Shown here: one piece after another, positions 1 to 64,000 of the stretch
Layout of the letters: every line of letters begins with the position of its first letter
How positions within the stretch are numbered: the stretch's first letter is position 1
Assembly (NCBI GenBank): GCA_000806115.1
Contig: JWKQ01000001.1
Coordinates: 151,784 to 215,783 of the forward strand
Source of the DNA: an archaeon GW2011_AR5
GTDB lineage: Archaea > Aenigmatarchaeota > Aenigmatarchaeia > GW2011-AR5
Direction: 5' to 3'
Length of the DNA: 64,000 nucleotides
Program-made: the position numbers and the translations under genes
Notes under the pieces: model-generated
The model's input: the letters and a program-made list of their open reading frames with translations, nothing else
Told to the model about the DNA's origin: nothing
The model's database searches: none

Positions 1-178
1 CATCTTCAACTTCGCTCCTGGAAAGATTTCCCCGGACAGTGTAAACATCGGAAACCCGCACGTCCGCTGCAAAGCCCATCTGACTTATTTTTTTCTCAAG
101 AACCAGGGCTTCGGAGCTCTTCTCGTTAAAATCTATCGATATCCTGAACATGTTCGCCATTTGGGTTAACGATTCCAT
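1..178 (-). CDS. Partial CDS (5' end only); N-terminus MESLTQMANMFRISIDFNEKSSEALVLEKKISQMGFAADVRVSDVYTVRGNLSRSEVEDV, possibly a PurS/PurL-like N-terminal domain
   Basis: Open frame on the minus strand running off the window edge; manual translation; family guess from general pattern only. Confidence 0.4.
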   Translation of the reverse strand, partial: MESLTQMANMFRISIDFNEKSSEALVLEKKISQMGFAADVRVSDVYTVRGNLSRSEVED

Positions 179-180
179 TT

Positions 181-1041
181 TTACAACCTTTTATTGTTCA
201 TGACGGGCATGGCGCGCGGACCTTTCTCGAGCACCGACATCGAAGCTGCAGATGCCGCGAACCTTATGGCATCGTTCTCCGGCTTCCCGTCCGAAAGCGC
301 CGAAACAAAAGCGGCTGCGAAACAGTCGCCCGCTCCTGTCGTGTCGACAGCCTTGACGGCATTGACCGGAAACTCCCGGACGCTGCCGCAATTGAAAAAC
401 CTGACGCTGTTCCCGCCGTCCGTGACTATGACTTTGGGCACGGCGGTCAGCAGAATATTCCCTATCATCCCGAGTTCCGCCGCGTTGAGTATGACGTAAT
501 CGCAATGGACAAGAAACCGCTTCAGTTCGCGGAATCCGAGGCGCGCCAGTATGCTGCCCGGCACGAACATGATTTTCGCGCCCCTTTTCCTGGCACGGCC
601 GGCTATTTCAGAATAAACGTCCACAATCCCGTCCTTGACAAGACTTGTGAAGATGACGAAGTCCGAATTCTCCAGATGTTCCGGGAAATCAGCCGCCGAG
701 AACCCGACATTGTTGTACGCGTACATCTGCCTCCTGCCTGAGGCGTCGATGAATACATAACATGTGTTGTTCGGCTTGCCGGTCCTCACGGCGGAAGAAT
801 AATCGACGCCGTCTTTGTCGAAGTCGCGTTCCAGCATTTCAGTGTAATTGTCGCTCCCAAGATTGCCAAAGAAAGAAACTTGATTTCCAAGGCGCCCGAG
901 CCCCGATGCGATGTTCGCCGCCGAGCCTCCCGAACATACGTTTGTGGAAGAGACGCCATGCTCACTGTCTCCCGTCCCAAGCTTGTCGACAAACAGGGAA
1001 ATATCAACGTTAGCGCTACCTATGCACACCACACGACCCAT
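181..1041 (-). CDS. PfkB/ribokinase-family carbohydrate kinase
   Basis: 286 aa; N-terminal GSANVDIS and C-terminal DTTGAGDCFAAAF PfkB signature. Confidence 0.9.
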   Translation of the reverse strand: MGRVVCIGSANVDISLFVDKLGTGDSEHGVSSTNVCSGGSAANIASGLGRLGNQVSFFGNLGSDNYTEMLERDFDKDGVDYSSAVRTGKPNNTCYVFIDASGRRQMYAYNNVGFSAADFPEHLENSDFVIFTSLVKDGIVDVYSEIAGRARKRGAKIMFVPGSILARLGFRELKRFLVHCDYVILNAAELGMIGNILLTAVPKVIVTDGGNSVRFFNCGSVREFPVNAVKAVDTTGAGDCFAAAFVSALSDGKPENDAIRFAASAASMSVLEKGPRAMPVMNNKRL

Positions 1042-1407
1042 TGTTCCTATGATGTCATAAAATTTTATATAATGATTCGCTTATTTTTTTCAGGAAAAAC
1101 CAATTACAATCGACAGACGAATCGCGTATTTAAGCAAGAAATCCTGATTATATACTACATCACATATGTTCTGCCGTAGAAATCATTTATATAGAGGTAT
1201 GCCAGAATAGAAGTATTGATGACACGCCTGGACAGCGAGTCAGAAATATTACCTTCAGCAAATCTGGACAATTTGCTTTGGGACATTTGGACAATTGGAC
1301 AACCTTAGGTTTCTTTCTCTAAGATTAAGAAATATAATGCAAACGCAGCTTAAAAGGCATTTTGCCTGCACAACATATGCGTTGCAGAATACAAAAGAGG
1401 GGTAAAA

Positions 1408-2505
1408 ATGTCCGATTCGTTCAATAACATAAATGATTTTGAGATGCATAAGGCTCGCATAATGGTGGTGGGCTGCGGCGGCGGCGGATGCAACACAATC
1501 AATGCGTTGTCGAAGAAAGGCATCAACGGCGCGAACACGATTGCGCTTAACACTGACGCCAAGCATCTTGCAGTTACGCAGGCGGACAAGAGGATACTTA
1601 TCGGGAAATCATTGACAAGGGGACTGGGTGCCGGCGGATTCCCGGAAATAGGCAAGAATGCGGCGCTCGAGAGCAAGAATGAAATCCGCGAGGCGCTGCA
1701 CGAATCGGACCTCGTTTTCGTCACTTGCGGGCTCGGAGGCGGAACCGGCACAGGCGCTGCGCCTGTTGTGGCAAGTCTTGCGCGCGAGTTAGGCGCGATA
1801 GTAATTTCTGTGGTGACTCTACCGTTCAAGCTGGAAGGCGCCAGGATACACAAGGCAGAAGGCGGACTGGCTACGCTCAGAAACAGCTGCGACACGGTAA
1901 TAGCGATAGAGAACGAAAGGCTTCTCAAATTAGCCGGCAACAAGCCCCTGAAAGAGGCGTTCGGGCTGGCTGACGACCTCATAGCTACGATGATAAAAGG
2001 GATAACCGAAACCATCTCGGAACCTTCACTGGTGAATCTGGACTACGCAGATGTCAAGGCAATCATGCGGGCCGGAGGCGTGGCTGCGATAGGCGTGGGC
2101 AGCTCGGAAAGCCCGACAAGAGCAAGGGACGCGGTTACGGCTGCGCTCAACCATCCGCTCATAGACGTCGACTACCATGGTGCCAATGGCGCGATGATAC
2201 AGGTAATCGGCGGCAACGACATGAAGATGGATGAAATCAACGCCATCGGCGAGGCGGTGCAGGGCATGCTGGACCCGAGCGCGCAGGTGATGTGGGGCGC
2301 GCGAATCTCTCCGGATTTCGACGGCAAAATCCAGGTAATCACCATCGTCACCGGAGTGAAAAGCCCGTACATAATGGGGCGCACGAACGAAACCCAGGAG
2401 AAGCTAGACGAGGACGAGTTCGGGATCCCGGTAATCGGGACGAAGAAACCGTCCGCCCCGGCTGCGAAACCTCCAGCGAAGCCCGGCTTCGGCAAGAAAT
2501 TTTGA
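1408..2505 (+). CDS. ftsZ: Cell division protein FtsZ
   Basis: Tubulin/FtsZ motifs GCGGGGCNTINAL and GLGGGTGTGAAPVVA. Confidence 0.97.
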   Translation: MSDSFNNINDFEMHKARIMVVGCGGGGCNTINALSKKGINGANTIALNTDAKHLAVTQADKRILIGKSLTRGLGAGGFPEIGKNAALESKNEIREALHESDLVFVTCGLGGGTGTGAAPVVASLARELGAIVISVVTLPFKLEGARIHKAEGGLATLRNSCDTVIAIENERLLKLAGNKPLKEAFGLADDLIATMIKGITETISEPSLVNLDYADVKAIMRAGGVAAIGVGSSESPTRARDAVTAALNHPLIDVDYHGANGAMIQVIGGNDMKMDEINAIGEAVQGMLDPSAQVMWGARISPDFDGKIQVITIVTGVKSPYIMGRTNETQEKLDEDEFGIPVIGTKKPSAPAAKPPAKPGFGKKF

Positions 2506-2527
2506 TACTGACCACACCCCAAAGATA

Positions 2528-2571
2528 GGCAGCTGCTTGTGTTGCGCTCTCTGCGCTATGAGGCAGCTGCC
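2528..2571 (+). terminator. Hairpin downstream of ftsZ followed by a T-rich run
   Basis: GGCAGCTGC...GCAGCTGCC inverted repeat followed by ctctttcttttta. Confidence 0.5.
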
Positions 2572-2584
2572 GACTCTTTCTTTT

Positions 2585-2681
2585 TATAGTGAACCCACAA
2601 AAGAATCCAGACATGTTTGTGGGTTCACAGATAGTGCACAAGGAAGTAAACATATCCAGATTGTTTCCTTGTAGCACTATA
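2585..2681. repeat. Modular hairpin element, copy A (TATAGTG...CACTATA)
   Basis: Outer inverted repeat enclosing two hairpins (GTGAACCCAC/GTGGGTTCAC and ACAAGGAA/TTCCTTGT); shares blocks with 28705-28852 and 31035-31508. Confidence 0.7.
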
Positions 2682-2722
2682 ATTTCCGGTTTTTGAGAAA
2701 AAATATTCAATCTGGCGGGACG

Positions 2723-4174
2723 CTATCTTACCGCATCTTCAAGAAGGCTGTCAACTCCCTTCTGGGTCATCCGGTATGTCCTGCGACGCTTCTCACCCTC
2801 CGTCCTTACATATCCTTTTCCGACAAGATGCTGCACTACTAATTTGTCGCCGCCCGCAAGAGCAAGGATGCCGTCTTCATCTACTTCGTGCTTGGTGCCG
2901 CCGTTCGAACGCAGGTTTGTCAAGATGCGTTCGTACACATTTGCCGGCGCGTGCGGAGAGTAACCAGTTCCGACACCTCTGTAGCTGCGCCCCGGCGCTT
3001 CATGGCGCGAGCCGTTGCCGCCCGGAGCAGGTTCTTCAGGCTTGTATCTATTTAACAAAGGCGCGGAAAGCACAAATCCTTCGTTGCCTATGCCGAGCGC
3101 GCCGCCTATTATACCGAATCGTATGTCGTCCTCTGTGAATCCTGCAGCCAGCAGCTCATCTTTTGGCGCTGCACGCCCCCCGTTTTTCTTTTCAAGAAAA
3201 TAATTCGCAAATCTTTTTTCCGCGCTTTCCGTCAGGCGTTCGCGTCTTCTTTCAGGCGCATGCGCAGCCGGTTTTTGGGCGCGTGTCCTGGCAGTAACTG
3301 TCTTACCTTCCGACATCGCCCTCCAATTGTTAAGCCAGTCGGGGTCGTAGCCTGTGCCGGCTGCCTGTTCTTCATGGCGCGAGCCGTTGCCGAGCACAAA
3401 TCCTGAGCCCTCCCTTACCAAAAACCCGTCTGTTTCGAACCGTTCTACGTGCCTTTTGATTACTCCTATGTCCCTGAAATCACTCCATCCGATGATTTCT
3501 TCGCCGCTGTCTGAAAAATAACGTCGGATTCTTCTTCTTGCTTCTTCCAGCGATACCGACGCGCTCGGCACTTCTTCAGTCTCCGGCTCAACCGCCGGTT
3601 CCTGCATTGCATAAGGTTCTGCCGCCTGTATGGGTTCCCCCGCACTTTCCGGCTTAGCCGCAGTTTCATAAGCTTCGGGAACTGCGTCGCCTGCGTCTCC
3701 ATCATACGCGTCCAAAACAGGCACGTCCACTGCTCCGCCGGGAGAGAACCCTGCGCCCGCTGTTCCACACGCGCTTCCAGTGCGCCTTCTTTCCCGTCGT
3801 GCGCGCCTTGGCATTTGTGCCACAGCTTCGTATGCTTCTACTGCAGACACAGCAGGCACAGTCTCCGGAACAGGCAAAGCCGCTGCATGTTCACATTCGC
3901 CTTTTCTTGCTCTTGGCACCTGCTTTTCACAGCGGTTTGCGGGCTTTTCTATTATCATCCTGTAGAGAAGCCGGCGCGAATCATAACTGAACAGCCCGTT
4001 ATTCCTCATAGTCTCGGCTGCGTCGAAAGACTCGTCATACGTGCGCCGCGTGTCAAGGGCGAAACCCGCAATGTCAAGCTTTCCGCCGTGCCTCACAGCC
4101 CATTCAGTCTGCTCCTCAAAAATAGCGTTTTTTCCGCTGGTATTTTTGCCGTGTTTTCGCACCAACTTTGTCAC
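2723..4174 (-). CDS. Hypothetical protein with several winged-helix-like segments and a low-complexity linker
   Basis: 483-aa ORF; three charged helical C-terminal segments; internal GNGSRHE repeats. Confidence 0.7.
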   Translation of the reverse strand: MTKLVRKHGKNTSGKNAIFEEQTEWAVRHGGKLDIAGFALDTRRTYDESFDAAETMRNNGLFSYDSRRLLYRMIIEKPANRCEKQVPRARKGECEHAAALPVPETVPAVSAVEAYEAVAQMPRRARRERRRTGSACGTAGAGFSPGGAVDVPVLDAYDGDAGDAVPEAYETAAKPESAGEPIQAAEPYAMQEPAVEPETEEVPSASVSLEEARRRIRRYFSDSGEEIIGWSDFRDIGVIKRHVERFETDGFLVREGSGFVLGNGSRHEEQAAGTGYDPDWLNNWRAMSEGKTVTARTRAQKPAAHAPERRRERLTESAEKRFANYFLEKKNGGRAAPKDELLAAGFTEDDIRFGIIGGALGIGNEGFVLSAPLLNRYKPEEPAPGGNGSRHEAPGRSYRGVGTGYSPHAPANVYERILTNLRSNGGTKHEVDEDGILALAGGDKLVVQHLVGKGYVRTEGEKRRRTYRMTQKGVDSLLEDAVR

Positions 4175-4273
4175 TCATATTTTATTTTTTACAGGATATT
4201 TAAGCTAAAAATTAAGATACGGATAAATTACGAGCCAAACCGGTCAATTGCAGAACCCCGGCATACGGCGTTT

Positions 4274-5113
4274 CTAAGTCCTTGGCTGTTCAGGTTCTTC
4301 GCCGAGATACTTGTACCTTCCGGGCTTTATTCTTCTCAACACCCCTATTTTCACCAGCCTCTTCAAGTGATGACTTGTCAGGGAGTCGCTTATCTTTAGG
4401 CGCTTTGCAGCATTGGACAGCCCGAACTCCCCCTTCTGCATTGCATATTCGATGAGCCTGTCCCTGTTGGTTTCTGCCGGCGGCATTTCATCCACCAGCG
4501 GCACGTATTTCTTGTCGTCACGCTCGATAAGTCTGTTTTTCAGCAACGCACGGATGTGCTGGCGCGCTGCAGGCAGCCTCATTCCCAGAAATTCGGCAGC
4601 CTCTTGTGTCGTGAAGCCGTCATGCCCGATGCCGTAAGACAGAAGCCTTTCGGCTTTCGTGTGCATCCTTTTGACGTCCCTTTTCGGGCGTGCAACAGCC
4701 GAGGACGCGAGATAATTCATGCCGAGCGACGGGACCACGCGAATATCCGCAAGACTTCTGGGGTAGTGCAGCAGGCGCCTGTCGAGATTATGCACGTTGT
4801 AGATATTGGCAGACCTGACGCGCATCTCAACGAGTCCCTGCGAATTGACCACTTCAACATCGCCAACATAACCAAGGGCGTCCATGCAGTGCCTGTACAA
4901 CACTTCTACGGCGCCTTTGTACTGCCGGGAATAACCGACCGGAAGCATGATTGCAAGTCCCTCGTGGTCCAGCTGACCGAATATGGGGGCTGTGACGCGG
5001 GAATAAACCCCATTTGTGCCGCTTTCTTCGGACAGTCTGTAAGCCCTGCTTCGTTCCTCGATTCTTTTTGCGGCGTTCCGCATTATCTGAAGGGTTTCTT
5101 CTTTAATGTCCAT
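4274..5113 (-). CDS. Winged-helix/HTH DNA-binding regulator
   Basis: 279 aa; FTTQEAAEFLGMRLPAARQHIRALLKNRLIERDD and GLSNAAKRLKISDSLTSHHLKRLVKIGVLRRI resemble wHTH motifs. Confidence 0.7.
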   Translation of the reverse strand: MDIKEETLQIMRNAAKRIEERSRAYRLSEESGTNGVYSRVTAPIFGQLDHEGLAIMLPVGYSRQYKGAVEVLYRHCMDALGYVGDVEVVNSQGLVEMRVRSANIYNVHNLDRRLLHYPRSLADIRVVPSLGMNYLASSAVARPKRDVKRMHTKAERLLSYGIGHDGFTTQEAAEFLGMRLPAARQHIRALLKNRLIERDDKKYVPLVDEMPPAETNRDRLIEYAMQKGEFGLSNAAKRLKISDSLTSHHLKRLVKIGVLRRIKPGRYKYLGEEPEQPRT

Positions 5114-5225
5114 ATGAAAAGGAAAAGTCCAAATTATTTAAACGCTCTTCCCAATCTGTTTGTAATAGCAATCACATTACATAGGACGTGATTGGGATGA
5201 CGGGAGATCCTGGGGTGAATCCTAC

Positions 5226-5507
5226 ATGAAAAAAATAACAGAGGAGACGGTAAAACACGTCGCTGCCGTCGCCCGCATCAACCTCACTGCTTCTGAAGTA
5301 AAGCGGTTCCAGAAAGAGCTCACGGAAATACTTGCCGCATTCAAGACGCTGGACGAGGCGCCGGCTGCGGAACCCAGCTTCCAGCCTATCCCGATGGAAA
5401 ACGTCATGCGGGAAGACATAATAGAGGAGCCGCTCCCGCGGGAAGTTGCGATGAAAAACACTAAGCACAAGGAAAAAGGATTCTTCAAGGGACCGAAGGC
5501 GATATAA
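5226..5507 (+). CDS. gatC: Asp/Glu-tRNA amidotransferase subunit C
   Basis: KHVAAVARINLTASEVKRFQKELTEILAAFKTLDE GatC pattern; upstream of gatA. Confidence 0.9.
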   Translation: MKKITEETVKHVAAVARINLTASEVKRFQKELTEILAAFKTLDEAPAAEPSFQPIPMENVMREDIIEEPLPREVAMKNTKHKEKGFFKGPKAI

Positions 5508-5510
5508 GAA

Positions 5511-5714
5511 ATGAAATATGAAAAACCCATAAACCTTGATGACGGCATCGGCGAGAGAAGAATAGCCGGGGATGAAACGGAAGGCAGATGCGTCCCCGAT
5601 TACCGCGACGGAGTCATAGTTTCAGCCGTGTATTATTCGGGCATCGAGGTTCAACGCCGCGGCAAAAAATTCTTCCCGGAAAGAAACGACGAACGAGACA
5701 GGCACCTTCGGTGA
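5511..5714 (+). CDS. Hypothetical 67-aa protein
   Basis: ORF between gatC and gatA; stop overlaps the GTG start of gatA. Confidence 0.5.
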   Translation: MKYEKPINLDDGIGERRIAGDETEGRCVPDYRDGVIVSAVYYSGIEVQRRGKKFFPERNDERDRHLR

Positions 5715-7093
5715 GCGCTATGCACAAGTACGATTTATCTGTGACGGAATTCCTGCAGCAGTCGCACTCGGGCAGCATAGACTACAACGATTTCATAATA
5801 AATTATCTCGAGGCGCTGAAAGAATTCAACAAGAAGCTACGCCTGATGCAGTGCGTGAACGAGAAGACAATCCTGCCAAGCGCGGAATTGTACGGGCTGC
5901 CTGTCACCGTCAAGGACAACATCTGCACCCGGGGCATGCAGAGCAGCGCCGGCTCGAAGATACTGCAGGGATACGTGCCTCCGTTTGACGCGACGGCAGT
6001 CAGCCGCATCAAGGACGCGGGCGGATTCGTTGCGGGAAAGACGAACATGGACGAGTTCGGGCACGGGACGTTTTCGGTTCACAGCGCATACGGAATACCG
6101 AAAAATCCACACGACCCTGAGCGCACGTGCGGCGGCTCTTCAGGAGGCGCGGCAGGCGTCGTAGCAGCCGTTCCTTTTCCCCAGATTGCGCTGTGCGAGA
6201 GCACCGGCGGTTCTATCTCCTGTCCCGCCGCTTTCTGCAATGTCACGGGACTCACGCCTACGTACGGACTGGTTTCGCGGTACGGCCTGATAGACTATGC
6301 GAACAGCATGGACAAGATAGGCGTCATCGCGAAGCGCGTCGATGACATTGCTCTCGGGCTTTCAATCATTGCCGGACACGACAAACGGGACTCGACCTCC
6401 CTTGCTGTCCAGCCGAAACAGTACAGAGTAAGCAGGGACTTGAAGGGCGTCAGGATAGCCGTGCCGAAAGAATACTTCGAGAACCTTTCTCCCGACGTAG
6501 AAAAATCCGTATGGGACGCAATAAAGCTCCTTGAATCAAACGGGGCGGCTTATAGCGAGGTTTCTTTGCCGACAACCAAGTACGCCCTTGCAGCTTATTA
6601 CATAATCGCAACAACCGAGACGTCGACGAACCTCTCGAAGATGTGCGGCATGCGGTATGGATTGCACAAAGAGCTGGAGGGAAACTTCAACCAGTATTTC
6701 TCTTCTGTCCGCAGCGAAGGGTTTGGCGAAGAGGCAAAAAGGCGCATAATACTGGGCACGTTCGCCCGCATGTCAGGCTACAGAGAGCAATATTACATGA
6801 AAGCCATGCGTGTCCGCACACTAATAACACAGGATTTCAAGAAAATCTTCTCGAAGCACGACGTAATAGCGGCGCCGACCATGCCCACACCGGCGCCAAA
6901 ATTCAGCGAGATAGAAAAGCTCACGCCGCTGCAAAACTACCAGATGGACGTGCTGACGGTGCCGCCCAACCTTTCCGGCATACCGATGATATCCGTTCCG
7001 TGCGGACACACCGTCGGACTTCATCTCCTGGGCGACCATCTGCAGGAAGAGAAAATACTCGGCGTTGCCGCAGCTTACGAGGGACTGAGATGA
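5711..7093 (+). CDS. gatA: Asp/Glu-tRNA amidotransferase subunit A
   Basis: Amidase signature GGSSGGAAGVVAA; PVTVKDNICTRGM. Start trimmed from the ORF track to GTG 5711 (or ATG 5720). Confidence 0.95.
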   Translation: MSAMHKYDLSVTEFLQQSHSGSIDYNDFIINYLEALKEFNKKLRLMQCVNEKTILPSAELYGLPVTVKDNICTRGMQSSAGSKILQGYVPPFDATAVSRIKDAGGFVAGKTNMDEFGHGTFSVHSAYGIPKNPHDPERTCGGSSGGAAGVVAAVPFPQIALCESTGGSISCPAAFCNVTGLTPTYGLVSRYGLIDYANSMDKIGVIAKRVDDIALGLSIIAGHDKRDSTSLAVQPKQYRVSRDLKGVRIAVPKEYFENLSPDVEKSVWDAIKLLESNGAAYSEVSLPTTKYALAAYYIIATTETSTNLSKMCGMRYGLHKELEGNFNQYFSSVRSEGFGEEAKRRIILGTFARMSGYREQYYMKAMRVRTLITQDFKKIFSKHDVIAAPTMPTPAPKFSEIEKLTPLQNYQMDVLTVPPNLSGIPMISVPCGHTVGLHLLGDHLQEEKILGVAAAYEGLR

Positions 7094-7692
7094 ACAAACC
7101 CGTAATATTCATAGACTTCGGCGGCGTTTACTTCACGAGGGCAACGCCAATATACGGCATCTACTCAAGGAAGTTCGGGATGCCCAAGAAGAGGGTGCGC
7201 AGCGCAATGTCCGGGACAAACTGGCTGAACCATTCGATAGGAAAATGCAGCGAAGCAGAATACTGGAAAAATGTCGCCGTGAGCCTTGACCTCTCGGACA
7301 TGCAGGCAAAACAACTGCGCAATGCACTCTATGCCTACTCGAAACCGCAGAAGGGCATGGCGAGCCTGATACGCAGGATAAAGAAGAAATACAAGGTTGC
7401 CGTGCTGTCTGACAACATCTGCGGATGGGTGGGATTTCTTGAAAAAAAGTATAAAATCTCCAATGAGTTTCATGATCAGCATTATTCCTACCATCACGGA
7501 TTCGGCAAGCCCAACGTCAACCTGTTCAAGCGGGCTGCGAACAGGATGAACGTGAAACATTCGGACTGCATAGTGGTTGACAATGACAGGGTATTCCTCT
7601 CCGGAGTCAAGAAAACCGGCGCGAGAGTAGTTCTGTTCAAGGACGCTAAAAACCTTGAATCGAGGCTTAGGAAGTACGGTGTTGAGATATGA
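7090..7692 (+). CDS. HAD-superfamily hydrolase
   Basis: MNKPVIFIDFGGVYF and VLSDN motifs; ATGA overlap with gatA stop; start trimmed from ORF track. Confidence 0.8.
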   Translation: MNKPVIFIDFGGVYFTRATPIYGIYSRKFGMPKKRVRSAMSGTNWLNHSIGKCSEAEYWKNVAVSLDLSDMQAKQLRNALYAYSKPQKGMASLIRRIKKKYKVAVLSDNICGWVGFLEKKYKISNEFHDQHYSYHHGFGKPNVNLFKRAANRMNVKHSDCIVVDNDRVFLSGVKKTGARVVLFKDAKNLESRLRKYGVEI

Positions 7693-8261
7693 AATTCAAT
7701 GAGGGAAAGATAATAGAAATATTTTACGCAGAGAAGAGAGGGAAAAAAGTTCCGATTATATTCAGATATCCGAAGAAATCTGATGTAAAGAGCGTCTGGA
7801 AGTTCTACAACAAGGCAATAAAGGAAACGGAAGGACTCAGCCGATTCAGGTTTGTTTCCCTGAAAGAGGAGAAGAAGTGGGTTGACGACGTGCTGAAAAA
7901 CATGAAGAAAGGAAACAAGTCGCAGATAATGGCGGAGTCTTCCGGCAGGATAATCGGCTCGGTTTCAATCGACCGGAGATTGGAAGACAGGAGGAGGCAC
8001 GTCGGCGGATTCGGCATCGCGATACTTCAGGAGTATGCGGGCATCGGGATTGGAAAAAGAATGATGAAACTGGCGGAAAAAGACGCCGGGAAGATGGGAC
8101 TGAAAATAATAGAGCTTCATGTCCACGGGAAAAACAAAATCGCCCAAAGCCTGTACAGGAAAATGGGATACAGGGCTGCCGGGAAAGTACCGAAGTCTGT
8201 GAAGACGAGAAACGGGTTTGATGATGATATACTAATGTACAAGGTGCTGAAAAAACTATGA
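7689..8261 (+). CDS. GNAT-family N-acetyltransferase
   Basis: GIAILQEYAGIGIGKRMMKLAEKDA...ELHVHGKNKIAQSLYRKMGY acetyl-CoA binding pattern. Confidence 0.9.
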   Translation: MKFNEGKIIEIFYAEKRGKKVPIIFRYPKKSDVKSVWKFYNKAIKETEGLSRFRFVSLKEEKKWVDDVLKNMKKGNKSQIMAESSGRIIGSVSIDRRLEDRRRHVGGFGIAILQEYAGIGIGKRMMKLAEKDAGKMGLKIIELHVHGKNKIAQSLYRKMGYRAAGKVPKSVKTRNGFDDDILMYKVLKKL

Positions 8262-9658
8262 AAATAGGACTGGAGGTGCATGTACAGCTTCGCACGCAAA
8301 CGAAGCTGTTCTGCGGATGCCCGAACAAATTCGTAAGCGAGCCGAATACGCAAGTCTGCGATTATTGTTTGGGGATGCCAGGCACGAAGCCGCGGGTGAA
8401 CAGGGCTGCGCTCGACTTCGCCATACTCATCGGCACCGCCCTTGACTGCAAAATATCCTCGCCGACATATTTCTCGCGCAAGTCTTACTTCTATCCCGAC
8501 ATGGGAAAGAATTTCCAGATTACGCAGTACGAGGTGCCCATCGCCCACGGCGGGCACGTAAAGCTCGGCACGAAGCAAATCAATATAACGCGCATACAGC
8601 TCGAGGAGGATCCCGCAAGAATAGTGCACTCTGGCGGACAGGCGCATGACGACCAAGGTCGTCGTTCTTCTTTCGGCTCAGGCTACGTGCTGGTTGACTA
8701 CAACAGGAGCGGCGTGCCTCTTTGCGAGATAGTAACCGATCCCGACTTCGAATCGCCCAAGGAAGCGCGCGAGTTCCTTCAGAAGCTCTCCAGCATACTG
8801 GAGTACCTCGGGGTTTACGACCCGAACGTGGAAGGCTCTATGCGCGTTGACGCAAACATCTCCCTTGGACCGTCGCGCGTCGAGATAAAGAACATCTCCG
8901 GGTTCAAGGACGTGGAAAAGGCGCTAAATTACGAGGCAGTGAGGCAGAAGAACATGCTCCGTCGCGGGCAAAAAATAGCCAGGGAAACGCGCGGGTGGGA
9001 CGATGTTGCAGGAGTAACACGTTCACAGCGCACTAAGGAAGAGGAAGAAGACTACGGATATATTTTTGAAGGGGACCTGCCCAAATTCAATTTCACCTCA
9101 GACAAGCTGGAGAAGCTGAAGAACGCGATACCCGAACTGCCCGACCAGAAAGTGAAGCGGTACGTGAGGGAGATGAAGATTCCCGAGGAGCTTGCGGTAT
9201 CGATAGTGTCAGAGCCGGACCTTGCCGAGGCGTTCGAGAAGATTGCGGCGCGGACGGACAGGCAGCTTGCGGCGAAATGGTTTGCGGGAGAAATCAAAAA
9301 AACGCTGAACTTCAACAACCTTCGCTGGAAGGACAGCAAGCTCACTGTGGAAGGAGTTTCAAGGTTACTTGAGATGGTACAAAGAAAAGCGGTTACCGAT
9401 CATACTGCCGAGATGATGCTAAGAGACATGGCTGTCAAGCAGGTCAATCCGGAAGAAAATATACAAACGCGCATATACGACGAGGACTCCATCAACGACG
9501 CCATACAGGAAGTCCTTGGCAGCAACACGAAAGCCGTGGTGGATTACAAATCAGGAAAACAGGAAGCATTCAACTTCCTGGTGGGGCAAGTGATGAGAAA
9601 GACGCAGGGGCGCGGGGACCCCGACACCATACGGAATCTGCTGAAGAAGCTGATATAG
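8258..9658 (+). CDS. gatB: Asp/Glu-tRNA amidotransferase subunit B
   Basis: GLEVHVQLRTQTKLFCGC...YFYPDMGKNFQITQYEVPI...VDYNRSGVPLCEIVTDPD. Confidence 0.97.
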   Translation: MKIGLEVHVQLRTQTKLFCGCPNKFVSEPNTQVCDYCLGMPGTKPRVNRAALDFAILIGTALDCKISSPTYFSRKSYFYPDMGKNFQITQYEVPIAHGGHVKLGTKQINITRIQLEEDPARIVHSGGQAHDDQGRRSSFGSGYVLVDYNRSGVPLCEIVTDPDFESPKEAREFLQKLSSILEYLGVYDPNVEGSMRVDANISLGPSRVEIKNISGFKDVEKALNYEAVRQKNMLRRGQKIARETRGWDDVAGVTRSQRTKEEEEDYGYIFEGDLPKFNFTSDKLEKLKNAIPELPDQKVKRYVREMKIPEELAVSIVSEPDLAEAFEKIAARTDRQLAAKWFAGEIKKTLNFNNLRWKDSKLTVEGVSRLLEMVQRKAVTDHTAEMMLRDMAVKQVNPEENIQTRIYDEDSINDAIQEVLGSNTKAVVDYKSGKQEAFNFLVGQVMRKTQGRGDPDTIRNLLKKLI

Positions 9659-9750
9659 CCGCATCAAAGATTTTTCCACTACTATTTTAGTCCGGGAAAA
9701 TTCATTCACTAAATATCTTCTGCTTCTATAATTAACTATCAGTGGTAAAA

Positions 9751-9834
9751 ATGAAGAGATATAATTGCGGGCAATGCTGCGTGGATTTCAGGTCAAAAAA
9801 GGACTTCGACAGGCACATGACAATTGATCACTGA
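9751..9834 (+). CDS. C2H2 zinc-finger microprotein (27 aa)
   Basis: MKRYNCGQCCVDFRSKKDFDRHMTIDH; C-x2-C-x12-H-x4-H. Confidence 0.65.
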   Translation: MKRYNCGQCCVDFRSKKDFDRHMTIDH

Positions 9835-9876
9835 CTTGCAAAACTTCTTCCTGTGATTCTTCTTGCGGTGATAAAA

Positions 9877-9996
9877 ATGCCAGAAAGAGTCATAAGAACG
9901 GCTGTCAAAAACTTGAACGATGCCACCTGCAAGCTCTGCGGCGCGGCTTTCCGCTCCTACGGCGACCTCAGGAGGCACAAAATCGGGCGGCATTAG
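9877..9996 (+). CDS. C2H2 zinc-finger microprotein (39 aa)
   Basis: ...ATCKLCGAAFRSYGDLRRHKIGRH; C-x2-C-x12-H-x4-H. Confidence 0.7.
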   Translation: MPERVIRTAVKNLNDATCKLCGAAFRSYGDLRRHKIGRH

Positions 9997-10004
9997 GTGA
10001 TTTG

Positions 10005-10202
10005 ATGAACAGCAAAACAGACGCCGGACAGGACGGAACCCCCGACTTCTATGAATGCGGCGAATGCGGGGCGGTTTTCGCGTCGAAGGACGAACTTGAC
10101 AGCCACATGATAGAGACTTCGCATTTCATTTCAAGAAAATATGAATGCGAATCGCTCACGGACTTGATAGTCCGTGACATACACAAGGCGATAGCCGGAT
10201 AA
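10005..10202 (+). CDS. C2H2 zinc-finger small protein (65 aa)
   Basis: YECGECGAVFASKDELDSHMIETSH. Confidence 0.8.
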   Translation: MNSKTDAGQDGTPDFYECGECGAVFASKDELDSHMIETSHFISRKYECESLTDLIVRDIHKAIAG

Positions 10203-10324
10203 TGATGGGAGGCGATAACATGCACGAGGCTTACATATGCTACAGGTGCGGCGCGTCTTTCTGGACAACCGAGGCCATAGACAAACACATGCACGAAGCG
10301 CATGTCATAGAGATGGAAGTGTGA
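10202..10324 (+). CDS. C2H2 zinc-finger microprotein (40 aa)
   Basis: YICYRCGASFWTTEAIDKHMHEAH; start overlaps the preceding stop. Confidence 0.7.
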   Translation: MMGGDNMHEAYICYRCGASFWTTEAIDKHMHEAHVIEMEV

Positions 10325-10327
10325 TAT

Positions 10328-10401
10328 GAGCTCGGAGGGATTCGAACCCCCGACCTTCTGGTCCGAAGCCAGACGCTCTATCCAAGCTAAGCTACGAGCC
10401 C
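10328..10401 (-). tRNA. tRNA-Arg (anticodon TCG)
   Basis: GGGCTCGTAGCTTAGCTTGGATAGAGCGTCTGGCTTCGGACCAGAAGGTCGGGGGTTCGAATCCCTCCGAGCTC; 7-bp acceptor, TTCGAAT T-loop. Confidence 0.95.
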
Positions 10402-10442
10402 ATTACTAATTACATTACGCTTTCGTGGTCACACCTACCATT

Positions 10443-10997
10443 TTAATACAACCTTCTGTTCATGCTACATCTTTTTACGGTTTCTTTTATCCTTTTTTCC
10501 TTAGTTTCAGGACGTCTGGCTGTTACGACCCACCATATGTAGAGTTTCCTCGCAGTTGGTGGGAAGTTCTGGAAATTCTGCCAGGATTTATTGTTAGCCA
10601 TCAGAGCATTTTTCATGTCGGTGGGAGGTTTGAGGCTTTCCGCTGCAATGAGCGCACGTTGGTTACTTCCAGTACGCCCGAATGCCTCCAACCCTGCCCG
10701 TTTCATCTTCCCCGCCTTTATCATTCTCCTTGCGCGCATTTTGTTAAGTTTGGACCAGATGCTTGTCTTTTTGCGTGGCGTGAAACGCTGCGCGAATTTT
10801 TCATCGTCTATTTTCTTTACTGTCGAGTCTATCCAGCCGAAGCAGATCGCCTCTTCAACAGAATCATCATAGCTTATTCGGGACTTTCCAGAACTTTTCT
10901 TGTAATAGATAAGCCAAATTTCTTTCTTGCGTTTGTGGTTCTTCTCCAGCCACGCTCGCCAATCGTCCCTCCTTGTCATATAAAGAGTTTCTCTCAT
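10443..10997 (-). CDS. YdeI/OmpD-associated family protein
   Basis: AWLEKNHKRKKEIWLIYYKKSSGK...EEAICFGWIDSTVKKIDDEKFAQRFTPRK. Confidence 0.85.
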   Translation of the reverse strand: MRETLYMTRRDDWRAWLEKNHKRKKEIWLIYYKKSSGKSRISYDDSVEEAICFGWIDSTVKKIDDEKFAQRFTPRKKTSIWSKLNKMRARRMIKAGKMKRAGLEAFGRTGSNQRALIAAESLKPPTDMKNALMANNKSWQNFQNFPPTARKLYIWWVVTARRPETKEKRIKETVKRCSMNRRLY

Positions 10998-11136
10998 TCA
11001 CAACACAATTCCATTGCATGTGTAATTAACTTAACTTGTCGCCATAACAAGATGACGAGCCCAATAGCAAGTATCTCAATTTCAGAATATATAAGAATTT
11101 AAACTATCTCAATACTAATGTCTAAAGGCGTCTATA

Positions 11137-11370
11137 ATGAAGAAAGAAAAAATAAGCGGTCTTACAGCTGTTTATAGAAAGGTAAAAGAAGGCTATATCG
11201 CTTACGTAGAGGAAATACCCGGCGTAAATACGCAGGGCGATAACCTAAAAGAAGCCAAAGAAAATTTGCTTGATGCTCTAAGACTTGTCCTTGAGGTTAA
11301 CCGCGAAATGGCGGAAAAAGAGATTTCTGGGCATGATGTATTAAAAGAAAAGATTTCAATAGATTTGTGA
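11137..11370 (+). CDS. hicB: HicB-family antitoxin
   Basis: YIAYVEEIPGVNTQGDNLKEAKENLLDALRLVLE; paired with hicA. Confidence 0.9.
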   Translation: MKKEKISGLTAVYRKVKEGYIAYVEEIPGVNTQGDNLKEAKENLLDALRLVLEVNREMAEKEISGHDVLKEKISIDL

Positions 11371-11558
11371 TGAAGCGAAGAAATATCATTGACCACCTGA
11401 CTTCTAATGGATGTGTATTATTAAGAGAAGGTGGGAGACATACGATTTTCTACAATCCAAATACAAAGAAAACATCTTCTGTTCCTAGACACGTTGAAAT
11501 TAATGACTATCTTGCTAAGAAAATATGCAAAGATTTAGGAATAGTAGAACCGAAGTAG
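11370..11558 (+). CDS. hicA: HicA-family mRNA interferase toxin
   Basis: LTSNGCVLLREGGRHTIFYNPNTKKTSSVPRHVEINDYLAKKICKDLGI; start overlaps hicB stop. Confidence 0.9.
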   Translation: MKRRNIIDHLTSNGCVLLREGGRHTIFYNPNTKKTSSVPRHVEINDYLAKKICKDLGIVEPK

Positions 11559-11562
11559 ACCA

Positions 11563-11660
11563 CAACCCAACCACCCATAGCCTGCATCTGTCCTGCGAAG
11601 AACCTAGCAAGGAAGCTAACACAGCTACGAGCCCAATAGGAAGACTCTTTGAATAGTAAT
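11563..11660. repeat. Degenerate intergenic repeat containing AGCTACGAGCCCA (tRNA-Arg 5'-end fragment), copy 1
   Basis: Shares ATAGCCTGCA, AGAACC, AACACAGCTACGAGCCCA and TTTGAATA with the 13460-13555 copy. Confidence 0.55.
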
Positions 11661-11675
11661 AATTAAAAGCAAAAA

Positions 11676-12314
11676 TTGTATATATTTTATATGAAGTTCT
11701 ATCTTTCTTCTTACAAGCTGGGGAACAAGTCCCAACAACTGGCAAGGTTAATGCCGAATAACAAAAGGATTGGGTATATTCCGAATGCATGTGACTATAC
11801 GAAAGTTGATACCAAAAGGAGAGCGAAAACTGACCGAGAAACCGTGGCACAGCTAAGAAAATTAGGTCTTGAGGTAGAGATTCTTGATTTGAAGAAATAT
11901 TTTGGCAAACAAGATAAACTTAGGGAAAAATTGGACGAACTTGGCGGCGTATTTATCAGAGGCGGCAATACATTTATTTTGAGACAGGCCATGAAACTAA
12001 GCGGCTTTGATATAATTTTCGAGCAGCTTCGAAAAAGAAAGAATTTTGTATATGCTGGATATAGTGCAGGTATTTGTGTTTTGGCTCCAGATTTGAAGTC
12101 ATTGCAAATCGTTGACGACCCAACCGATAAGCCTTATAGACAGCTAAAAAGGACCATATGGAAAGGCCTTGAAGCACTGGATTACATGATACTGCCTCAT
12201 TACAGATCAGGCCATCCTGAGTCTGCATCTATAGACAAAGAGGTCGCCTATTGTAAGAAAAATAAAATACCGTACAAAACACTCAGGGATGGGGAGGTAA
12301 TTATAATTGAATGA
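11676..12314 (+). CDS. Peptidase E (S51-like)
   Basis: LGGVFIRGGNTFILRQAMK...VYAGYSAGICVLAPDL. Confidence 0.85.
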   Translation: MYIFYMKFYLSSYKLGNKSQQLARLMPNNKRIGYIPNACDYTKVDTKRRAKTDRETVAQLRKLGLEVEILDLKKYFGKQDKLREKLDELGGVFIRGGNTFILRQAMKLSGFDIIFEQLRKRKNFVYAGYSAGICVLAPDLKSLQIVDDPTDKPYRQLKRTIWKGLEALDYMILPHYRSGHPESASIDKEVAYCKKNKIPYKTLRDGEVIIIE

Positions 12315-12317
12315 TTA

Positions 12318-12418
12318 CTTTGTTCACCAACGCCATAGCCCTTCAGGGTGTGGATGGATGTAATGTTGGTGAACAAAGGGACGCACGCCCCTTCAGGGGC
12401 GTGAGATTCACTTATGCA
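12318..12418. mobile_element. Possible IS200/IS605-type end remnant: long inverted repeat plus GC hairpin
   Basis: TTTGTTCACCAAC...GTTGGTGAACAAA followed by CACGCCCCTTCAGGGGCGTG and GATTCAC; no transposase or TnpB ORF adjacent. Confidence 0.35.
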
Positions 12419-12437
12419 GATAAATATATGGATTTTA

Positions 12438-12487
12438 ATCAGCCTAACAGTTAGGCTGATAGTTTTAAATAATCTTATCAGCCTAAA
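12438..12487. promoter_or_regulatory. Candidate operator of the fic gene
   Basis: Perfect ATCAGCCTAAC-a-GTTAGGCTGAT plus third half-site ATCAGCCTAA flanking TTTTAAATAA, just upstream of ATG 12494. Confidence 0.6.
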
Positions 12488-12493
12488 GACATC

Positions 12494-13444
12494 ATGACGT
12501 TGAGAACAAAGGCCGTTAAGGGCAAAAAATACTACTATCTGGACTTGAGCTACTTTATTCTTAACAAATCAAAGACGTTCAGTAAATATATAGGCGTGGA
12601 AAAGCCTTCTGGCAATAATCTAGAAAAAACAGAAAACAGGTTTAAGTCTGAAATAATATTGAAATTGTCTGGAAAGAACTACGACAATAATCTGATTTCA
12701 AAAGACGCTGTTATCAAAGCACTCCTTTTCCGTGATGCCTTTGATAAGGTTTTTGTCTCGCTTTCAAAAAGCCAACAAAGACAATACAAAGTTGATAGCA
12801 CAATACTTTTCACGCTAACGACGCTTACAACAGAAGGCGTTGACATCGGCTTCAGAGACGTAAAGAATGCCTTTGAAAATAGCAGAGAATTAAACACACG
12901 CGAACAGATTAGCAAAAATATGCTTAGGGCAGTAGAATCTATAAAAGAGGGCCATATACTTGACAAAAAATATCTGCTTGAATTACACAGGACTATAATG
13001 GCAGGCTTTGAAGAAAAAAATCCCGGAATATTGAGAAGGCAGAAGGTCTATTTGCACATGCAGGATACAAGAAACCCAGCCGGAAAAGAAATAGCTTACA
13101 GGCCGCCCCATTATAAAAAATTGGATAAATTGGTTGATGAATTTATCATGTGGTATAACTCGACAAAATTGAATCCGATTGAAAAGGCAGCTTTGGCACA
13201 TTATAAACTTTACAGAATTCATCTGTTTCTGGATGGAAACAAACGAATATGCAGGTTGATGCTAAACAAAACTCTTCTTGATGGCGGATTCCCGTTGCTG
13301 AATATTTCCGTCAAAAAAGACAGTTATTTCGAGTCTTTGATAGACTCGATCGAGAAAGACGCACCAAAAAGGCTTGCCGAATTTACGCTAAAGGAATTCT
13401 TCAGGCAAACAAAAGAATTTCTAAAGCTGCACGCTCGTTCATAG
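12494..13444 (+). CDS. Fic-family protein (putative AMPylase)
   Basis: HLFLDGNKRICRLMLN Fic motif. Confidence 0.9.
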   Translation: MTLRTKAVKGKKYYYLDLSYFILNKSKTFSKYIGVEKPSGNNLEKTENRFKSEIILKLSGKNYDNNLISKDAVIKALLFRDAFDKVFVSLSKSQQRQYKVDSTILFTLTTLTTEGVDIGFRDVKNAFENSRELNTREQISKNMLRAVESIKEGHILDKKYLLELHRTIMAGFEEKNPGILRRQKVYLHMQDTRNPAGKEIAYRPPHYKKLDKLVDEFIMWYNSTKLNPIEKAALAHYKLYRIHLFLDGNKRICRLMLNKTLLDGGFPLLNISVKKDSYFESLIDSIEKDAPKRLAEFTLKEFFRQTKEFLKLHARS

Positions 13445-13459
13445 GCAGATTACCAATAA

Positions 13460-13555
13460 ACCACAAACAGTTTACAAATAGCCTGCACAGAACCAAACCC
13501 GTAAGCAAACACAGCTACGAGCCCATGAAACTTCCTTTGAATACTGAAAATATAA
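13460..13555. repeat. Degenerate intergenic repeat containing AGCTACGAGCCCA, copy 2
   Basis: See 11563-11660. Confidence 0.55.
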
Positions 13556-13580
13556 GCTTACGAAAAATGAAGTAATCAGA

Positions 13581-14771
13581 ATGGAAGATAATATCATAGA
13601 CTCCGCCTTCAAGGAAATCGGGGGAATTGTCAAGACCGCCATTTCCAGGCCGATTAAGGTTTGCATCGTCTGCAGCCCAGGGATGGGAGGATCAGGCATC
13701 ATGGGCTCTTCTGTTGCCTCGGAACTTTCTGACAGAGGACACGATGTGCACCTGATATCTTACAAAAGACCGTTCAGACTCGGCAACAAAAACGTAAGAA
13801 CGCATTTCATTCCTCTTAGAAACTATCAGGTTCTTGAGCACTTCCCAATTGTAATGAGCACCGCATCCAAACTCTATGACGTCGTGAAAAAAAATGACAT
13901 GGAAATAATCAACGTCCATTACGCCATACCCTATTCAGCAGCATCGTACTTGGCACGGGAGATGTTCAAGTCGGAGAACGTCAAGATACCCATAGTGACT
14001 ACGGTTCATGGAACTGATGTCCATACAATAGGCCAGAAGAAGGAACTCAAGGACATAGTAAGATTTACGCTCAAGAGCAGCGACGGAATAACAACCGTCT
14101 GCGAGTACCTGGCGAACCAGATTAAAAACAAGTTTGACATAGAAAACAACCTAAAAGTCATACACAATTTTGTCGACACAGGACGCTTTACCAGGAAAGA
14201 AAACCCGCTCCTCAAAAAAAGACTCGGGAACGGCAAGAAGATAATCCTGCACGCCTCAAATTTCAGGGCTATCAAAAATGTTGACAGCATAATAGAAGTC
14301 TTCAGAAATCTCGTGAAGACGACACCTTGCAGGCTTGTCCTTGTCGGCGACGGCCCGGAAAAATACAGAATACGGAAAAAAGTTGCAAGATTCGGGCTTT
14401 CGAAAGATGTTATATTTGCAGGGTCCAGGAAGGATATGGAAAAGTTCTATTCCGCAGCGGATGTTTTTCTCATGTCTTCCTTGAGAGAGGGACTACCACT
14501 GTCCATTCTCGAAGCTATGTCAAGCTCGCTTCCCGTTGTTTCCACGAAAGTAGGCGGCATACCAGAAGCGGTAAAGAACAACAGAACCGGATATCTTGTC
14601 AGGTTTGGAGACACCGATGGCATGACCGACAAACTGCAGGATTTACTTGGCAATGACAAAAAAATGGAAAAGATGGGACGCGCCGGACGCGAAAAAGTCC
14701 TCAAAAGCTTCACAGCCGACAAGATAATTCCGCAATATGAGAGCTACTACAGGAAGATAATGCTTAGCTGA
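13581..14771 (+). CDS. Glycosyltransferase family 4
   Basis: VGDGPEKYRI...FLMSSLREGLPLSILEAMSSSLPVVSTKVGGIPEAV. Confidence 0.95.
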   Translation: MEDNIIDSAFKEIGGIVKTAISRPIKVCIVCSPGMGGSGIMGSSVASELSDRGHDVHLISYKRPFRLGNKNVRTHFIPLRNYQVLEHFPIVMSTASKLYDVVKKNDMEIINVHYAIPYSAASYLAREMFKSENVKIPIVTTVHGTDVHTIGQKKELKDIVRFTLKSSDGITTVCEYLANQIKNKFDIENNLKVIHNFVDTGRFTRKENPLLKKRLGNGKKIILHASNFRAIKNVDSIIEVFRNLVKTTPCRLVLVGDGPEKYRIRKKVARFGLSKDVIFAGSRKDMEKFYSAADVFLMSSLREGLPLSILEAMSSSLPVVSTKVGGIPEAVKNNRTGYLVRFGDTDGMTDKLQDLLGNDKKMEKMGRAGREKVLKSFTADKIIPQYESYYRKIMLS

Positions 14772-14837
14772 TGCCATCTTGAATGTGCCAGAAACTGCCG
14801 CCTTCGTACAAAAACCTTCGTCCACACAAGGAAACAA

Positions 14838-15215
14838 CTAAGGCACAACCAGCTTGACGTACTCGGCGCGCTTGTTCTTCCTGATGTCCGCCAGAAACTG
14901 CGTGATTTTCTCCGCCGAACCGTGCAGAACGAAAAGCTCTAGACACTTGTCATGGCATAGGTTGCTGTGAACCTGCGTGACGACTATGCTCTCGTACTTG
15001 TGCTTGGTCTTGATGAAGGCGTTCTCAAAGCGCTTGTCGTGCATCATGATGAGGACGCATTCCGCGTGCCCCTTGAGGCGCTCCTTCTCCTTCAAATCGT
15101 CCAGCAGCAGCCTGACTCCCGACCTTATCACGTCGCTGCGCCCCGAGAAGCCCTGGACTGAGTCAATCTCCCTCAGAAGCTGCTCGCTGAGCGACATGCT
15201 GATTATTTTTGCCAT
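14838..15215 (-). CDS. nikR: NikR-like CopG/RHH metal-responsive regulator
   Basis: ISMSLSEQLLREIDSVQGFSGRSDVIRSGVRLLL...HSNLCHDKCLELFVLHG. Confidence 0.88.
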   Translation of the reverse strand: MAKIISMSLSEQLLREIDSVQGFSGRSDVIRSGVRLLLDDLKEKERLKGHAECVLIMMHDKRFENAFIKTKHKYESIVVTQVHSNLCHDKCLELFVLHGSAEKITQFLADIRKNKRAEYVKLVVP

Positions 15216-15301
15216 ATTTACCGTTATTAATTATACGCCGCAGAGTTTTAATAAGTTATTAACAACAAGGCTTAAATTTAATAACATCCCATATAACTGT
15301 C
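15216..15301. promoter_or_regulatory. Divergent promoter with repeated TTAATAAC/GTTATTAA half-sites between nikR and the ZIP transporter gene
   Basis: GTTATTAATTA, TTTAATAAGTTATTAAC, AATTTAATAAC. Confidence 0.5.
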
Positions 15302-16048
15302 ATGTCAGACCCCGTAACGCTGTCGCTCCTTAGCGTAATTTTAGTCAGCGTAGTGTCGTTCGCAGGGGTACTAACACTCGTCCTGAAGGACGTGACGATA
15401 AGGAAATTCCTGCTTTATTTTGTCGCCTTTTCGGCAGGCGCGCTGTTCGGCGACGCTTTCATACACCTCCTGCCCGAGGTGACGGCGGACGGCTTCACAA
15501 CCAACATATCGCTGTACATACTCTCTGGCGTAATAGTTTCTTTTCTTGTAGAGAAGGGCGTGCACTGGAGGCACTGCCACATACCTTCCTCGAAAAAACA
15601 CCCCCACACGTTCGCCTACATGAACCTCTTCGGCGACGCCGTTCACAATTTCATCGACGGGCTGATAATAGCCGCATCGTACATGGTCAGCGTGCCGATA
15701 GGAATCGCCACGACCATAGCAGTAGTGTTCCACGAGATACCGCAGGAGATAGGGGACTTTGGCGTGCTGCTCCACGGCGGCTTCAGCAAAAATAAAGCGC
15801 TAATGCTGAATTTCCTTACGGCGGCAACCGCGATAGCCGGAGCCCTTATTGCACTGGCTGTCAGCGCGCAAATAGAAGGCTCGATAGTTTTTCTGGCTTC
15901 GTTCGCGGCGGGCGGGTTCATATACATAGCCGGCGCGGACCTGATACCGGAGCTGCACAAAAGATTCACGATAAAGAGCTCGATAGGACAGATAATAGCG
16001 CTGCTGCTTGGCATGGGAGTTATGTACCTTCTGATTTTCCTTGAATAG
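15302..16048 (+). CDS. ZIP-family metal transporter
   Basis: LFGDAVHNFIDGLIIAASY...AVVFHEIPQEIGDFGVLLHGG. Confidence 0.95.
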   Translation: MSDPVTLSLLSVILVSVVSFAGVLTLVLKDVTIRKFLLYFVAFSAGALFGDAFIHLLPEVTADGFTTNISLYILSGVIVSFLVEKGVHWRHCHIPSSKKHPHTFAYMNLFGDAVHNFIDGLIIAASYMVSVPIGIATTIAVVFHEIPQEIGDFGVLLHGGFSKNKALMLNFLTAATAIAGALIALAVSAQIEGSIVFLASFAAGGFIYIAGADLIPELHKRFTIKSSIGQIIALLLGMGVMYLLIFLE

Positions 16049-16108
16049 TCTCACCCATGCTGCTTATAAAAAGCTTGTTTCATAATTTCAGATTGCTCTT
16101 GGTAGACA

Positions 16109-16227
16109 GCTCCAATGAAATAATGGTTTATTATTTCATGGCGATCGTAGTCTAGCCCGGTCAAACCGAGCCGATAGGATAGCGGCCTCTCACGCCGCGG
16201 ACACGGGTTCAAATCCCGTCGGGAGCA
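16109..16227 (+). tRNA. tRNA-Glu (anticodon CTC), interrupted: 32-nt acceptor-stem insertion plus ~13-nt D-loop insertion
   Basis: GCTCC(16109-16113)+CGTAGTCTAGCCCGGTC...AGGATAGCGGCCTCTCACGCCGCGGACACGGGTTCAAATCCCGTCGGGAGCA; the rejoined acceptor GCTCCCG pairs perfectly with CGGGAGC, whereas the contiguous GCGATCG does not. Confidence 0.75.
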
Positions 16228-16344
16228 CTTGGAGAAAGGATTTGAGCCCTGCGGGTTCATCTTCGGCTGAGCGAAGCTCACCGAGAGCTCGACCACGGAA
16301 AGCAAAAGCTTTCCGGAGTCGCAGCAATCCCGTCGGGAGCACTT
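16212..16344 (+). repeat. 19-bp direct repeat of the tRNA-Glu 3' end (AATCCCGTCGGGAGCACTT)
   Basis: Copies at 16212-16230 and 16326-16344. Confidence 0.85.
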
Positions 16345-16371
16345 TTATCCTTCAATATTCAATCTTGTCTT

Positions 16372-17016
16372 ATGAACCAGCGGGAAGTATGGGAAGCCAT
16401 CGCAAGGGACTGGGCTGATTACAGGAAAGTCCCGCCGGAAGAGGCTGCTGAATTCATTGCAAACAAATCCGGGCTGCTGCTGGATTTGGGCTGCGGCTCC
16501 GGCAGGAACTTCATCCAGACTGACGCCGCTGTGATAGGCGCCGACTTCTCATACAACATGCTGCGCTTTGCAAGGAAAAATGCAAAGGAAAGAGGACTGG
16601 ATGTGCATCTTGCGGTTTCTGATGCCATTGCGCTTCCCTTCAAGGATGATTCGTTCGACGCTATTCTTGCGTTCAACCTCCTGCCGTCTGTAAAATTCAA
16701 CATGCACAAGAAAGTCCTCGAGGAAATCAAGCGCGTTTCAAAAAACGGGTCAGCCATATTCATCTCGGCATGGAACAAAGACCAGCCAAGGTTTGCCGGC
16801 AAAAAGCGCGAGTCCTTCATACCGTGGAAAACCGGGGGAAAAGAATATCAAAGATACTACTACCTCTACTCGAAGGACGAATTTCAATCGCTGCTGAAGA
16901 AGCATTTCAAGAACGTGAAAGTTTTCTACGGCAGGGAGAAGGCATTTAAAAAGTACTCAAAGAATATTATTGCCGTTGCGAGGGTAGCCAAGTCTGGTCA
17001 AAGGCGCAAGGCTTAG
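16372..17016 (+). CDS. Class I SAM-dependent methyltransferase (Trm9/AlkBH8-like pattern)
   Basis: LLDLGCGSGRNF...IGADFSYNMLRFAR...DAIALPFKDDSFDAILAFNLL. Confidence 0.85.
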   Translation: MNQREVWEAIARDWADYRKVPPEEAAEFIANKSGLLLDLGCGSGRNFIQTDAAVIGADFSYNMLRFARKNAKERGLDVHLAVSDAIALPFKDDSFDAILAFNLLPSVKFNMHKKVLEEIKRVSKNGSAIFISAWNKDQPRFAGKKRESFIPWKTGGKEYQRYYYLYSKDEFQSLLKKHFKNVKVFYGREKAFKKYSKNIIAVARVAKSGQRRKA

Positions 17017-17133
17017 GAATTGTTAAGTGCGAAGCTCAGAAGCCAGACAAGTGAAAGACGCCAAAGCGTCAGTTCGCAAGTTAAGATACCTTGTCGGTTA
17101 GTCCGTTCGGCGGTTCGAATCCGCCCTCTCGCA
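16978..17133 (+). tRNA. tRNA-Leu (anticodon TAG) with ~70-nt intron at position 37/38
   Basis: GCGAGGG...CAAGGCTTAGG[intron]ACCTTGTCGGTTAGTCCGTTCGGCGGTTCGAATCCGCCCTCTCGCA; acceptor and anticodon stems pair. Confidence 0.9.
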
Positions 17134-17134
17134 T

Positions 17135-17168
17135 AACCTTTTTTCTTTGAGGAAAGAAAAAAGGTTAA
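17135..17168 (+). terminator. A/T-rich hairpin after tRNA-Leu
   Basis: AACCTTTTTTCTTTgaggAAAGAAAAAAGGTT. Confidence 0.5.
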
Positions 17169-17208
17169 TCAAAAAAGAAAATATTACATAGGTTCGCTGG
17201 CGCTCACT

Positions 17209-17535
17209 ATGAAAATCTTCTACGCGGCTGTGACAGACCTGTTCTTCATCGGGAAGATTGGCAGCTTCGCGAAAGCCGTCGGCTCTAAAGTTGTGTTTGT
17301 CGACAGCTATGAGCACCTACTGGAGGCTATAGAAGACAACAAGCCTGAAGCCGTGCTGGTTGACTTAACCGGCTTCCTCACGCTGGCTCACATCGAGGCT
17401 ATCAGGGGAAAAGGCGTCCGCGTTATCGGATATCTCCCCCATGTCCAGACTGAACTGATGGAAAGAGCGAAAAAAGTCTGCGAAGTGTACACGCAGGGAG
17501 AATTCTCTAATAATCTTGTGAAGATACTGGGATAA
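17209..17535 (+). CDS. Hypothetical protein, receiver-domain-like alpha/beta fold
   Basis: 108 aa; EAVLVDLTGFLTLAHIEAIRGKGVRVIGYLPHV. Confidence 0.65.
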   Translation: MKIFYAAVTDLFFIGKIGSFAKAVGSKVVFVDSYEHLLEAIEDNKPEAVLVDLTGFLTLAHIEAIRGKGVRVIGYLPHVQTELMERAKKVCEVYTQGEFSNNLVKILG

Positions 17536-18150
17536 CTAGCGCTCTATCTGGTGGCATTCCCTGCATCGCGCCTCGTACATTTCCGCCGCGCCAACCACGA
17601 TGGTGGGGTCGCCATATTTTGCGGGCATGCCGTCTATGAGCCTCTGTGTCATGACGGCTTCCCTGTCCTTGCACTTTATGCATATTGCCTTCAGCTTGTC
17701 GACAAAATCTGCGTGCGCAAGAAGCCGCGACATATTCGGGAAAGGCTCGCCCCTGAAATCCGTGTCAAGGCCCGCAGCGACCACGCGCCTTCCCTGCCTT
17801 ACGCATTCCAGGACGAAATCCACTATCCCGTCATCGTACATCCATATCTCGTCGAACGCAACGACTTCAGGGTTCTTCTCGATTATTATCCTCCTGATTT
17901 CTTCTATGGCATCCGCGTCTATGCCGGTTATAACAGCCTCCAGCTTTCTTTGGTCGTGAGAAACGACGTGCGTTGCATCGTATCTTGTGTCTATTGACGG
18001 CTTGAAGATGACAAATTTCTTGCCGCTGATTTGGACGCGCTTCATTCGGCGGATGAGCTCTTCGGACTTGCCGGAGAACATCGGGCCGCACACCACTTCA
18101 AGACTGCCCGACGGTCTTCCGGCGTCAGTCGGCATCTTGAAGTCATTCAT
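17536..18150 (-). CDS. tdk: Thymidine kinase
   Basis: VVCGPMFSGKSEELIRRMKR; FDEIWMYDD; Cys pairs CIKC and CREC. Confidence 0.93.
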   Translation of the reverse strand: MNDFKMPTDAGRPSGSLEVVCGPMFSGKSEELIRRMKRVQISGKKFVIFKPSIDTRYDATHVVSHDQRKLEAVITGIDADAIEEIRRIIIEKNPEVVAFDEIWMYDDGIVDFVLECVRQGRRVVAAGLDTDFRGEPFPNMSRLLAHADFVDKLKAICIKCKDREAVMTQRLIDGMPAKYGDPTIVVGAAEMYEARCRECHQIER

Positions 18151-18380
18151 GTTCAGGCCTCCTTATTCTTTCTTCGAAACATCTCAAAGGTTCGTAAATT
18201 GGTCCCATGCCGCCTCCCAGCGCATAATGTTCCGGCGTGCCGTATTCCGGACACCTGTTGGGATATTTTAGTTTCATCAGCACAGAGTCGGTTTTAGAAT
18301 GAGGAATGTCATGCATTTTATCGTGGATGATTATATCGCCAAACTTTAAGAATTAAATATCAGGACGGACAATTAGTATC

Positions 18381-19187
18381 ATGCGCAAGATGGTCGCTGC
18401 CGTAATATACAAGGAAGGGAAGTTCCTCGTACTGAGGCGCAGGCTGCGCTGGAAGGGCTGGGAGTTCCCGAAGGGCGAGACGCACGAAGGCCTAAGGCAT
18501 GCAGTAATGAGAAAGATACGCGGGGAAACGGGGCTGAGAAAGATAAGCATTGTTTCCAGGCTGCCAATAGAAATAATTTATCATCATGACGACATGCACG
18601 GGCACCACACATCCGCGCTCAAGGCTTTCCTTGCGGAATGTCGCGGCGGCAATGTTCGCCTGTCCGCAGAGCATTCCTCATACAGATGGGTGACTGCGGA
18701 ACAGGCTGAAAAGCTCCTTACATTCAGCACCCACAGGACGTTCCTGAAGCATGCAGCCGAATATTTCGCCAGGAAAAACAGGGAAGAAAAAAAGAATCTG
18801 ATAGAAAAACTGTCCAGAAAACATGTCACGCTGTTCAGATACGACGGCAGATGCGTTTCGCTGAAATACGACGGCGCGCACCTGCGCTGCAAAGCTGTGC
18901 GCAGGGCCGTAAAGGATGTCGGCGACTGGTCAAAAAAGAAAAACATAGTATATTACGACAAGAACCTGCCGGAGTCGGGCTTGCTGCCCATACTGCTCCA
19001 TGAGGTCGTGGAAAAACATGTCACGCAAAAGTACAAACTGGACGTCGACACGGAGGCGCACACGATAGCGCAGGCAGTGGAGAAGGAATGGATAGCCGAC
19101 AAGCGGTGGATAGCCCAGGCGAAAATCGTGACGCGCGCATGGGTGAAGGCAAACCGCAGGAAAGTCGGGAAGAGCAAGTTCTACTGA
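18381..19187 (+). CDS. NUDIX hydrolase fused to an uncharacterised HExxE-containing C-terminal domain
   Basis: NUDIX-like GWEFPKGETHEGLRHAVMRKIRGETG; C-terminal LLPILLHEVVEKHVTQKY. Confidence 0.8.
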   Translation: MRKMVAAVIYKEGKFLVLRRRLRWKGWEFPKGETHEGLRHAVMRKIRGETGLRKISIVSRLPIEIIYHHDDMHGHHTSALKAFLAECRGGNVRLSAEHSSYRWVTAEQAEKLLTFSTHRTFLKHAAEYFARKNREEKKNLIEKLSRKHVTLFRYDGRCVSLKYDGAHLRCKAVRRAVKDVGDWSKKKNIVYYDKNLPESGLLPILLHEVVEKHVTQKYKLDVDTEAHTIAQAVEKEWIADKRWIAQAKIVTRAWVKANRRKVGKSKFY

Positions 19188-19256
19188 AGCACGAAACAAT
19201 TACAAAATCTGGTATGACATAGTTTTAAAAAATATTGATGTATCCTTTCTATCAGT

Positions 19257-20276
19257 ATGACTCCTACTGATGCTACTGTTTCTGAAGACGTTCCAAGACC
19301 CTTTGGACTCGCAGTGCCTGACTATAAAAAAATGGGAATTCCGGGACCTTATTTCGGGGATGCCGTCTGGTCTCACCTGCAGGAACTTGACGCGAACTCC
19401 GGGCTTTTTCAATATATCCCGCTTGATGTCATTCCTTTTCCTGACGGAGCCGAAAAAGTCATAGTTGGGGAGAACTGCCGGGACAAGGTAATTTACGTCG
19501 TTCATTCCCTGTATACAATTCCCGCCAGGCATGTGCTTTTGGGCGCACAATACTGCGATTCCATAGTGAGGTCCGACGCCGAAAAGGTCCATTTGGTTGA
19601 ACTGTTCAATCCTCATTACAGGCAGGATGCACGAAAAGACAGGGAGCCCATAACAGCAAAACTGGTCGCCGATCTTTATCACTTGTCAGGCATGGACACT
19701 ATGTACACGGCGGATCCACACTCGAAACAGCTGGCAGGATTTTTCAGGAAATTCGAACCTCTTCCAATGACAAGAAGACTGGCTAAACGGGTAAGAAATA
19801 GTTACGATTTAAGCAATGCTGTGGTTGCGTCGGCAGACGGCGGCAGCGAGGACAGGGCGGAACTTTTTGCAAATCTTCTTGGACTCCCTCTCGTGAAAAT
19901 CCATAAGGAACGGGTTGCGGGTGATGATGTCAGGGTAAAGGCAATTTTGGGAGATGTAGACGGCAAAGACGTGTATCTGCGTGATGACATCATCAGCACC
20001 GGTGGAACTACAGTTAAAGATGCAGCAGCCTTGAGAGAACAAGGAGCCAGGCTGGTATACAATGTTTCCACACACCTTGAATTATGCGGAGGCGCCCGCG
20101 AAAGACTTCGGGAACATGATATTCGTGTTATAGGCACAAACAGCGTGCCCCAAATCATTTCGGAAGAAGAATCACACCACATAGATGTAGTTGACATTTC
20201 GGATATAATTGCAAGCGTGATTTATACAAAAGCCAGAATGGGCTCGCTCCGCGGATTCTTCAGGGAAAGAGAATAA
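19257..20276 (+). CDS. Ribose-phosphate pyrophosphokinase / phosphoribosyltransferase-family protein
   Basis: YLRDDIISTGGTTVKDAAAL PRPP-binding loop; Prs-like layout. Confidence 0.8.
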   Translation: MTPTDATVSEDVPRPFGLAVPDYKKMGIPGPYFGDAVWSHLQELDANSGLFQYIPLDVIPFPDGAEKVIVGENCRDKVIYVVHSLYTIPARHVLLGAQYCDSIVRSDAEKVHLVELFNPHYRQDARKDREPITAKLVADLYHLSGMDTMYTADPHSKQLAGFFRKFEPLPMTRRLAKRVRNSYDLSNAVVASADGGSEDRAELFANLLGLPLVKIHKERVAGDDVRVKAILGDVDGKDVYLRDDIISTGGTTVKDAAALREQGARLVYNVSTHLELCGGARERLREHDIRVIGTNSVPQIISEEESHHIDVVDISDIIASVIYTKARMGSLRGFFRERE

Positions 20277-20304
20277 TTTATACGGCAAAAGCAATGTAAT
20301 TTAC

Positions 20305-22560
20305 ATGAACTACAGGGTAAAAAGGCGCGGAACAGACGGACGCCAAAGGCGTCATACGAATTACGTTCTCCCATTCAGCAAGCTTCGCATAAAGGACGTC
20401 CCGCTGGTCGGCGGAAAAACGGCTTCGCTCGGCGAGATGATGTCCATAGGATTGCCTGTGCCTGACGGATTTGCCGTGAGCGCCGAGGCGTACAAATTCT
20501 TCATAAAGGAAAACAACCTGGACGGCGAGATCAAGGAAATAATAAGAGGCTCCGATTTGAAAAAACTGAAAGAACTGAGGAAGGCGGGCAGCGGCATACG
20601 TTCACTGATCAAAGAATCATCTTTCCCCCCGGAACTTGAGAAGCAGATTCTTGCTTCGTACCGCAGACTTGGCAGCAGGTTCGTCGCGGTTCGCAGCTCT
20701 GCTACGGCAGAGGATTTGCCGGACGCGAGCTTCGCCGGAGAGCAGGAAAGCTACCTCAACGTTGACGAAAAGCATTTGCTCGCGCGGATAAAGGACTGCT
20801 TCGCGTCGCTTTTCACCGACCGCGCGATAAGCTACAGGGAAGACAAGCGGTTTGACCATTTCAAAATCTACCTGTCGGTTGCAGTGGAGAAACAGGTTTT
20901 CTCGAAGGCGAGCGGCGTAATGTTCACTCTTGACCCGGACAACGGGCACAGGAATTTCATTGTGATTAATTCATCTTACGGACTGGGTGACTACATTGTG
21001 CAGGGGCGCGTGACGCCGGACGAATTCCGGATATTCAAGAAGAACTGCAAACTGATAGAGAAACGCCTTGGCAAGAAGGACGTGATGGAGATACGCGACA
21101 TATTCGGTGTGAAGCAAAAGCGCATCTCGCCGGGCATGCAGAAAACATTCTCGCTCACCGACAGGGAAGCAGAGCAGCTGGCACAGTTCGGCAAGCGGAT
21201 AGAAGAGCACTACAAGCGCCCGATGGACATCGAGTGGGCGAAGGATGACAAGCTGTACATAATACAGGCGCGGCCGGAGACGATACACTCGCAGCGCACA
21301 GCATACGAGGAGTTCAGGCTGACTGAGAAAGGAAACTTGCTGGCAGAAGGCGCGTCTGTCGGAAGAAAAATCGGCACGGGGCGCGTGAACATAATCAGGA
21401 GCGTCCGCGACATAGGAAAATTCAGGAAAGGGGAAGTGCTGGTCACGACGGCAACAGACCCCGACTGGGAGCCGATAATGAAAATCGCCGCGGGCATAAT
21501 CACTGAGGAAGGCGGGCGCACATCCCATGCCGCAATCGTAAGCCGCGAGCTTGGGATTCCTGCTGTTGTCGGCGTAAGCGGCGCGACGAAAAGACTGCAC
21601 GGGACGGTTACTATTGACTGTTCCGGCGAGAAAGGGCGCATCTGGAAAGGCGCGCTGAAATACGAGAAGCGCGAGCATGACGTCAGGAAGATGCCGAAAA
21701 CAAGGACGCGAATTTATGTAAACGTAGGCGAGCCTGACGAGGCTGCGGATGCGTCGCTGCTGCCTGTTGACGGCGTGGGGCTTGCGCGAGAGGAGTTCAT
21801 AATTTCCTCATCGATCGGCGAACATCCTCTCGCGATGATAAAGCAGAAGCGCGAGAACATTTTCATAGACAAGCTTGCCAGCGGCGTGGCGAAGATAGCT
21901 GCATCCTTCTATCCGCGTCCTGTTGTAATACGCTTTAGCGACTTCAAGACAAACGAGTACCGCAACCTCAAGGGCGGCGAACACTTCGAGCCGTTGGAAA
22001 GCAACCCGATGATCGGCTGGAGAGGCGCCTCGCGTTACATAAGCAGCTACGAGCCTGCTTTTCGCTTAGAGCTGAAAGCCTTCAAAAAATGTGAGCGGCT
22101 CGGGCTGGACAATATCAGACTGATGGTGCCATTCTGTAGGACGCTGGAAGAGGCGGACAAGACGCTGGCGATAATCCACGATGAGAAGATAACATTTGAC
22201 GTAGGCGTGATGGCGGAGATACCTGCGAACGTGATACTTGCAAAGGAGTTTTCCAAGAGATTCAAGTTTTTCTCTATAGGCTCGAATGATTTGACGCAGC
22301 TCACGCTTGGTATTGACAGAGACAACACAATGCTGGCCAAGGAGTTTGACGAGCGGAACGAGGCGGTAAAGACAATGATAAAGAATCTCATAAAGGACGC
22401 GCACGGAGCCGGGCGAACTGTCGGCATTTGCGGGCAGGCACCCTCAGATTATCCGGATTTTGCAGAATTTCTTGTGAAACAGCGCATTGACAGCATATCA
22501 GTCAATCCCGATGTTGCAGTGAGCACGCGGTTGCTTGTTGCAAGGGCTGAGAAGAAGTAA
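20305..22560 (+). CDS. ppsA: Phosphoenolpyruvate synthase
   Basis: VPLVGGKTASLGEM; VRSSATAEDLPDASFAGEQES; GGRTSHAAIVSRELGIPAVVG. Confidence 0.95.
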   Translation: MNYRVKRRGTDGRQRRHTNYVLPFSKLRIKDVPLVGGKTASLGEMMSIGLPVPDGFAVSAEAYKFFIKENNLDGEIKEIIRGSDLKKLKELRKAGSGIRSLIKESSFPPELEKQILASYRRLGSRFVAVRSSATAEDLPDASFAGEQESYLNVDEKHLLARIKDCFASLFTDRAISYREDKRFDHFKIYLSVAVEKQVFSKASGVMFTLDPDNGHRNFIVINSSYGLGDYIVQGRVTPDEFRIFKKNCKLIEKRLGKKDVMEIRDIFGVKQKRISPGMQKTFSLTDREAEQLAQFGKRIEEHYKRPMDIEWAKDDKLYIIQARPETIHSQRTAYEEFRLTEKGNLLAEGASVGRKIGTGRVNIIRSVRDIGKFRKGEVLVTTATDPDWEPIMKIAAGIITEEGGRTSHAAIVSRELGIPAVVGVSGATKRLHGTVTIDCSGEKGRIWKGALKYEKREHDVRKMPKTRTRIYVNVGEPDEAADASLLPVDGVGLAREEFIISSSIGEHPLAMIKQKRENIFIDKLASGVAKIAASFYPRPVVIRFSDFKTNEYRNLKGGEHFEPLESNPMIGWRGASRYISSYEPAFRLELKAFKKCERLGLDNIRLMVPFCRTLEEADKTLAIIHDEKITFDVGVMAEIPANVILAKEFSKRFKFFSIGSNDLTQLTLGIDRDNTMLAKEFDERNEAVKTMIKNLIKDAHGAGRTVGICGQAPSDYPDFAEFLVKQRIDSISVNPDVAVSTRLLVARAEKK

Positions 22561-22890
22561 TTACTTGAATTTACTGTAAAGCCTGTCAATCTTCGCAGCA
22601 AGTATGAAGTCGTTCTCGCTCAATCCGCCGATTGCATGCGTCCATATCTCTATGTCCAGCTTGTTATAGTGCACTGTGAAATCCGGATGATGCCCTTCCT
22701 TCTCTGCTAGTTTTGCCATGTCATTTATGAACTTGATGAGTGACATGAAGTCCCTGAAGACTAGTCGCTTCACCAGCTTGTTGTCATGGATTTTCCAACT
22801 GTTGACTTCTTTCAGGTATTTCGCCGCTTCGCTTCTCGAGAAGGGTTTCACCCCGCCCTCGCAAGGCGCGCATTTTTTTGTGAGATCCAT
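22561..22890 (-). CDS. Pterin-4a-carbinolamine dehydratase
   Basis: FRDFMSLIKFINDMAKLAEKEGHHPDFTVHYNKLDIEIWTHAIGGLSENDFILAAKID. Confidence 0.93.
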   Translation of the reverse strand: MDLTKKCAPCEGGVKPFSRSEAAKYLKEVNSWKIHDNKLVKRLVFRDFMSLIKFINDMAKLAEKEGHHPDFTVHYNKLDIEIWTHAIGGLSENDFILAAKIDRLYSKFK

Positions 22891-22925
22891 TAGAATCAGA
22901 TGTGATGGAAAATTATTAATGATAG

Positions 22926-22999
22926 AGGACTTTGAATAAATATATCTTTCGTTCAAAGTCCTTATTGTGAACTTTGATAAATCAGGGTGATCAAAGTTC
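22926..22999. promoter_or_regulatory. Two tandem hairpins between the dehydratase gene and the 23041 ORF
   Basis: AGGACTTTGAA...TTCAAAGTCCT and GAACTTTGAT...ATCAAAGTTC. Confidence 0.6.
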
Positions 23000-23040
23000 T
23001 CAATGGTAAGATATTAAAAGAATCCCCCGTTTCATCATAT

Positions 23041-23319
23041 ATGAGAATGCATTTTGAATATCCAGAAGGGCTTGGGGCGTACCTGCAAATGACAGAAGCG
23101 CGTGGAACTGACCCACTCGTGACAGTTATAAGAAGGGACATATCGTTAAGGGGAAAACTGAGCAGGAAAGTTTTGTCTGATTATCCTTCTTATTACATAA
23201 CTGTCCTTAGCCGCCCTCCAAGACGATACGCATTCAGGCCCGGTGATAGAATTTATGCGGATGAGGAGTTTCTGGGAAGCGTAAGGCGGACTAGAACTCA
23301 TCCAGTCTGCTCTTCATGA
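23041..23319 (+). CDS. Hypothetical protein
   Basis: In-frame ATG at 23041; the ORF track gives 22987 (GTG). Confidence 0.5.
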   Translation: MRMHFEYPEGLGAYLQMTEARGTDPLVTVIRRDISLRGKLSRKVLSDYPSYYITVLSRPPRRYAFRPGDRIYADEEFLGSVRRTRTHPVCSS

Positions 23320-24925
23320 TGTCCGATGATTTCTGGCTCCCGACTGCTGCTATGAATTGCGCGAGCCTGGGACCGCGAAGGCTGTTGAGCAGAAGGACGT
23401 AAGCTGCCTCGAAGAACTTGCCGACCTCAAGCCCTTCTTCCTTCGGTATCGCGAAAAGCCTTGCATGAAGCTCTTCCTCAGTCCACTGCTTCGATTCCAG
23501 TTCGTAAACAAGCTTTTTTATGGCTTTTCTTTGCGCGTCGCTTAGCGCGTAAACAATCTTCTCCTCGGGAACCGTGTCATTTATCCAGTTGGTGACGTAA
23601 TCTATGCGGCTTTCAAGCTCCTTTTCGCCGTCACTGTCAAGCTCCCGCGGCACGTGCCCGGTTCTTTTCAGTATCTCTTTTACGACTTCCCTGTTCTTTG
23701 CGATTCTCATGAGGTTTGCAAGCATGCTGTACTGTATCATCACTTTTGATTCCCCCGCCGTTTCCAGGAAGTTGACATATTCGAACAGGCGCTTCTGGTG
23801 CTCGAGGTCCTTGGCATTAGCTACCTTGTTGTTGCCTGACGCTTTGCGTCTTTCGGTTCCGAAATAAACTTTCGCGAGCTCGTCAACCTCGTCCATATAA
23901 GCGGGAATTGCGTCAGGGTCAACCACGCGGCTGGTGCCCAGGCGCTTCAAAAACAGCAGCCGCAAACTCTCAGGAGACGCGTATTTCATCCATCTGGCAG
24001 GCGTGAAGACGTTGCCTGCGCTCTTGCTTATTTTCTTTCCCGACCTCTCTGTGAACAGCTCGTAGAATGAATGAACGGGCGGCTCCCATTCGAATATCTC
24101 CTTGCTGATGCGGTCGTTACATTTAACGCTGTCGAGTATGTCCTTCCCGAACGCTTCGTAATTTATCTTCAGCGCAGCCCACCTTGCGGCGAACTCCACC
24201 TTCCACGCGAGCTTGCCGTCACGCAGCCCGCATGTGCCGTCGTGCCCGCAGCCCTCTATTATTATTTTCTTTCCCGTGTTGCTGTTCTTGCCCTCGAACG
24301 ACTGGTCGCATTTGTAATAAATCTTCTCTTCATCTTCGTCGAACCTGTAGACGCGCGTCGTGTAGAGGCGGCCGCATTCGCTGCACACCGCGATATACGG
24401 GAGCTGGGTAAGGTATTTTTCCTGTCCTGTCACTTCCCTGATTATTTCCCCGCACCTGCGCGCCTGCTTCAGCGCGGTGACAATCTGCCTGTCCAGAGTT
24501 CCTTTCGCATACTCCTCGTGCGCCCTCAAGAGACGGAATTTCACGCCAAGCGCGTCGAAAGAATCTGTAAGAAGCTGGCCGATGTGAAGAGCCATGCTCT
24601 TGTGGCAGCCAAAAGGGTCCGGTATGTCAGATACGGGCTTCCCGATTTCACTCTCCATGCTAACCGGAAACCCCGCGGGGACTTTGCGAAGCCCGTCTTT
24701 ATCATCGGAGAACGCAACGAACTCGCTCTTTACTCCCAGCTCTTTTAGTGCCAAATTTACAACATAAGAACGAATGCCGTCTCCTGCCGAGCCGACGTGA
24801 GGTATGCCCGAGGCTCCCAGCCCCATTTCTGTCCTGAATACGGACACGCGGTTGAGCTGTTTCTCCCTGTCCACTACCTGCTTTGCAACCTGGTCTGCCC
24901 AGAACTGCGGTTCCATTTTTATCAA
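23291..24925 (-). CDS. lysS: Lysyl-tRNA synthetase, class I
   Basis: GASGIPHVGSAGDGIRSYVV; KISKSAGN; class I KMSKS-like. Confidence 0.93.
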   Translation of the reverse strand: MIKMEPQFWADQVAKQVVDREKQLNRVSVFRTEMGLGASGIPHVGSAGDGIRSYVVNLALKELGVKSEFVAFSDDKDGLRKVPAGFPVSMESEIGKPVSDIPDPFGCHKSMALHIGQLLTDSFDALGVKFRLLRAHEEYAKGTLDRQIVTALKQARRCGEIIREVTGQEKYLTQLPYIAVCSECGRLYTTRVYRFDEDEEKIYYKCDQSFEGKNSNTGKKIIIEGCGHDGTCGLRDGKLAWKVEFAARWAALKINYEAFGKDILDSVKCNDRISKEIFEWEPPVHSFYELFTERSGKKISKSAGNVFTPARWMKYASPESLRLLFLKRLGTSRVVDPDAIPAYMDEVDELAKVYFGTERRKASGNNKVANAKDLEHQKRLFEYVNFLETAGESKVMIQYSMLANLMRIAKNREVVKEILKRTGHVPRELDSDGEKELESRIDYVTNWINDTVPEEKIVYALSDAQRKAIKKLVYELESKQWTEEELHARLFAIPKEEGLEVGKFFEAAYVLLLNSLRGPRLAQFIAAVGSQKSSDIMKSRLDEF

Positions 24926-25065
24926 ATCTCATTCAGCACGCAAGGATTAAAAACAAACTTGTCTAAGAACGCAATAAAGAATCTGAATACCAAGCTATAA
25001 AACATTCCGGGAATACCCGACAGCGCACGAATGCTTTATTAAGCCTCCCTCCCGAACTAATACCC

Positions 25066-26301
25066 ATGAAAAAATCTTCTGCCGCGCTTTCAATAGCAAT
25101 CGGCATAATAGCGGCAGCCGCACTGTCTTCCATGATTTCCGCTGACATGGCGCTGTTCGCCGGATTCATACTTGCTGTTGCGCTCCTGATATACAGCGAC
25201 AGGAAGAACGTCAAGCTCGAGGGTATCATCTTCATAAGGCGCACCACGAAAGGGCGCAATTTTATAGACAGGGTGGCTGCGCGGCACAATAAATTCTGGA
25301 GAAAGCTGTCGTACGTTGGCATAGCACTTGCGGTTATATTAATGATACTCGGCTCGGTGCTGCTCATCACGCAAGCTTACGCTGTTTTGAGCGGCGCGGA
25401 GGGCGGCGTGAAGCTTCTGCTGCCGGGACCGGTGAGCGACCCCGTGAATGCGCCCGGCGTCTTTGTAGTGCCGTGGTGGATATGGGTAATCGGCATCGCA
25501 GTCGTCATAATTCCACACGAGTTCATGCACGGAATCATGTGCAGGATTGACAAAGTCAGGATAAAATCAGTCGGATGGCTGCTGCTGATAGTCATACCGG
25601 GAGCTTTTGTCGAGCCGGACGAGAAGCAGCTTGCAAGGATGAGCAAGAAAACCAAACTCCGCGTTTATGCGGCAGGGAGCTTCGCCAACATGATAGTGGC
25701 GCTGATAGTCGTCCTTGTTGCATTCGCCGCTGTCTTTGCGATGAGCGCGTCTTCTGTTACGGTGCCCGGCGGCGTGGCTTTTGCATCCATGGAGGGCGGC
25801 TCGGCGTACAATGCCAGCCTTAACGGTTCCATAGTTGCGATAAACGACGTCCAGGTAAGAAAACATTCCGATTTGGTGGGCGCGCTGTCCGCATTCAGCC
25901 CCGGCGACACGATCAGCGTGACAACGACAGAAACCATGGTGGTTTCCGGCTTCTTCCCGCAGGGCGTGATTGCTGACAGAAGCAATACAGTCACGAAAAG
26001 CGTCGTCCTTGGAGAAAACGAGGGGCGCGCGTTCATGGGCATCAGCACGCTCGGCGAAGCAGTGGAAATAAGAGGAAACATCCAGGCTTATGCAATTCTT
26101 TCCGTGCTCCTCTTCTGGATATTCATATTCTCCTTCGGGATAGGACTTGTGAACCTGCTGCCGATAAAGCCGCTTGACGGCGGGCTCATGCTTGAGGAGC
26201 TTGTCTCCGGCAGCAAATACAAGAAATCAATCGTGCGGGTTGTTTCTGTAGGCATGCTATTGGTGCTGCTTTTCAACATAATCGGGCCGCTGTTTCTTTA
26301 G
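25066..26301 (+). CDS. Site-2 protease family (M50) membrane metalloprotease with PDZ-like segment
   Basis: IPHEFMHGIMCR (HExxH); NLLPIKPLDGGLM. Confidence 0.9.
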   Translation: MKKSSAALSIAIGIIAAAALSSMISADMALFAGFILAVALLIYSDRKNVKLEGIIFIRRTTKGRNFIDRVAARHNKFWRKLSYVGIALAVILMILGSVLLITQAYAVLSGAEGGVKLLLPGPVSDPVNAPGVFVVPWWIWVIGIAVVIIPHEFMHGIMCRIDKVRIKSVGWLLLIVIPGAFVEPDEKQLARMSKKTKLRVYAAGSFANMIVALIVVLVAFAAVFAMSASSVTVPGGVAFASMEGGSAYNASLNGSIVAINDVQVRKHSDLVGALSAFSPGDTISVTTTETMVVSGFFPQGVIADRSNTVTKSVVLGENEGRAFMGISTLGEAVEIRGNIQAYAILSVLLFWIFIFSFGIGLVNLLPIKPLDGGLMLEELVSGSKYKKSIVRVVSVGMLLVLLFNIIGPLFL

Positions 26302-26347
26302 TAAGGAAAATCTTTAAGTATCCTTACTTTTAATGAATAAGTAAGGA
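26301..26347. promoter_or_regulatory. Candidate operator upstream of the AbrB-like/PIN pair
   Basis: GTAAGGA (26301), TCCTTACTT (26321-26329), AAGTAAGGA (26339-26347). Confidence 0.6.
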
Positions 26348-26348
26348 G

Positions 26349-26600
26349 ATGATAGGCATGGCAGAGAACGCTAAGATAACTAGCAAAGGACAGATAACAA
26401 TACCAAAGGGAATCAGGGAGTATCTCGAATTGAAAGAAGGAACTGAAGTCGTATTCATAAAAAGGGAAGGAGAAGTAGCAATGAAGCCGAAAGTCAAGGA
26501 CTCTATAAAGGAATTAAGAAATCTAAGGGACAGACTGCCGCGCCTGACGGAAAAAGAGATTGATGAAATGATAAAAGAGAGCAAGAAAGCCTGGGGCTAA
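26349..26600 (+). CDS. AbrB/SpoVT-domain antitoxin
   Basis: AKITSKGQITIPKGIREYLELKEGTEVVF. Confidence 0.92.
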   Translation: MIGMAENAKITSKGQITIPKGIREYLELKEGTEVVFIKREGEVAMKPKVKDSIKELRNLRDRLPRLTEKEIDEMIKESKKAWG

Positions 26601-26604
26601 TAGG

Positions 26605-27027
26605 ATGATATTCATCGATACTTGGATTTGGATTGAATTTCTGGCCAAAGGTGCGAAAACCGAGGAGGCCAAAAGTGTAATTGAATCTCAAGCAAGGAAG
26701 GCGATAAGCACAGCTGTCTTGGCAGAACTCCGCTACCATTCCATAAAAAAATTCGGCATGGAAGAAACAGAGTCTATAATGTATTTGATAGAGTCCAATG
26801 AAAGCATTCTGGTAGTTCCTCTGACAAAAGAAATCGCGAAAACGGCTGCAGATATCCGACTAAAATATTACGACAAAAAAGTCAGGGACATGTCATTCAT
26901 TGACGCAATAAATCTTGCTACTGGAATTTTCACCAATTGCAGCAAATTCTACACAGGCGACAAGGATTTTGACGGTGTAACAGAGATTGAAATTATTAAC
27001 ATACGAAAAACAAAGAAGGCAGAATAA
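26605..27027 (+). CDS. vapC: PIN-domain toxin (VapC-like)
   Basis: IFIDTWIWIEFLAKG; SFIDAINLATGI; TGDKDFDGV. Confidence 0.9.
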   Translation: MIFIDTWIWIEFLAKGAKTEEAKSVIESQARKAISTAVLAELRYHSIKKFGMEETESIMYLIESNESILVVPLTKEIAKTAADIRLKYYDKKVRDMSFIDAINLATGIFTNCSKFYTGDKDFDGVTEIEIINIRKTKKAE

Positions 27028-27103
27028 AATAACCTGAATTCAGCATAGTATGCCCGCTGTTCCTATTAGAGCGTTTCAAAAGCTTTTCTGAAATCAGATT
27101 CTC

Positions 27104-28123
27104 ATGAGGCGCCTTACCTACGGCGTTTTAACTGCGACACTGACTGCAAGCCTGTTCTCATGCTCGGAACAGCAAAAGAACATTGTCAGTCCCAGTCCTT
27201 CTTCCATTGACGCGTGCGCAAATATCGAAGGAATCCAGTCGGACGTGCCTCCGGGCGTCCAGGTAGAAGATGGTAATTGCGACTTATGCGCGAACCTTCC
27301 TGGATTCCAGCCTGTTGTTCCCGAAAGACATTCCAGAAATCCGGAAGCGTGGACATGCACGCCTGTTCCTGATACTCCGAAGCCAGTAGTAACAGTTGAA
27401 TTTTCCGGAGCCGGGGACATATACGACCAGGGCTCGCAAGCGTCGGAAACGACGGGAGCCCTTCTTCCTCCGGGCGGGCTTGTTTTCACTCTTGGCGACA
27501 ACGCGTATCCCGACGGAAGCGACAGGGATTTTGAAGGGTATGACAGGACGAGATGGGGCGCGAACAAGGGAAGGACAAGGCCGACAGCCGGCAACCATGA
27601 ATATCATACAAGAGATGCCGCAGTATACTTCAGGTATTTTGGGATCGCGCCGGACGGCTATTACGCGTTCATGCACGGCGACTGGCTGGTAATCGCGCTG
27701 AACACGAACGCAGAAGCGAATATTTCTTCAGAACTGTCATGGCTCGAGGGCATTCTTGCAGCATTCGGCGGGAAATGCGCCCTCGCTTACGGGCATCATC
27801 CTTGGCGCACATCGGGGCCGAACAGGGACATCGGACACATGGAGGCGTTCGCGGGCGTGCTGCAAAGGTACAAGGCTGAAATGCTCCTGAGCGGACACAA
27901 CCACAACTACGAGAGGTTTGAACAGGAAAACGGGCTTCTCCAGATAGTCGCGGGCACGGGCGGGCACAGGCAGCTGTATGATTTTCCCTTTCCCCAGCCG
28001 TCCAGTCGCGTCCGCATCCGCGAATACGGCATAGTAAAACTGAAACTGTCGACTAACGGATACCATGGGGAGTTCGTGACACAGGGCGGCGCGAGGGACA
28101 TGTTCGAGGGCTTGTGCCGCTAA
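27104..28123 (+). CDS. Secreted calcineurin-like/purple acid phosphatase-like metallophosphoesterase
   Basis: Lipobox-like LFSC; GDNAYPDG; AGNHEY; YGHHPW; SGHNHNYERF. Confidence 0.9.
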   Translation: MRRLTYGVLTATLTASLFSCSEQQKNIVSPSPSSIDACANIEGIQSDVPPGVQVEDGNCDLCANLPGFQPVVPERHSRNPEAWTCTPVPDTPKPVVTVEFSGAGDIYDQGSQASETTGALLPPGGLVFTLGDNAYPDGSDRDFEGYDRTRWGANKGRTRPTAGNHEYHTRDAAVYFRYFGIAPDGYYAFMHGDWLVIALNTNAEANISSELSWLEGILAAFGGKCALAYGHHPWRTSGPNRDIGHMEAFAGVLQRYKAEMLLSGHNHNYERFEQENGLLQIVAGTGGHRQLYDFPFPQPSSRVRIREYGIVKLKLSTNGYHGEFVTQGGARDMFEGLCR

Positions 28124-28176
28124 TTTCTCTGTTTTCTATATATGTATATTTAAATCTTGACATAAATAGAATACGA

Positions 28177-28491
28177 ATGCAGCAGCAAAGCGATCTCGTA
28201 TCTGCAAGACTGAGCCCAAAGGAGATGGAAGCGATAGAAATTCTTGTAGGGGAAGGGTTCTTTATGAATACTGCAGACTTCGTGAGAATGGCGGTAAGAG
28301 AAAAGCTGGAATCAATAAAGATAGTTGACGCCAGAAATCTGCCAAAAGAGAAGGCACAAAAGGAAATAATAGAATACCTGAAGGACAACAAAAAAGCTTA
28401 CCCAAGCGACATAGCCGATGCGCTGCAGCTTGACTTCGACCTTGTTTTGTCAATCGTAAAAGACATGATAAAGGAAGGACGGTTGAAATGA
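28177..28491 (+). CDS. RHH-type regulator with C-terminal winged-helix-like region
   Basis: SARLSPKEMEAIEILVGEGFFMNTADFVRMAVREKL; start trimmed to ATG 28177. Confidence 0.75.
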   Translation: MQQQSDLVSARLSPKEMEAIEILVGEGFFMNTADFVRMAVREKLESIKIVDARNLPKEKAQKEIIEYLKDNKKAYPSDIADALQLDFDLVLSIVKDMIKEGRLK

Positions 28492-28664
28492 TTCTGAGGA
28501 ACCTTGGCGACGAAGTTCAGGGGGAACAGATAATCTGCTTCTTTAGAAAACGCGACAGGGAAATTCTTTTCCCAATGACATCCGGACACAGAGGCTTGAG
28601 ACTTAGGATTCGCGGTCTGCCAGCAAGGGCTATAATAGAAAAGACCGTTGAATTCATAAAGTGA
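28488..28664 (+). CDS. Hypothetical 58-aa protein
   Basis: MILRNLGDEVQGEQIICFFRKRDREILFPMTSGHRGLRLRIRGLPARAIIEKTVEFIK; start overlaps the upstream stop. Confidence 0.5.
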   Translation: MILRNLGDEVQGEQIICFFRKRDREILFPMTSGHRGLRLRIRGLPARAIIEKTVEFIK

Positions 28665-28704
28665 TGTTTTTCACTACCTCAAAGTAATATAAATACCAAA
28701 TCTT

Positions 28705-28852
28705 TATATAGTGAGCCAAATAATTATAGATTGTAGGATATTTGACTCACAGATACAAGGAGAATCTTCGATTCTCCTGTACAGGTGAAGCAGAGCTTCA
28801 CCTTGTAGCTCACAAGGAAAATATCCAGATTGCTTCCTTGTAGAGCTATATA
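28705..28852. repeat. Modular hairpin element, copy B
   Basis: TATATAG...CTATATA outer repeat; inner hairpins AGGAGAATC/GATTCTCCT and AGGTGAAGC/GCTTCACCT; shared CACAGATA and CCAGATTGCTTCCTTGTAG. Confidence 0.7.
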
Positions 28853-28899
28853 TGGGGTAAGGACAAATAATTTCATAGGGAAGATATAACAGTGGTTTT

Positions 28900-29895
28900 A
28901 TGACATTCTACATACCGAAAGGCATGGACGAGCGCGTGGCAAAGCCGACAGACAGGGAAATCGCCAAATACGGCAGGCGCGAATTCTTATACGCCCTCGG
29001 GGCTCTTGGGGCATCAGCTGTAGCAGCGGGCTGCGGCGGAGGCGACGGCAATGGAAACGGCTGCTATACTCCTACGTGCCCGACACAGACTTATACGGTT
29101 GCAGGCTCCATACGCGGGACATATGACAATAAAATGGTTGCACCTGTTACGGTAAGGTTTGGCGACAAGTCTCAGGATTCTAACAGTGGGAATTACAGCT
29201 TAATCGTAAACGGCGGGGTATACAACCCGACAGTAAACGGGGGAGTAGTACAGCGCGTGCGCAATAATGTAAACATAGAAGGAAATACTCGCCTGGATTT
29301 GGATGCACTTGACAAGGGCGTCAATGTTAATCACTATCGGGAGATTGGGATGGGAATAGGCTCGCCTGGCGCATTAATGAATCAAAATGGCAGAAGCTAC
29401 AGATTACCTGATGGCGTGCAGCCGCGAGTAATTGTTGTAAGAGATGCAGGTGTAAATGCCGATCGCTATGCAGCAATTGACCAGGCACGTTCTGTTTTTG
29501 GAGAAATAACTAACGGTATCCTAAACAGTGTCAACATTGAATATGTTGATTCTGCAACATCTAACTTGCCGGATGGAGCCATTGTTGTTGATTTTAGATC
29601 CGGAACAATATTTCTTGCAGCCCCAACTAAAAGAAACGGATTTTATCTTGTAAATAGCATAGTTCATGCTTCCGATAGCAATTCTCTCGATTTCAATGTC
29701 TACAGAAATACAATGAAACATGAATTTTGTCATGCCATAGGTTTTGACCATGCCACAAACGATCAAAGTATTATGAACAGCGGTACAGTCCTAGCAAATA
29801 ATCGCATGCCATCACAGGATGACATAGACGCGGGCGTTTTGAAATACAAGCGCCTTGGCGGACACGAACTTGATGAGACGCAGGACAAGGACTAG
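28900..29895 (+). CDS. Tat-exported putative lipoprotein with zincin metalloprotease motif
   Basis: RREFLYALGALGASAVAAGC signal/lipobox; MKHEFCHAIGFDH (HExxHxxGxxH). Confidence 0.75.
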   Translation: MTFYIPKGMDERVAKPTDREIAKYGRREFLYALGALGASAVAAGCGGGDGNGNGCYTPTCPTQTYTVAGSIRGTYDNKMVAPVTVRFGDKSQDSNSGNYSLIVNGGVYNPTVNGGVVQRVRNNVNIEGNTRLDLDALDKGVNVNHYREIGMGIGSPGALMNQNGRSYRLPDGVQPRVIVVRDAGVNADRYAAIDQARSVFGEITNGILNSVNIEYVDSATSNLPDGAIVVDFRSGTIFLAAPTKRNGFYLVNSIVHASDSNSLDFNVYRNTMKHEFCHAIGFDHATNDQSIMNSGTVLANNRMPSQDDIDAGVLKYKRLGGHELDETQDKD

Positions 29896-29915
29896 TTTTC
29901 ACAACCTTTATTAAA

Positions 29916-30548
29916 TTGCCTTACAAATACATTACTATGGCTTCTGTCAGCAGTTCCATACAGGAGGCGCAGCGCGAGGAACACAGGAAGAAATGGACTT
30001 TTTTTGCCGTTGCGCTCATAGTTCTTGTTGTCGTTGCAGTTCTATTCTCAGCAAGCTTTCCTGCTTTAAATTCACCGCAGCAAGATACGCAAGCTCCATC
30101 GCAAACCGAACAAATCTCTTACGGTGACCCCGACAGGCTTTCCTATGGCTTGCCCCAATACAGCGCGCCTGGAGTAACCTTCAGCCTGCAGAAAGTAATG
30201 GGGGCCATGTGCACGAGCCGTGGAACTCTTCAGTGCCTTGAACCTGTGGCTGATTCTGTATTTGTTGAGAACAGCCGCACTGGCATATCGCGATACGAGA
30301 TGAACGTCCACTTTCTCCTGAAGGGTGCAGTGGACGCGACAAGCATCAGGCCTTCAGTTGAACTTGACGGAAATCCGTGCTCTTTTGTTGGCAGCAATCT
30401 CACGCTCTCTGCAGACCAAACCTCTGACAGGATTGACTTCCTTTGTCCAAGCGTTAACAGCACCGGCAGTTTCAACGGAAGCTGGAAAGCCACTTACATG
30501 GAGAACGGCGCTGAGAAGATGACTACCGGCGTTCTGAGGAGAACCTGA
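29916..30548 (+). CDS. Hypothetical membrane-anchored protein
   Basis: N-terminal TM FFAVALIVLVVVAVLFSASF. Confidence 0.7.
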   Translation: MPYKYITMASVSSSIQEAQREEHRKKWTFFAVALIVLVVVAVLFSASFPALNSPQQDTQAPSQTEQISYGDPDRLSYGLPQYSAPGVTFSLQKVMGAMCTSRGTLQCLEPVADSVFVENSRTGISRYEMNVHFLLKGAVDATSIRPSVELDGNPCSFVGSNLTLSADQTSDRIDFLCPSVNSTGSFNGSWKATYMENGAEKMTTGVLRRT

Positions 30549-30587
30549 TTCTGATTTTTATAGTGGCCGTGCCCTTAATATATTACA

Positions 30588-31028
30588 ATGCCAAAAAGGA
30601 AAAGAAATTCCGGTTTCAAAAAAACGTATTTTATACCTATTGTAGTTATTGCCACGATTATTCTTGCCTCGGCTGCCTATTTCTATCAGCCTTCTGCAGG
30701 CGGCATCGACGAGCTTCTCAATGAATTTCATCAGGCAGGCTCGGAAGGCAGCATAAAACATTATTTCCCTGACGCGCAGCTAATTCAGTCGGAACAGCGC
30801 AACAGGAGCTCGTTCAGGTATTACTACACAGAGGACGAGAACCGCACGATAATATTCAAGTATTATTACCTTGAAGGCGAGAACAAGACCGTAGTTGCCT
30901 GCGACAGGAACGTGACCATAGCCATATGTCCTGGAAAAACCAATTCACTGACAGCCGAGGATGTTGAGAGATGCATGGTTGCTGATTCCACAGCTTTCAG
31001 CCTGACAGGCAATGCAACTACGCCCTAG
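30588..31028 (+). CDS. Hypothetical membrane-anchored protein
   Basis: N-terminal TM YFIPIVVIATIILASAAYFY. Confidence 0.65.
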   Translation: MPKRKRNSGFKKTYFIPIVVIATIILASAAYFYQPSAGGIDELLNEFHQAGSEGSIKHYFPDAQLIQSEQRNRSSFRYYYTEDENRTIIFKYYYLEGENKTVVACDRNVTIAICPGKTNSLTAEDVERCMVADSTAFSLTGNATTP

Positions 31029-31034
31029 AAAGTA

Positions 31035-31508
31035 TATAGTGAATCCACAAAAGATTTTCGCGCAAGTGGGTTCACAGATACGAGGAGAATCGAAGATTCT
31101 CCTGTACAGGCGAAGCTTGCTTCACCTTGTAGTTCCCAAGGAAATGAAATGCTCCTAATAACCCGCACCTAACTCGAAGTTGAGCTTTGCTCAACTTGAG
31201 TCGCCGAAGGATTTCAAAGAAATCCTTCGTACGAAGGTGCGGGTTTCATGGGAGCACATGGTGAAACTTCGTTTCACCTGTGCAGAATGAGCTTTGCTCA
31301 TTCTTGCATGGCATCCAGAATGCATACAGAAAACAAAGTTTTCTGTATGCATCAGAAAGCTTCGCTTTCTGCTTGCATTGAGTTTCACAAGGATTTCAAA
31401 AAATCCTGTGCAGGAAAAGCTATGCTTTTCCTTGCATCACACGACTAAAGTCGTGTGTTTTCAATGCATTCTCGGATAATATGCCAATTGTTTCCTTGGA
31501 GAACTATA
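31035..31508. repeat. Modular hairpin element, copy C (expanded, about ten hairpins)
   Basis: TATAGT...ACTATA ends; hairpins GGAGAATCgaaGATTCTCC, AGTTGAGctttgCTCAACT, AAGGATTTCaaaGAAATCCTT, GTGAAACttcGTTTCAC, AATGAGctttGCTCATT, AGAAAACaaaGTTTTCT, AGAAAGCttcGCTTTCT, GGAAAAGCtatGCTTTTCC, ACACGACTaaAGTCGTGT. Confidence 0.75.
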
Positions 31509-31520
31509 ATCTTCCGATTA

Positions 31521-31619
31521 GGCTTTGTTGAAAAAGTGATGGACATCAGTTGATGTCCATCGATTTGGTAGGCTATCGACGCTAGACGCAGGTCGATAGC
31601 CGAATTTTTCAACAAAGTC
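31521..31619. mobile_element. 99-bp MITE-like element
   Basis: 15-bp terminal inverted repeats GGCTTTGTTGAAAAA / TTTTTCAACAAAGTC (14/15); flanked by direct repeat TTCCGATTA at 31512-31520 and 31620-31628; two internal hairpins. Confidence 0.8.
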
Positions 31620-31679
31620 TTCCGATTATAAAGGTATATATAACGCCCAAATCCATAAATCACAGGAGGGGCGTGTACT

Positions 31680-34600
31680 TTGAAGGCATTACCAAGAGTT
31701 TTACTGATATTTGCCATAGCTTTTGGTATGTTTGTTTCTGTTTCTTCTACCGGATACGGCCAGGGCTGGTGCGGTACCAATACTGACTGTGTTATAGAGA
31801 ATAGCGGCGCGAGCTGCGAAGTTGACCAAAGCCAGAATAATTGCGAAGCAGGCTATTCGCCAAAGGCACGGTCATATGGCGGCCCTTTTGCTTGCACTAA
31901 TGAGTGTAACTGCTGCCCAACGTCCAACTGGTGTAGCTGCGAATGCGAACAAACCGGATGCAATGACGATGGAACATGCCAGTGGGGACCTGAGAATCCC
32001 GGCAATTGCGGGGATTGCGGATGTCCCAGTGGTACTGTTTGGGATGGGAGTCAGTGCGCGACTCCGGAAGACCCCTGTGCTGGCGTGAGCTGCGGTGACG
32101 GAACTTGCACAGCCGGCTGTGAAGATGGCTGGTCGTGCCCTGACTATAACGGCGGGGATTGCGCCTGCAACCCCAAGGAAAGAACGTGCAACTACAACGG
32201 AGTTTTCGAGCACTATTATAACTGCAACGGACGGCAGATAATTGATGATTGCGAATTTGGCTGCTCCGGCGGCGCGTGCAATCCTGACCCGTGCGCCGGC
32301 GTTTCCTGCAGTAGTCCGCCCGGCGCATACTGCTCTGGTGCTACCCGATATTATTATAATTCTCCCGGAACCTGCTCAGGCGGCGACTGCAGCTATTCCA
32401 CATCCAGCCAGGCATGCAGCGCTCCGGGCGCTGACTGCTCCGGCTCTTCATCATGCACTTACACGGCAACCTGCTCCGGCGGAAGCTGCGGGAGTTCGCG
32501 AAGCTGTTCGCAGTGCCCGACACCCGGCAGCACCTGCTCCGGCTCTTCTTCATGTTCTTACTCACCAACCTGCTCCGGAGCGGGTTCTTGCGGTTCCTCG
32601 CAGAGCTGCTCACCATGTCCGACGCCCGGCGGTGACTGTTATGATGGTGACACGCGGCGCACTTATTCACCAACATGTTCAGGCGCCGGCAGCTGCGGAA
32701 CATCCCAGTCGCTGACCGACTGCACAGCCCCCGGTGCTGACTGCTATGACGGCGACACAAGAAGGACATATTCAGGATATTGTTCATCTGGCAGCTGCGG
32801 AACTTCCTCATCTCTGCAGGATTGCACAGCCCCAGGACCTGACTGCTACGACGGAGACACGCGAAGAACCTATTCAGGATATTGTTCATCTGGCAGCTGC
32901 GGAACATCCCAGTCGCTGACCGACTGCACAGCCTCCGGCCCGACTTGCATAGGCAACACGCGGCGGACTTATTCAGCCTACTGCTCAGGCGGCAGCTGCG
33001 GACAGAGCGCTTCTGACACAGCCTGTCCCACCTCGGGGTGTAGCGGCAGCTGGAGGCAGACTGGCGGCTGTTCTGGAGGCAGCTGCTATCTCAACAACGC
33101 CGAGAACTGCGACAACAGCGACGGCTGGTATGACACCAGCGGCTGCTACTCTGACTGCGAAGGCGGCTACGCCCGCACGTCGAAGAACCAGGAATACCGC
33201 AACTACGGCTGTTCATCCGGTGCATGCAGTTACAGCGTAACCGGCACCCAGAAAGTGCCGTGCAGCACCGGAACGTACTGTGCCAACAGCAACGGCTGGT
33301 ACGGCGGCGGCGAGAACGGCTGCGGTACATGGGACGACCCGACCTCATACTACAGAAGCTATTACTGCTCAGGCGGCTCCTGCGCGTACAGCAACACAGA
33401 CTCACGCGATTATGACGGCAGCGACGGCTGGACAGGAGGCGGAAATTCCGGTGGCTGCGGAACACGGGACGACCCGACAGCTTATCAGATAGACTACTAC
33501 GTGACAGCGAACACGCCAAACCAGAACAGCTGCACTGCCAATTCCAACGACTGCGACAGCAGCGACGGATGGTATAGCGGCGGAAATAACGGTGGATGCG
33601 GCGACGACCCGGCATCTGAAGACAGGGATTATTATGCAAGCGGCAGCTCTTGCACCTATGCCAGCTGCAACAGCCAGGACTGCGACTCGTCTGACATATG
33701 CGGAAACGTGTGCGAAGGAAACGTGATACGACAGTATCTTGATTCTTATGTCGTGTCCGGCACGAACACATGCACGTCATATTACGGCGCGGTTGTCGAG
33801 GATTGTTCCTCAAAGACAAGCAGCGACAGCGACGGAGACAACCCGCAGGCTCAGGGAACAGTCACGGACTACACCGGCTGCTCAGGCGGAAGCTGCAGCA
33901 CCTCTCCTGTCACGGACGCATGCACAAGCTCAACGCAGGTGAGGGAATATCTGGCAAGCGGCTCGAGCTACACAAGCTATGTGAAAAACTGCGAGGAGTA
34001 CGAGCCGTCAGCAACGTACTGCAGCGGCAACAACAGGATGCGCCGTGACTGGGGCTGCTCGTCGGGTGCGTGCAGCGATGCCGCAGCTACAGACACCGTT
34101 GTCGAAACCTGCGCTCTTGGCTGCAATCCGAACACTGGGCAATGCTATAATTCTCTATGTTCGCCCAACCCCTGCACCAGCCCGCCTGTGAGCTCATGCA
34201 GCGGCACCAGCACCGTTACATATCCCAACCCCGGCACGTGCACGCAATCTGGCGGGACTTACAGCTGCTCGTATCCGCCGACATACACTCAGTGCCCGCC
34301 AACAGGCTGTAGCGGAACCACGAGATATTACAGCGGAACCTGCTCAGGCGGCTCATGCACGTTCGGCAGCAGCGAGAACTGCGGCGCCATCGCCAGCAGC
34401 GACACTGACGGTAACAACGCACAGGCGCAGGGAAGGTGCACAGATTATGTGACATGCTCAGGCGGCTCCTGTACATCTACCACCACGGATGACGCGTGCC
34501 TTGATTCGAACTTGTTGAGGGAATATTATGCCAGCGGTGCCAGCTGCCCTACACAAGACTATGACTGCAGGAATTACAATTCATATTACTGCGCAGGCAG

Positions 34601-37600
34601 CAACAGGATGCAGCATGTCTGGGGATGCACAAGCTCTCCCGGCTACTGCGCGAACACGGCGGACGTCCTTGTCGAGAGCTGCGCATACGGATGCAGCAAC
34701 GGACAGTGCAATGCAAACCCGTGTTCGCCCAACCCCTGCACCAGTCCGCCGGCCAACTCATGCAGCAGCAACACAAGAACATATTATTCCAATCCCGGCA
34801 CCTGTACGGTAATCGGCAGCAGCTACAGCTGCTCGTATCCTCCGCAGACAGAGAACTGCCCGTCAACAGGATGCTCCGGCGAAACAAGGCAGACTGGCGG
34901 CTGCTCAGGCAGCTCATGCTACATGAACAACGTCCAGGACTGCAACTCGCTTAACGGATGTGTCAACAGCGGTGGCAGCTATCGTTCATGCAGCGGCTTG
35001 CAGGCGTGCGACGCGCAGAATCGGCTTTACAACGATTACACCTGCTCGGGCGGAGCGTGTTCTGTCGCCTCGTCCTCGTCTTCGTCCAGCTGCCCGATTG
35101 TATACTCTAACTGCGTTACATGCACGAAGAATGACAATGTCTGCATAGACAGCACGCTGCGCACTTACGCAGCCGCATCATGTTCGAGCGGAACCTGCGG
35201 AAGCAGCTACACTGAAAGCGCCTGCCCGTACGGCTGCAAATCTCAGGCAGGCGATGACGTGTGCCATTCGGACGCGTGCAGCCCCAATCCATGCACAAGC
35301 CCGTCTGACGATGTCTGTGCCAGCAGCAGCACGCTCACGACATACGCCGCGACAGGAAGCTGCACGAACAGCGGAACAGGCTCGGCTAACTGCGCCTACA
35401 CGCCGAGCAGCCAGGGCTGCACCTATGGCTGCCTCTCGCTCGGCGGGGACGACAGATGCGCTTCCAACACCGCGCCTACGCTCAGCAGCCTGTCGCTTTC
35501 GTCAACCTACGGCAACTATGCGGCAACAGGCCAGCCGGCTACTGTGACTTCGACGGGAAGCGACCCGAATAATGAGCAGGTGAGGCTGCGCTGCGGAAGC
35601 AGCAGCGGTGCCGCGGATTTCTGTACCAGCAGCTACACCGCATCAAATCCAAGCTGCACCTTCTACTCCCCATGGGGAGGTTCCGCCGACCAGATTGTAT
35701 ACTGCTTCATTGAAGATGCGCCCGGAGCGCGTTCGTCTGTGCTGCAAACCACGCTTTCAGCTGACAACTCAGCACCGGCTGTCAGTCTTTCCAGAAATCC
35801 GTCAGCCGGCCAGATACTGCCGGGCACTTCAACCACACTAACAGCGTCGTCTTCCGATACAAGGAGCGGCGTTTCAACTACATCCATAACAGTCGACAGT
35901 GCAACGGCAACCACATGCTCGGGCACTTCCTGTCAGCATACCTTCTCGCCGGCATATGGAAGACACACAGTCTCATCGAGCGCTACAGACAGGGTAGGGA
36001 ACATCGGGCAGTCGCCATCTGAAACTTTCATTGCTGACAACCCACCAGTTGTTGCCGGTCCGATTTCATATTCAGGCTCATGCAGGGAGGGCAGTACCAT
36101 AACCCTGCGCTGCAGCGCATCTGACACAAACCAGGCTTCGAACACGCTCGCCGTAAGGGTCTGGGCAGGCGAATGCACTGGTGACAACTGCTTCCCGACG
36201 CGCAGCTGGACTTATTTCAACGGTGGAACAATGAATTACCAGTCAGGCGACACATTTGCGAGGGACGTTACTATAACATCAGCGGATGGACGAGGCATAG
36301 CAGCCACCTGCCAGGCGACAGACGAGCTTGGCGTAACGTCGAACTGGGGAGACTCGTATCCGCTTTGCATAGTCAACCAGTGCCAGAACCCGCCTGTAGT
36401 CACAGTCGAATCAATAGTCCAGAACCCGTCAGGCCCGGGCACCGTGCAGGTAACGTTCAGCACAGACCGAGCGGTGCAAGGCGAACCGACCGTGCGCATC
36501 AAGCCCGGCTCGCAGCGCGGCGGCACCACAGAGATAACAGCCACCCAGGCATCAAAGCAAGGCAACAGATATGTTTATTCATTCACAGCACAGTCAAGTC
36601 ACCTCAGCGGAATCGCGGACATTTCTGTCAGCGGCAACTTCAATGACAGGGGCGTGAACTGCCAGTTCGGCAGGATATCGCAGATGACAATAGACACTGA
36701 CGCGCCGACAACCACCATCCTTTGCGACGGCACCCCGTGCAGCAGCTCAACAACCTATATTGGCAAGGCAAACATGGTGCTCAACTGCAACGACCCGACG
36801 ACAAGCTGCTCGCAGATTCAGTTCGGAGTTGGCGAGAGCCCGAACCCGCCATTGTCAGACACTTACACAGTCTCCCGCGACATAGTTCCGACTGCGAGAG
36901 GGCTCAACACCTTTACAGTCAGCTACCGCTCAACAGATGCAGTGGGCAATGTGGAACAAACAAAAACACAAACCGTGCGCATATACGCCCCGCCCTGCGC
37001 CAATGCAGGAAACTGCAGACCCGACTGCAGCGACTGCGGCGGATACGCGCAGGAGGAAGTCAAGGTGGGTGTGGTGCATGAAAGGCCCACAGTGCTCAGG
37101 GGCGACACGCTTAACTCGCGCATGTACTGCTTCCTGAGAAACGCACAGACAAAAGCGAAAACCCGTGAGTGCGACATCAACCCGGCTTCATTAAAGATTA
37201 CAGTTGACAAGAACGACCCGAACCCGTCAAACAGGAAGGATTACTTCAGATGGTACTATCCCGGATACGATTATCCGCGATACACAGCCAATTATGATGT
37301 TTCAAGGGTTTCTGCTTTCCTCGGCGAAAGGCAGGACAACACGCAAAACCACCCCCAGACGATAGACAACATACCTTACACGTTCGCCAAACACTGGAGA
37401 TTCCCGATATGGACAAGCGAATTCCAGTCGGAAATCTGTGTGGAAGGCGGCGACCAGACATCAGGCTTAATTGGCGAGGGCTGCGATGATTATACCGTGA
37501 CAGATTCGGAAATTTTATTGGATGTTTCGTTCCCGGACCTCGGGGTGACTGTTCCGAGAACTACGGACGGGCAGAACGAGGCGAACTTCACAAAAACCAT

Positions 37601-38399
37601 GGTAATAGACTTCAAGGCGACGCCTACCGTAAGAACTGTCCTTTCCACCGCGCCGTGCACCGGAACCGCGTGCGATGTCGACTTCAGCTTCGACGGGCAG
37701 CCGGTTAACAAGGGAACCACATGGAGCGACTTCGAGCGCGCTTATCTGCCGGACCCTGCCGACGCAGCGAGCAATGCGCTGTCGTGCGACACATATCATA
37801 CGCTTAATGTTAAGGCTGTCAAGACTGCCGAACCTGACAGCGGAATTGAGACAACCGTCCAGAAAACATTCTTCCTAAGCTGCGAGCCAAGGCTTGTAGT
37901 GAAACCGGCTGAGGTGAGACTTGTCCTAAGCTCCCAACCCGGCGATGTCTTCGAGGTTACTGCAATTAACCCAAGAGACGAGGAAAAGGTGTTTAACATA
38001 CAGGCACTAACTACAGACCCGAACAGCTACCCGCTTCCATGGATCAGGTTCACCTGCAATTCCATCGGCTGCGAGGCGGGACCCGGACAGGGAATGCCGA
38101 ATGACGATTACGCAAGGCTTACCGTGCCAGCCGGGCTGCAAAGGTCGGTTTTCGTTTCGATGTCCACTGCCGCAAGGTCAGGACAGTTCCCTGTCGAATT
38201 CAGGGGGACCTACACGGAGGTGGTGGATGGCAATACCGTGACAAACACATTCAGCGCGATAGGCACGCTTCTGATATTCGCGGAAGGCCTGGACGAGTTT
38301 GCCGTGTGGCAGCTTGCCGGCTTGATGCTGATAGTTATAGCGATTCTATATTACTCAGATTTCTTGAGCGTCAAGAAACGTCCCAAGCGAAAGAAATAG
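31680..38399 (+). CDS. Giant Cys-rich secreted/surface protein (2239 aa) with tandem Cys repeats and C-terminal TM anchor
   Basis: N-terminal signal; repeats such as DCTAPGADCYDGDTRRTYSGYCSSGSCGTS; C-terminal LAGLMLIVIAILYYSDFLSVKKRPKRKK. Confidence 0.85.
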   Translation: MKALPRVLLIFAIAFGMFVSVSSTGYGQGWCGTNTDCVIENSGASCEVDQSQNNCEAGYSPKARSYGGPFACTNECNCCPTSNWCSCECEQTGCNDDGTCQWGPENPGNCGDCGCPSGTVWDGSQCATPEDPCAGVSCGDGTCTAGCEDGWSCPDYNGGDCACNPKERTCNYNGVFEHYYNCNGRQIIDDCEFGCSGGACNPDPCAGVSCSSPPGAYCSGATRYYYNSPGTCSGGDCSYSTSSQACSAPGADCSGSSSCTYTATCSGGSCGSSRSCSQCPTPGSTCSGSSSCSYSPTCSGAGSCGSSQSCSPCPTPGGDCYDGDTRRTYSPTCSGAGSCGTSQSLTDCTAPGADCYDGDTRRTYSGYCSSGSCGTSSSLQDCTAPGPDCYDGDTRRTYSGYCSSGSCGTSQSLTDCTASGPTCIGNTRRTYSAYCSGGSCGQSASDTACPTSGCSGSWRQTGGCSGGSCYLNNAENCDNSDGWYDTSGCYSDCEGGYARTSKNQEYRNYGCSSGACSYSVTGTQKVPCSTGTYCANSNGWYGGGENGCGTWDDPTSYYRSYYCSGGSCAYSNTDSRDYDGSDGWTGGGNSGGCGTRDDPTAYQIDYYVTANTPNQNSCTANSNDCDSSDGWYSGGNNGGCGDDPASEDRDYYASGSSCTYASCNSQDCDSSDICGNVCEGNVIRQYLDSYVVSGTNTCTSYYGAVVEDCSSKTSSDSDGDNPQAQGTVTDYTGCSGGSCSTSPVTDACTSSTQVREYLASGSSYTSYVKNCEEYEPSATYCSGNNRMRRDWGCSSGACSDAAATDTVVETCALGCNPNTGQCYNSLCSPNPCTSPPVSSCSGTSTVTYPNPGTCTQSGGTYSCSYPPTYTQCPPTGCSGTTRYYSGTCSGGSCTFGSSENCGAIASSDTDGNNAQAQGRCTDYVTCSGGSCTSTTTDDACLDSNLLREYYASGASCPTQDYDCRNYNSYYCAGSNRMQHVWGCTSSPGYCANTADVLVESCAYGCSNGQCNANPCSPNPCTSPPANSCSSNTRTYYSNPGTCTVIGSSYSCSYPPQTENCPSTGCSGETRQTGGCSGSSCYMNNVQDCNSLNGCVNSGGSYRSCSGLQACDAQNRLYNDYTCSGGACSVASSSSSSSCPIVYSNCVTCTKNDNVCIDSTLRTYAAASCSSGTCGSSYTESACPYGCKSQAGDDVCHSDACSPNPCTSPSDDVCASSSTLTTYAATGSCTNSGTGSANCAYTPSSQGCTYGCLSLGGDDRCASNTAPTLSSLSLSSTYGNYAATGQPATVTSTGSDPNNEQVRLRCGSSSGAADFCTSSYTASNPSCTFYSPWGGSADQIVYCFIEDAPGARSSVLQTTLSADNSAPAVSLSRNPSAGQILPGTSTTLTASSSDTRSGVSTTSITVDSATATTCSGTSCQHTFSPAYGRHTVSSSATDRVGNIGQSPSETFIADNPPVVAGPISYSGSCREGSTITLRCSASDTNQASNTLAVRVWAGECTGDNCFPTRSWTYFNGGTMNYQSGDTFARDVTITSADGRGIAATCQATDELGVTSNWGDSYPLCIVNQCQNPPVVTVESIVQNPSGPGTVQVTFSTDRAVQGEPTVRIKPGSQRGGTTEITATQASKQGNRYVYSFTAQSSHLSGIADISVSGNFNDRGVNCQFGRISQMTIDTDAPTTTILCDGTPCSSSTTYIGKANMVLNCNDPTTSCSQIQFGVGESPNPPLSDTYTVSRDIVPTARGLNTFTVSYRSTDAVGNVEQTKTQTVRIYAPPCANAGNCRPDCSDCGGYAQEEVKVGVVHERPTVLRGDTLNSRMYCFLRNAQTKAKTRECDINPASLKITVDKNDPNPSNRKDYFRWYYPGYDYPRYTANYDVSRVSAFLGERQDNTQNHPQTIDNIPYTFAKHWRFPIWTSEFQSEICVEGGDQTSGLIGEGCDDYTVTDSEILLDVSFPDLGVTVPRTTDGQNEANFTKTMVIDFKATPTVRTVLSTAPCTGTACDVDFSFDGQPVNKGTTWSDFERAYLPDPADAASNALSCDTYHTLNVKAVKTAEPDSGIETTVQKTFFLSCEPRLVVKPAEVRLVLSSQPGDVFEVTAINPRDEEKVFNIQALTTDPNSYPLPWIRFTCNSIGCEAGPGQGMPNDDYARLTVPAGLQRSVFVSMSTAARSGQFPVEFRGTYTEVVDGNTVTNTFSAIGTLLIFAEGLDEFAVWQLAGLMLIVIAILYYSDFLSVKKRPKRKK

Positions 38400-38613
38400 G
38401 CGTTTTCTTATTTTGAATTCTCCTGAAAACCTACGCCTTTAGGCGTATGATGAAGACAGGAAATTCGAAAGAAATCCACAAGAAACCTGCACCTTCGTAC
38501 GAAGGATTTCATTGCAATGAATGCAGCTAGTTTAATACAATCGCGATTTTGTTGATTGGTTGACTATAAAAGCATTTTTATCAAATAAGTCTTAATGAAA
38601 AAGGTGGGTTCAG

Positions 38614-39171
38614 ATGAAGGAATCAAATTGCATAGTTCTAGATTTTCTGCCAAGCGGCTACGCCGACAGGCGGCACACTGAACCCATAGCCCAGGCAATC
38701 GGCACTTCGTTCTTTTCGCTTCTTGAACTCGTTACACGCGAGGGCGTGACGCTCGCGCAGGAAGAGGACGTGTACATAGGCGAGGGCAAAAGAGACAAGG
38801 TCCGCTTCATACGCGGACAAATCGAGTACCGCGACCTGACGAGCATGGCCAAACACCTCCTGCCCGAGATAGTTGACAAGCTTGTGAAGCTCAACGAGCA
38901 GAGATTTGTTGAATTCTTCAACAAGGGCACTATAGTGACGCCGAGGATGCACCAGTTCCAGCTGCTGCCGGGTGTCGGCAAGAAACACATGGCAGACATA
39001 CTTGCAGAGAGAAGCAAAAAACCGTTCGCGAGCTTCACAGACATCAGCGAACGCGTCAAGTTGTTCCCTGACCCGCAGAAAACCATAGTCCGGCGCATAC
39101 TTCAGGAGCTTGAAGGCGACGAGAAATATTACCTCTTCGCAGTCAGACAGCAGAGAAGGCAGTCATTCTAA
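38614..39171 (+). CDS. DUF655-family archaeal putative RNA-binding protein
   Basis: IVLDFLPSGYADRRHTEPIAQAIG; LPGVGKKHMADILAERSKKPF. Confidence 0.85.
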   Translation: MKESNCIVLDFLPSGYADRRHTEPIAQAIGTSFFSLLELVTREGVTLAQEEDVYIGEGKRDKVRFIRGQIEYRDLTSMAKHLLPEIVDKLVKLNEQRFVEFFNKGTIVTPRMHQFQLLPGVGKKHMADILAERSKKPFASFTDISERVKLFPDPQKTIVRRILQELEGDEKYYLFAVRQQRRQSF

Positions 39172-39203
39172 AATTTATAGTACCCACGCACAATATATTC
39201 TTC

Positions 39204-41120
39204 ATGAAAGGCATCACGCCTGTAATAGCTGTTATATTGCTGCTGTTGATAACCATCTCCATCGTCGGCTTCTCAATGCTTTTCTTCCAGCGGACTGCAC
39301 AGACAGCAACACAAGCAGGCGACGCCGAACTCGAGCATTTCACCAAATCCCAGGGAATACCAAGGCTTGAAGGCTCGAGCGGCAACAATGTTTACCTGAG
39401 GAGCGTCGGCGGAACGCCGCTGGAAAATCCCACATTCTTCGTAGCGAACCAGAAGGTGGACGCTACAGGACCCGCATCACTTGCCCCCGGGCAGGTCGGC
39501 ACGTACATACTTGACGAGAACCAGCTCAATAGCCTGCCAAGCACTGCTGAAATAAAAGTTACAACCAACGGGTTCTCCGACAGCATCATTGCGACGCTCA
39601 GGGAGATACTTGCAAAGATATTTACGTCGCCGGCGACCGTGACGGGGCTCGTGACGGGCGAGGATGATGGTATACTTTTCAAGAGCTCGACCGGCGTTGA
39701 CCTGGCAGCTATATCTGATAGCGGCTTGATGGGAATCGGGACGACGAGCCCAAGTTCTTTATTAACCCTTTCAGGAGATGATGGAACTAACGGATTGGTG
39801 AGTTTTGTAGGCACAGGAAACGCTATTATAAATTCAAAGCAAAGCTTTCTTTTCAATATAGATTCAGATTCTTCTCAAACTGATAGAGTTTTTACTATTT
39901 ATAAAGATAGAACTGGACAAACAGACGGAACACATTTATTTACGGTTCAAGAAGACGGCAACGTCGGCATCGGGACGACGGCGCCGGATGTAAAACTGGA
40001 AATTCAAACTAGCTTTGCATCAGCTGTTGGTAATGCTTTACATTTAACAAATGAAGGGTTAACCGCTAATCGTGGATTTGGGACAGGAATATTGTTTACA
40101 GGAGTGCCTACTTTGCAAGATGGGGATTTTCAAACAGGAAGAATTTATAGCACATTTGATGGAAACGACTATACAACAGTTAGACTAACACTACAAAGTA
40201 TTGATTCTGGCGGTAGTTATTTGGATACTTTGTCAGTGAAAAATGGCAACGTCGGCATCGGGACGACGAATCCACTCGAACCCCTTCACGTTGTCGGCAA
40301 CAGCAATGCGGGTTTGACTATCGAGCGTACGACTGCCACGACTGGGCGGTATTCAATTTATGCCGCAAGTACCGGCGGTAGTCTCTTCATTGATGAGTCT
40401 GGAGTTGCGAATCGAATGGTGATCCAGAAAACAACCGGCAACGTCGGCATCGGGACGACGACACCTCAGGATGCTCTCCATGTGTCCGGCGGCTCGGGGA
40501 CTTCGATGACTGTCGCAAGCACCACAAACGGCAACAATGCGCTGCTTAAGATAATGACTTCGCGCTCGGCCACTGCTTCGTTGAATTATGGGTGGCAGCT
40601 AAACGCGACTGATGACGGGGCTACTCCTTCAATGGCGCTGAGAATATCGAGAATATCCGAGGGGGCAGTATACGATAAGGTCACAATAGACACTTCCGGC
40701 AACGTAGGCATCGGGACGATATCTCCTGGGGAAAAACTCCACATACAGGGAACCGGCTCGACAATATTGTTGAAGGCTGATGAAAACGAACAGACTACCA
40801 GCTCGCTGATCAAGTTCCGCGAGATGGGAGATGTGGGCTTTAATCTAAGACACGACGGCGGAGGGACTTGTAATTCTTTCACGGGCTGTCTTTTGATAGA
40901 GGACCATCTGGGAGTAAACTTGCTCACAATATACAGGACCGGCAACGTAGGCATCGGGACGACAACTCCAGGTACGAAACTCCATATAGCAGGCGGCGAT
41001 TCTGCCATCACGAACCAGGGCAGCGGACTTATCCTTCGCGCGACCGACGGGCCTAACTGCTTCAGGGTTACAGTCAATAATGCCGGAACCGTGAGCGCTG
41101 CGTCCGTTGCCTGTCCTTAG
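39204..41120 (+). CDS. Pilin-like surface protein with tail-fibre-type GNVGIGTT repeats
   Basis: Class III signal-like MKGITPVIAVILLLLITISIVGFSMLFF; repeated GNVGIGTTxP. Confidence 0.8.
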   Translation: MKGITPVIAVILLLLITISIVGFSMLFFQRTAQTATQAGDAELEHFTKSQGIPRLEGSSGNNVYLRSVGGTPLENPTFFVANQKVDATGPASLAPGQVGTYILDENQLNSLPSTAEIKVTTNGFSDSIIATLREILAKIFTSPATVTGLVTGEDDGILFKSSTGVDLAAISDSGLMGIGTTSPSSLLTLSGDDGTNGLVSFVGTGNAIINSKQSFLFNIDSDSSQTDRVFTIYKDRTGQTDGTHLFTVQEDGNVGIGTTAPDVKLEIQTSFASAVGNALHLTNEGLTANRGFGTGILFTGVPTLQDGDFQTGRIYSTFDGNDYTTVRLTLQSIDSGGSYLDTLSVKNGNVGIGTTNPLEPLHVVGNSNAGLTIERTTATTGRYSIYAASTGGSLFIDESGVANRMVIQKTTGNVGIGTTTPQDALHVSGGSGTSMTVASTTNGNNALLKIMTSRSATASLNYGWQLNATDDGATPSMALRISRISEGAVYDKVTIDTSGNVGIGTISPGEKLHIQGTGSTILLKADENEQTTSSLIKFREMGDVGFNLRHDGGGTCNSFTGCLLIEDHLGVNLLTIYRTGNVGIGTTTPGTKLHIAGGDSAITNQGSGLILRATDGPNCFRVTVNNAGTVSAASVACP

Positions 41121-41185
41121 TCGTTTTGCGCTTTTAAGCATTTCTATCGAAAGAAGTGTTAGACTTATTGTTTGAGTTGATAGTT

Positions 41186-41458
41186 ATGGTGCAAAAATCA
41201 TACGGAAAAATGAGACGTTCGCGGAAAAAGATGACGAACCCGCCAAAGCCAACCATCACGGACCTTCTGAGGAAGTTCGAGATAGGGGACAAGGTTCATG
41301 TCGTCATAAGATCCAGCGGACGCTTCCAGCACCCGAGATTCCACGGAAAAACGGGCACTGTGCTGGCAAAGCAGGGCAGGACTTATATCGTCGAGATACA
41401 CGACGGCTCGCTCGCGAAGAAGCTTTTCTTGGCTCCCGAGCATTTAAAGAAGGGATGA
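41186..41458 (+). CDS. rpl21e: Ribosomal protein eL21
   Basis: KFEIGDKVHVVIRSSGRFQHPRFHGKTGTVLAKQGRTYIVEI; start trimmed to ATG 41186. Confidence 0.93.
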   Translation: MVQKSYGKMRRSRKKMTNPPKPTITDLLRKFEIGDKVHVVIRSSGRFQHPRFHGKTGTVLAKQGRTYIVEIHDGSLAKKLFLAPEHLKKG

Positions 41459-41480
41459 ATTTAATATTTACGAAGACTGA

Positions 41481-41548
41481 AGGTCTGAGTCAAACTCCTT
41501 TTCTTTGGAGTGATACCTCAGACCTTTCTTTTCGGAAAAGAAAGGGAT
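41481..41548 (+). promoter_or_regulatory. Nested hairpin plus A/T hairpin immediately upstream of rpoF
   Basis: AGGTCTGAG[..ACTCC..GGAGT..]CTCAGACCT then TTTCTTTTCggaaaAGAAAGGG. Confidence 0.5.
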
Positions 41549-41552
41549 AGGT

Positions 41553-41882
41553 ATGGACATAGCTTCAGAAGAAGACATAAGCATACACGACGCCAAAAGA
41601 ATCATAGACGAAAGGAAGAAGGAAAGAGACCTCGTTTACGACCAGAAGATCTGCCTCGAATACCTTGAGAAGGTCGCAACACTGACATCCACTCAGGTGA
41701 AGAACCTCGTGGAGGAACTGGGCGCAATAAGCATCCTCAAGCCGCGCTACATAGCACTCATCGTCAGCATGATGCCCGACACGGAGGAAGAGGTGGAGGC
41801 GCTTTTCTCAAAGGAAAGAACCAATCTCAAGAAGGAAGAGATAAAGAAAATCGTCGAGATAATAAAGAAATACAAGAAATAA
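41553..41882 (+). CDS. rpoF: DNA-directed RNA polymerase subunit F (Rpb4)
   Basis: DAKRIIDERKKERDLVYDQKICLEYLEKVATLTSTQVKNLVEELGAI. Confidence 0.88.
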   Translation: MDIASEEDISIHDAKRIIDERKKERDLVYDQKICLEYLEKVATLTSTQVKNLVEELGAISILKPRYIALIVSMMPDTEEEVEALFSKERTNLKKEEIKKIVEIIKKYKK

Positions 41883-41963
41883 GACTTTTCTTTCGAAAAG
41901 AAAATCCTTAAGCCAAAAGAAACGTATTATATTTTTGGCTCATTGGCATTCGCATTGATTCTC

Positions 41964-42761
41964 ATGAAGATTGACTCTATCTTTGACGAAGGCTCGAGCA
42001 AAGAAGATACTTATCTAATAGGCAAAGATATATTCGGTGTCTTCGACGGCGCGAACAGCATAAACAGGTTTTTTGACGACGGCAAGCCGGGCGGACTGAT
42101 TGCAGCCATGATTGCAAGGGATGAGTTTGCAACAAATAAAGGGTCGCTGAAAGAGATGGCTGCAAATGCCAACAATGCGCTCAGAAAGAAGATGATATCT
42201 AACAGCGTTGACATATCGGACAAGGCAAATTTATGGTGCACTACGGCGGCTGTCGTGAGACTGAAAATGGACAGCTTCGAATGGCTCCAGGTTTCGGACT
42301 CCATAATTCTCATAATTTATAAGGACAACTCATTCAAGCTCATGCTGACTGATTACGACCATGATAGAGACGTAATGACTTTATGGAAGAGCCTTGCGCA
42401 GGAAAAAACAAAAAATATACACGGCGTTATCTGGAAGAAAATCCCCCATGTAAGACTCAAAGCCAACGAGGACTACGGCCTGATCGACGGCGAGGAGAAA
42501 TTCTCGAAATTTATCATGACAGGCGAAGAGAGCCTAGAAAATGTGAAACATGTCATTCTTTTCACAGACGGCATGATTCTTCCGAAAGAACGTCCCGAAG
42601 ATGAGGACGATTTCAGCACGTTTGTGAGACTGTTCATGGAAGGCGGGCTCGGAAAAATCAAGGATTATGTTAGGGGACTGGAAAAGGACGACCCGGAATG
42701 CTGGAAATATCCGCGCTACAAACAGTACGATGACATAGCAGCGATTTCAATTTCTTTCTAG
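41964..42761 (+). CDS. PP2C-like phosphatase-domain protein
   Basis: IFGVFDGANSINRFFDDGKPGGLIAAMIARDE; VKHVILFTDGM. Confidence 0.65.
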   Translation: MKIDSIFDEGSSKEDTYLIGKDIFGVFDGANSINRFFDDGKPGGLIAAMIARDEFATNKGSLKEMAANANNALRKKMISNSVDISDKANLWCTTAAVVRLKMDSFEWLQVSDSIILIIYKDNSFKLMLTDYDHDRDVMTLWKSLAQEKTKNIHGVIWKKIPHVRLKANEDYGLIDGEEKFSKFIMTGEESLENVKHVILFTDGMILPKERPEDEDDFSTFVRLFMEGGLGKIKDYVRGLEKDDPECWKYPRYKQYDDIAAISISF

Positions 42762-43078
42762 ATCTTCAGTCGAGGCTTGATTTCAATTTCTTCAAAGGAT
42801 TTTTTAATCAGGAATTCTTCCAGCTTCAGAAGAGCTTTCACTTTTTCATTCTCCGTGTTTATCGAATAAAGCTGCACCCTGCCTATGGTTCTGGTAGTCT
42901 TGATAATATTCTGCTTGACAAGTTTCGGGAAGATTTTGTACAATGTCGGACGGGATATCCCGGAGTTGTCAGCTATGTCCTTCTTCGTATAGTCTATGCC
43001 GACGCCCTCGATAAGAAAGTCTATTACTCTGTTCTCAATCGAGTCGCCGACTATTTCCAGCAACATTGATTTTTCCAT
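42758..43078 (-). CDS. Winged-helix transcriptional regulator
   Basis: YTKKDIADNSGISRPTLYKIFPKLVKQNIIKTTRTIGRVQLYSI. Confidence 0.8.
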   Translation of the reverse strand: MEKSMLLEIVGDSIENRVIDFLIEGVGIDYTKKDIADNSGISRPTLYKIFPKLVKQNIIKTTRTIGRVQLYSINTENEKVKALLKLEEFLIKKSFEEIEIKPRLKI

Positions 43079-43096
43079 ATCTTACCACTTTCACAA

Positions 43097-43113
43097 AGAT
43101 CTCAGGAGATCTC
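43097..43113. promoter_or_regulatory. Candidate operator AGATCTCAGGAGATCTC in a divergent promoter
   Basis: Repeated AGATCTC half-sites between the regulator and the 43167 ORF. Confidence 0.45.
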
Positions 43114-43166
43114 AATCTTAATAGAACACTTTTAAACTATTTAAATCTTTACACTCATGTAAACTT

Positions 43167-43448
43167 ATGGATAATGAATTAATTAGAGCCAAAATACTGT
43201 TTGCACTCGCGAGACACCGCAAATGGGGTGAGAGTCATACAGCTTATGAAAACATGATGAAACAATTTCGCTCGCAGATGCTCGGCAGAGAAGGAATGAA
43301 AATCGCGGCAAGAATGGCAGAAGAACTCATGAGAGAAGGATTTATTATCAAGAAACCAACTCATTATGGACTTCAGGTTTCGTTAAATCCCAAAAAATCC
43401 CAAGAAATAAAAGAAATAATAAGGAAAAACATAGGATTTGATTTGTAA
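43167..43448 (+). CDS. Hypothetical protein (HTH-like C-terminus)
   Basis: 93-aa ORF in a close gene set. Confidence 0.6.
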   Translation: MDNELIRAKILFALARHRKWGESHTAYENMMKQFRSQMLGREGMKIAARMAEELMREGFIIKKPTHYGLQVSLNPKKSQEIKEIIRKNIGFDL

Positions 43449-44134
43449 TGAACTTCTCGCAAATAGACGCCTTAGAGAACGGCATAATGGACGAGTACAA
43501 GCTTGGCCTGGAAAAGCTTGTACGGAAGATGAGCAACGCAGAATTCAAAAGGATGCTCCTCCAGAGAAAGTGGACTTCCTATTCATTCACGCCCCTCTAC
43601 GATTTCGGCATCGACGGGATGCAAAATGAAAAAGCGAAAATCATACTGCGAGGCATACGCAACGACGAGTATCCGCCGGGTCCGTCGCACAGGGAGGACC
43701 TTGTTCACGACATGAAAATCATGGGGATGGACATCGAGGAGATAATGAATACGCAGCCGTCAAAGCACACCGAGAAGACAATAAAGAGCCAGTTTGATTT
43801 TTTGAGATTCAATGAAGAGCAGGAAATGCACGACATAAAGGTTGTCACATTCCTGCGGTTCGCGCTGGAGATACTCGTTTCCGTGGAATACAGCGTGTTC
43901 GTGCGGCGCCTAGAGGACTTCGGGCTTACAAGGCGCAACTCAAGATTCTACTGGCCGCACTTCCTGCACGACATGAAGCAGCACCCTCTCGGACACCGCG
44001 GTGAAACCCACTCTGACATGCTGTCGGAGCAGCTTGCAAGCATGCTGGACACGCTGAAGAAAGCGGCGGCATGCGGGCGCTATATCCAGAAGTCGTACGA
44101 CTTGCGCTCAGGTTTCTTCAATCAGAAATTCTAG
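43448..44134 (+). CDS. Hypothetical alpha-helical protein, His/Glu-rich
   Basis: 228 aa; FYWPHFLHDMKQHPLGHRGETHSDMLSEQL. Confidence 0.6.
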   Translation: MNFSQIDALENGIMDEYKLGLEKLVRKMSNAEFKRMLLQRKWTSYSFTPLYDFGIDGMQNEKAKIILRGIRNDEYPPGPSHREDLVHDMKIMGMDIEEIMNTQPSKHTEKTIKSQFDFLRFNEEQEMHDIKVVTFLRFALEILVSVEYSVFVRRLEDFGLTRRNSRFYWPHFLHDMKQHPLGHRGETHSDMLSEQLASMLDTLKKAAACGRYIQKSYDLRSGFFNQKF

Positions 44135-44141
44135 GATGGAA

Positions 44142-44819
44142 AAAAATATGATGGCCAAAACTTTTGTCAGGGACTATGCGCTTACCTGCTACACTTTTGA
44201 CAGCGAACCGGAAGACTATCTAATTGCGAGACTGATACACAAACATATGAGAGGGAGCAGGGTCCTTGACCTCGGATGCGGTCCGGTTGCGCCTCTCCTT
44301 GCGCTGTTTTATCCCGATGCGAGGGAAGCGGTTGCGGTTGACAGTCTCAAGGAAAACATAGATTTTATGAAAAACGATTTTCGCTTCATGGATGGAATCA
44401 TGAAAAGAGCGCTTTCTTACAAGCACCGTTACATCTCCAAAAAAGATTCCAGCCCCAGACTGTCGCTGATAAGGGGCGACGTCACAAAAAAGCTTGCCAT
44501 AGGGAGATTCGATTCAGCCATGCAGATAGGATGTTTTGGAGCTCTTGATACGCAAGAACAATTTCAAAGAGCTGTCAACAATGCTTATAGCTACCTAAAG
44601 CCCGGCGGAATTTTGCTGATGGTTAACTGGCTTGATGAAATATCAAAAGTCAAGCGCCCTCTCCAATTCAACGGAAAAGTTAACTCTCTCGAGCTTTACG
44701 TTCCATGCCTCAGGCAGGCAGGTTTTAGGATCAGGAAAATGCATACGACATCCAAGCTTGGCGGCGAGACAAAGAGGATGGGTTATACGAGGATTGTCTG
44801 GGCAGTCGCTAAAAAATAA
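44142..44819 (+). CDS. SAM-dependent methyltransferase
   Basis: SRVLDLGCGPVAPLLALFYPDAREAVAVD. Confidence 0.85.
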   Translation, partial: KNMMAKTFVRDYALTCYTFDSEPEDYLIARLIHKHMRGSRVLDLGCGPVAPLLALFYPDAREAVAVDSLKENIDFMKNDFRFMDGIMKRALSYKHRYISKKDSSPRLSLIRGDVTKKLAIGRFDSAMQIGCFGALDTQEQFQRAVNNAYSYLKPGGILLMVNWLDEISKVKRPLQFNGKVNSLELYVPCLRQAGFRIRKMHTTSKLGGETKRMGYTRIVWAVAKK

Positions 44820-46043
44820 TCACTTTTTCATTTTGGCATTATGAATGGCTGTGACGTCAAGCTCCTTGCAGATGCAACTCTGCTGCAGAATGCTGCTCAC
44901 GGAGGGCGTCGTCCTTCCGTTGTCGCCGCTCACCAGCTCCTTCACGTACAGCCCCGCCTCGCATTTGACTTCTATGGAGAATTTCTTGCCGCTGATATAT
45001 TTTGTCTTCAGCGACTTTAGCTTCCTGTGGCGGAACTTGTCGGCGCGGCGGTGCACCACGCGCTCGGGGGTTTTCTGCTTTATTTCACCCACCAGCGTTT
45101 TCAGCTTGTCGAGGTCTTTTCTGGAAACATTCTCGCATATGACTATCGCGCGGTATGTCTTGTCCGCGCGCTCCTCTTTTATGCGGCGGACCTCTTCTAT
45201 GTTCGAGAGCTTGAGATTTCTGATCCTGATTCCTTTGCCGACTTTCTTCGCCAGCGCCTTCAGGTTGAGCTCCCGCTTTCTGGGGCTGAGAATTTCAAGG
45301 ACAAACGGGCGCCATCCTAAGCACCTTGCATCTATGTCCTCGCGCCCGAGCCCGTGAAGCTTGTGGCTCGCGCCAAGCGTAGCTTTCATAAACGGCACTG
45401 CCATGATTTCCTCGATTGACGTCTTGTACTTTTTTGACGGCCAGCGCGTTTGGGGGATTCCGCGCACGAGCTTCTGGTACTCTCCGTAAATGAAAATTGG
45501 ATTTATCTGTATGTCCACCGAGCCTTCAGGAATATTGACAAGAAAGTTTATGTCAGGACGAGAGTGATATTTTGCCTTCGTCTTCTTCTCCACAAGCTTT
45601 CCGAGCTCGCGGTTCAGCTCAGCCTTCAGCGGCTCGCAGTAGTCTATGCCCACGCGTTCCCAGAGATTTTCTTCCCGCGAAATCAGCTCGAAGGAAAGCT
45701 TGGTGCCGACCAGAAACGTCGAGAACTCGTACTTCTTTCCCGCTTTTGCAACCTTATCCACAAGCCTGTCAAGATTTTCGAACGTATCTTCGCAGATGAC
45801 ACACTTCTTTTTTTCAAGTTTTGATTTTGACTCAAGCTTGTGGAACCGGAAGCTGTGGAAATTGTTGATGTCGATGTCGCCGTCGTAATGCTCCCTGTCG
45901 ACGCTCATTGCGACAAGAGTTCGAAGAAGCCCGCCCCGTTCGCTGTTTGTCAGTCCGCTGAGAAGCTGGGCGAACTGGCGCCCGAGGCAGTTGTCGCATA
46001 CCGGATGCTGTAGAATACGGTGAGCCTTTTCCTGTATTTGCAT
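44820..46043 (-). CDS. pus10: tRNA pseudouridine synthase Pus10
   Basis: CDNCLGRQFAQLLSGLTNSERG; CVICED; GLGREDIDARCLGWRPFVLEI. Confidence 0.93.
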   Translation of the reverse strand: MQIQEKAHRILQHPVCDNCLGRQFAQLLSGLTNSERGGLLRTLVAMSVDREHYDGDIDINNFHSFRFHKLESKSKLEKKKCVICEDTFENLDRLVDKVAKAGKKYEFSTFLVGTKLSFELISREENLWERVGIDYCEPLKAELNRELGKLVEKKTKAKYHSRPDINFLVNIPEGSVDIQINPIFIYGEYQKLVRGIPQTRWPSKKYKTSIEEIMAVPFMKATLGASHKLHGLGREDIDARCLGWRPFVLEILSPRKRELNLKALAKKVGKGIRIRNLKLSNIEEVRRIKEERADKTYRAIVICENVSRKDLDKLKTLVGEIKQKTPERVVHRRADKFRHRKLKSLKTKYISGKKFSIEVKCEAGLYVKELVSGDNGRTTPSVSSILQQSCICKELDVTAIHNAKMKK

Positions 46044-46078
46044 GAGAACTAATTGGCTGTACGGCTTAAAAAAGAAGA

Positions 46079-46396
46079 TTAAATTGTTCTCCTTACGTCA
46101 AGGTCTTGAAACGGCGACGGCTGAAGCTTGTACCTTACGTTTCTATTCAGCTTCAGGACCGTTCCGGGAGTTACGTCCGGGCGGGACACTTCAAGAGCCC
46201 CGTCGCGATAAGTGTCAATCTCTATCCTTCCAATTCCCGATGCGACATACAGCACTTCCCTGCTTCTGGTCTTTTGTTCAGCAAGCGGCACTTGCGGAGA
46301 CTGTTCAACCATTCCGGCGCCCAATCCGGCGAACTGGCACAAATATGGATGTCTCGCAACGTTCTCTGCGTAAGCGATATGAAATGGCGCGTCCAT
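46079..46396 (-). CDS. Cupin-like small protein
   Basis: REVLYVASGIGRIEIDTYRDG...VTPGTVLKLNRNVRYKL. Confidence 0.6.
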   Translation of the reverse strand: MDAPFHIAYAENVARHPYLCQFAGLGAGMVEQSPQVPLAEQKTRSREVLYVASGIGRIEIDTYRDGALEVSRPDVTPGTVLKLNRNVRYKLQPSPFQDLDVRRTI

Positions 46397-46459
46397 TGAA
46401 TAAATATTGCACTTCCAAGTATAAAAAATTTTTGAAAGAAGAAAATGATATAGATATCA

Positions 46460-47065
46460 TTAATTTATGATGCATAGTTTTTGAATTTTCTGTGGATGAT
46501 AAAATCCTATAAATTTTCTGAATTTTAATACTTCTACTCTTGCTATCGTTAAATAATAACTTTTATCGGAATTTGGTCCTGTTGTTACTGATTTTATTCC
46601 TATATCTCTCAAAAGACTTTTTACTTGTATCAAACCTTTTCCATTCATGGATTTTATTCTAATTCTTCGTGTCTTTATATCGACAGTTGCCTCGTCATCA
46701 AAAAAAGCTTTTAGCCATTCAATCTTTATTGCCTTTTTTGATAATTTTATATCTTTCCCTACAAACCAACCTCTAGTATTTCCACCACCAAGCGCTCTGA
46801 TTCTTTCAAACACTCTTTTTGATTTAAATCTGATTTCACATCTCACTTTCATTGGTTTAATACCGAATACATAATTTACATCATTTCTGAACTGCTCGAG
46901 CAATATATTTTCAGTATTGCAATATCCAATTTGGTATCGTATTCTGTCTCTTCTATATCTTCTACCATTTACTATCTGAAGAGAATTCCTTTCTAGGAAA
47001 AATGTAAGCCATCCGTCTCCACAGACATGTGCGACTATTCTAGCTTCCTCTGGACTTATGCTCAT
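46460..47065 (-). CDS. LAGLIDADG-type homing endonuclease
   Basis: ARIVAHVCGDGWLTFF and IEWLKAFFDDEATVD dodecapeptide-like motifs. Confidence 0.85.
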   Translation of the reverse strand: MSISPEEARIVAHVCGDGWLTFFLERNSLQIVNGRRYRRDRIRYQIGYCNTENILLEQFRNDVNYVFGIKPMKVRCEIRFKSKRVFERIRALGGGNTRGWFVGKDIKLSKKAIKIEWLKAFFDDEATVDIKTRRIRIKSMNGKGLIQVKSLLRDIGIKSVTTGPNSDKSYYLTIARVEVLKFRKFIGFYHPQKIQKLCIIN

Positions 47066-47121
47066 CTTTAATTATTATCTTTGCTTCTATTTAAAAATTA
47101 GCGGGTAGTGAAAAAAGTAGA

Positions 47122-47256
47122 TAGCGGAGGGAAGATTTGAACTTCCGACCTCCGGGTTATGGGCCATTCGTATATGCATTATCAAAATGCAAATTCGACG
47201 AGCACTCCAGGCTTTGAGGGGCTTAGAGTTTTCTATAACCCATGCTCTACTCCGCT
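47122..47256 (-). tRNA. Initiator tRNA-Met (CAT) with two ~30-nt insertions
   Basis: AGCGGAG acceptor pairs with CTCCGCT (A1-U72); insertions at about 47214-47243 (D arm) and 47166-47195 (position 29/30); exons otherwise follow the archaeal initiator pattern. Confidence 0.85.
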
Positions 47257-47398
47257 ATAGTTTTGAATAATTGCATGAAGGATTTAAATAAGAATCAAGG
47301 CAAACCCGTAATTATGATGCATCACAATTGCATTGGCATAAAGCACTGCAATAGTTTCGTAAAAATTATTTATACCGTTCCTTGTAGTAATAAATGTA

Positions 47399-48130
47399 AT
47401 GACTAGTGTCTCACGGGCCATCGGCATTGACGAATCCGGATGCCTGAGCGATCCCGAGCTGCCTATGTCCGTTGTTGTTTCTCTTTCGTCGCACAACCCT
47501 GCCGACTACAAAAGGACTTCTTCCGAACGTGTTGCCAGATATAACGGCAAGCCGAGAGGGAGAGTAAAGCATCATGACAGCTACCTGCCGCCTTTCGGCT
47601 CTTTCCAGTATGTTGCATTGACGCCCGCGCACATGAGGGACGCGGAATTGATTTATGGCGAGCCGGAAACTGACGAAGAGCTCTCATGGAACGAAAAGTT
47701 CTACGAATTCAGGCTCAGGCACGACGCGATAATCAGGCTGCTTGAAGAAAGGAATTTTGACCCGAACAATGAAAAGGTAATCATTGACGCGTTCTGCGGA
47801 CCCAGCGTCATGCTTAGGCAGCTGTCACTTGCATGGCAGAGACAGTACGGGGAGCCGCTGGCAAGAAGGTCTGTCGAATGCCAGACGCATGCTGACGAAC
47901 ATTATCCTATTATAAACGCCGCAGACGAGGATGCTAACAGGCTCATGACACGGCTAAGGTATCCTGAAAGGTTCGAAGGCCACGATGAATCCTGGAGGGC
48001 GCGGGAAATCACGCTCAGCGCGGATGACATGATGAGGCTGAACCTGAACAGGCACATGCAGAGGGAAGCAAGAAGACGGATGGAACATGCAGACTTTTCC
48101 GATGTCCAGCCGGCTTTTGATGCCGCCTGA
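47399..48130 (+). CDS. Divergent RNase HII-like protein (243 aa)
   Basis: AIGIDESGCLSDP, VIIDAFCGP and HADEHYPIINAADEDANRL parallel RNase HII blocks of the adjacent rnhB. Confidence 0.55.
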   Translation: MTSVSRAIGIDESGCLSDPELPMSVVVSLSSHNPADYKRTSSERVARYNGKPRGRVKHHDSYLPPFGSFQYVALTPAHMRDAELIYGEPETDEELSWNEKFYEFRLRHDAIIRLLEERNFDPNNEKVIIDAFCGPSVMLRQLSLAWQRQYGEPLARRSVECQTHADEHYPIINAADEDANRLMTRLRYPERFEGHDESWRAREITLSADDMMRLNLNRHMQREARRRMEHADFSDVQPAFDAA

Positions 48131-48162
48131 AGCTTAATAATCCACAACTATATTTATTCTCT

Positions 48163-48822
48163 ATGAATGTTCTTGGCATTGATGAGTCTGGAAGAGGCCC
48201 GGTGTGCGGTCCGCTTACAATGTGCGGATATCTCATCGACGAAAGCAAAATGCACGAATTGAAGAGCATCGGCGCAAAGGATTCCAAACTTCTCACGGCG
48301 GAAAAGCGCGAGAACATGGCGCCCCTCCTGAAAGAGCTTGCAGACGATTTCGTGGTGTTGAAGATAACAGCAAAGGAGATAGACGAGCTGCGGAACGAGA
48401 CGAATCTGAACATAATCGAGATTGAGCGCATGCAGCACATCATCAACATAATGAAGCCCGACAAGGTTATCATTGATTCACCGGAGGTTAACACACCCGC
48501 ATTTTCAAGAAAGGTGATGGCGAGGGTCAAGGACAAAAGCCTTCAGGTGCTTAGCGAGAATTTCGCCGACAAGAAGTACCCTGTCGTAAGCGCGGCATCC
48601 GTCATAGCCAAGGTGGAGCGGGACGCGGAGATAAGGAAGCTCCATGAAAAGCACGGGTTCTTCGGTAGCGGCTACAGCCACGACGAAATAACGATTGCGT
48701 TTTTAAAGGATTGGATTAAGAAGAATAAAGAGTTTCCCCCGTTTGTCCGCAAGAGCTGGTTCACGGCGCAGCGGATAAAGGAGGAAAAAGAACAGGTGCC
48801 GATAAGCAAATTCATAAAGTGA
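48163..48822 (+). CDS. rnhB: Ribonuclease HII
   Basis: VLGIDESGRGPVCGPL; VIIDSPEVN; YPVVSAASVIAKVERDAEI; GSGYSHD. Confidence 0.95.
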   Translation: MNVLGIDESGRGPVCGPLTMCGYLIDESKMHELKSIGAKDSKLLTAEKRENMAPLLKELADDFVVLKITAKEIDELRNETNLNIIEIERMQHIINIMKPDKVIIDSPEVNTPAFSRKVMARVKDKSLQVLSENFADKKYPVVSAASVIAKVERDAEIRKLHEKHGFFGSGYSHDEITIAFLKDWIKKNKEFPPFVRKSWFTAQRIKEEKEQVPISKFIK

Positions 48823-48825
48823 GGC

Positions 48826-48922
48826 TTTTCTTTGTAAAAAGAAAACCCTTATGAGGTTGAGTAAGGCTCAACCTATACAGGTGAAACAAAGTTTCACCTT
48901 GTAAGGCAAAAGAAAATATTAC
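48826..48922. repeat. Two-hairpin element inside an A/T outer stem
   Basis: CTTTTCTTT...AAAAGAAAA enclosing GGTTGAG/CTCAACC-TATACAG-GTGAAAC/GTTTCAC-CTTGTAAGG. Confidence 0.6.
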
Positions 48923-48936
48923 AATATGGGGAAAGA

Positions 48937-49215
48937 TTGGTAATGAACCTCAAATCATACTTCGACATGGAACTTAGAACGACATCTGTCTACGCGGTAG
49001 CCGCCGTAATAATGGGTTACCTTTCGCTGCTGATAAGCCACACGGCGTACGCGACGCTTGCCGGACTCATAGTCCTTGCGGTGCTGACTTTTGCGATGCG
49101 CGCCGCGTTCAAGATAAAGGAAGGCGCGAAGTGGTGGCTCGGGAACGGCGTAATTGTATACATTTTCCTGTGGCTGATTGTCTGGACTATATTCTACAAT
49201 GCTTACGTGCTGTGA
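48937..49215 (+). CDS. Hypothetical small membrane protein
   Basis: Three hydrophobic segments, 92 aa. Confidence 0.6.
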   Translation: MVMNLKSYFDMELRTTSVYAVAAVIMGYLSLLISHTAYATLAGLIVLAVLTFAMRAAFKIKEGAKWWLGNGVIVYIFLWLIVWTIFYNAYVL

Positions 49216-49219
49216 TAAC

Positions 49220-50509
49220 ATGCTTCGCACACATTTTGCAAAAGACATAGAGCCTGGCACGGTGAAGGTTGCCGGATGGGTGCACGAGAAGCGCGCTCTC
49301 GGGGGCATACTTTTTGTAATCCTCCGCGATTCCACGGGACTCATGCAGATAATAGCAAAAAAAGACAAGACTGACGCGCAGATGATAAGGACTCTTGAAG
49401 GACTTTCGCGGGAAAGCGTCGTGTCAATCGAGGGCAAAGCTGTGGAGAGCAAGAACGCCCCGAACGGCGTGGAAGTAATCCCAGGCATCATCGAGATACT
49501 TGCCGAAGCCGAGCCGCTGCCAATTGATACTTCTCCCGGAATAAAGACGGGGCTTGACAAGCGGCTTGATTTTCGCAGCGTAGATTTGCGGAAGCCCGAG
49601 AACTACGCAATATTCAAAGTGCAGTCAACGCTGCTGCAGGAGATGCAGTCGTTTCTCAAGGAAAACAGCTTCATGCAGATATTCACGCCGTGCCTCATGG
49701 GCGTCGCATCTGAAAGCGGCTCGGAGGTGTTCTCTGTTGTTTATTTTGACAGGGAGGCGTTTCTGAGGCAGGATCCGCAATTGCACAGGCAGCTTGCGAT
49801 AGCCGGCGGACTCGAGCGCGTCTACGACGTGGGGCCCGCGTGGCGCGCGGAACATTCGCACACCGTAAGGCACATGTGCGAGCATCGCGTCATGGCTGTA
49901 GAAACCTCATTCATAGAGAACGAATACGACGTCATCCGGCTCGAGAATGATTTGATAATCAATTCGATGGAAAAGCTCCAGAAGGACTGCAAGCGCGAAC
50001 TGAAGATGTTCAACGCTGAAATGGAGATTCCCAAGAAGATACCGATACTTGAGTTTCCTGAAATCTACGACATACTTGAGGAGCTTGGCGAGCCGCTGCC
50101 GCGCGGCGAGGACCTCAACGGCGCAGCGGAAAAGAAACTCGGCGAATACGTGAAGGAAAAACACAAGTCGGACTTTTTCTTTGCCAACAAATTCCCGTTC
50201 AAGGTGAAACCGTTCTATGTCATGCGCGACGGGGAGTGGGCGCGCAGCGTGGACCTTATCTTCAAGGGGATAGAGATGAGCTCCGGCGGGCAGAGAGAGC
50301 ATCGTTATGACAAGATAATGGAGCAGGCAAAGCTCAAGGGGATGAATCCCGAATCTGTCAAATGGTTTGCCGACTTCTTCAAATGGGGAGTGCCGACGCA
50401 CGGCGGATTTGCCCTTGGAATAGAAAGACTAACGATGCAAATTCTAGGACTGGAAAATGTCCGCGAAGCCACGCTGTTCCCGCGAGACACTGAAAGACTC
50501 ACGCCGTGA
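49220..50509 (+). CDS. aspS: Aspartyl-tRNA synthetase (archaeal type)
   Basis: VAGWVHEKRALGGILFVILRDSTGLMQ; VYDVGPAWRAEHSHTVRHMCE; GFALGIERLTMQILGLENVREATLFPRD. Confidence 0.95.
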   Translation: MLRTHFAKDIEPGTVKVAGWVHEKRALGGILFVILRDSTGLMQIIAKKDKTDAQMIRTLEGLSRESVVSIEGKAVESKNAPNGVEVIPGIIEILAEAEPLPIDTSPGIKTGLDKRLDFRSVDLRKPENYAIFKVQSTLLQEMQSFLKENSFMQIFTPCLMGVASESGSEVFSVVYFDREAFLRQDPQLHRQLAIAGGLERVYDVGPAWRAEHSHTVRHMCEHRVMAVETSFIENEYDVIRLENDLIINSMEKLQKDCKRELKMFNAEMEIPKKIPILEFPEIYDILEELGEPLPRGEDLNGAAEKKLGEYVKEKHKSDFFFANKFPFKVKPFYVMRDGEWARSVDLIFKGIEMSSGGQREHRYDKIMEQAKLKGMNPESVKWFADFFKWGVPTHGGFALGIERLTMQILGLENVREATLFPRDTERLTP

Positions 50510-50793
50510 TTGTCATGCTTGTATTCGACTTTTCTTCAGGATGGTACGTCCTGTTTTTCTTCGCGCTTGGATTATTCGTAATATTCTCTCACATCAGAAA
50601 AAGCACCAAGGATGTCGTGAAATTCGGCGCCATCGGACTTGCTATTGGAATCGTGAGCGAAGCGATTGGCGTGGGCATGGGACTCTGGAATTACTCTTCC
50701 GGAAACTGGCCGGTGATACTGTGGCTGCTTTATTTCCTTTACACCGCAGCCTTCTACCAGATTTTCTGGGTGCTGAACAGGGAAAAGAAATGA
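50506..50793 (+). CDS. Hypothetical membrane protein
   Basis: 95 aa, hydrophobic. Confidence 0.6.
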   Translation: MIVMLVFDFSSGWYVLFFFALGLFVIFSHIRKSTKDVVKFGAIGLAIGIVSEAIGVGMGLWNYSSGNWPVILWLLYFLYTAAFYQIFWVLNREKK

Positions 50794-51252
50794 CTATCTG
50801 GCATAGTCGCCGATTTCGGGCTTGATGATGTTCGCCATATCCCGCGGGTTCATATTTATTGAGACCTCGTGCATTCCTGCGTTGAAATTCACTGTCTCGC
50901 TGTCCAGTACATGCCTGTCCATTAGCACGCGGAGCCCGAAAAGATTCCCGAAGGGATGAACGGAGCCCACTTCGCAGCCCGTTATTCGAAAAACCTCTTC
51001 CGGACTTGCTAATTTTGCCTTTCCAATTGCATGCTTGAGCTTTTCGAAGTCAATTCGCCTGTCTCCCGGCACCAAAATCATTGCGTAGCCGTCTTTCGAC
51101 TTGACAATCATCGCCTTCACACCGCTCGAAAGCGGGACGCCACGAATTCTTGCAGCTTCCTCGCTGGTGTAAACTCTTTCGTGCGTAAGAACCCTGTGTT
51201 CCACGCCGTTTTCTTCAAGCAGGCACTTCAACGCATTGACTTCCGGTTCCAT
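50794..51252 (-). CDS. YbaK/ProX-family aminoacyl-tRNA deacylase-like protein
   Basis: VEHRVLTHERVYTSEEAARIRGVPLSSGVKAMIVKSKDGYAMILVPGDRRID. Confidence 0.88.
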   Translation of the reverse strand: MEPEVNALKCLLEENGVEHRVLTHERVYTSEEAARIRGVPLSSGVKAMIVKSKDGYAMILVPGDRRIDFEKLKHAIGKAKLASPEEVFRITGCEVGSVHPFGNLFGLRVLMDRHVLDSETVNFNAGMHEVSINMNPRDMANIIKPEIGDYAR

Positions 51253-51339
51253 AAAAGACTCCTATTCCCTTGATTTATTTTGATTTTTCACTTAAAAAAT
51301 GTTTATATGTGGGGAAATCCAATAAAATTCTAGTGCATT

Positions 51340-54300
51340 ATGAAAGCTCAAACAGCTTTAGCTATATTTGCCTTGGTCACGGGGATTGTAGTGCTCGGTG
51401 CTTATTCATACGGCGCCGAGCAGTGCGGGACTATGCTATGCAGGGCGACGGAGACTTGCAATCCCGACACGCTCGAATGCGAACCACTAAATAATGAGTG
51501 CGACCCGCCGTGTGGTTCCGGCGAAACATGCATTTCCGGAACCTGCGTCAACGGCACGGGAGGAACCCCATCGACAACTGACACGGTAACGGGCACAGGC
51601 GCCCCGACTGCGTGCACATCTTCTGTAGGCTGCCCGACAACAGCACCGCGATGCCTATGGGGATATTGCACAAAGACAAACAGCCAGATAGAATATACTT
51701 TTGACACCGGCGGCGTGTGCGTGGCAAATGCATACATGTCAGGCGGCAGATGGGCTACTGCGCCGGTATGCACCACAGAACTCTTCTCGTTGCCGATTCC
51801 AACGGGCTACAAACCTGAATGCCTGCACACTGTAACTGTTACACAATTGTCTGCTGATGACTCGGGCGAGGTATGTTACGGTGATTGCGGCGGCACGGGC
51901 GGCGGCGGAGACGGAGGAAACAGCTTCGTCGCAGGTACGCCTGTAATGCTTTCTGACGAAACTTCAAAGCCGATAGAACAGATAAAGACCGGCGACAAGG
52001 TTCGCTCGTTCAGTCCCGAAACAGGCGAGTTCTCAACAGGTGCTGTTACGTGGATTCTTACCCGCAACGTAAACGAGGTTTATCATATTGAATTTGACGA
52101 CGAGTCAAGTGTCGAGGCGACAGGCACTCACCCGTTCTACGTAAAAACCGCAGCACCCGGCGTGCCAACAAAACACAAATATTTCGTCACGGTTGAGAAC
52201 CTCAGGACAGGCGACACTGTTTACAAAGCGGACAAGGGACAGAACATTCCGGTTAGAATAGCATCTATTGGAAAGATTGAAAAAAAAACTTCCGTTTACA
52301 ACTTCAATGTTGAACCGCTTCACACATACATTGCCAACAGCATGATGGTGCATAACCTGAAGGAGCCCGGAAACAATTTGCCTCCGGCATTTGCAACTTC
52401 AAGCCCTACTTTCCCGGTAACCGGGTTTGCAACGGTCACGACATCCGCACCGCGTGACATTACATCCCAGATAACAGACAAGTCAAACCTGCAGTTCAGG
52501 CTGAGGGTGACTGACACTGCAGCCGCCACGCGCCCCGGCGAAACAACGCGAAGCATATCAGCGCAGTTCAAGATGCAGGTGCTGAACCCGTCGCCGACTG
52601 AGAAGTGCGTGCCTGACGGCACTACAGGCAAGCCGAAAATCGTGCCGCTGTGCGCCGGAACGCTAACCGAATGCACGCAAACGCCTACGGAGAATGCCAG
52701 CATAACAGCGCCGCGATGCATATCTCCGTCTTCGCTTAACGGCTGGGTAAACGGCAATTCTTCCAACCAGTGCGTCGACGGCAATTACAGGGCGCTGGTT
52801 ACGCAGCAAGTTTACCGCTCATATGGCTGCGCGAAGCAGGTTCGTGACCCCAACCTGCCCCTGTTCAGCAGCCCCAATTCTTATGGCAGCTATAACACTT
52901 CAGGCTTCACTATTAACGGAACAAGAAACAACTGGACGACCAGAACGCTTTGTTCTGCAGGGTGCAGCAATGGCGTGTGCAGAACTGTAACTACGCCCGG
53001 TCCCGGTGGATGCACTACAAGACCGGGAAGCAGAACACCATCCCTTACTTCAATCACGGCCGCGCCCCGCCGTGTTGCACCGACTGGCACAATCACCATG
53101 ACGTCTGTGGCAAGCGACCCCGACACTGTCAATGGCAGGCGCGAAAGAATAAGGCTTGTCTGCGGCACTGCAGAAGGAACTGTAATAAACGGGACAACCG
53201 GAGGATGTACCGGCACGGGTGGAACCGGCGGCGGGACAGGGGGAACTGGCGGAGGAAACGTTCCCAATATATTTTCTACCGTACAGTCGGTGCGTGCTGA
53301 ATACGGAGCACAACCTTCAGACGAGGAACTTGGGGAAATGCTGAACACGATGGCATGGATTAACCGCGCGGGCGGGTGGGGACTTTCGACAAAGTCAGGC
53401 GGCACCAGATGTCCATCGCCGCAGGGCGTTGACATAGCTTGTGACATACTGTACCACCGGCCGACAAATGTTATAGTTGATGTGCTTGTCGGCGCTGGCG
53501 AGCAATCGGACCCGGCATGGCAGGTGCTGGGAGTTAACACCCAGGCAGACCGTCCATGGCTTGCACCCATGCAGCCCAGCGGCGGAGGGGGCAGCAGCCT
53601 GACAGTATCGCCAAGTTCTGTGACAGTCGTGTCGGGCGGACAATCAGGCGACATAACGATATCAGGCGGCAGCGGAAGCTACAGGGCGAGGAACACTCCG
53701 GGCGACGACGTAGTGTCTATTACTTCGACATCAAACCCCTCTGTATTCAGGGCGTCCGCTTCAGGCTCAGCCGCAGCAGGAACCCAGCACACGCGGACGA
53801 TAGAAGACACTGCCGACACGTCCAAGACCGCAGCAATAACAATAACCATATCATCGGACGGCTCGGGCAGCAGGTGCGGCAACGGACAGATAGACGAAGG
53901 GGAAGAATGTGACGGTTCAAATCGTAACGGCGAGACGTGCGCGTCGCTCGGATACGACAGAGGGATACTCAGGTGCAACAGCGACTGCAACTTCGACACG
54001 AGCACCTGCCGCTTCGGCCGCACCACCGCGCAGCTCACAGCGAGGCCAACGTTCGATATAACCGGATTGGTCGTAGGGGCGTGTGATACTTGCGCTGAAA
54101 AAGGACAGTCAGATAACTACCAAAGCGATGTGAGAAATGCCGCAAACGAATACATGGCTTCTCATCCAGAGATTGCAGGACTTTCGAGCTATGAAGCTTT
54201 GGATGCTGTAGCGCAGCTTAGAGATGGAACAATCGCTATTTTAATCAGTCAGGGGTTTAATGCTAAAACAATTCCTGGACCAGACGGGGTTCCATATCCT

Positions 54301-57300
54301 CAAGTGGTGTCTGTTTGGAAATCAGGAGACACTGACACTACAGACTATCGGGTAACTGCAGGCGGAGGACCTATAGTCCAGGCGATTGCTGCAGGGTATT
54401 GTGGCGGACATAGCACTTTTGATGGTGTTGATATTATTCCTAATAGCTGTAACTCCGGGCTGGCAGATGACACAGGTGGCAGCAACAACTTCACCGCGAA
54501 CCTTTGCAGCGGCGAACTTGCAGACAGCAACCCAACGTGCACTTTTACTGTTCCTGCCGAATGGCGCGGCGGCGGACATTTCCGCAACCTTTACTGTCGC
54601 GTGCAGGACGAGTCCGGGCTTTATTCCGGAGCCGGCAGGACCAGTGTTATTGTTGATTCAATCCCACCAACTTCCCAGATTACGTCGCCAACGGCAAACA
54701 GCGTGCAGATAGGCAGTTTTCCTGTGACTGTCACGGACGCTGACGACGGCGAACTGGCGAGCTGTTATTATTCAGTGTCAAACACGGCAAGCACTACAAC
54801 TACAGCCACGTCTGGAAACATCCGCGTCAGCCAGACAACTTCAGTGTGGAGGCCGACTGACATTGCTTACAGCAACAGAAGCAATGTGCTACTGGCTGTC
54901 TGGAACTCCAACACTGATCCAACTGGGGTTCTTGATGAGAAATCTGCAGTGGGGCAATTCATGCGCAGCGACGGGACGCTGGCAGGAAGCAATATTGGAC
55001 TCGGCTCAGACGGTATATTCAACGGCGGCATCAAGGTGGCGTACAATGAGGATGACGATACATTCCTCGTCGTCTGGGGAACTGCGCTAGACAACGACGT
55101 CGGCCCTGCCAAGGGCTCTGTAATCAGGCCCGACGGGACGTTCATCAGACGCGACTTTGACATCGCTGCAAACTGCAACATAGGCGGACATGCTTCATCG
55201 CTTGGCAACATAGCATACAGCACGGCAGCCAGGGAATTCATAGTTTCTTGCACGCGAGGGATTGTGACAGGCGGCACCATAGTTCTTGTTGGCATACGAC
55301 CGGACGGTGCAATCCGTGGCGAGGTGACTGTCACCACAGGCGGAGCTGCGTCAACAGTCGCGGCAGGACCGAGCAACATTCTTGTTGCATGGGTTGGTTC
55401 TGACGGATTTGCAAACGCCAGGCTGGTTAATTACGACGGATCATTCGCTTCGCAACCTGGACGGATAGGCACTATAGTGGGCGGGGCTGCGGCTTTCTAC
55501 AATGCCGCCAGCGGCAACTATGATGTTTTCTACGGTTCGTGGGAACTCAAGAAGAAGACCGTGAGCGCAACTGGCGTGGTCGGAGCCGAGACGACGATAA
55601 GAACTGCTGCAGAAGGCGTCGGCTTCTCTGACGTTACACAGACGTCGTCAGGCAGCTACTGGGTTGTAGGTGAGAGCCAGCAGGACGGGGACAGCCTTGG
55701 ATATATAATAAGCCCGAGCGGCACCGTTGGCGCGCCTGCATCATTTGCAGAAGACAGGGTAAGCCCGAACTATGCGCCTTCCATAACTGTGATGAATGAC
55801 GTTCCGGTTGTAGTCATGAACCGCGGGCAGGGACGCGTGCCCGGCGAGCTCAGGTGGTACCCGGGAGTTATGTTCGCGCAGATTGGCTCCCTTGGCGGAG
55901 GAGGTAATGGAAGAGTACGCCAGTGTAACTCACAGTTCACGGTGACTGTCGGATCGTCTTCTTCTGATGCTTATGCCAGCTGCCCATGCGATACAGGCGC
56001 GGCCCAGCCAGGAGGTTGTCTGAGTGTAGCCGGTGCGTGTACGACATCGGCGAGGTGCGGCTCTTCTTATATTGGAGTCCGTCCGATTCCGAGCGCTTGC
56101 ACTGCAGTAAGCACAACAAGCACTAACGACTGCAGCGACGGCACGTGCACTGTCAGGGCATGGGCTACGGACAGGAGCAGAAACGTCGGAAGCCCTGATT
56201 CGAGGAACTTCATAATAAGAACTCTGTCTACGAATATTACGTCGCCCGAGGCCGGCAGCTACCAGACTGACAACTTCTCAGTTTCGGTGCAGGACAGGGA
56301 TTATTCCAGCAGCACTACAAACCTTACATGCACGTATGACGTTTACACAATCAGCGCCATCGCACTTAGAACCGTAACCAACGCGAACCGCACGTGCAAC
56401 AGCAATTTCACGGTTAGCGTGGGACCCGATGGCAGCTGCAGAAACATCGGGCAAAACACCTGCCGTGTCGTATCAAGGGTTTCCAGAGCGGGAATCAGCT
56501 CAACCGACGAGCGCTTCTTCAGCATTGACTGGGCGTCTCCGGTGAGCACGATAACCGCCGCGCCAACCGGCTGGGTTTCCGGCAACTTCACCGTCTCTGT
56601 GATGGATGACCCGCAGAACACGCAGCTGACTGAGTGCCAGTACCGCGTGGTGAGCAACGGCACCGAAACCGTACCATGGAGGAACAGGACCTGCAGTACA
56701 GGAACCCCGATGCAGCTTGCTATAAGCGTTGGCAATACATCTGCCAGCAACTGCCGCCACGAGGGCGGAGAATCGTGCCTTGTCATGGTGCGACCGCTTG
56801 GCAGAAGCCGCGCACCGGGCATAGGGGACAATGCCTCGATTTCAGTAATGCTGGGCAATATTGACACGAACGGCTTCCACATGCCGCTGGGCATCGTCAC
56901 AACTAACAGGGGCATAAACTTCTCTGGCACGACCAGGACAGAACTGCGCGCCGCCACGTTCTACGTATGCAACAGCAGGAGCAGCGTCAGCAGCTGCATT
57001 TCCGCTTACAATTCCGGCAACCGCGGACAGAACAGCCCGAATTTCTGTGGTTCCATCGCCGGCAGGTGCGAGCTCCGATGCAGCGACCGCGACGTGAGAT
57101 TTTACTTTGCAGCGCGCGGCATACCTATAGGCACATCCGAACAGGTAATCGTTCTCAGCCAAATAGGCAACGCCTCGTGCCCCGTATTCAACATAGCCGA
57201 AATTAACAGACTTCTTGACATATTCCACCAGCTTGATCGTGAGATTTCCATACAGATTATGGAGATAGACGAATTCATACGCCAGAACGGGGAAACCGAC

Positions 57301-60300
57301 ACCGCCAACAATGAAACGCTGGACGTGCTCAACGAGGCGCTCCTGATAACAAGGGACCACCTGAATTACATGAACGCAACCATGCAGGAACTTACGGTTG
57401 AAAGGGCACAAGAACTGATAGCAACATCCAATTCACGTCTTGATGAGATAAACCGTCTCCTTCGCGGTCTTGTGTCGCCGCTGCGCGTACGCCTCACCGT
57501 GAACATGCCTTCAACTATCAGATTCAACAGGACGACTGTTCTGCCTGCGCTCATCACCAAGAGCGGTAATAGGACAGCTTATGCGAGGGTGGCATGCGCC
57601 ATCACTATGCCGAACACCAGCGTCACGCGCAGCACATCCTCATGCCTCACGCTTGACGGAAACACGACTTTTGATACGCCCTTCATGCCTAGCCTTCTGG
57701 GACAATACACTTACAGCTGCACGCTTGCGCGCAGCGTGCGCAGCGACTGCTCCTTCCTGGTGAACCAGACTCCGGTAACGGGCACGTTCAGGGCGCTGCC
57801 CGGCTTCGGGACTTACATCACCACAATATCCGGTCCGACAACCGTACTCAGGGGACGGGAGGCAGTTGTCACAGCAACAGTGGCTAATCCCGACGATGTG
57901 GAAAAGTTTGGTACCGTGAGATGCGACTTCACGGATCCGTTCGGCTCGCTGAGGAGAAACACCTCGGCATGCACACAGTTTGGGAACGACTTGAACACCG
58001 ATGTTCAGGTAACCATGATAGCCGACCGCGTTGGCAACTGGTCTGTGAGCAGATGCCAGGTATCGGCAAGCGAATTTTCAGGATGCACCGGCGCAGTGCT
58101 GGACAATGTCTCAAGGCAGGTTGTGAACTATACCGTGGCTACGCCAGATGACGTTTTTATCGAATCAATACTTTTACCCACCGCGCCGGTAGTGAACGGA
58201 AGCGTTGCGTTCATCACCATGTCCGTAACCAATCCTACATCAAGCGTTGCATACGTCAACGCAACATGCACGCTTGTGCCTTCTTACGGACCGCTAAGAA
58301 TAGGCACCACTGCAGGCATGGAATCCGGGACAACGAGATTATTTTCAATGAATGTCACCACAGACGCTGCAGGCATCTGGAGCGTCAGCAGCTGCACGAC
58401 ATACAAATCTTCAAGCCCGTCGCTTGTCGAACAAACGCAGACAAACATGGTTGAAAACCCGGGGAGATTCACTGTTATTGCACGCACCAATTTGTCAATC
58501 AGCTCCGTAACAGTGCCGCCGCGCGTGAACAACAGGACGAGCGCGACTGTTACGATAATTGCAGATAATCCTTCTGTGGCAAGATACGGGCGCGCGTCAT
58601 GCGTATTCAGGAGTCCTGCCAACGTCCAGACGACAAACCTGTCGGCTTGCATGCTTGTGGAAGACTCTGCCAGCATTCCCGTAAGCATTTACCTGAACAA
58701 GGAGGGCATCTGGAACGTTGAATCGTGCAGCCTTTTCGGCTCAGTGAATCCGGACTGCACTTCCTCTGCGCTGCACGACAGGGTGCTGCAGGCAGGAGCC
58801 ATTAACTCTACGACAACCGACATAGTGGACAACCCTGTATGCGGCGACGGGCAAGTGGGCGGCACAGAACAATGTGACAATGGACAAAACAACGGACCGT
58901 GCAACGCCACGTGCAGCACGTCTTGCACCATCAACAACTGTGGCGGGTGCACTCCCGGGCTTTACCATGCATTCAACGCGACAAACGGCGCCTGCGCAGA
59001 ATTCAGCAGTGACTGCGTGCCTGCCGGATGGATTAACAGGACTGCCGGACCATGTCCCTCCAACGCCAACAACGTCTATATAAATTCCGTTTCCGTGCCT
59101 TCGTCAGGCGTAGTCAATAACACGAACGTGGACATAATTGCCACGGTTACAAACCCGCTCGACGACGACAGGTTCGCTTACATAAGCTGCTTCGTCCGCA
59201 ACCCCTCAGGCAATTCTGTCCTGCTCACCTCTTCATGCACAGGAATCCAGGCAGGCAGTTCGCGGAATTATGCCATGTCGGTATTTGTCGACGAGACGGG
59301 CACATGGAACGTCACGTCATGCAGCGCAAACGCTTCCGTCAGTTGTTCTTCCGCCGTGCGCACACATACATTCAACGCAAGCAGAACCTTCACCGTGGCG
59401 CGCGGGCTCAACCTTTCATTCGTTTCGGTTATCCCGCCTTCGAATGTACTCATCAACAACACCGCAGTTGTCAGCGCATCTGTCAGGAACCCGTCCGAAG
59501 CTGCGAGATTCGCGCAGGTTACCTGCAATTTCAGGAAACCGAACAACCAGGCTGTTCAGAACTCTACGGGATGTGTTCAGGTAGGCGGAACTTCTGCGCA
59601 GAATTTCGATGTAAACATATTTGCAAACGCGGCGGGCACATGGACTGTCACATCCTGCACCGTCCGCGGGGGGCTCTCGGACTGCTCGGCGCTTCAGGAC
59701 TCGGAAGCCAACATAGGAGCGTTCAACGTCACCGCATTGTCCATACCGGTAATCAGTTCATTTTCTGCAAGTCCGCCGTCAATAAACGAGGGCGGCAGCA
59801 TAAACCTTTCATGGTCGACGTCAGGCGCGGACTCGGCAAGCATTGACAATGACATAGGAGTTGTTCCTGTTTCCGGTTCATTGATAGTCACGCCTTTCAC
59901 AAATACCACTTATATGCTGACAGCCACAAATGCCCAGGGATCCGCCAGCAGGAACGCAAGCGTCACTGTCAACGTGACAATTGGAAACCTGAGCGTTGTA
60001 AACATAGCGTCGGTATCGGTTCCTGCCGGCGACGTCATAAACAATTCCAACGTGAACATCCACGCGCTTGTCCGCAACCCGCTTGACGACGACAGGTTCG
60101 CTTACATAAGCTGCTTCGTAAGAAACCCGGCAGGTGCGGTGCAGCTTGTTACATCACCCTGCGAGGGCATACAGGCCTCAAGCCTGAATACCTATACTGC
60201 CAGTGTGTTTACAGGAATAACCGGGAGATGGAACGTGACAACATGCAGCATCAACGCTTCGGCAAGCTGCGCTTCGGCGACCCGGCAGCATTCCATTAAC

Positions 60301-63300
60301 GCGAGCAAAACATTCAACGTCATACGAGGCATCAACCTTTCATTTGCGTCGTTCTCGACTCCGTCAAATACACCACTCAATACAATCGCAGTGCTCACTT
60401 CCGGCGTCAGAAACCCTTCGGACGCCGCAAGATTTGCGCGAGTAACATGCAGCTTCAGAAAGCCGAACAACCAGATTGTGTCGAACTCGACAGGCTGCGT
60501 GCAGGTGGAAGGCGGCGGCTCTGTAACGCCTTTCGACGTGAACATCTTCGCAAACGCGGCAGGCACATGGTCAATAACCGGCTGCACGCTTAGGGGCTCC
60601 CTGTCTGCCGACTGTTCGGCGCTTCAGGACTCGGAAGCCAACATAGGCGCGTTCAACGTCACGCCTGCGCCAACCGTTCCGGTAATCAGCGCATTTTCCG
60701 CATTCCCGTCCCTTGTGAACCCGGGAGGCAATGTCAATCTTTCATGGTCTACCACAGGGGCGACATCCGCAACCATTCATGCTTCGACAGCTGACTTTAT
60801 CCCGTCTGTTCCTGTTTCAGGTTCTATAATAGTAACGCCTATGAGCAACACGACATACACGCTGACAGCGATAAATTCCGAGGGCTCTTCAAACAGGAGC
60901 GTCAATGTAACAGTCAACATAACCATATCCGGCCTGACCAACATAAGCATTTTGTCAGTGTCAGTTCCTTCAGGCGACGTGATAAACAACTCTAACATAA
61001 ACATAAACGTGCTGGCAGCGAACCCGCTTGACGACGACAGATTCGCACTGGTAAGCTGCTCGTTCAGGAATCCTTTCGGCAGCTCAACTCTTCTGTCGTC
61101 ATCATGCAGCGGCATACAGGCAAATTCCACAAGGACATATAACGTGCCCGCTTTCATTGACGTCGTAGGAAGATGGAATGTGACAACATGTTCAATCAAC
61201 GCGTCCACAAGCTGCTCAACGGCAACGCAGACGCATTCAATCAATGCCAGCAGGACATTCAACGTGGTACGCGGCATCAACATGTCCTTTGTGTCATTCG
61301 TCCTGCCTGCAAACTCTCCGGTTAACAGCAGCGTTCAGCTGACTGCCAATGTAAGGAACCCGTCAGACGCGGCAAGATATGCGCGAGTAACATGCAGCTT
61401 CAGGACTCCGTCGAACCAAGTCGTGTCCAATTCAACATCATGCTCGCAAGTAAGCGGCACAACCACAACCGCGCTTGCCGTCAGGATTTTTGCCGACGAA
61501 GCAGGCGCCTGGAACGCGGAACAGTGTTCGCTGCGCGCAGGGCTGGCGGACTGCAACAACCTTCACGATGCCGAATCGGGAATAGGAATATTCAACATAA
61601 CCGCGTCAGCTCAGCCCCTGCCGCTCCTTGGACTTTATATTTCAAACATAAGCGCCCCTGCCACAGCTGTCAACAACAGCCAGATAAACGTCATAGTGTT
61701 TGGAAGAAACCCGAACCCTGCAAATAGCTCCTATGCCCTTGCCGGATGTTCATTCACAAACCCGTCAGGCTCCTTGTCAAGACATGCATCCAGCTGCCTT
61801 CAGCTGACTGCAAACAGCACCCAGCAGTTCATGGTATCGAATCTGGCTGACATTCAAGGCCCGTGGACTGTGGCGAACTGCTTCATCAACGCATCGGGCG
61901 ATAATTGCGCGACTTCGCTGCTGCACAACGTCTCGCCTGAAACAAGAACTGTGAATGTAATACTCCCCCCTGACCTATACATAACGAGCGTAACCGCACA
62001 GGAAGAAGCGGTAAACAACACAAACGTGCCGATAGACGTTTACGTAAGCAACCCTCTCAACGACGACAGGTACGGGCAGGTGTCGTGCATAATCGAGAAT
62101 CCCGTCGGTGCGAACCAGACAAAGCAGACGGCATGCAGCCTGATAACGCGGCAGAACAGCAGGCGCTACAACACGTCCGTATTTGCCAACACAGTCGGCA
62201 CATGGAACGTGAGGAACTGCACGGTTTCGGCATCATCAAGCTCGTCATGTTCGGGCGCCCAGGCAACCAGCAGCATGATAAACGGCGACGCATTCCGGGT
62301 GATACGCGGCTACAACCTTACAATATCAAACATCGCAATCTCAAGCCCGGCTTACACGTTCACCCCCGTGTTCGTGTCTTACACTCTAAGGAACCCGTCG
62401 GCAACTGAAAGGTTCGGACGGGTAACCTGCACGTTCACGAAAGGCGTGCAAATAGTCAACCGTTCGGCATGCTTCACCCTGCCTGCCGAGTCATTTGTCG
62501 ACTCAAGAGGCAACCTTACCACTGAACAGGCCGGGACATGGACAGTGAACTGCAATGCAGAACGCAGCGCAGACAGTTCATGTTCCTCAGTGGAAGTCCA
62601 TGACAGCGAATCACTGACATTCAACATCTCAAACCCGCCGGACATTTACATACAGTCGGTTGATATGTCTGCGCTTGCACCGCTCAGCAACCTTTCAGTT
62701 GCCACGCTGAGGATAAGAAACACGGCGCTCACCCCCCTCTACGGCTTCGCAGGATGCACATTCAAGAACAGGCTTAACGAGACGTTCAGGAACGTATCGC
62801 AGTGCGATGAGATGTCTTCCGACACAAACAACGTAGCCATCGGGATTGTGCCTGAACTGCGCGGCAACTGGTCGGTTTCCGGATGCTTCGTGAACGCATC
62901 GCGCTCCCAAGGATGCGGCGGCAACAGAACCCATAATATTTCAACCGTGTCCAAATCTTTCAGCGTAACCGCGCCGCTGCTGAGAATAGAACAGGTATAC
63001 CTGACGTCAGCGAACCTTCTCGTGGGCGAGATTGCAGACATTTCAGTTGACGTGAAGAACATCGGCGAACGCGAGTACACTGGCTTCGTCAACTGCACAA
63101 TGTTCAACCCGTACAATACAACAATCAGGCTCACCACCCCGAACCAGAGCATACCGCTCGGTGAGATAAGAACATTCAACCCGCAATACATAGTTGACGT
63201 GCCGGGAAGATGGCGCGTGAGCTCGTGCTCCATATACAGGCTGGGCAGCATAATACTCGAGGACTCTGAGAACGTGAACAAGCCCTTCAACGTCACCTAC

Positions 63301-63750
63301 CAGCCTCCCGATGAGGAGTGCAACAATAACGTTCCGTGCGAGACGGGCTACGTGTGCGACAACGGATTTTGCGTCCCCGAGCCCGTAAGCTGCTCCGCGA
63401 GCAATTGTCCCGGCGTGAAGGACGCGTGCTACTGTTCCAGCAACCAGTGCATAGCGTGCGGCTCCGGGTATGCATGTTCATCAGGCAGTTGCGTACCGGA
63501 GATACCTGTCGGCGCATGCAACTCGAACAGCCAGTGTCCTGCGGAACAGATATGCGTGAACAGCGTCTGCCAGCAACGGCCTCCGGAATGCTACCAGAAC
63601 AGCGATTGTCCTGCTTCACAGGAATGTGAAAACGGCAGATGCACCGCTTCTGAACCGGTAAGCAGGGATATTATAGTGCTTCTGATAATAATCCTTGCGG
63701 TAATCATGGTGCCGCTCATACTTTTCATATATATCAAGAGGTCATTATAG
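51340..63750 (+). CDS. Giant (4136 aa) membrane-anchored surface protein with Hint domain, EGF/Myxococcus-type Cys motifs and long Ig/CARDB-like repeats
   Basis: Uninterrupted 12.4-kb ORF; N-terminal signal; Hint NSFVAGTPVML...TGTHPFYV...HTYIANSMMVHN; C-terminal TM DIIVLLIIILAVIMVPLILFIYIKRSL. Confidence 0.88.
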   Translation: MKAQTALAIFALVTGIVVLGAYSYGAEQCGTMLCRATETCNPDTLECEPLNNECDPPCGSGETCISGTCVNGTGGTPSTTDTVTGTGAPTACTSSVGCPTTAPRCLWGYCTKTNSQIEYTFDTGGVCVANAYMSGGRWATAPVCTTELFSLPIPTGYKPECLHTVTVTQLSADDSGEVCYGDCGGTGGGGDGGNSFVAGTPVMLSDETSKPIEQIKTGDKVRSFSPETGEFSTGAVTWILTRNVNEVYHIEFDDESSVEATGTHPFYVKTAAPGVPTKHKYFVTVENLRTGDTVYKADKGQNIPVRIASIGKIEKKTSVYNFNVEPLHTYIANSMMVHNLKEPGNNLPPAFATSSPTFPVTGFATVTTSAPRDITSQITDKSNLQFRLRVTDTAAATRPGETTRSISAQFKMQVLNPSPTEKCVPDGTTGKPKIVPLCAGTLTECTQTPTENASITAPRCISPSSLNGWVNGNSSNQCVDGNYRALVTQQVYRSYGCAKQVRDPNLPLFSSPNSYGSYNTSGFTINGTRNNWTTRTLCSAGCSNGVCRTVTTPGPGGCTTRPGSRTPSLTSITAAPRRVAPTGTITMTSVASDPDTVNGRRERIRLVCGTAEGTVINGTTGGCTGTGGTGGGTGGTGGGNVPNIFSTVQSVRAEYGAQPSDEELGEMLNTMAWINRAGGWGLSTKSGGTRCPSPQGVDIACDILYHRPTNVIVDVLVGAGEQSDPAWQVLGVNTQADRPWLAPMQPSGGGGSSLTVSPSSVTVVSGGQSGDITISGGSGSYRARNTPGDDVVSITSTSNPSVFRASASGSAAAGTQHTRTIEDTADTSKTAAITITISSDGSGSRCGNGQIDEGEECDGSNRNGETCASLGYDRGILRCNSDCNFDTSTCRFGRTTAQLTARPTFDITGLVVGACDTCAEKGQSDNYQSDVRNAANEYMASHPEIAGLSSYEALDAVAQLRDGTIAILISQGFNAKTIPGPDGVPYPQVVSVWKSGDTDTTDYRVTAGGGPIVQAIAAGYCGGHSTFDGVDIIPNSCNSGLADDTGGSNNFTANLCSGELADSNPTCTFTVPAEWRGGGHFRNLYCRVQDESGLYSGAGRTSVIVDSIPPTSQITSPTANSVQIGSFPVTVTDADDGELASCYYSVSNTASTTTTATSGNIRVSQTTSVWRPTDIAYSNRSNVLLAVWNSNTDPTGVLDEKSAVGQFMRSDGTLAGSNIGLGSDGIFNGGIKVAYNEDDDTFLVVWGTALDNDVGPAKGSVIRPDGTFIRRDFDIAANCNIGGHASSLGNIAYSTAAREFIVSCTRGIVTGGTIVLVGIRPDGAIRGEVTVTTGGAASTVAAGPSNILVAWVGSDGFANARLVNYDGSFASQPGRIGTIVGGAAAFYNAASGNYDVFYGSWELKKKTVSATGVVGAETTIRTAAEGVGFSDVTQTSSGSYWVVGESQQDGDSLGYIISPSGTVGAPASFAEDRVSPNYAPSITVMNDVPVVVMNRGQGRVPGELRWYPGVMFAQIGSLGGGGNGRVRQCNSQFTVTVGSSSSDAYASCPCDTGAAQPGGCLSVAGACTTSARCGSSYIGVRPIPSACTAVSTTSTNDCSDGTCTVRAWATDRSRNVGSPDSRNFIIRTLSTNITSPEAGSYQTDNFSVSVQDRDYSSSTTNLTCTYDVYTISAIALRTVTNANRTCNSNFTVSVGPDGSCRNIGQNTCRVVSRVSRAGISSTDERFFSIDWASPVSTITAAPTGWVSGNFTVSVMDDPQNTQLTECQYRVVSNGTETVPWRNRTCSTGTPMQLAISVGNTSASNCRHEGGESCLVMVRPLGRSRAPGIGDNASISVMLGNIDTNGFHMPLGIVTTNRGINFSGTTRTELRAATFYVCNSRSSVSSCISAYNSGNRGQNSPNFCGSIAGRCELRCSDRDVRFYFAARGIPIGTSEQVIVLSQIGNASCPVFNIAEINRLLDIFHQLDREISIQIMEIDEFIRQNGETDTANNETLDVLNEALLITRDHLNYMNATMQELTVERAQELIATSNSRLDEINRLLRGLVSPLRVRLTVNMPSTIRFNRTTVLPALITKSGNRTAYARVACAITMPNTSVTRSTSSCLTLDGNTTFDTPFMPSLLGQYTYSCTLARSVRSDCSFLVNQTPVTGTFRALPGFGTYITTISGPTTVLRGREAVVTATVANPDDVEKFGTVRCDFTDPFGSLRRNTSACTQFGNDLNTDVQVTMIADRVGNWSVSRCQVSASEFSGCTGAVLDNVSRQVVNYTVATPDDVFIESILLPTAPVVNGSVAFITMSVTNPTSSVAYVNATCTLVPSYGPLRIGTTAGMESGTTRLFSMNVTTDAAGIWSVSSCTTYKSSSPSLVEQTQTNMVENPGRFTVIARTNLSISSVTVPPRVNNRTSATVTIIADNPSVARYGRASCVFRSPANVQTTNLSACMLVEDSASIPVSIYLNKEGIWNVESCSLFGSVNPDCTSSALHDRVLQAGAINSTTTDIVDNPVCGDGQVGGTEQCDNGQNNGPCNATCSTSCTINNCGGCTPGLYHAFNATNGACAEFSSDCVPAGWINRTAGPCPSNANNVYINSVSVPSSGVVNNTNVDIIATVTNPLDDDRFAYISCFVRNPSGNSVLLTSSCTGIQAGSSRNYAMSVFVDETGTWNVTSCSANASVSCSSAVRTHTFNASRTFTVARGLNLSFVSVIPPSNVLINNTAVVSASVRNPSEAARFAQVTCNFRKPNNQAVQNSTGCVQVGGTSAQNFDVNIFANAAGTWTVTSCTVRGGLSDCSALQDSEANIGAFNVTALSIPVISSFSASPPSINEGGSINLSWSTSGADSASIDNDIGVVPVSGSLIVTPFTNTTYMLTATNAQGSASRNASVTVNVTIGNLSVVNIASVSVPAGDVINNSNVNIHALVRNPLDDDRFAYISCFVRNPAGAVQLVTSPCEGIQASSLNTYTASVFTGITGRWNVTTCSINASASCASATRQHSINASKTFNVIRGINLSFASFSTPSNTPLNTIAVLTSGVRNPSDAARFARVTCSFRKPNNQIVSNSTGCVQVEGGGSVTPFDVNIFANAAGTWSITGCTLRGSLSADCSALQDSEANIGAFNVTPAPTVPVISAFSAFPSLVNPGGNVNLSWSTTGATSATIHASTADFIPSVPVSGSIIVTPMSNTTYTLTAINSEGSSNRSVNVTVNITISGLTNISILSVSVPSGDVINNSNININVLAANPLDDDRFALVSCSFRNPFGSSTLLSSSCSGIQANSTRTYNVPAFIDVVGRWNVTTCSINASTSCSTATQTHSINASRTFNVVRGINMSFVSFVLPANSPVNSSVQLTANVRNPSDAARYARVTCSFRTPSNQVVSNSTSCSQVSGTTTTALAVRIFADEAGAWNAEQCSLRAGLADCNNLHDAESGIGIFNITASAQPLPLLGLYISNISAPATAVNNSQINVIVFGRNPNPANSSYALAGCSFTNPSGSLSRHASSCLQLTANSTQQFMVSNLADIQGPWTVANCFINASGDNCATSLLHNVSPETRTVNVILPPDLYITSVTAQEEAVNNTNVPIDVYVSNPLNDDRYGQVSCIIENPVGANQTKQTACSLITRQNSRRYNTSVFANTVGTWNVRNCTVSASSSSSCSGAQATSSMINGDAFRVIRGYNLTISNIAISSPAYTFTPVFVSYTLRNPSATERFGRVTCTFTKGVQIVNRSACFTLPAESFVDSRGNLTTEQAGTWTVNCNAERSADSSCSSVEVHDSESLTFNISNPPDIYIQSVDMSALAPLSNLSVATLRIRNTALTPLYGFAGCTFKNRLNETFRNVSQCDEMSSDTNNVAIGIVPELRGNWSVSGCFVNASRSQGCGGNRTHNISTVSKSFSVTAPLLRIEQVYLTSANLLVGEIADISVDVKNIGEREYTGFVNCTMFNPYNTTIRLTTPNQSIPLGEIRTFNPQYIVDVPGRWRVSSCSIYRLGSIILEDSENVNKPFNVTYQPPDEECNNNVPCETGYVCDNGFCVPEPVSCSASNCPGVKDACYCSSNQCIACGSGYACSSGSCVPEIPVGACNSNSQCPAEQICVNSVCQQRPPECYQNSDCPASQECENGRCTASEPVSRDIIVLLIIILAVIMVPLILFIYIKRSL

Positions 63751-63854
63751 TAATTCATGAGTAGTGTGCAGGAGAACCAAGTATTTGTCGATTAAAACCT
63801 GAAATAAAACATTATAGACAAACATCATGTTAGCGTATGGAAATGTGAAATACC

Positions 63855-64000
63855 ATGAAAAATAAAAAAGGGCTTGCTGTGTCGCTGAACGTGGTCATAG
63901 TGGTAGCCATAGGACTCCTCACCATCGCTTCCCTGTCTGTGTTCTTCTTCAGCAGCTCCTTCAGCCAGATATCCGAAGCCGACGCGCAGCGAATTTTCTC
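63855..64000 (+). CDS. Partial CDS, pilin-like N-terminus
   Basis: MKNKKGLAVSLNVVIVVAIGLLTIASLSVFFFSSSFSQISEADAQRIFS; runs off the window. Confidence 0.6.
   Translation, partial: MKNKKGLAVSLNVVIVVAIGLLTIASLSVFFFSSSFSQISEADAQRIF

Follow-up and report, generated by a model that had tools for sequence, protein, structure and literature searches.

A tRNA-Glu(CTC) gene very probably interrupted by two noncanonical introns, one of them within the acceptor stem, in an archaeon of the Aenigmatarchaeota

In a 64,000-nucleotide stretch of archaeal DNA, referred to here as the window (G000:C1:151784-215783), lies a tRNA-Glu(CTC) gene whose two ends do not fit each other, which raises the question of whether the gene is defective or interrupted by introns that are removed from its transcript. 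The source genome, G000, comprises 858 kb, is 87.6% complete and contains an archaeal 16S rRNA match; its modest size hints at a member of the DPANN. Read contiguously (16141-16227), the gene matches the Rfam tRNA model with 41.9 bits with mismatched acceptor pairs, which bears out a preliminary description of the locus, according to which the contiguous 5' end cannot pair with the 3' strand CGGGAGC. It had been proposed there that GCTCC further upstream, joined to CG, restores a 7-bp acceptor stem, and indeed CGGGAGC (16220-16226) pairs perfectly with GCTCC (16109-16113) and CG (16146-16147). The intervening 32 nt, which contain a hairpin as had been claimed, lie between tRNA positions 5 and 6 (5/6). 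The preliminary description had further suggested an insert of about 13 nt in the D-loop; the insert is present, but its length is 12 nt when the uninterrupted D-loops of the genome's own tRNA-Glu(TTC) and of tRNA-Glu(CTC) from the genus mate G002 are used to set its bounds (AACCGAGCCGAT). In tRNA-Glu(TTC), the corresponding stretch is GTCTAGCCCGGTCAAGGAT, and excision of AACCGAGCCGAT makes the window gene identical to it there. Removal of both inserts from positions 16109-16227 of the plus strand leaves a tRNA of 75 nt (Table 1), and since all exons lie in order inside 119 nt, the gene is neither split nor permuted. Given the position of the TATA-like box and the spacing of archaeal promoters, transcription is expected to start around 15 nt before the tRNA.

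Table 1. Features of the tRNA-Glu(CTC) locus, in window coordinates
Feature	Position	Strand	Basis
TATA-like box TTATAAAAA, possible promoter	16064..16072	+	read from sequence; inference
GCTCTTG in the leader, second candidate partner of the 3' acceptor strand	16095..16101	+	sequence, fold, geometry
Exon 1, GCTCC, tRNA positions 1-5	16109..16113	+	pairs with 16222-16226; joined to CG in G002 and G003
Putative acceptor-stem intron, 32 nt, 5/6, with inner hairpin and 3'-terminal GGCGAT	16114..16145	+	comparison, motif geometry
Exon 2, CGTAGTCTAGCCCGGTCA	16146..16163	+	same in G003
Putative D-loop intron, 12 nt, AACCGAGCCGAT	16164..16175	+	same in G003, none in G002; 4/4 central pairs
Exon 3 up to discriminator base A73	16176..16227	+	sequence, Rfam, comparison
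Anticodon CTC	16189-16191	+	within exon 3
3' unit: inverted T-arm, T-arm 5' half, two hairpins, GCAGC, copy of tRNA positions 58-73	16228..16344	+	sequence

A DNA search of 31 relatives for the tRNA-Glu(CTC) gene revealed counterparts within the genus. In G003 (L086), the tRNA gene is preceded by the terminal part of the same neighbouring gene and reads ...ctGCTCCCGTAGTCTAG; GCTCC is directly joined to CG, the 12-nt D-loop insert is identical, and an additional intron is found in the anticodon loop. The G002 gene (L097) carries neither the acceptor nor the D-loop insert and likewise has an anticodon-loop intron. The genus mate G001 (L112) reads GCTCC-AGTGCATAATGCACGGCGAA-CGTAGTCTAG and thus contains an acceptor insert of 20 nt at the identical site, whose hairpin differs from that of the window, while the bulge-helix-bulge (BHB) architecture is the same. 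Taken together, removal of the inserts results in an intact tRNA, and uninterrupted counterparts exist for the acceptor stem in G003 and G002 and for the D-loop in G002, as expected for BHB introns. Of the 75 exon positions, two differ between the window gene and G003; they make up the T-stem pair 49:65 (A-U versus U-A), so that the change is compensated and the exons show no decay of the kind seen in pseudogenes. Across the 31 genomes of the order, the acceptor-insert pattern was found in G000, G001 and one match in G030, which is presumably due to chance. A tRNA-Glu-shaped pattern run against 85,488 species genomes, which covers tRNA-Glu with this D-arm and whose scan possibly left the source genome's own records outside, yielded a single true case, the record of G001; the remaining matches were intact tRNAs with a chance GCTCC upstream or were no tRNAs. 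Judging from a methyltransferase that is 84-88% identical in two pieces (pairwise identity), G003 is apparently nearest to G000, and the intron site common to G000 and G001 therefore implies either a loss in G003 or two gains.

The junctions were scored with a motif model in which the cuts fall two nucleotides into 3-nt bulges. A check for BHB motifs, as proposed in the preliminary description, gave a full result for the D-loop and a partial one for the acceptor stem. The D-loop intron shows 4/4 central pairs, as do those of tRNA-Gln from the same genome and of tRNA-Glu from G009, and a loop takes the place of the inner helix in the window gene, resulting in a bulge-helix-loop form. The acceptor intron has 3/4 central pairs (AGCU/GGCG), an inner helix of 11 bp and an outer helix of only 2 bp, which corresponds to a relaxed rather than a strict motif; its counterpart in G001 is strict, with 4/4 central pairs (CGCU/GGCG) and an inner hairpin of 5 bp. 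At random sites of the window, the loose geometry of the window gene (at least 3 central and at least 5 inner pairs) occurs with a frequency of 0.0009, and that of G001 (4 central and at least 5 inner pairs) with a frequency of 0.0001; the scored junctions were set by comparison and not by the motif, which had first been worked out by eye on the same sequences. In the predicted fold of the unspliced precursor, the motif is not clean, and base pairs between the leader and the 3' acceptor strand can form.

The locus thus very probably holds a functional tRNA-Glu(CTC) gene that is interrupted by two noncanonical introns. The reading of the 32 nt as an acceptor-stem intron, already put forward in the preliminary description, is supported by presence and absence within the genus, by the equivalent insert of G001 and by the geometry of the splice motif, and at the sequence level the D-loop insert is to be regarded as an intron too. 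By analogy with established archaeal pathways, from which we infer expression, cleavage, ligation and their order, the transcript would consist of the 5' leader, GCTCC, the 32-nt intron, exon 2, the 12-nt intron and exon 3. The acceptor intron would form its long hairpin between the 3-nt bulge CC^A and GGC(G), the latter pairing with the acceptor's own GCU, with AU^C as the bulge on the other side. Cleavage by the tRNA-splicing endonuclease would then take place two nucleotides into each bulge, and the D-loop intron would be cut likewise, with a plain loop in lieu of the inner hairpin. Subsequent ligation of the exons by RtcB would yield a standard D-arm and complete the acceptor stem of 7 bp. 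RNase P, synthetases and tRNase Z read this stem, whose helix is disrupted by an intron at such a site; splicing therefore probably precedes the other processing steps, and trimming of the ends by RNase P and tRNase Z would follow.

Candidate genes for both activities are encoded in the source genome. It contains one PF01974 splicing endonuclease, L026 (G000:C2:183233-183511); in the 31 genomes searched, one PF01974 match was found in 25, two in 2 and none in 4. Compared to the enzyme of Methanocaldococcus jannaschii (1a79), the G000 endonuclease contains an insertion that is also present in the catalytic subunit of Nanoarchaeum equitans (3iey_A), and the extra loops are of equal length (KKGPKSAKEH and KKGKRSEREH, respectively). 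Lineage-specific loops near the endonuclease active site have been linked to a broad substrate range (PMC12397907). In contrast to the N. equitans endonuclease, one gene was found here, and the position of the catalytic Lys156 of M. jannaschii is occupied by Ala, followed by Arg or Lys, in 25 aligned alpha-type endonucleases (L026 and its relatives from L129-L154, one relative's sequence being left out). Tyr and His are retained in the G000 enzyme. The missing lysine counts, together with the relaxed acceptor motif and the untidy precursor fold, against the reading as a spliced gene. The RtcB ligase gene (L157/L158, G000:C1:388035-390800) contains a match that is split by around 1.4 kb inside a single open frame of 971 amino acids, which suggests that the interruption is probably an intein.

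Three other readings of the locus were weighed against an intron-containing gene. It could be argued that the upstream GCTCT (16095-16099) serves as exon 1 and is followed by an intron of 46 nt, in which case GCTCC would be intronic and the mature tRNA almost the same. The leader motif GCTCTTG, which reads GCTCCTG in G001, lies 14-18 nt upstream, could base-pair with the 3' strand of the acceptor and offers 4/4 central pairs; however, the inner hairpin would be set off from the bulge, only 1 and 3 inner pairs would form versus 11 and 5 with the downstream GCTCC, and GCTCTTG thus fits the splice-motif geometry less well. Since the exact downstream GCTCC also sits at the acceptor in G003 and G002, this choice of exon appears improbable. 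That the 32 nt are retained, so that a hairpin projects from the acceptor stem of the mature tRNA, is barely conceivable: in the predicted fold of 16109-16227, the insert does form a hairpin of its own next to 5 bp of acceptor stem that can pair, but the genus mates G002 and G003 have plain acceptors, recognition by synthetase and RNase P would, from general knowledge, be hard, and the splice-motif geometry would be left unexplained.

The gene might also be a pseudogene, killed by the insertions, with tRNA-Glu(TTC) reading both glutamate codons. A second tRNA-Glu(CTC), which the preliminary description had proposed looking for, was not found in the 87.6%-complete genome, where only tRNA-Glu(TTC) was present. 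As tRNA-Glu(TTC) might read GAG, the tRNA-Glu(CTC) gene need not be essential; across nine reading frames of the neighbourhood, however, 77 of the 179 glutamate codons are GAG. Loss of function is further at odds with exons that are otherwise intact, with inserts at splice-motif sites, with the similar insert kept in G001 and with the identical D-loop insert of G003, and it is considered unlikely. Empty sites in relatives, the equivalent insert of G001 and the compensated exon changes argue, as far as sequence goes, against both chance and a pseudogene and for a functional gene with two introns.

Directly behind the tRNA, the window contains a further structured unit, for which no match was found in Rfam. 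Its last part repeats tRNA positions 58-73, with 16326-16344 being an exact repeat of 16212-16230, and the unit is absent from the orthologous tRNA-Glu(CTC) locus of G003. The junction pattern GATTYGAACCN{0,6}GGTTCR, which was derived from copies already known in the order and misses the copies of G000 itself, had 26 matches in 16 of the 31 genomes of the order; the 129 genomes from elsewhere in the class gave no match, and the reversed control had 2 matches in the 160 genomes. Most matches are located directly behind a tRNA on the same strand, and complete units end in a copy of the 3' part of that same tRNA; a few matches have no recognisable upstream T-arm, and several are truncated. Besides the window copy, units were found at L006, L008, L022, L192, L198 and L204-L226, with tandem copies in G011 and G020. 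Fifteen units, chosen by eye as complete from 23 that were folded, show 96.3% paired cells and two-sided changes in 16 of 26 pairs with respect to a structure drawn from the same 15 sequences, to which the closing stem was added by hand. Their covariation score is 0.485, compared to 0.190 in shuffles, which ignore relatedness, and at most 0.130 in slid alignments, a control that favours the structure. The resulting covariance model matches the window unit (16238-16330) with 67 bits, this copy being among its 15 source units, and has further, weaker matches in loci taken mostly around tRNAs. Two explanations for the unit were considered and set aside. For a casposon target duplication, the casposase of Aciduliprofundum boonei provides the comparison: the sequence it recognises, TCAAATC, precedes its 14-15 bp duplication by 8 bp (PMC6614799), but the duplication starts inside the T-loop here and terminal inverted repeats were not seen by eye; for a T-loop intron, no splice motif was found by hand. 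It is somewhat more likely than not that the units form an undescribed, tRNA-anchored family, so far seen in this order, whose members are four-branched, have covarying stems, lie behind tRNAs and end in a copy of positions 58-73 of the tRNA that they follow. Such a unit might act as a mini mobile element targeting the T-loop or else provide an alternative 3' end during tRNA maturation. In the other archaeal contigs L114 (JAGMCR010000008.1) and L124 (WALL01000004.1), copies of the tRNAs' own 3' ends were observed 64-130 nt further on, with different sequence in between.

Noncanonical introns of archaeal tRNAs are known from many positions and range in length from 11 to 129 nt (PMC4090602). Like the noncanonical BHB introns reviewed so far (PMC4090602, PMC3218864), those described here are short, 32 and 12 nt being within the known range, lie outside position 37/38 and show a BHB or relaxed motif, and the D-loop position 20/21 is already listed. 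They differ in that one is located at acceptor position 5/6 with a relaxed central helix of 3 bp, and in that the host order lies outside the coverage of these reviews. The preliminary description had called an acceptor-stem intron unusual, which holds true, yet there is a precedent: in Thermoproteales, introns occur at position 3/4 (Sugahara 2008, as cited in PMC4090602). To the extent that this citation describes them, they likewise lie inside the acceptor stem, on its 5' strand, whereas the boundary set by comparison is 5/6 here, in another lineage with a single alpha-type endonuclease gene. No report of a 5/6 acceptor-stem intron was found in the open-access subset of the literature.

Inserts are also frequent in other tRNAs of the order. 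A tRNA-Ile of G009 (L159, G009:C6:296500-297200) contains 28 nt at position 8/9, where the best of six trial placements of the junction gives a strict motif, and a tRNA-Arg of G002 (L161, G002:C29:8950-9650) contains 25 nt near 7/8. In tRNA-Trp of G003 (L170, G003:C15:7500-8200), 39 nt interrupt the acceptor stem, with boundaries that are ambiguous over five positions, and no standard splice motif was found at any of the five junctions. The tRNA-Glu(CTC) gene is therefore one example from a set of tRNAs that is rich in introns. The window itself holds another interrupted tRNA (16978-17133), with 73 extra nt in its anticodon loop. In G006, the 3' part of a tRNA-Thr(TGT) (L174, G006:C2:490550-491300) has no recognisable 5' part upstream and is either a split gene or a pseudogene.

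Such interrupted genes can escape gene finders, as had been anticipated for this locus, and ARAGORN, which gave no call here, is a case in point. The introns of G000 and G001, which occupy the same site with different hairpins, together with the empty sites of G002 and G003, constitute a natural experiment in the gain, loss and turnover of tRNA introns, set in an archaeal order in which most of the searched genomes have a single alpha-type endonuclease gene.

Follow-up and report, generated by a model that had tools for sequence, protein, structure and literature searches.

A hairpin array in an Aenigmatarchaeota genome as a nest of three kinds of non-coding repeat, probably mobile DNA

Is an intergenic array of hairpins the gene of a structured RNA, or is it DNA built up by insertion? 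The question is raised by copy C, a 474-bp locus in the 858-kb genome of a Candidatus Aenigmatarchaeota (DPANN) archaeon. The window analysed is the whole stretch of 64,000 nucleotides around it (151784-215783 of contig 1); the nearest named relatives of a protein encoded there are Candidatus Aenigmatarchaeota MAGs, the best being RIFCSPLOWO2_01_FULL_48_10. Copy C is flanked by ORFs 30588-31028 and 31680-38399 (an overlapping minus-strand ORF in that ORF list looks spurious), and it starts with TATAGT and finishes with ACTATA, as described by a first-pass annotation that had proposed both answers. That observation is correct and understated: copy C consists of non-coding repeats of three kinds, nested in one another, and comparison with related copies makes it quite probable that these are non-autonomous mobile DNA elements rather than a designed RNA.

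Architecture of copy C

The first-pass annotation had suggested folding both strands, and both fall far below shuffled sequence, with RNA folding energies of -228.8 kcal/mol (+) and -223.9 kcal/mol (-) against about -121 in the shuffles (z -18.2 and -19.0, respectively; 0/100 shuffles as good). A hairpin array is borne out, but the "roughly ten hairpins in series" become, in the minimum free energy structure, 12 terminal hairpins that are nested and not simply serial, with three enclosing helices, namely hairpin B of the outer element and two helices of the inner element (Table 1). The loops are short, as described, with 2-4 nt in nearly all hairpins, and the linkers TGTACAGG, TGTGCAG and TTGCAT, all present, form the feet of inserted modules. 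The pair CAAGGAAA..TTTCCTTG, taken for an ancestral hairpin, is actually hairpin B of the outer element, from which the other hairpins do not descend. The idea that the array grew as hairpin modules were inserted is supported, but with three element families instead of one ancestor, and the modular unit is a two-hairpin module entering at TA or CA.

Table 1. Positions of copy C, its parts and related elements in the window (hp, hairpin; R1, covariance model)
Feature	Position	Strand	Basis or remark
Copy C, whole	31035..31508	+	outer two-hairpin element (TA TAG...CTA TA) plus all inserts in it
Hairpin A of outer element (GTGAATCCAC...GTGGGTTCAC)	31039..31075	+	homologous to hairpin A of 52 aligned base elements
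Module M1, between hairpins A and B, TA-hp-TA-hp-TA	31079..31131	+	R1, 66.9 bits
Hairpin B, 5' arm (GTTCCCAAGGAA)	31132..31143	+	fold
Inner palindromic element (type III), in hairpin B loop, bearing M2-M5	31144..31479, ends approximate	+	match to L059
Module M2, variant, tip loop of first type III hairpin (CACCTA / ...TA)	31172..31231	+	absent there in L059, L063
Module M3, CA-hp-TG-hp-CA	31255..31308	+	R1, 69.3 bits; exact removal junction
Module M4, variant	31323..31377	+	R1, 34.4 bits; exact removal junction; related insert in L003
Module M5, CA-hp-TG-hp-CA	31386..31436	+	R1, 53.3 bits; exact removal junction
Hairpin B, 3' arm, ending ACTATA, conserved bulged A at 31500	31492..31508	+	bulge in 51/52 aligned copies
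Unexpanded base element	2585..2681	+	in window
Base element with one module (28754-28807)	28707..28850	+	in window
Module in different flanking sequence	48850..48903	+	R1, 61 bits; flank fold z -1.6

The outer or base element is ~95 bp long, with two hairpins and TA flanks; unexpanded copies, in which the M1 site is vacant (AGATA-GTTCCC), are scattered through the host genome (G000), where ~35 places match it. Its consensus is TATA-(GTGAACCCA..TGGGTTCAC)-ATATA or AGATA-(GCTCACAAGGAA..TTCCTTGT-A-GAGC)-TATA, and hairpin B, read in reverse complement, is similar to hairpin A (TATAGT.., loop AATCTGGAYAT), which makes the base element a pair of related hairpins in inverted orientation. Two empty sites between related species are clean, ATGTTTT-TA-AGGTATT (locus L078) against ATGTTTT-TA(TAG..CTA)TA-AGGTATT (L042) and L075 against L036, so that insertion of the base element duplicates TA (2 bp). 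Outward of the TA flank, nearly all base elements have A or T as the next base, a W-TA-W target bias. Loci at 99-100% from G003, a mixed MAG, were excluded as independent evidence, and an apparent 52-nt gain between L134 and the window at 24764 was discarded as a run of N. Half of the classified base elements in G000 and its relatives (24/48, a raw count) lie between divergent genes; the element ends read CTATA(A/T) outward, by which TATA boxes are possibly recreated. Element orientation along contigs shows no relation to GC skew.

The inner, type III element is ~120 bp, palindromic and uninterrupted in L059, L063, L064 and others, and in L063 it likewise lies within the loop of a B-type hairpin. 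It contains palindromes and is at most a candidate for the IS200/IS605-derived PATEs, whose palindromes are near-terminal and which have neither terminal inverted repeats nor a target duplication. A partial piece of the type III element is found near window 38479-38518. When M2-M5 are removed from the type III element of copy C and one of each flanking dinucleotide is retained, the remainder is 117/122 (96%) identical to the L059 paralogue; three of the four junctions are exact and that of M2 is 2 nt off. The loop corresponding to the M2 site holds a canonical module in L060, and a different module occupies the M3 site in L005. From these paralogues we infer that copy C gained its modules by insertion of whole units.

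Several other features of the neighbourhood were observed. Directly after copy C lies a distinct ~97-bp element (window 31510-31628), of which no second copy was seen among the fetched loci; its inverted ends (AGGCTTTGTTGAAAAA) measure 16 nt and its direct repeats (TCTTCCGATTA) 11 bp. The ORF at 31680-38399 encodes 2239 aa with repeated Cys-rich segments and has no Pfam match, and in a 4136-aa ORF (51340-63750) residues 195-339 make up a Hint/intein-like domain, alongside long repeats within the protein. On the minus strand at ~47190-47330 there is a split-tRNA-gene-like sequence with two inserts, which the L088 ortholog lacks; it is reported by neither ARAGORN nor Rfam. Rfam gives tRNAs at 16141-16227 and 16978-17133, missed by ARAGORN, the latter long enough for an intron.

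The two-hairpin module and its distribution

The module, ~52 bp with two hairpins, recurs within base elements and other palindromes. Its layout, YACA-W-(8-bp stem, 3-nt loop)-TG-NN-CA-(8-bp stem, 3-nt loop)-W-TGYA, is that of an inverted hairpin pair; the feet pair with the flanking dinucleotide, and each hairpin has one bulged base on its outer side. Among 78 modules, 127/156 hairpins have exactly the 8-bp stem and 3-nt loop. Pairing holds in 98.9% of the cells of 20 canonical modules, and over 22 pairs there are 66 both-sided against 4 one-sided changes (16.6 both-sided in shuffles); these 20 were chosen for paired stems, which biases their low G-U count.

A 2-nt repeat flanks nearly all modules. 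Flank, centre and flank read TA-TA-TA in 67 of the 78, CA-TG-CA in 7 and are mixed in 4, and in 78/78 tabulated modules at least one flank is reverse-complementary to the centre dinucleotide, a rule that, TA being self-complementary, rests on the 11 modules other than TA-TA-TA, probably from few independent lineages. An unbiased search with the model alone finds 34 match places in the host genome, two of them single-hairpin partial matches. With the module removed, the flanks of most modules in G000 fold into another hairpin. Modules also occur in an A/G-rich palindromic context (AAAAGAAAAGCCC..) in L066 (~2401), L069 (~1461) and the window (48850), which is perhaps a fourth host element.

Further copies and covariation, which the first-pass annotation had proposed to seek in related genomes, are both found there. 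Modules are present in 22/31 genomes of the order, most abundantly in G020 (up to 152 matches when both strands are counted). A search of the phylum with a stricter cut-off places them in 21/160 genomes, and in this 160-genome search the only carriers outside the order are G040 and G058, from one family of the same class. Viral contigs gave 0 matches to the strict base-element and module patterns. In G020 and G007, module sets of identical score recur within repeated composites, and this identity in repeated surroundings indicates that composites amplify as units.

Origin of the array and the mechanism of insertion

If selection on the transcript held the hairpins of a structured or regulatory RNA, extreme folding on both strands and strong covariation would be expected. 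Selection on RNA tolerates G-U pairs and, acting on either strand, would favour G-U or A-C over the other. In oriented base elements, counted with no explicit pairing filter, G-U pairs (14) are not above A-C mismatches (21) in ~1130 cells, so nothing points to RNA. An Rfam scan returns no family at 31035-31508, the number and site of modules vary among copies and species, and at least two copies (L037 and L006) have the loop of hairpin A inverted. Selection on a transcript is therefore a most improbable explanation, and the structured-RNA half of the first-pass annotation is not supported; the G-U/A-C balance and the inverted loops fit pairing at the DNA level. Its mobile-element half is supported by the further copies, the empty sites and the presence or absence of whole modules.

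Replication template switching or palindrome correction could also lengthen such arrays where they stand, with no transposition at all. Near-perfect stems with changes in both arms are what such a process would leave, as are loops flipped among copies (TTC/GAA, besides those of hairpin A), but it would have to produce one module grammar at many unlinked sites in several genera, exact removal junctions with 2-nt repeats, and a conserved bulge that is retained. We regard growth in place as improbable; in-place correction may be a second process that keeps the stems perfect.

For nested mobile DNA, we propose three steps: (i) a ~95-bp two-hairpin base element would have entered a TA in intergenic DNA; (ii) a ~120-bp type III palindromic element would have come to lie within the loop of its second hairpin; and (iii) five ~52-bp modules would have inserted successively at TA or CA in the linker and loops, where they would do little harm. 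What the compared sequences display of these steps is their architecture, presence and absence, 2-nt repeats and centre-flank complementarity. Insertion may proceed via single-stranded DNA hairpins, with shape and bulge as the recognised features and with the centre dinucleotide as a guide to pair with the target, as in IS200/IS605 elements. This single-strand, guide-paired step, drawn by analogy, is put forward tentatively. So is the general picture of a two-hairpin unit of fixed shape and free stem sequence whose centre pairs with its target, which lands in other hairpins and so gives nested arrays, moved by a putative enzyme that might work in trans or have since disappeared. IS200/IS605 elements do not produce a 2-bp duplication, though a right cleavage site identical to the target could mimic a 2-nt duplication.

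The duplicated TA fits, on the other hand, a TA-targeting DDE transposase (IS630/Tc1-mariner-like) that, acting in trans, would move base element and module as MITEs in double-stranded form, the hairpins being by-products of inverted repeats. The two empty sites, the W-TA-W bias and the TATAG..CTATA ends, as in Correia elements (PMC5039591) and further TA-ended MITEs of bacteria (PMC2229807), agree with this, but there are two subterminal hairpins instead of long terminal inverted repeats, the ends share TATAGT only, and the centre-flank match of the module is left unexplained. Around the DDE_3 genes of relatives no TATAGTG-like terminal repeat was found, nor is the likeness to Correia ends significant: homology beyond TATAGTG was rejected over 12 comparisons (best p 0.008). 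Movement by a DDE transposase is, in our judgement, rather unlikely. For the modules, whose bulged hairpin pairs and centre-flank complementarity fit single-strand, guide-paired insertion, we slightly favour the latter.

Against the reading as mobile DNA, no transposase was linked to the elements. Y1 (PF01797) has no match in G000, G006, G007 and G030, all module carriers, and DDE_3 (PF13358) has none in G000-G003 or G007, which counts against a DDE transposase as well. A Y1 transposase as resident mobiliser was rejected, given the lack of a match in several module-rich genomes and the fact that Y1 loci bear hairpins of their own, several of the CCACC..GGTGG type. Among 14 Y1 loci, a single one, L077 of the mixed MAG G003, has Y1 beside a base element; there (1503-2000) the Y1 gene starts ~90 bp from a base element with a type III-like loop insert.

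If the reading as nested mobile DNA is true, DPANN archaea gain a widespread class of mobile DNA that is relaxed in sequence and defined by shape, and the nested insertions form a natural set from which the order of events can be read. With centre-flank complementarity it becomes directly testable how hairpin repeats that lack a transposase (REPINs, SMRs, mitochondrial GC clusters) select their targets, and if the guide reading holds, target choice would be written in the DNA element itself.

Comparison with known hairpin repeats

The literature searched yielded no description of a fixed-shape, sequence-free module or of the centre-flank rule; partial counterparts exist in several systems. Correia and other TA-ended bacterial MITEs share TATAG..CTATA ends, a length of about 100-150 bp, intergenic location and lack of a transposase (PMC5039591, PMC2229807), but Correia elements have longer terminal inverted repeats. 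The base element shows the 2-bp TA duplication of TA-target MITEs at its two between-species empty sites, and no terminal inverted repeats in common with an autonomous transposon. In mitochondria, the palindromic GC clusters of yeast (PMC4478555) and the hairpin elements of sponges (PMC2800124) are likewise short hairpins with short flanking direct repeats, and the yeast clusters also merge and shuffle into larger ones (PMC4478555). They differ in being organellar, in their AG or ACT flanks and in that no strict two-hairpin module is described in the sections consulted (PMC4478555, PMC2800124).

REPINs (REP-BIME) with their RAYT (TnpA-REP) are inverted hairpin pairs too, bulged in some groups, intergenic, non-autonomous and marked by compensatory changes (PMC3116915, PMC8266576). 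The module is likewise a mobile unit made of an inverted hairpin pair; unlike REPIN/RAYT systems, the elements described here have TA/CA flanks and sequence-free stems, and the four carrier genomes named above have no Y1 gene. IS608 is known to insert as a single strand with guide pairing (PMC5934647), and the same has been proposed for REP (PMC8266576). Target recognition by a short guide beside a hairpin, as in IS200/IS605, resembles the centre-flank rule; there, however, the guide is a tetranucleotide and the TnpA is known (PMC5934647), while no enzyme was found here.

SMR-A of Haloquadratum walsbyi is ~110 bp, conserved in sequence (commonly >95%) and reported to make no target duplication, and neither a fixed 8-bp/3-nt two-hairpin geometry nor a centre-flank rule is described for it in the sections consulted (PMC3119063); the modules, by contrast, are nearly all flanked by 2-nt repeats. 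Like the elements of copy C, SMR-A is archaeal and transposase-free, has inverted ends and an unknown mobiliser, and prefers the palindromes of other hairpin elements (PMC3119063), as do the modules, most of whose sites in G000 lie within other hairpins. SMR-A repeats are nested in PATEs and IS605-type elements, and the nested insertion of small repeats into the palindromes of such elements is already known from Haloquadratum (PMC3119063).
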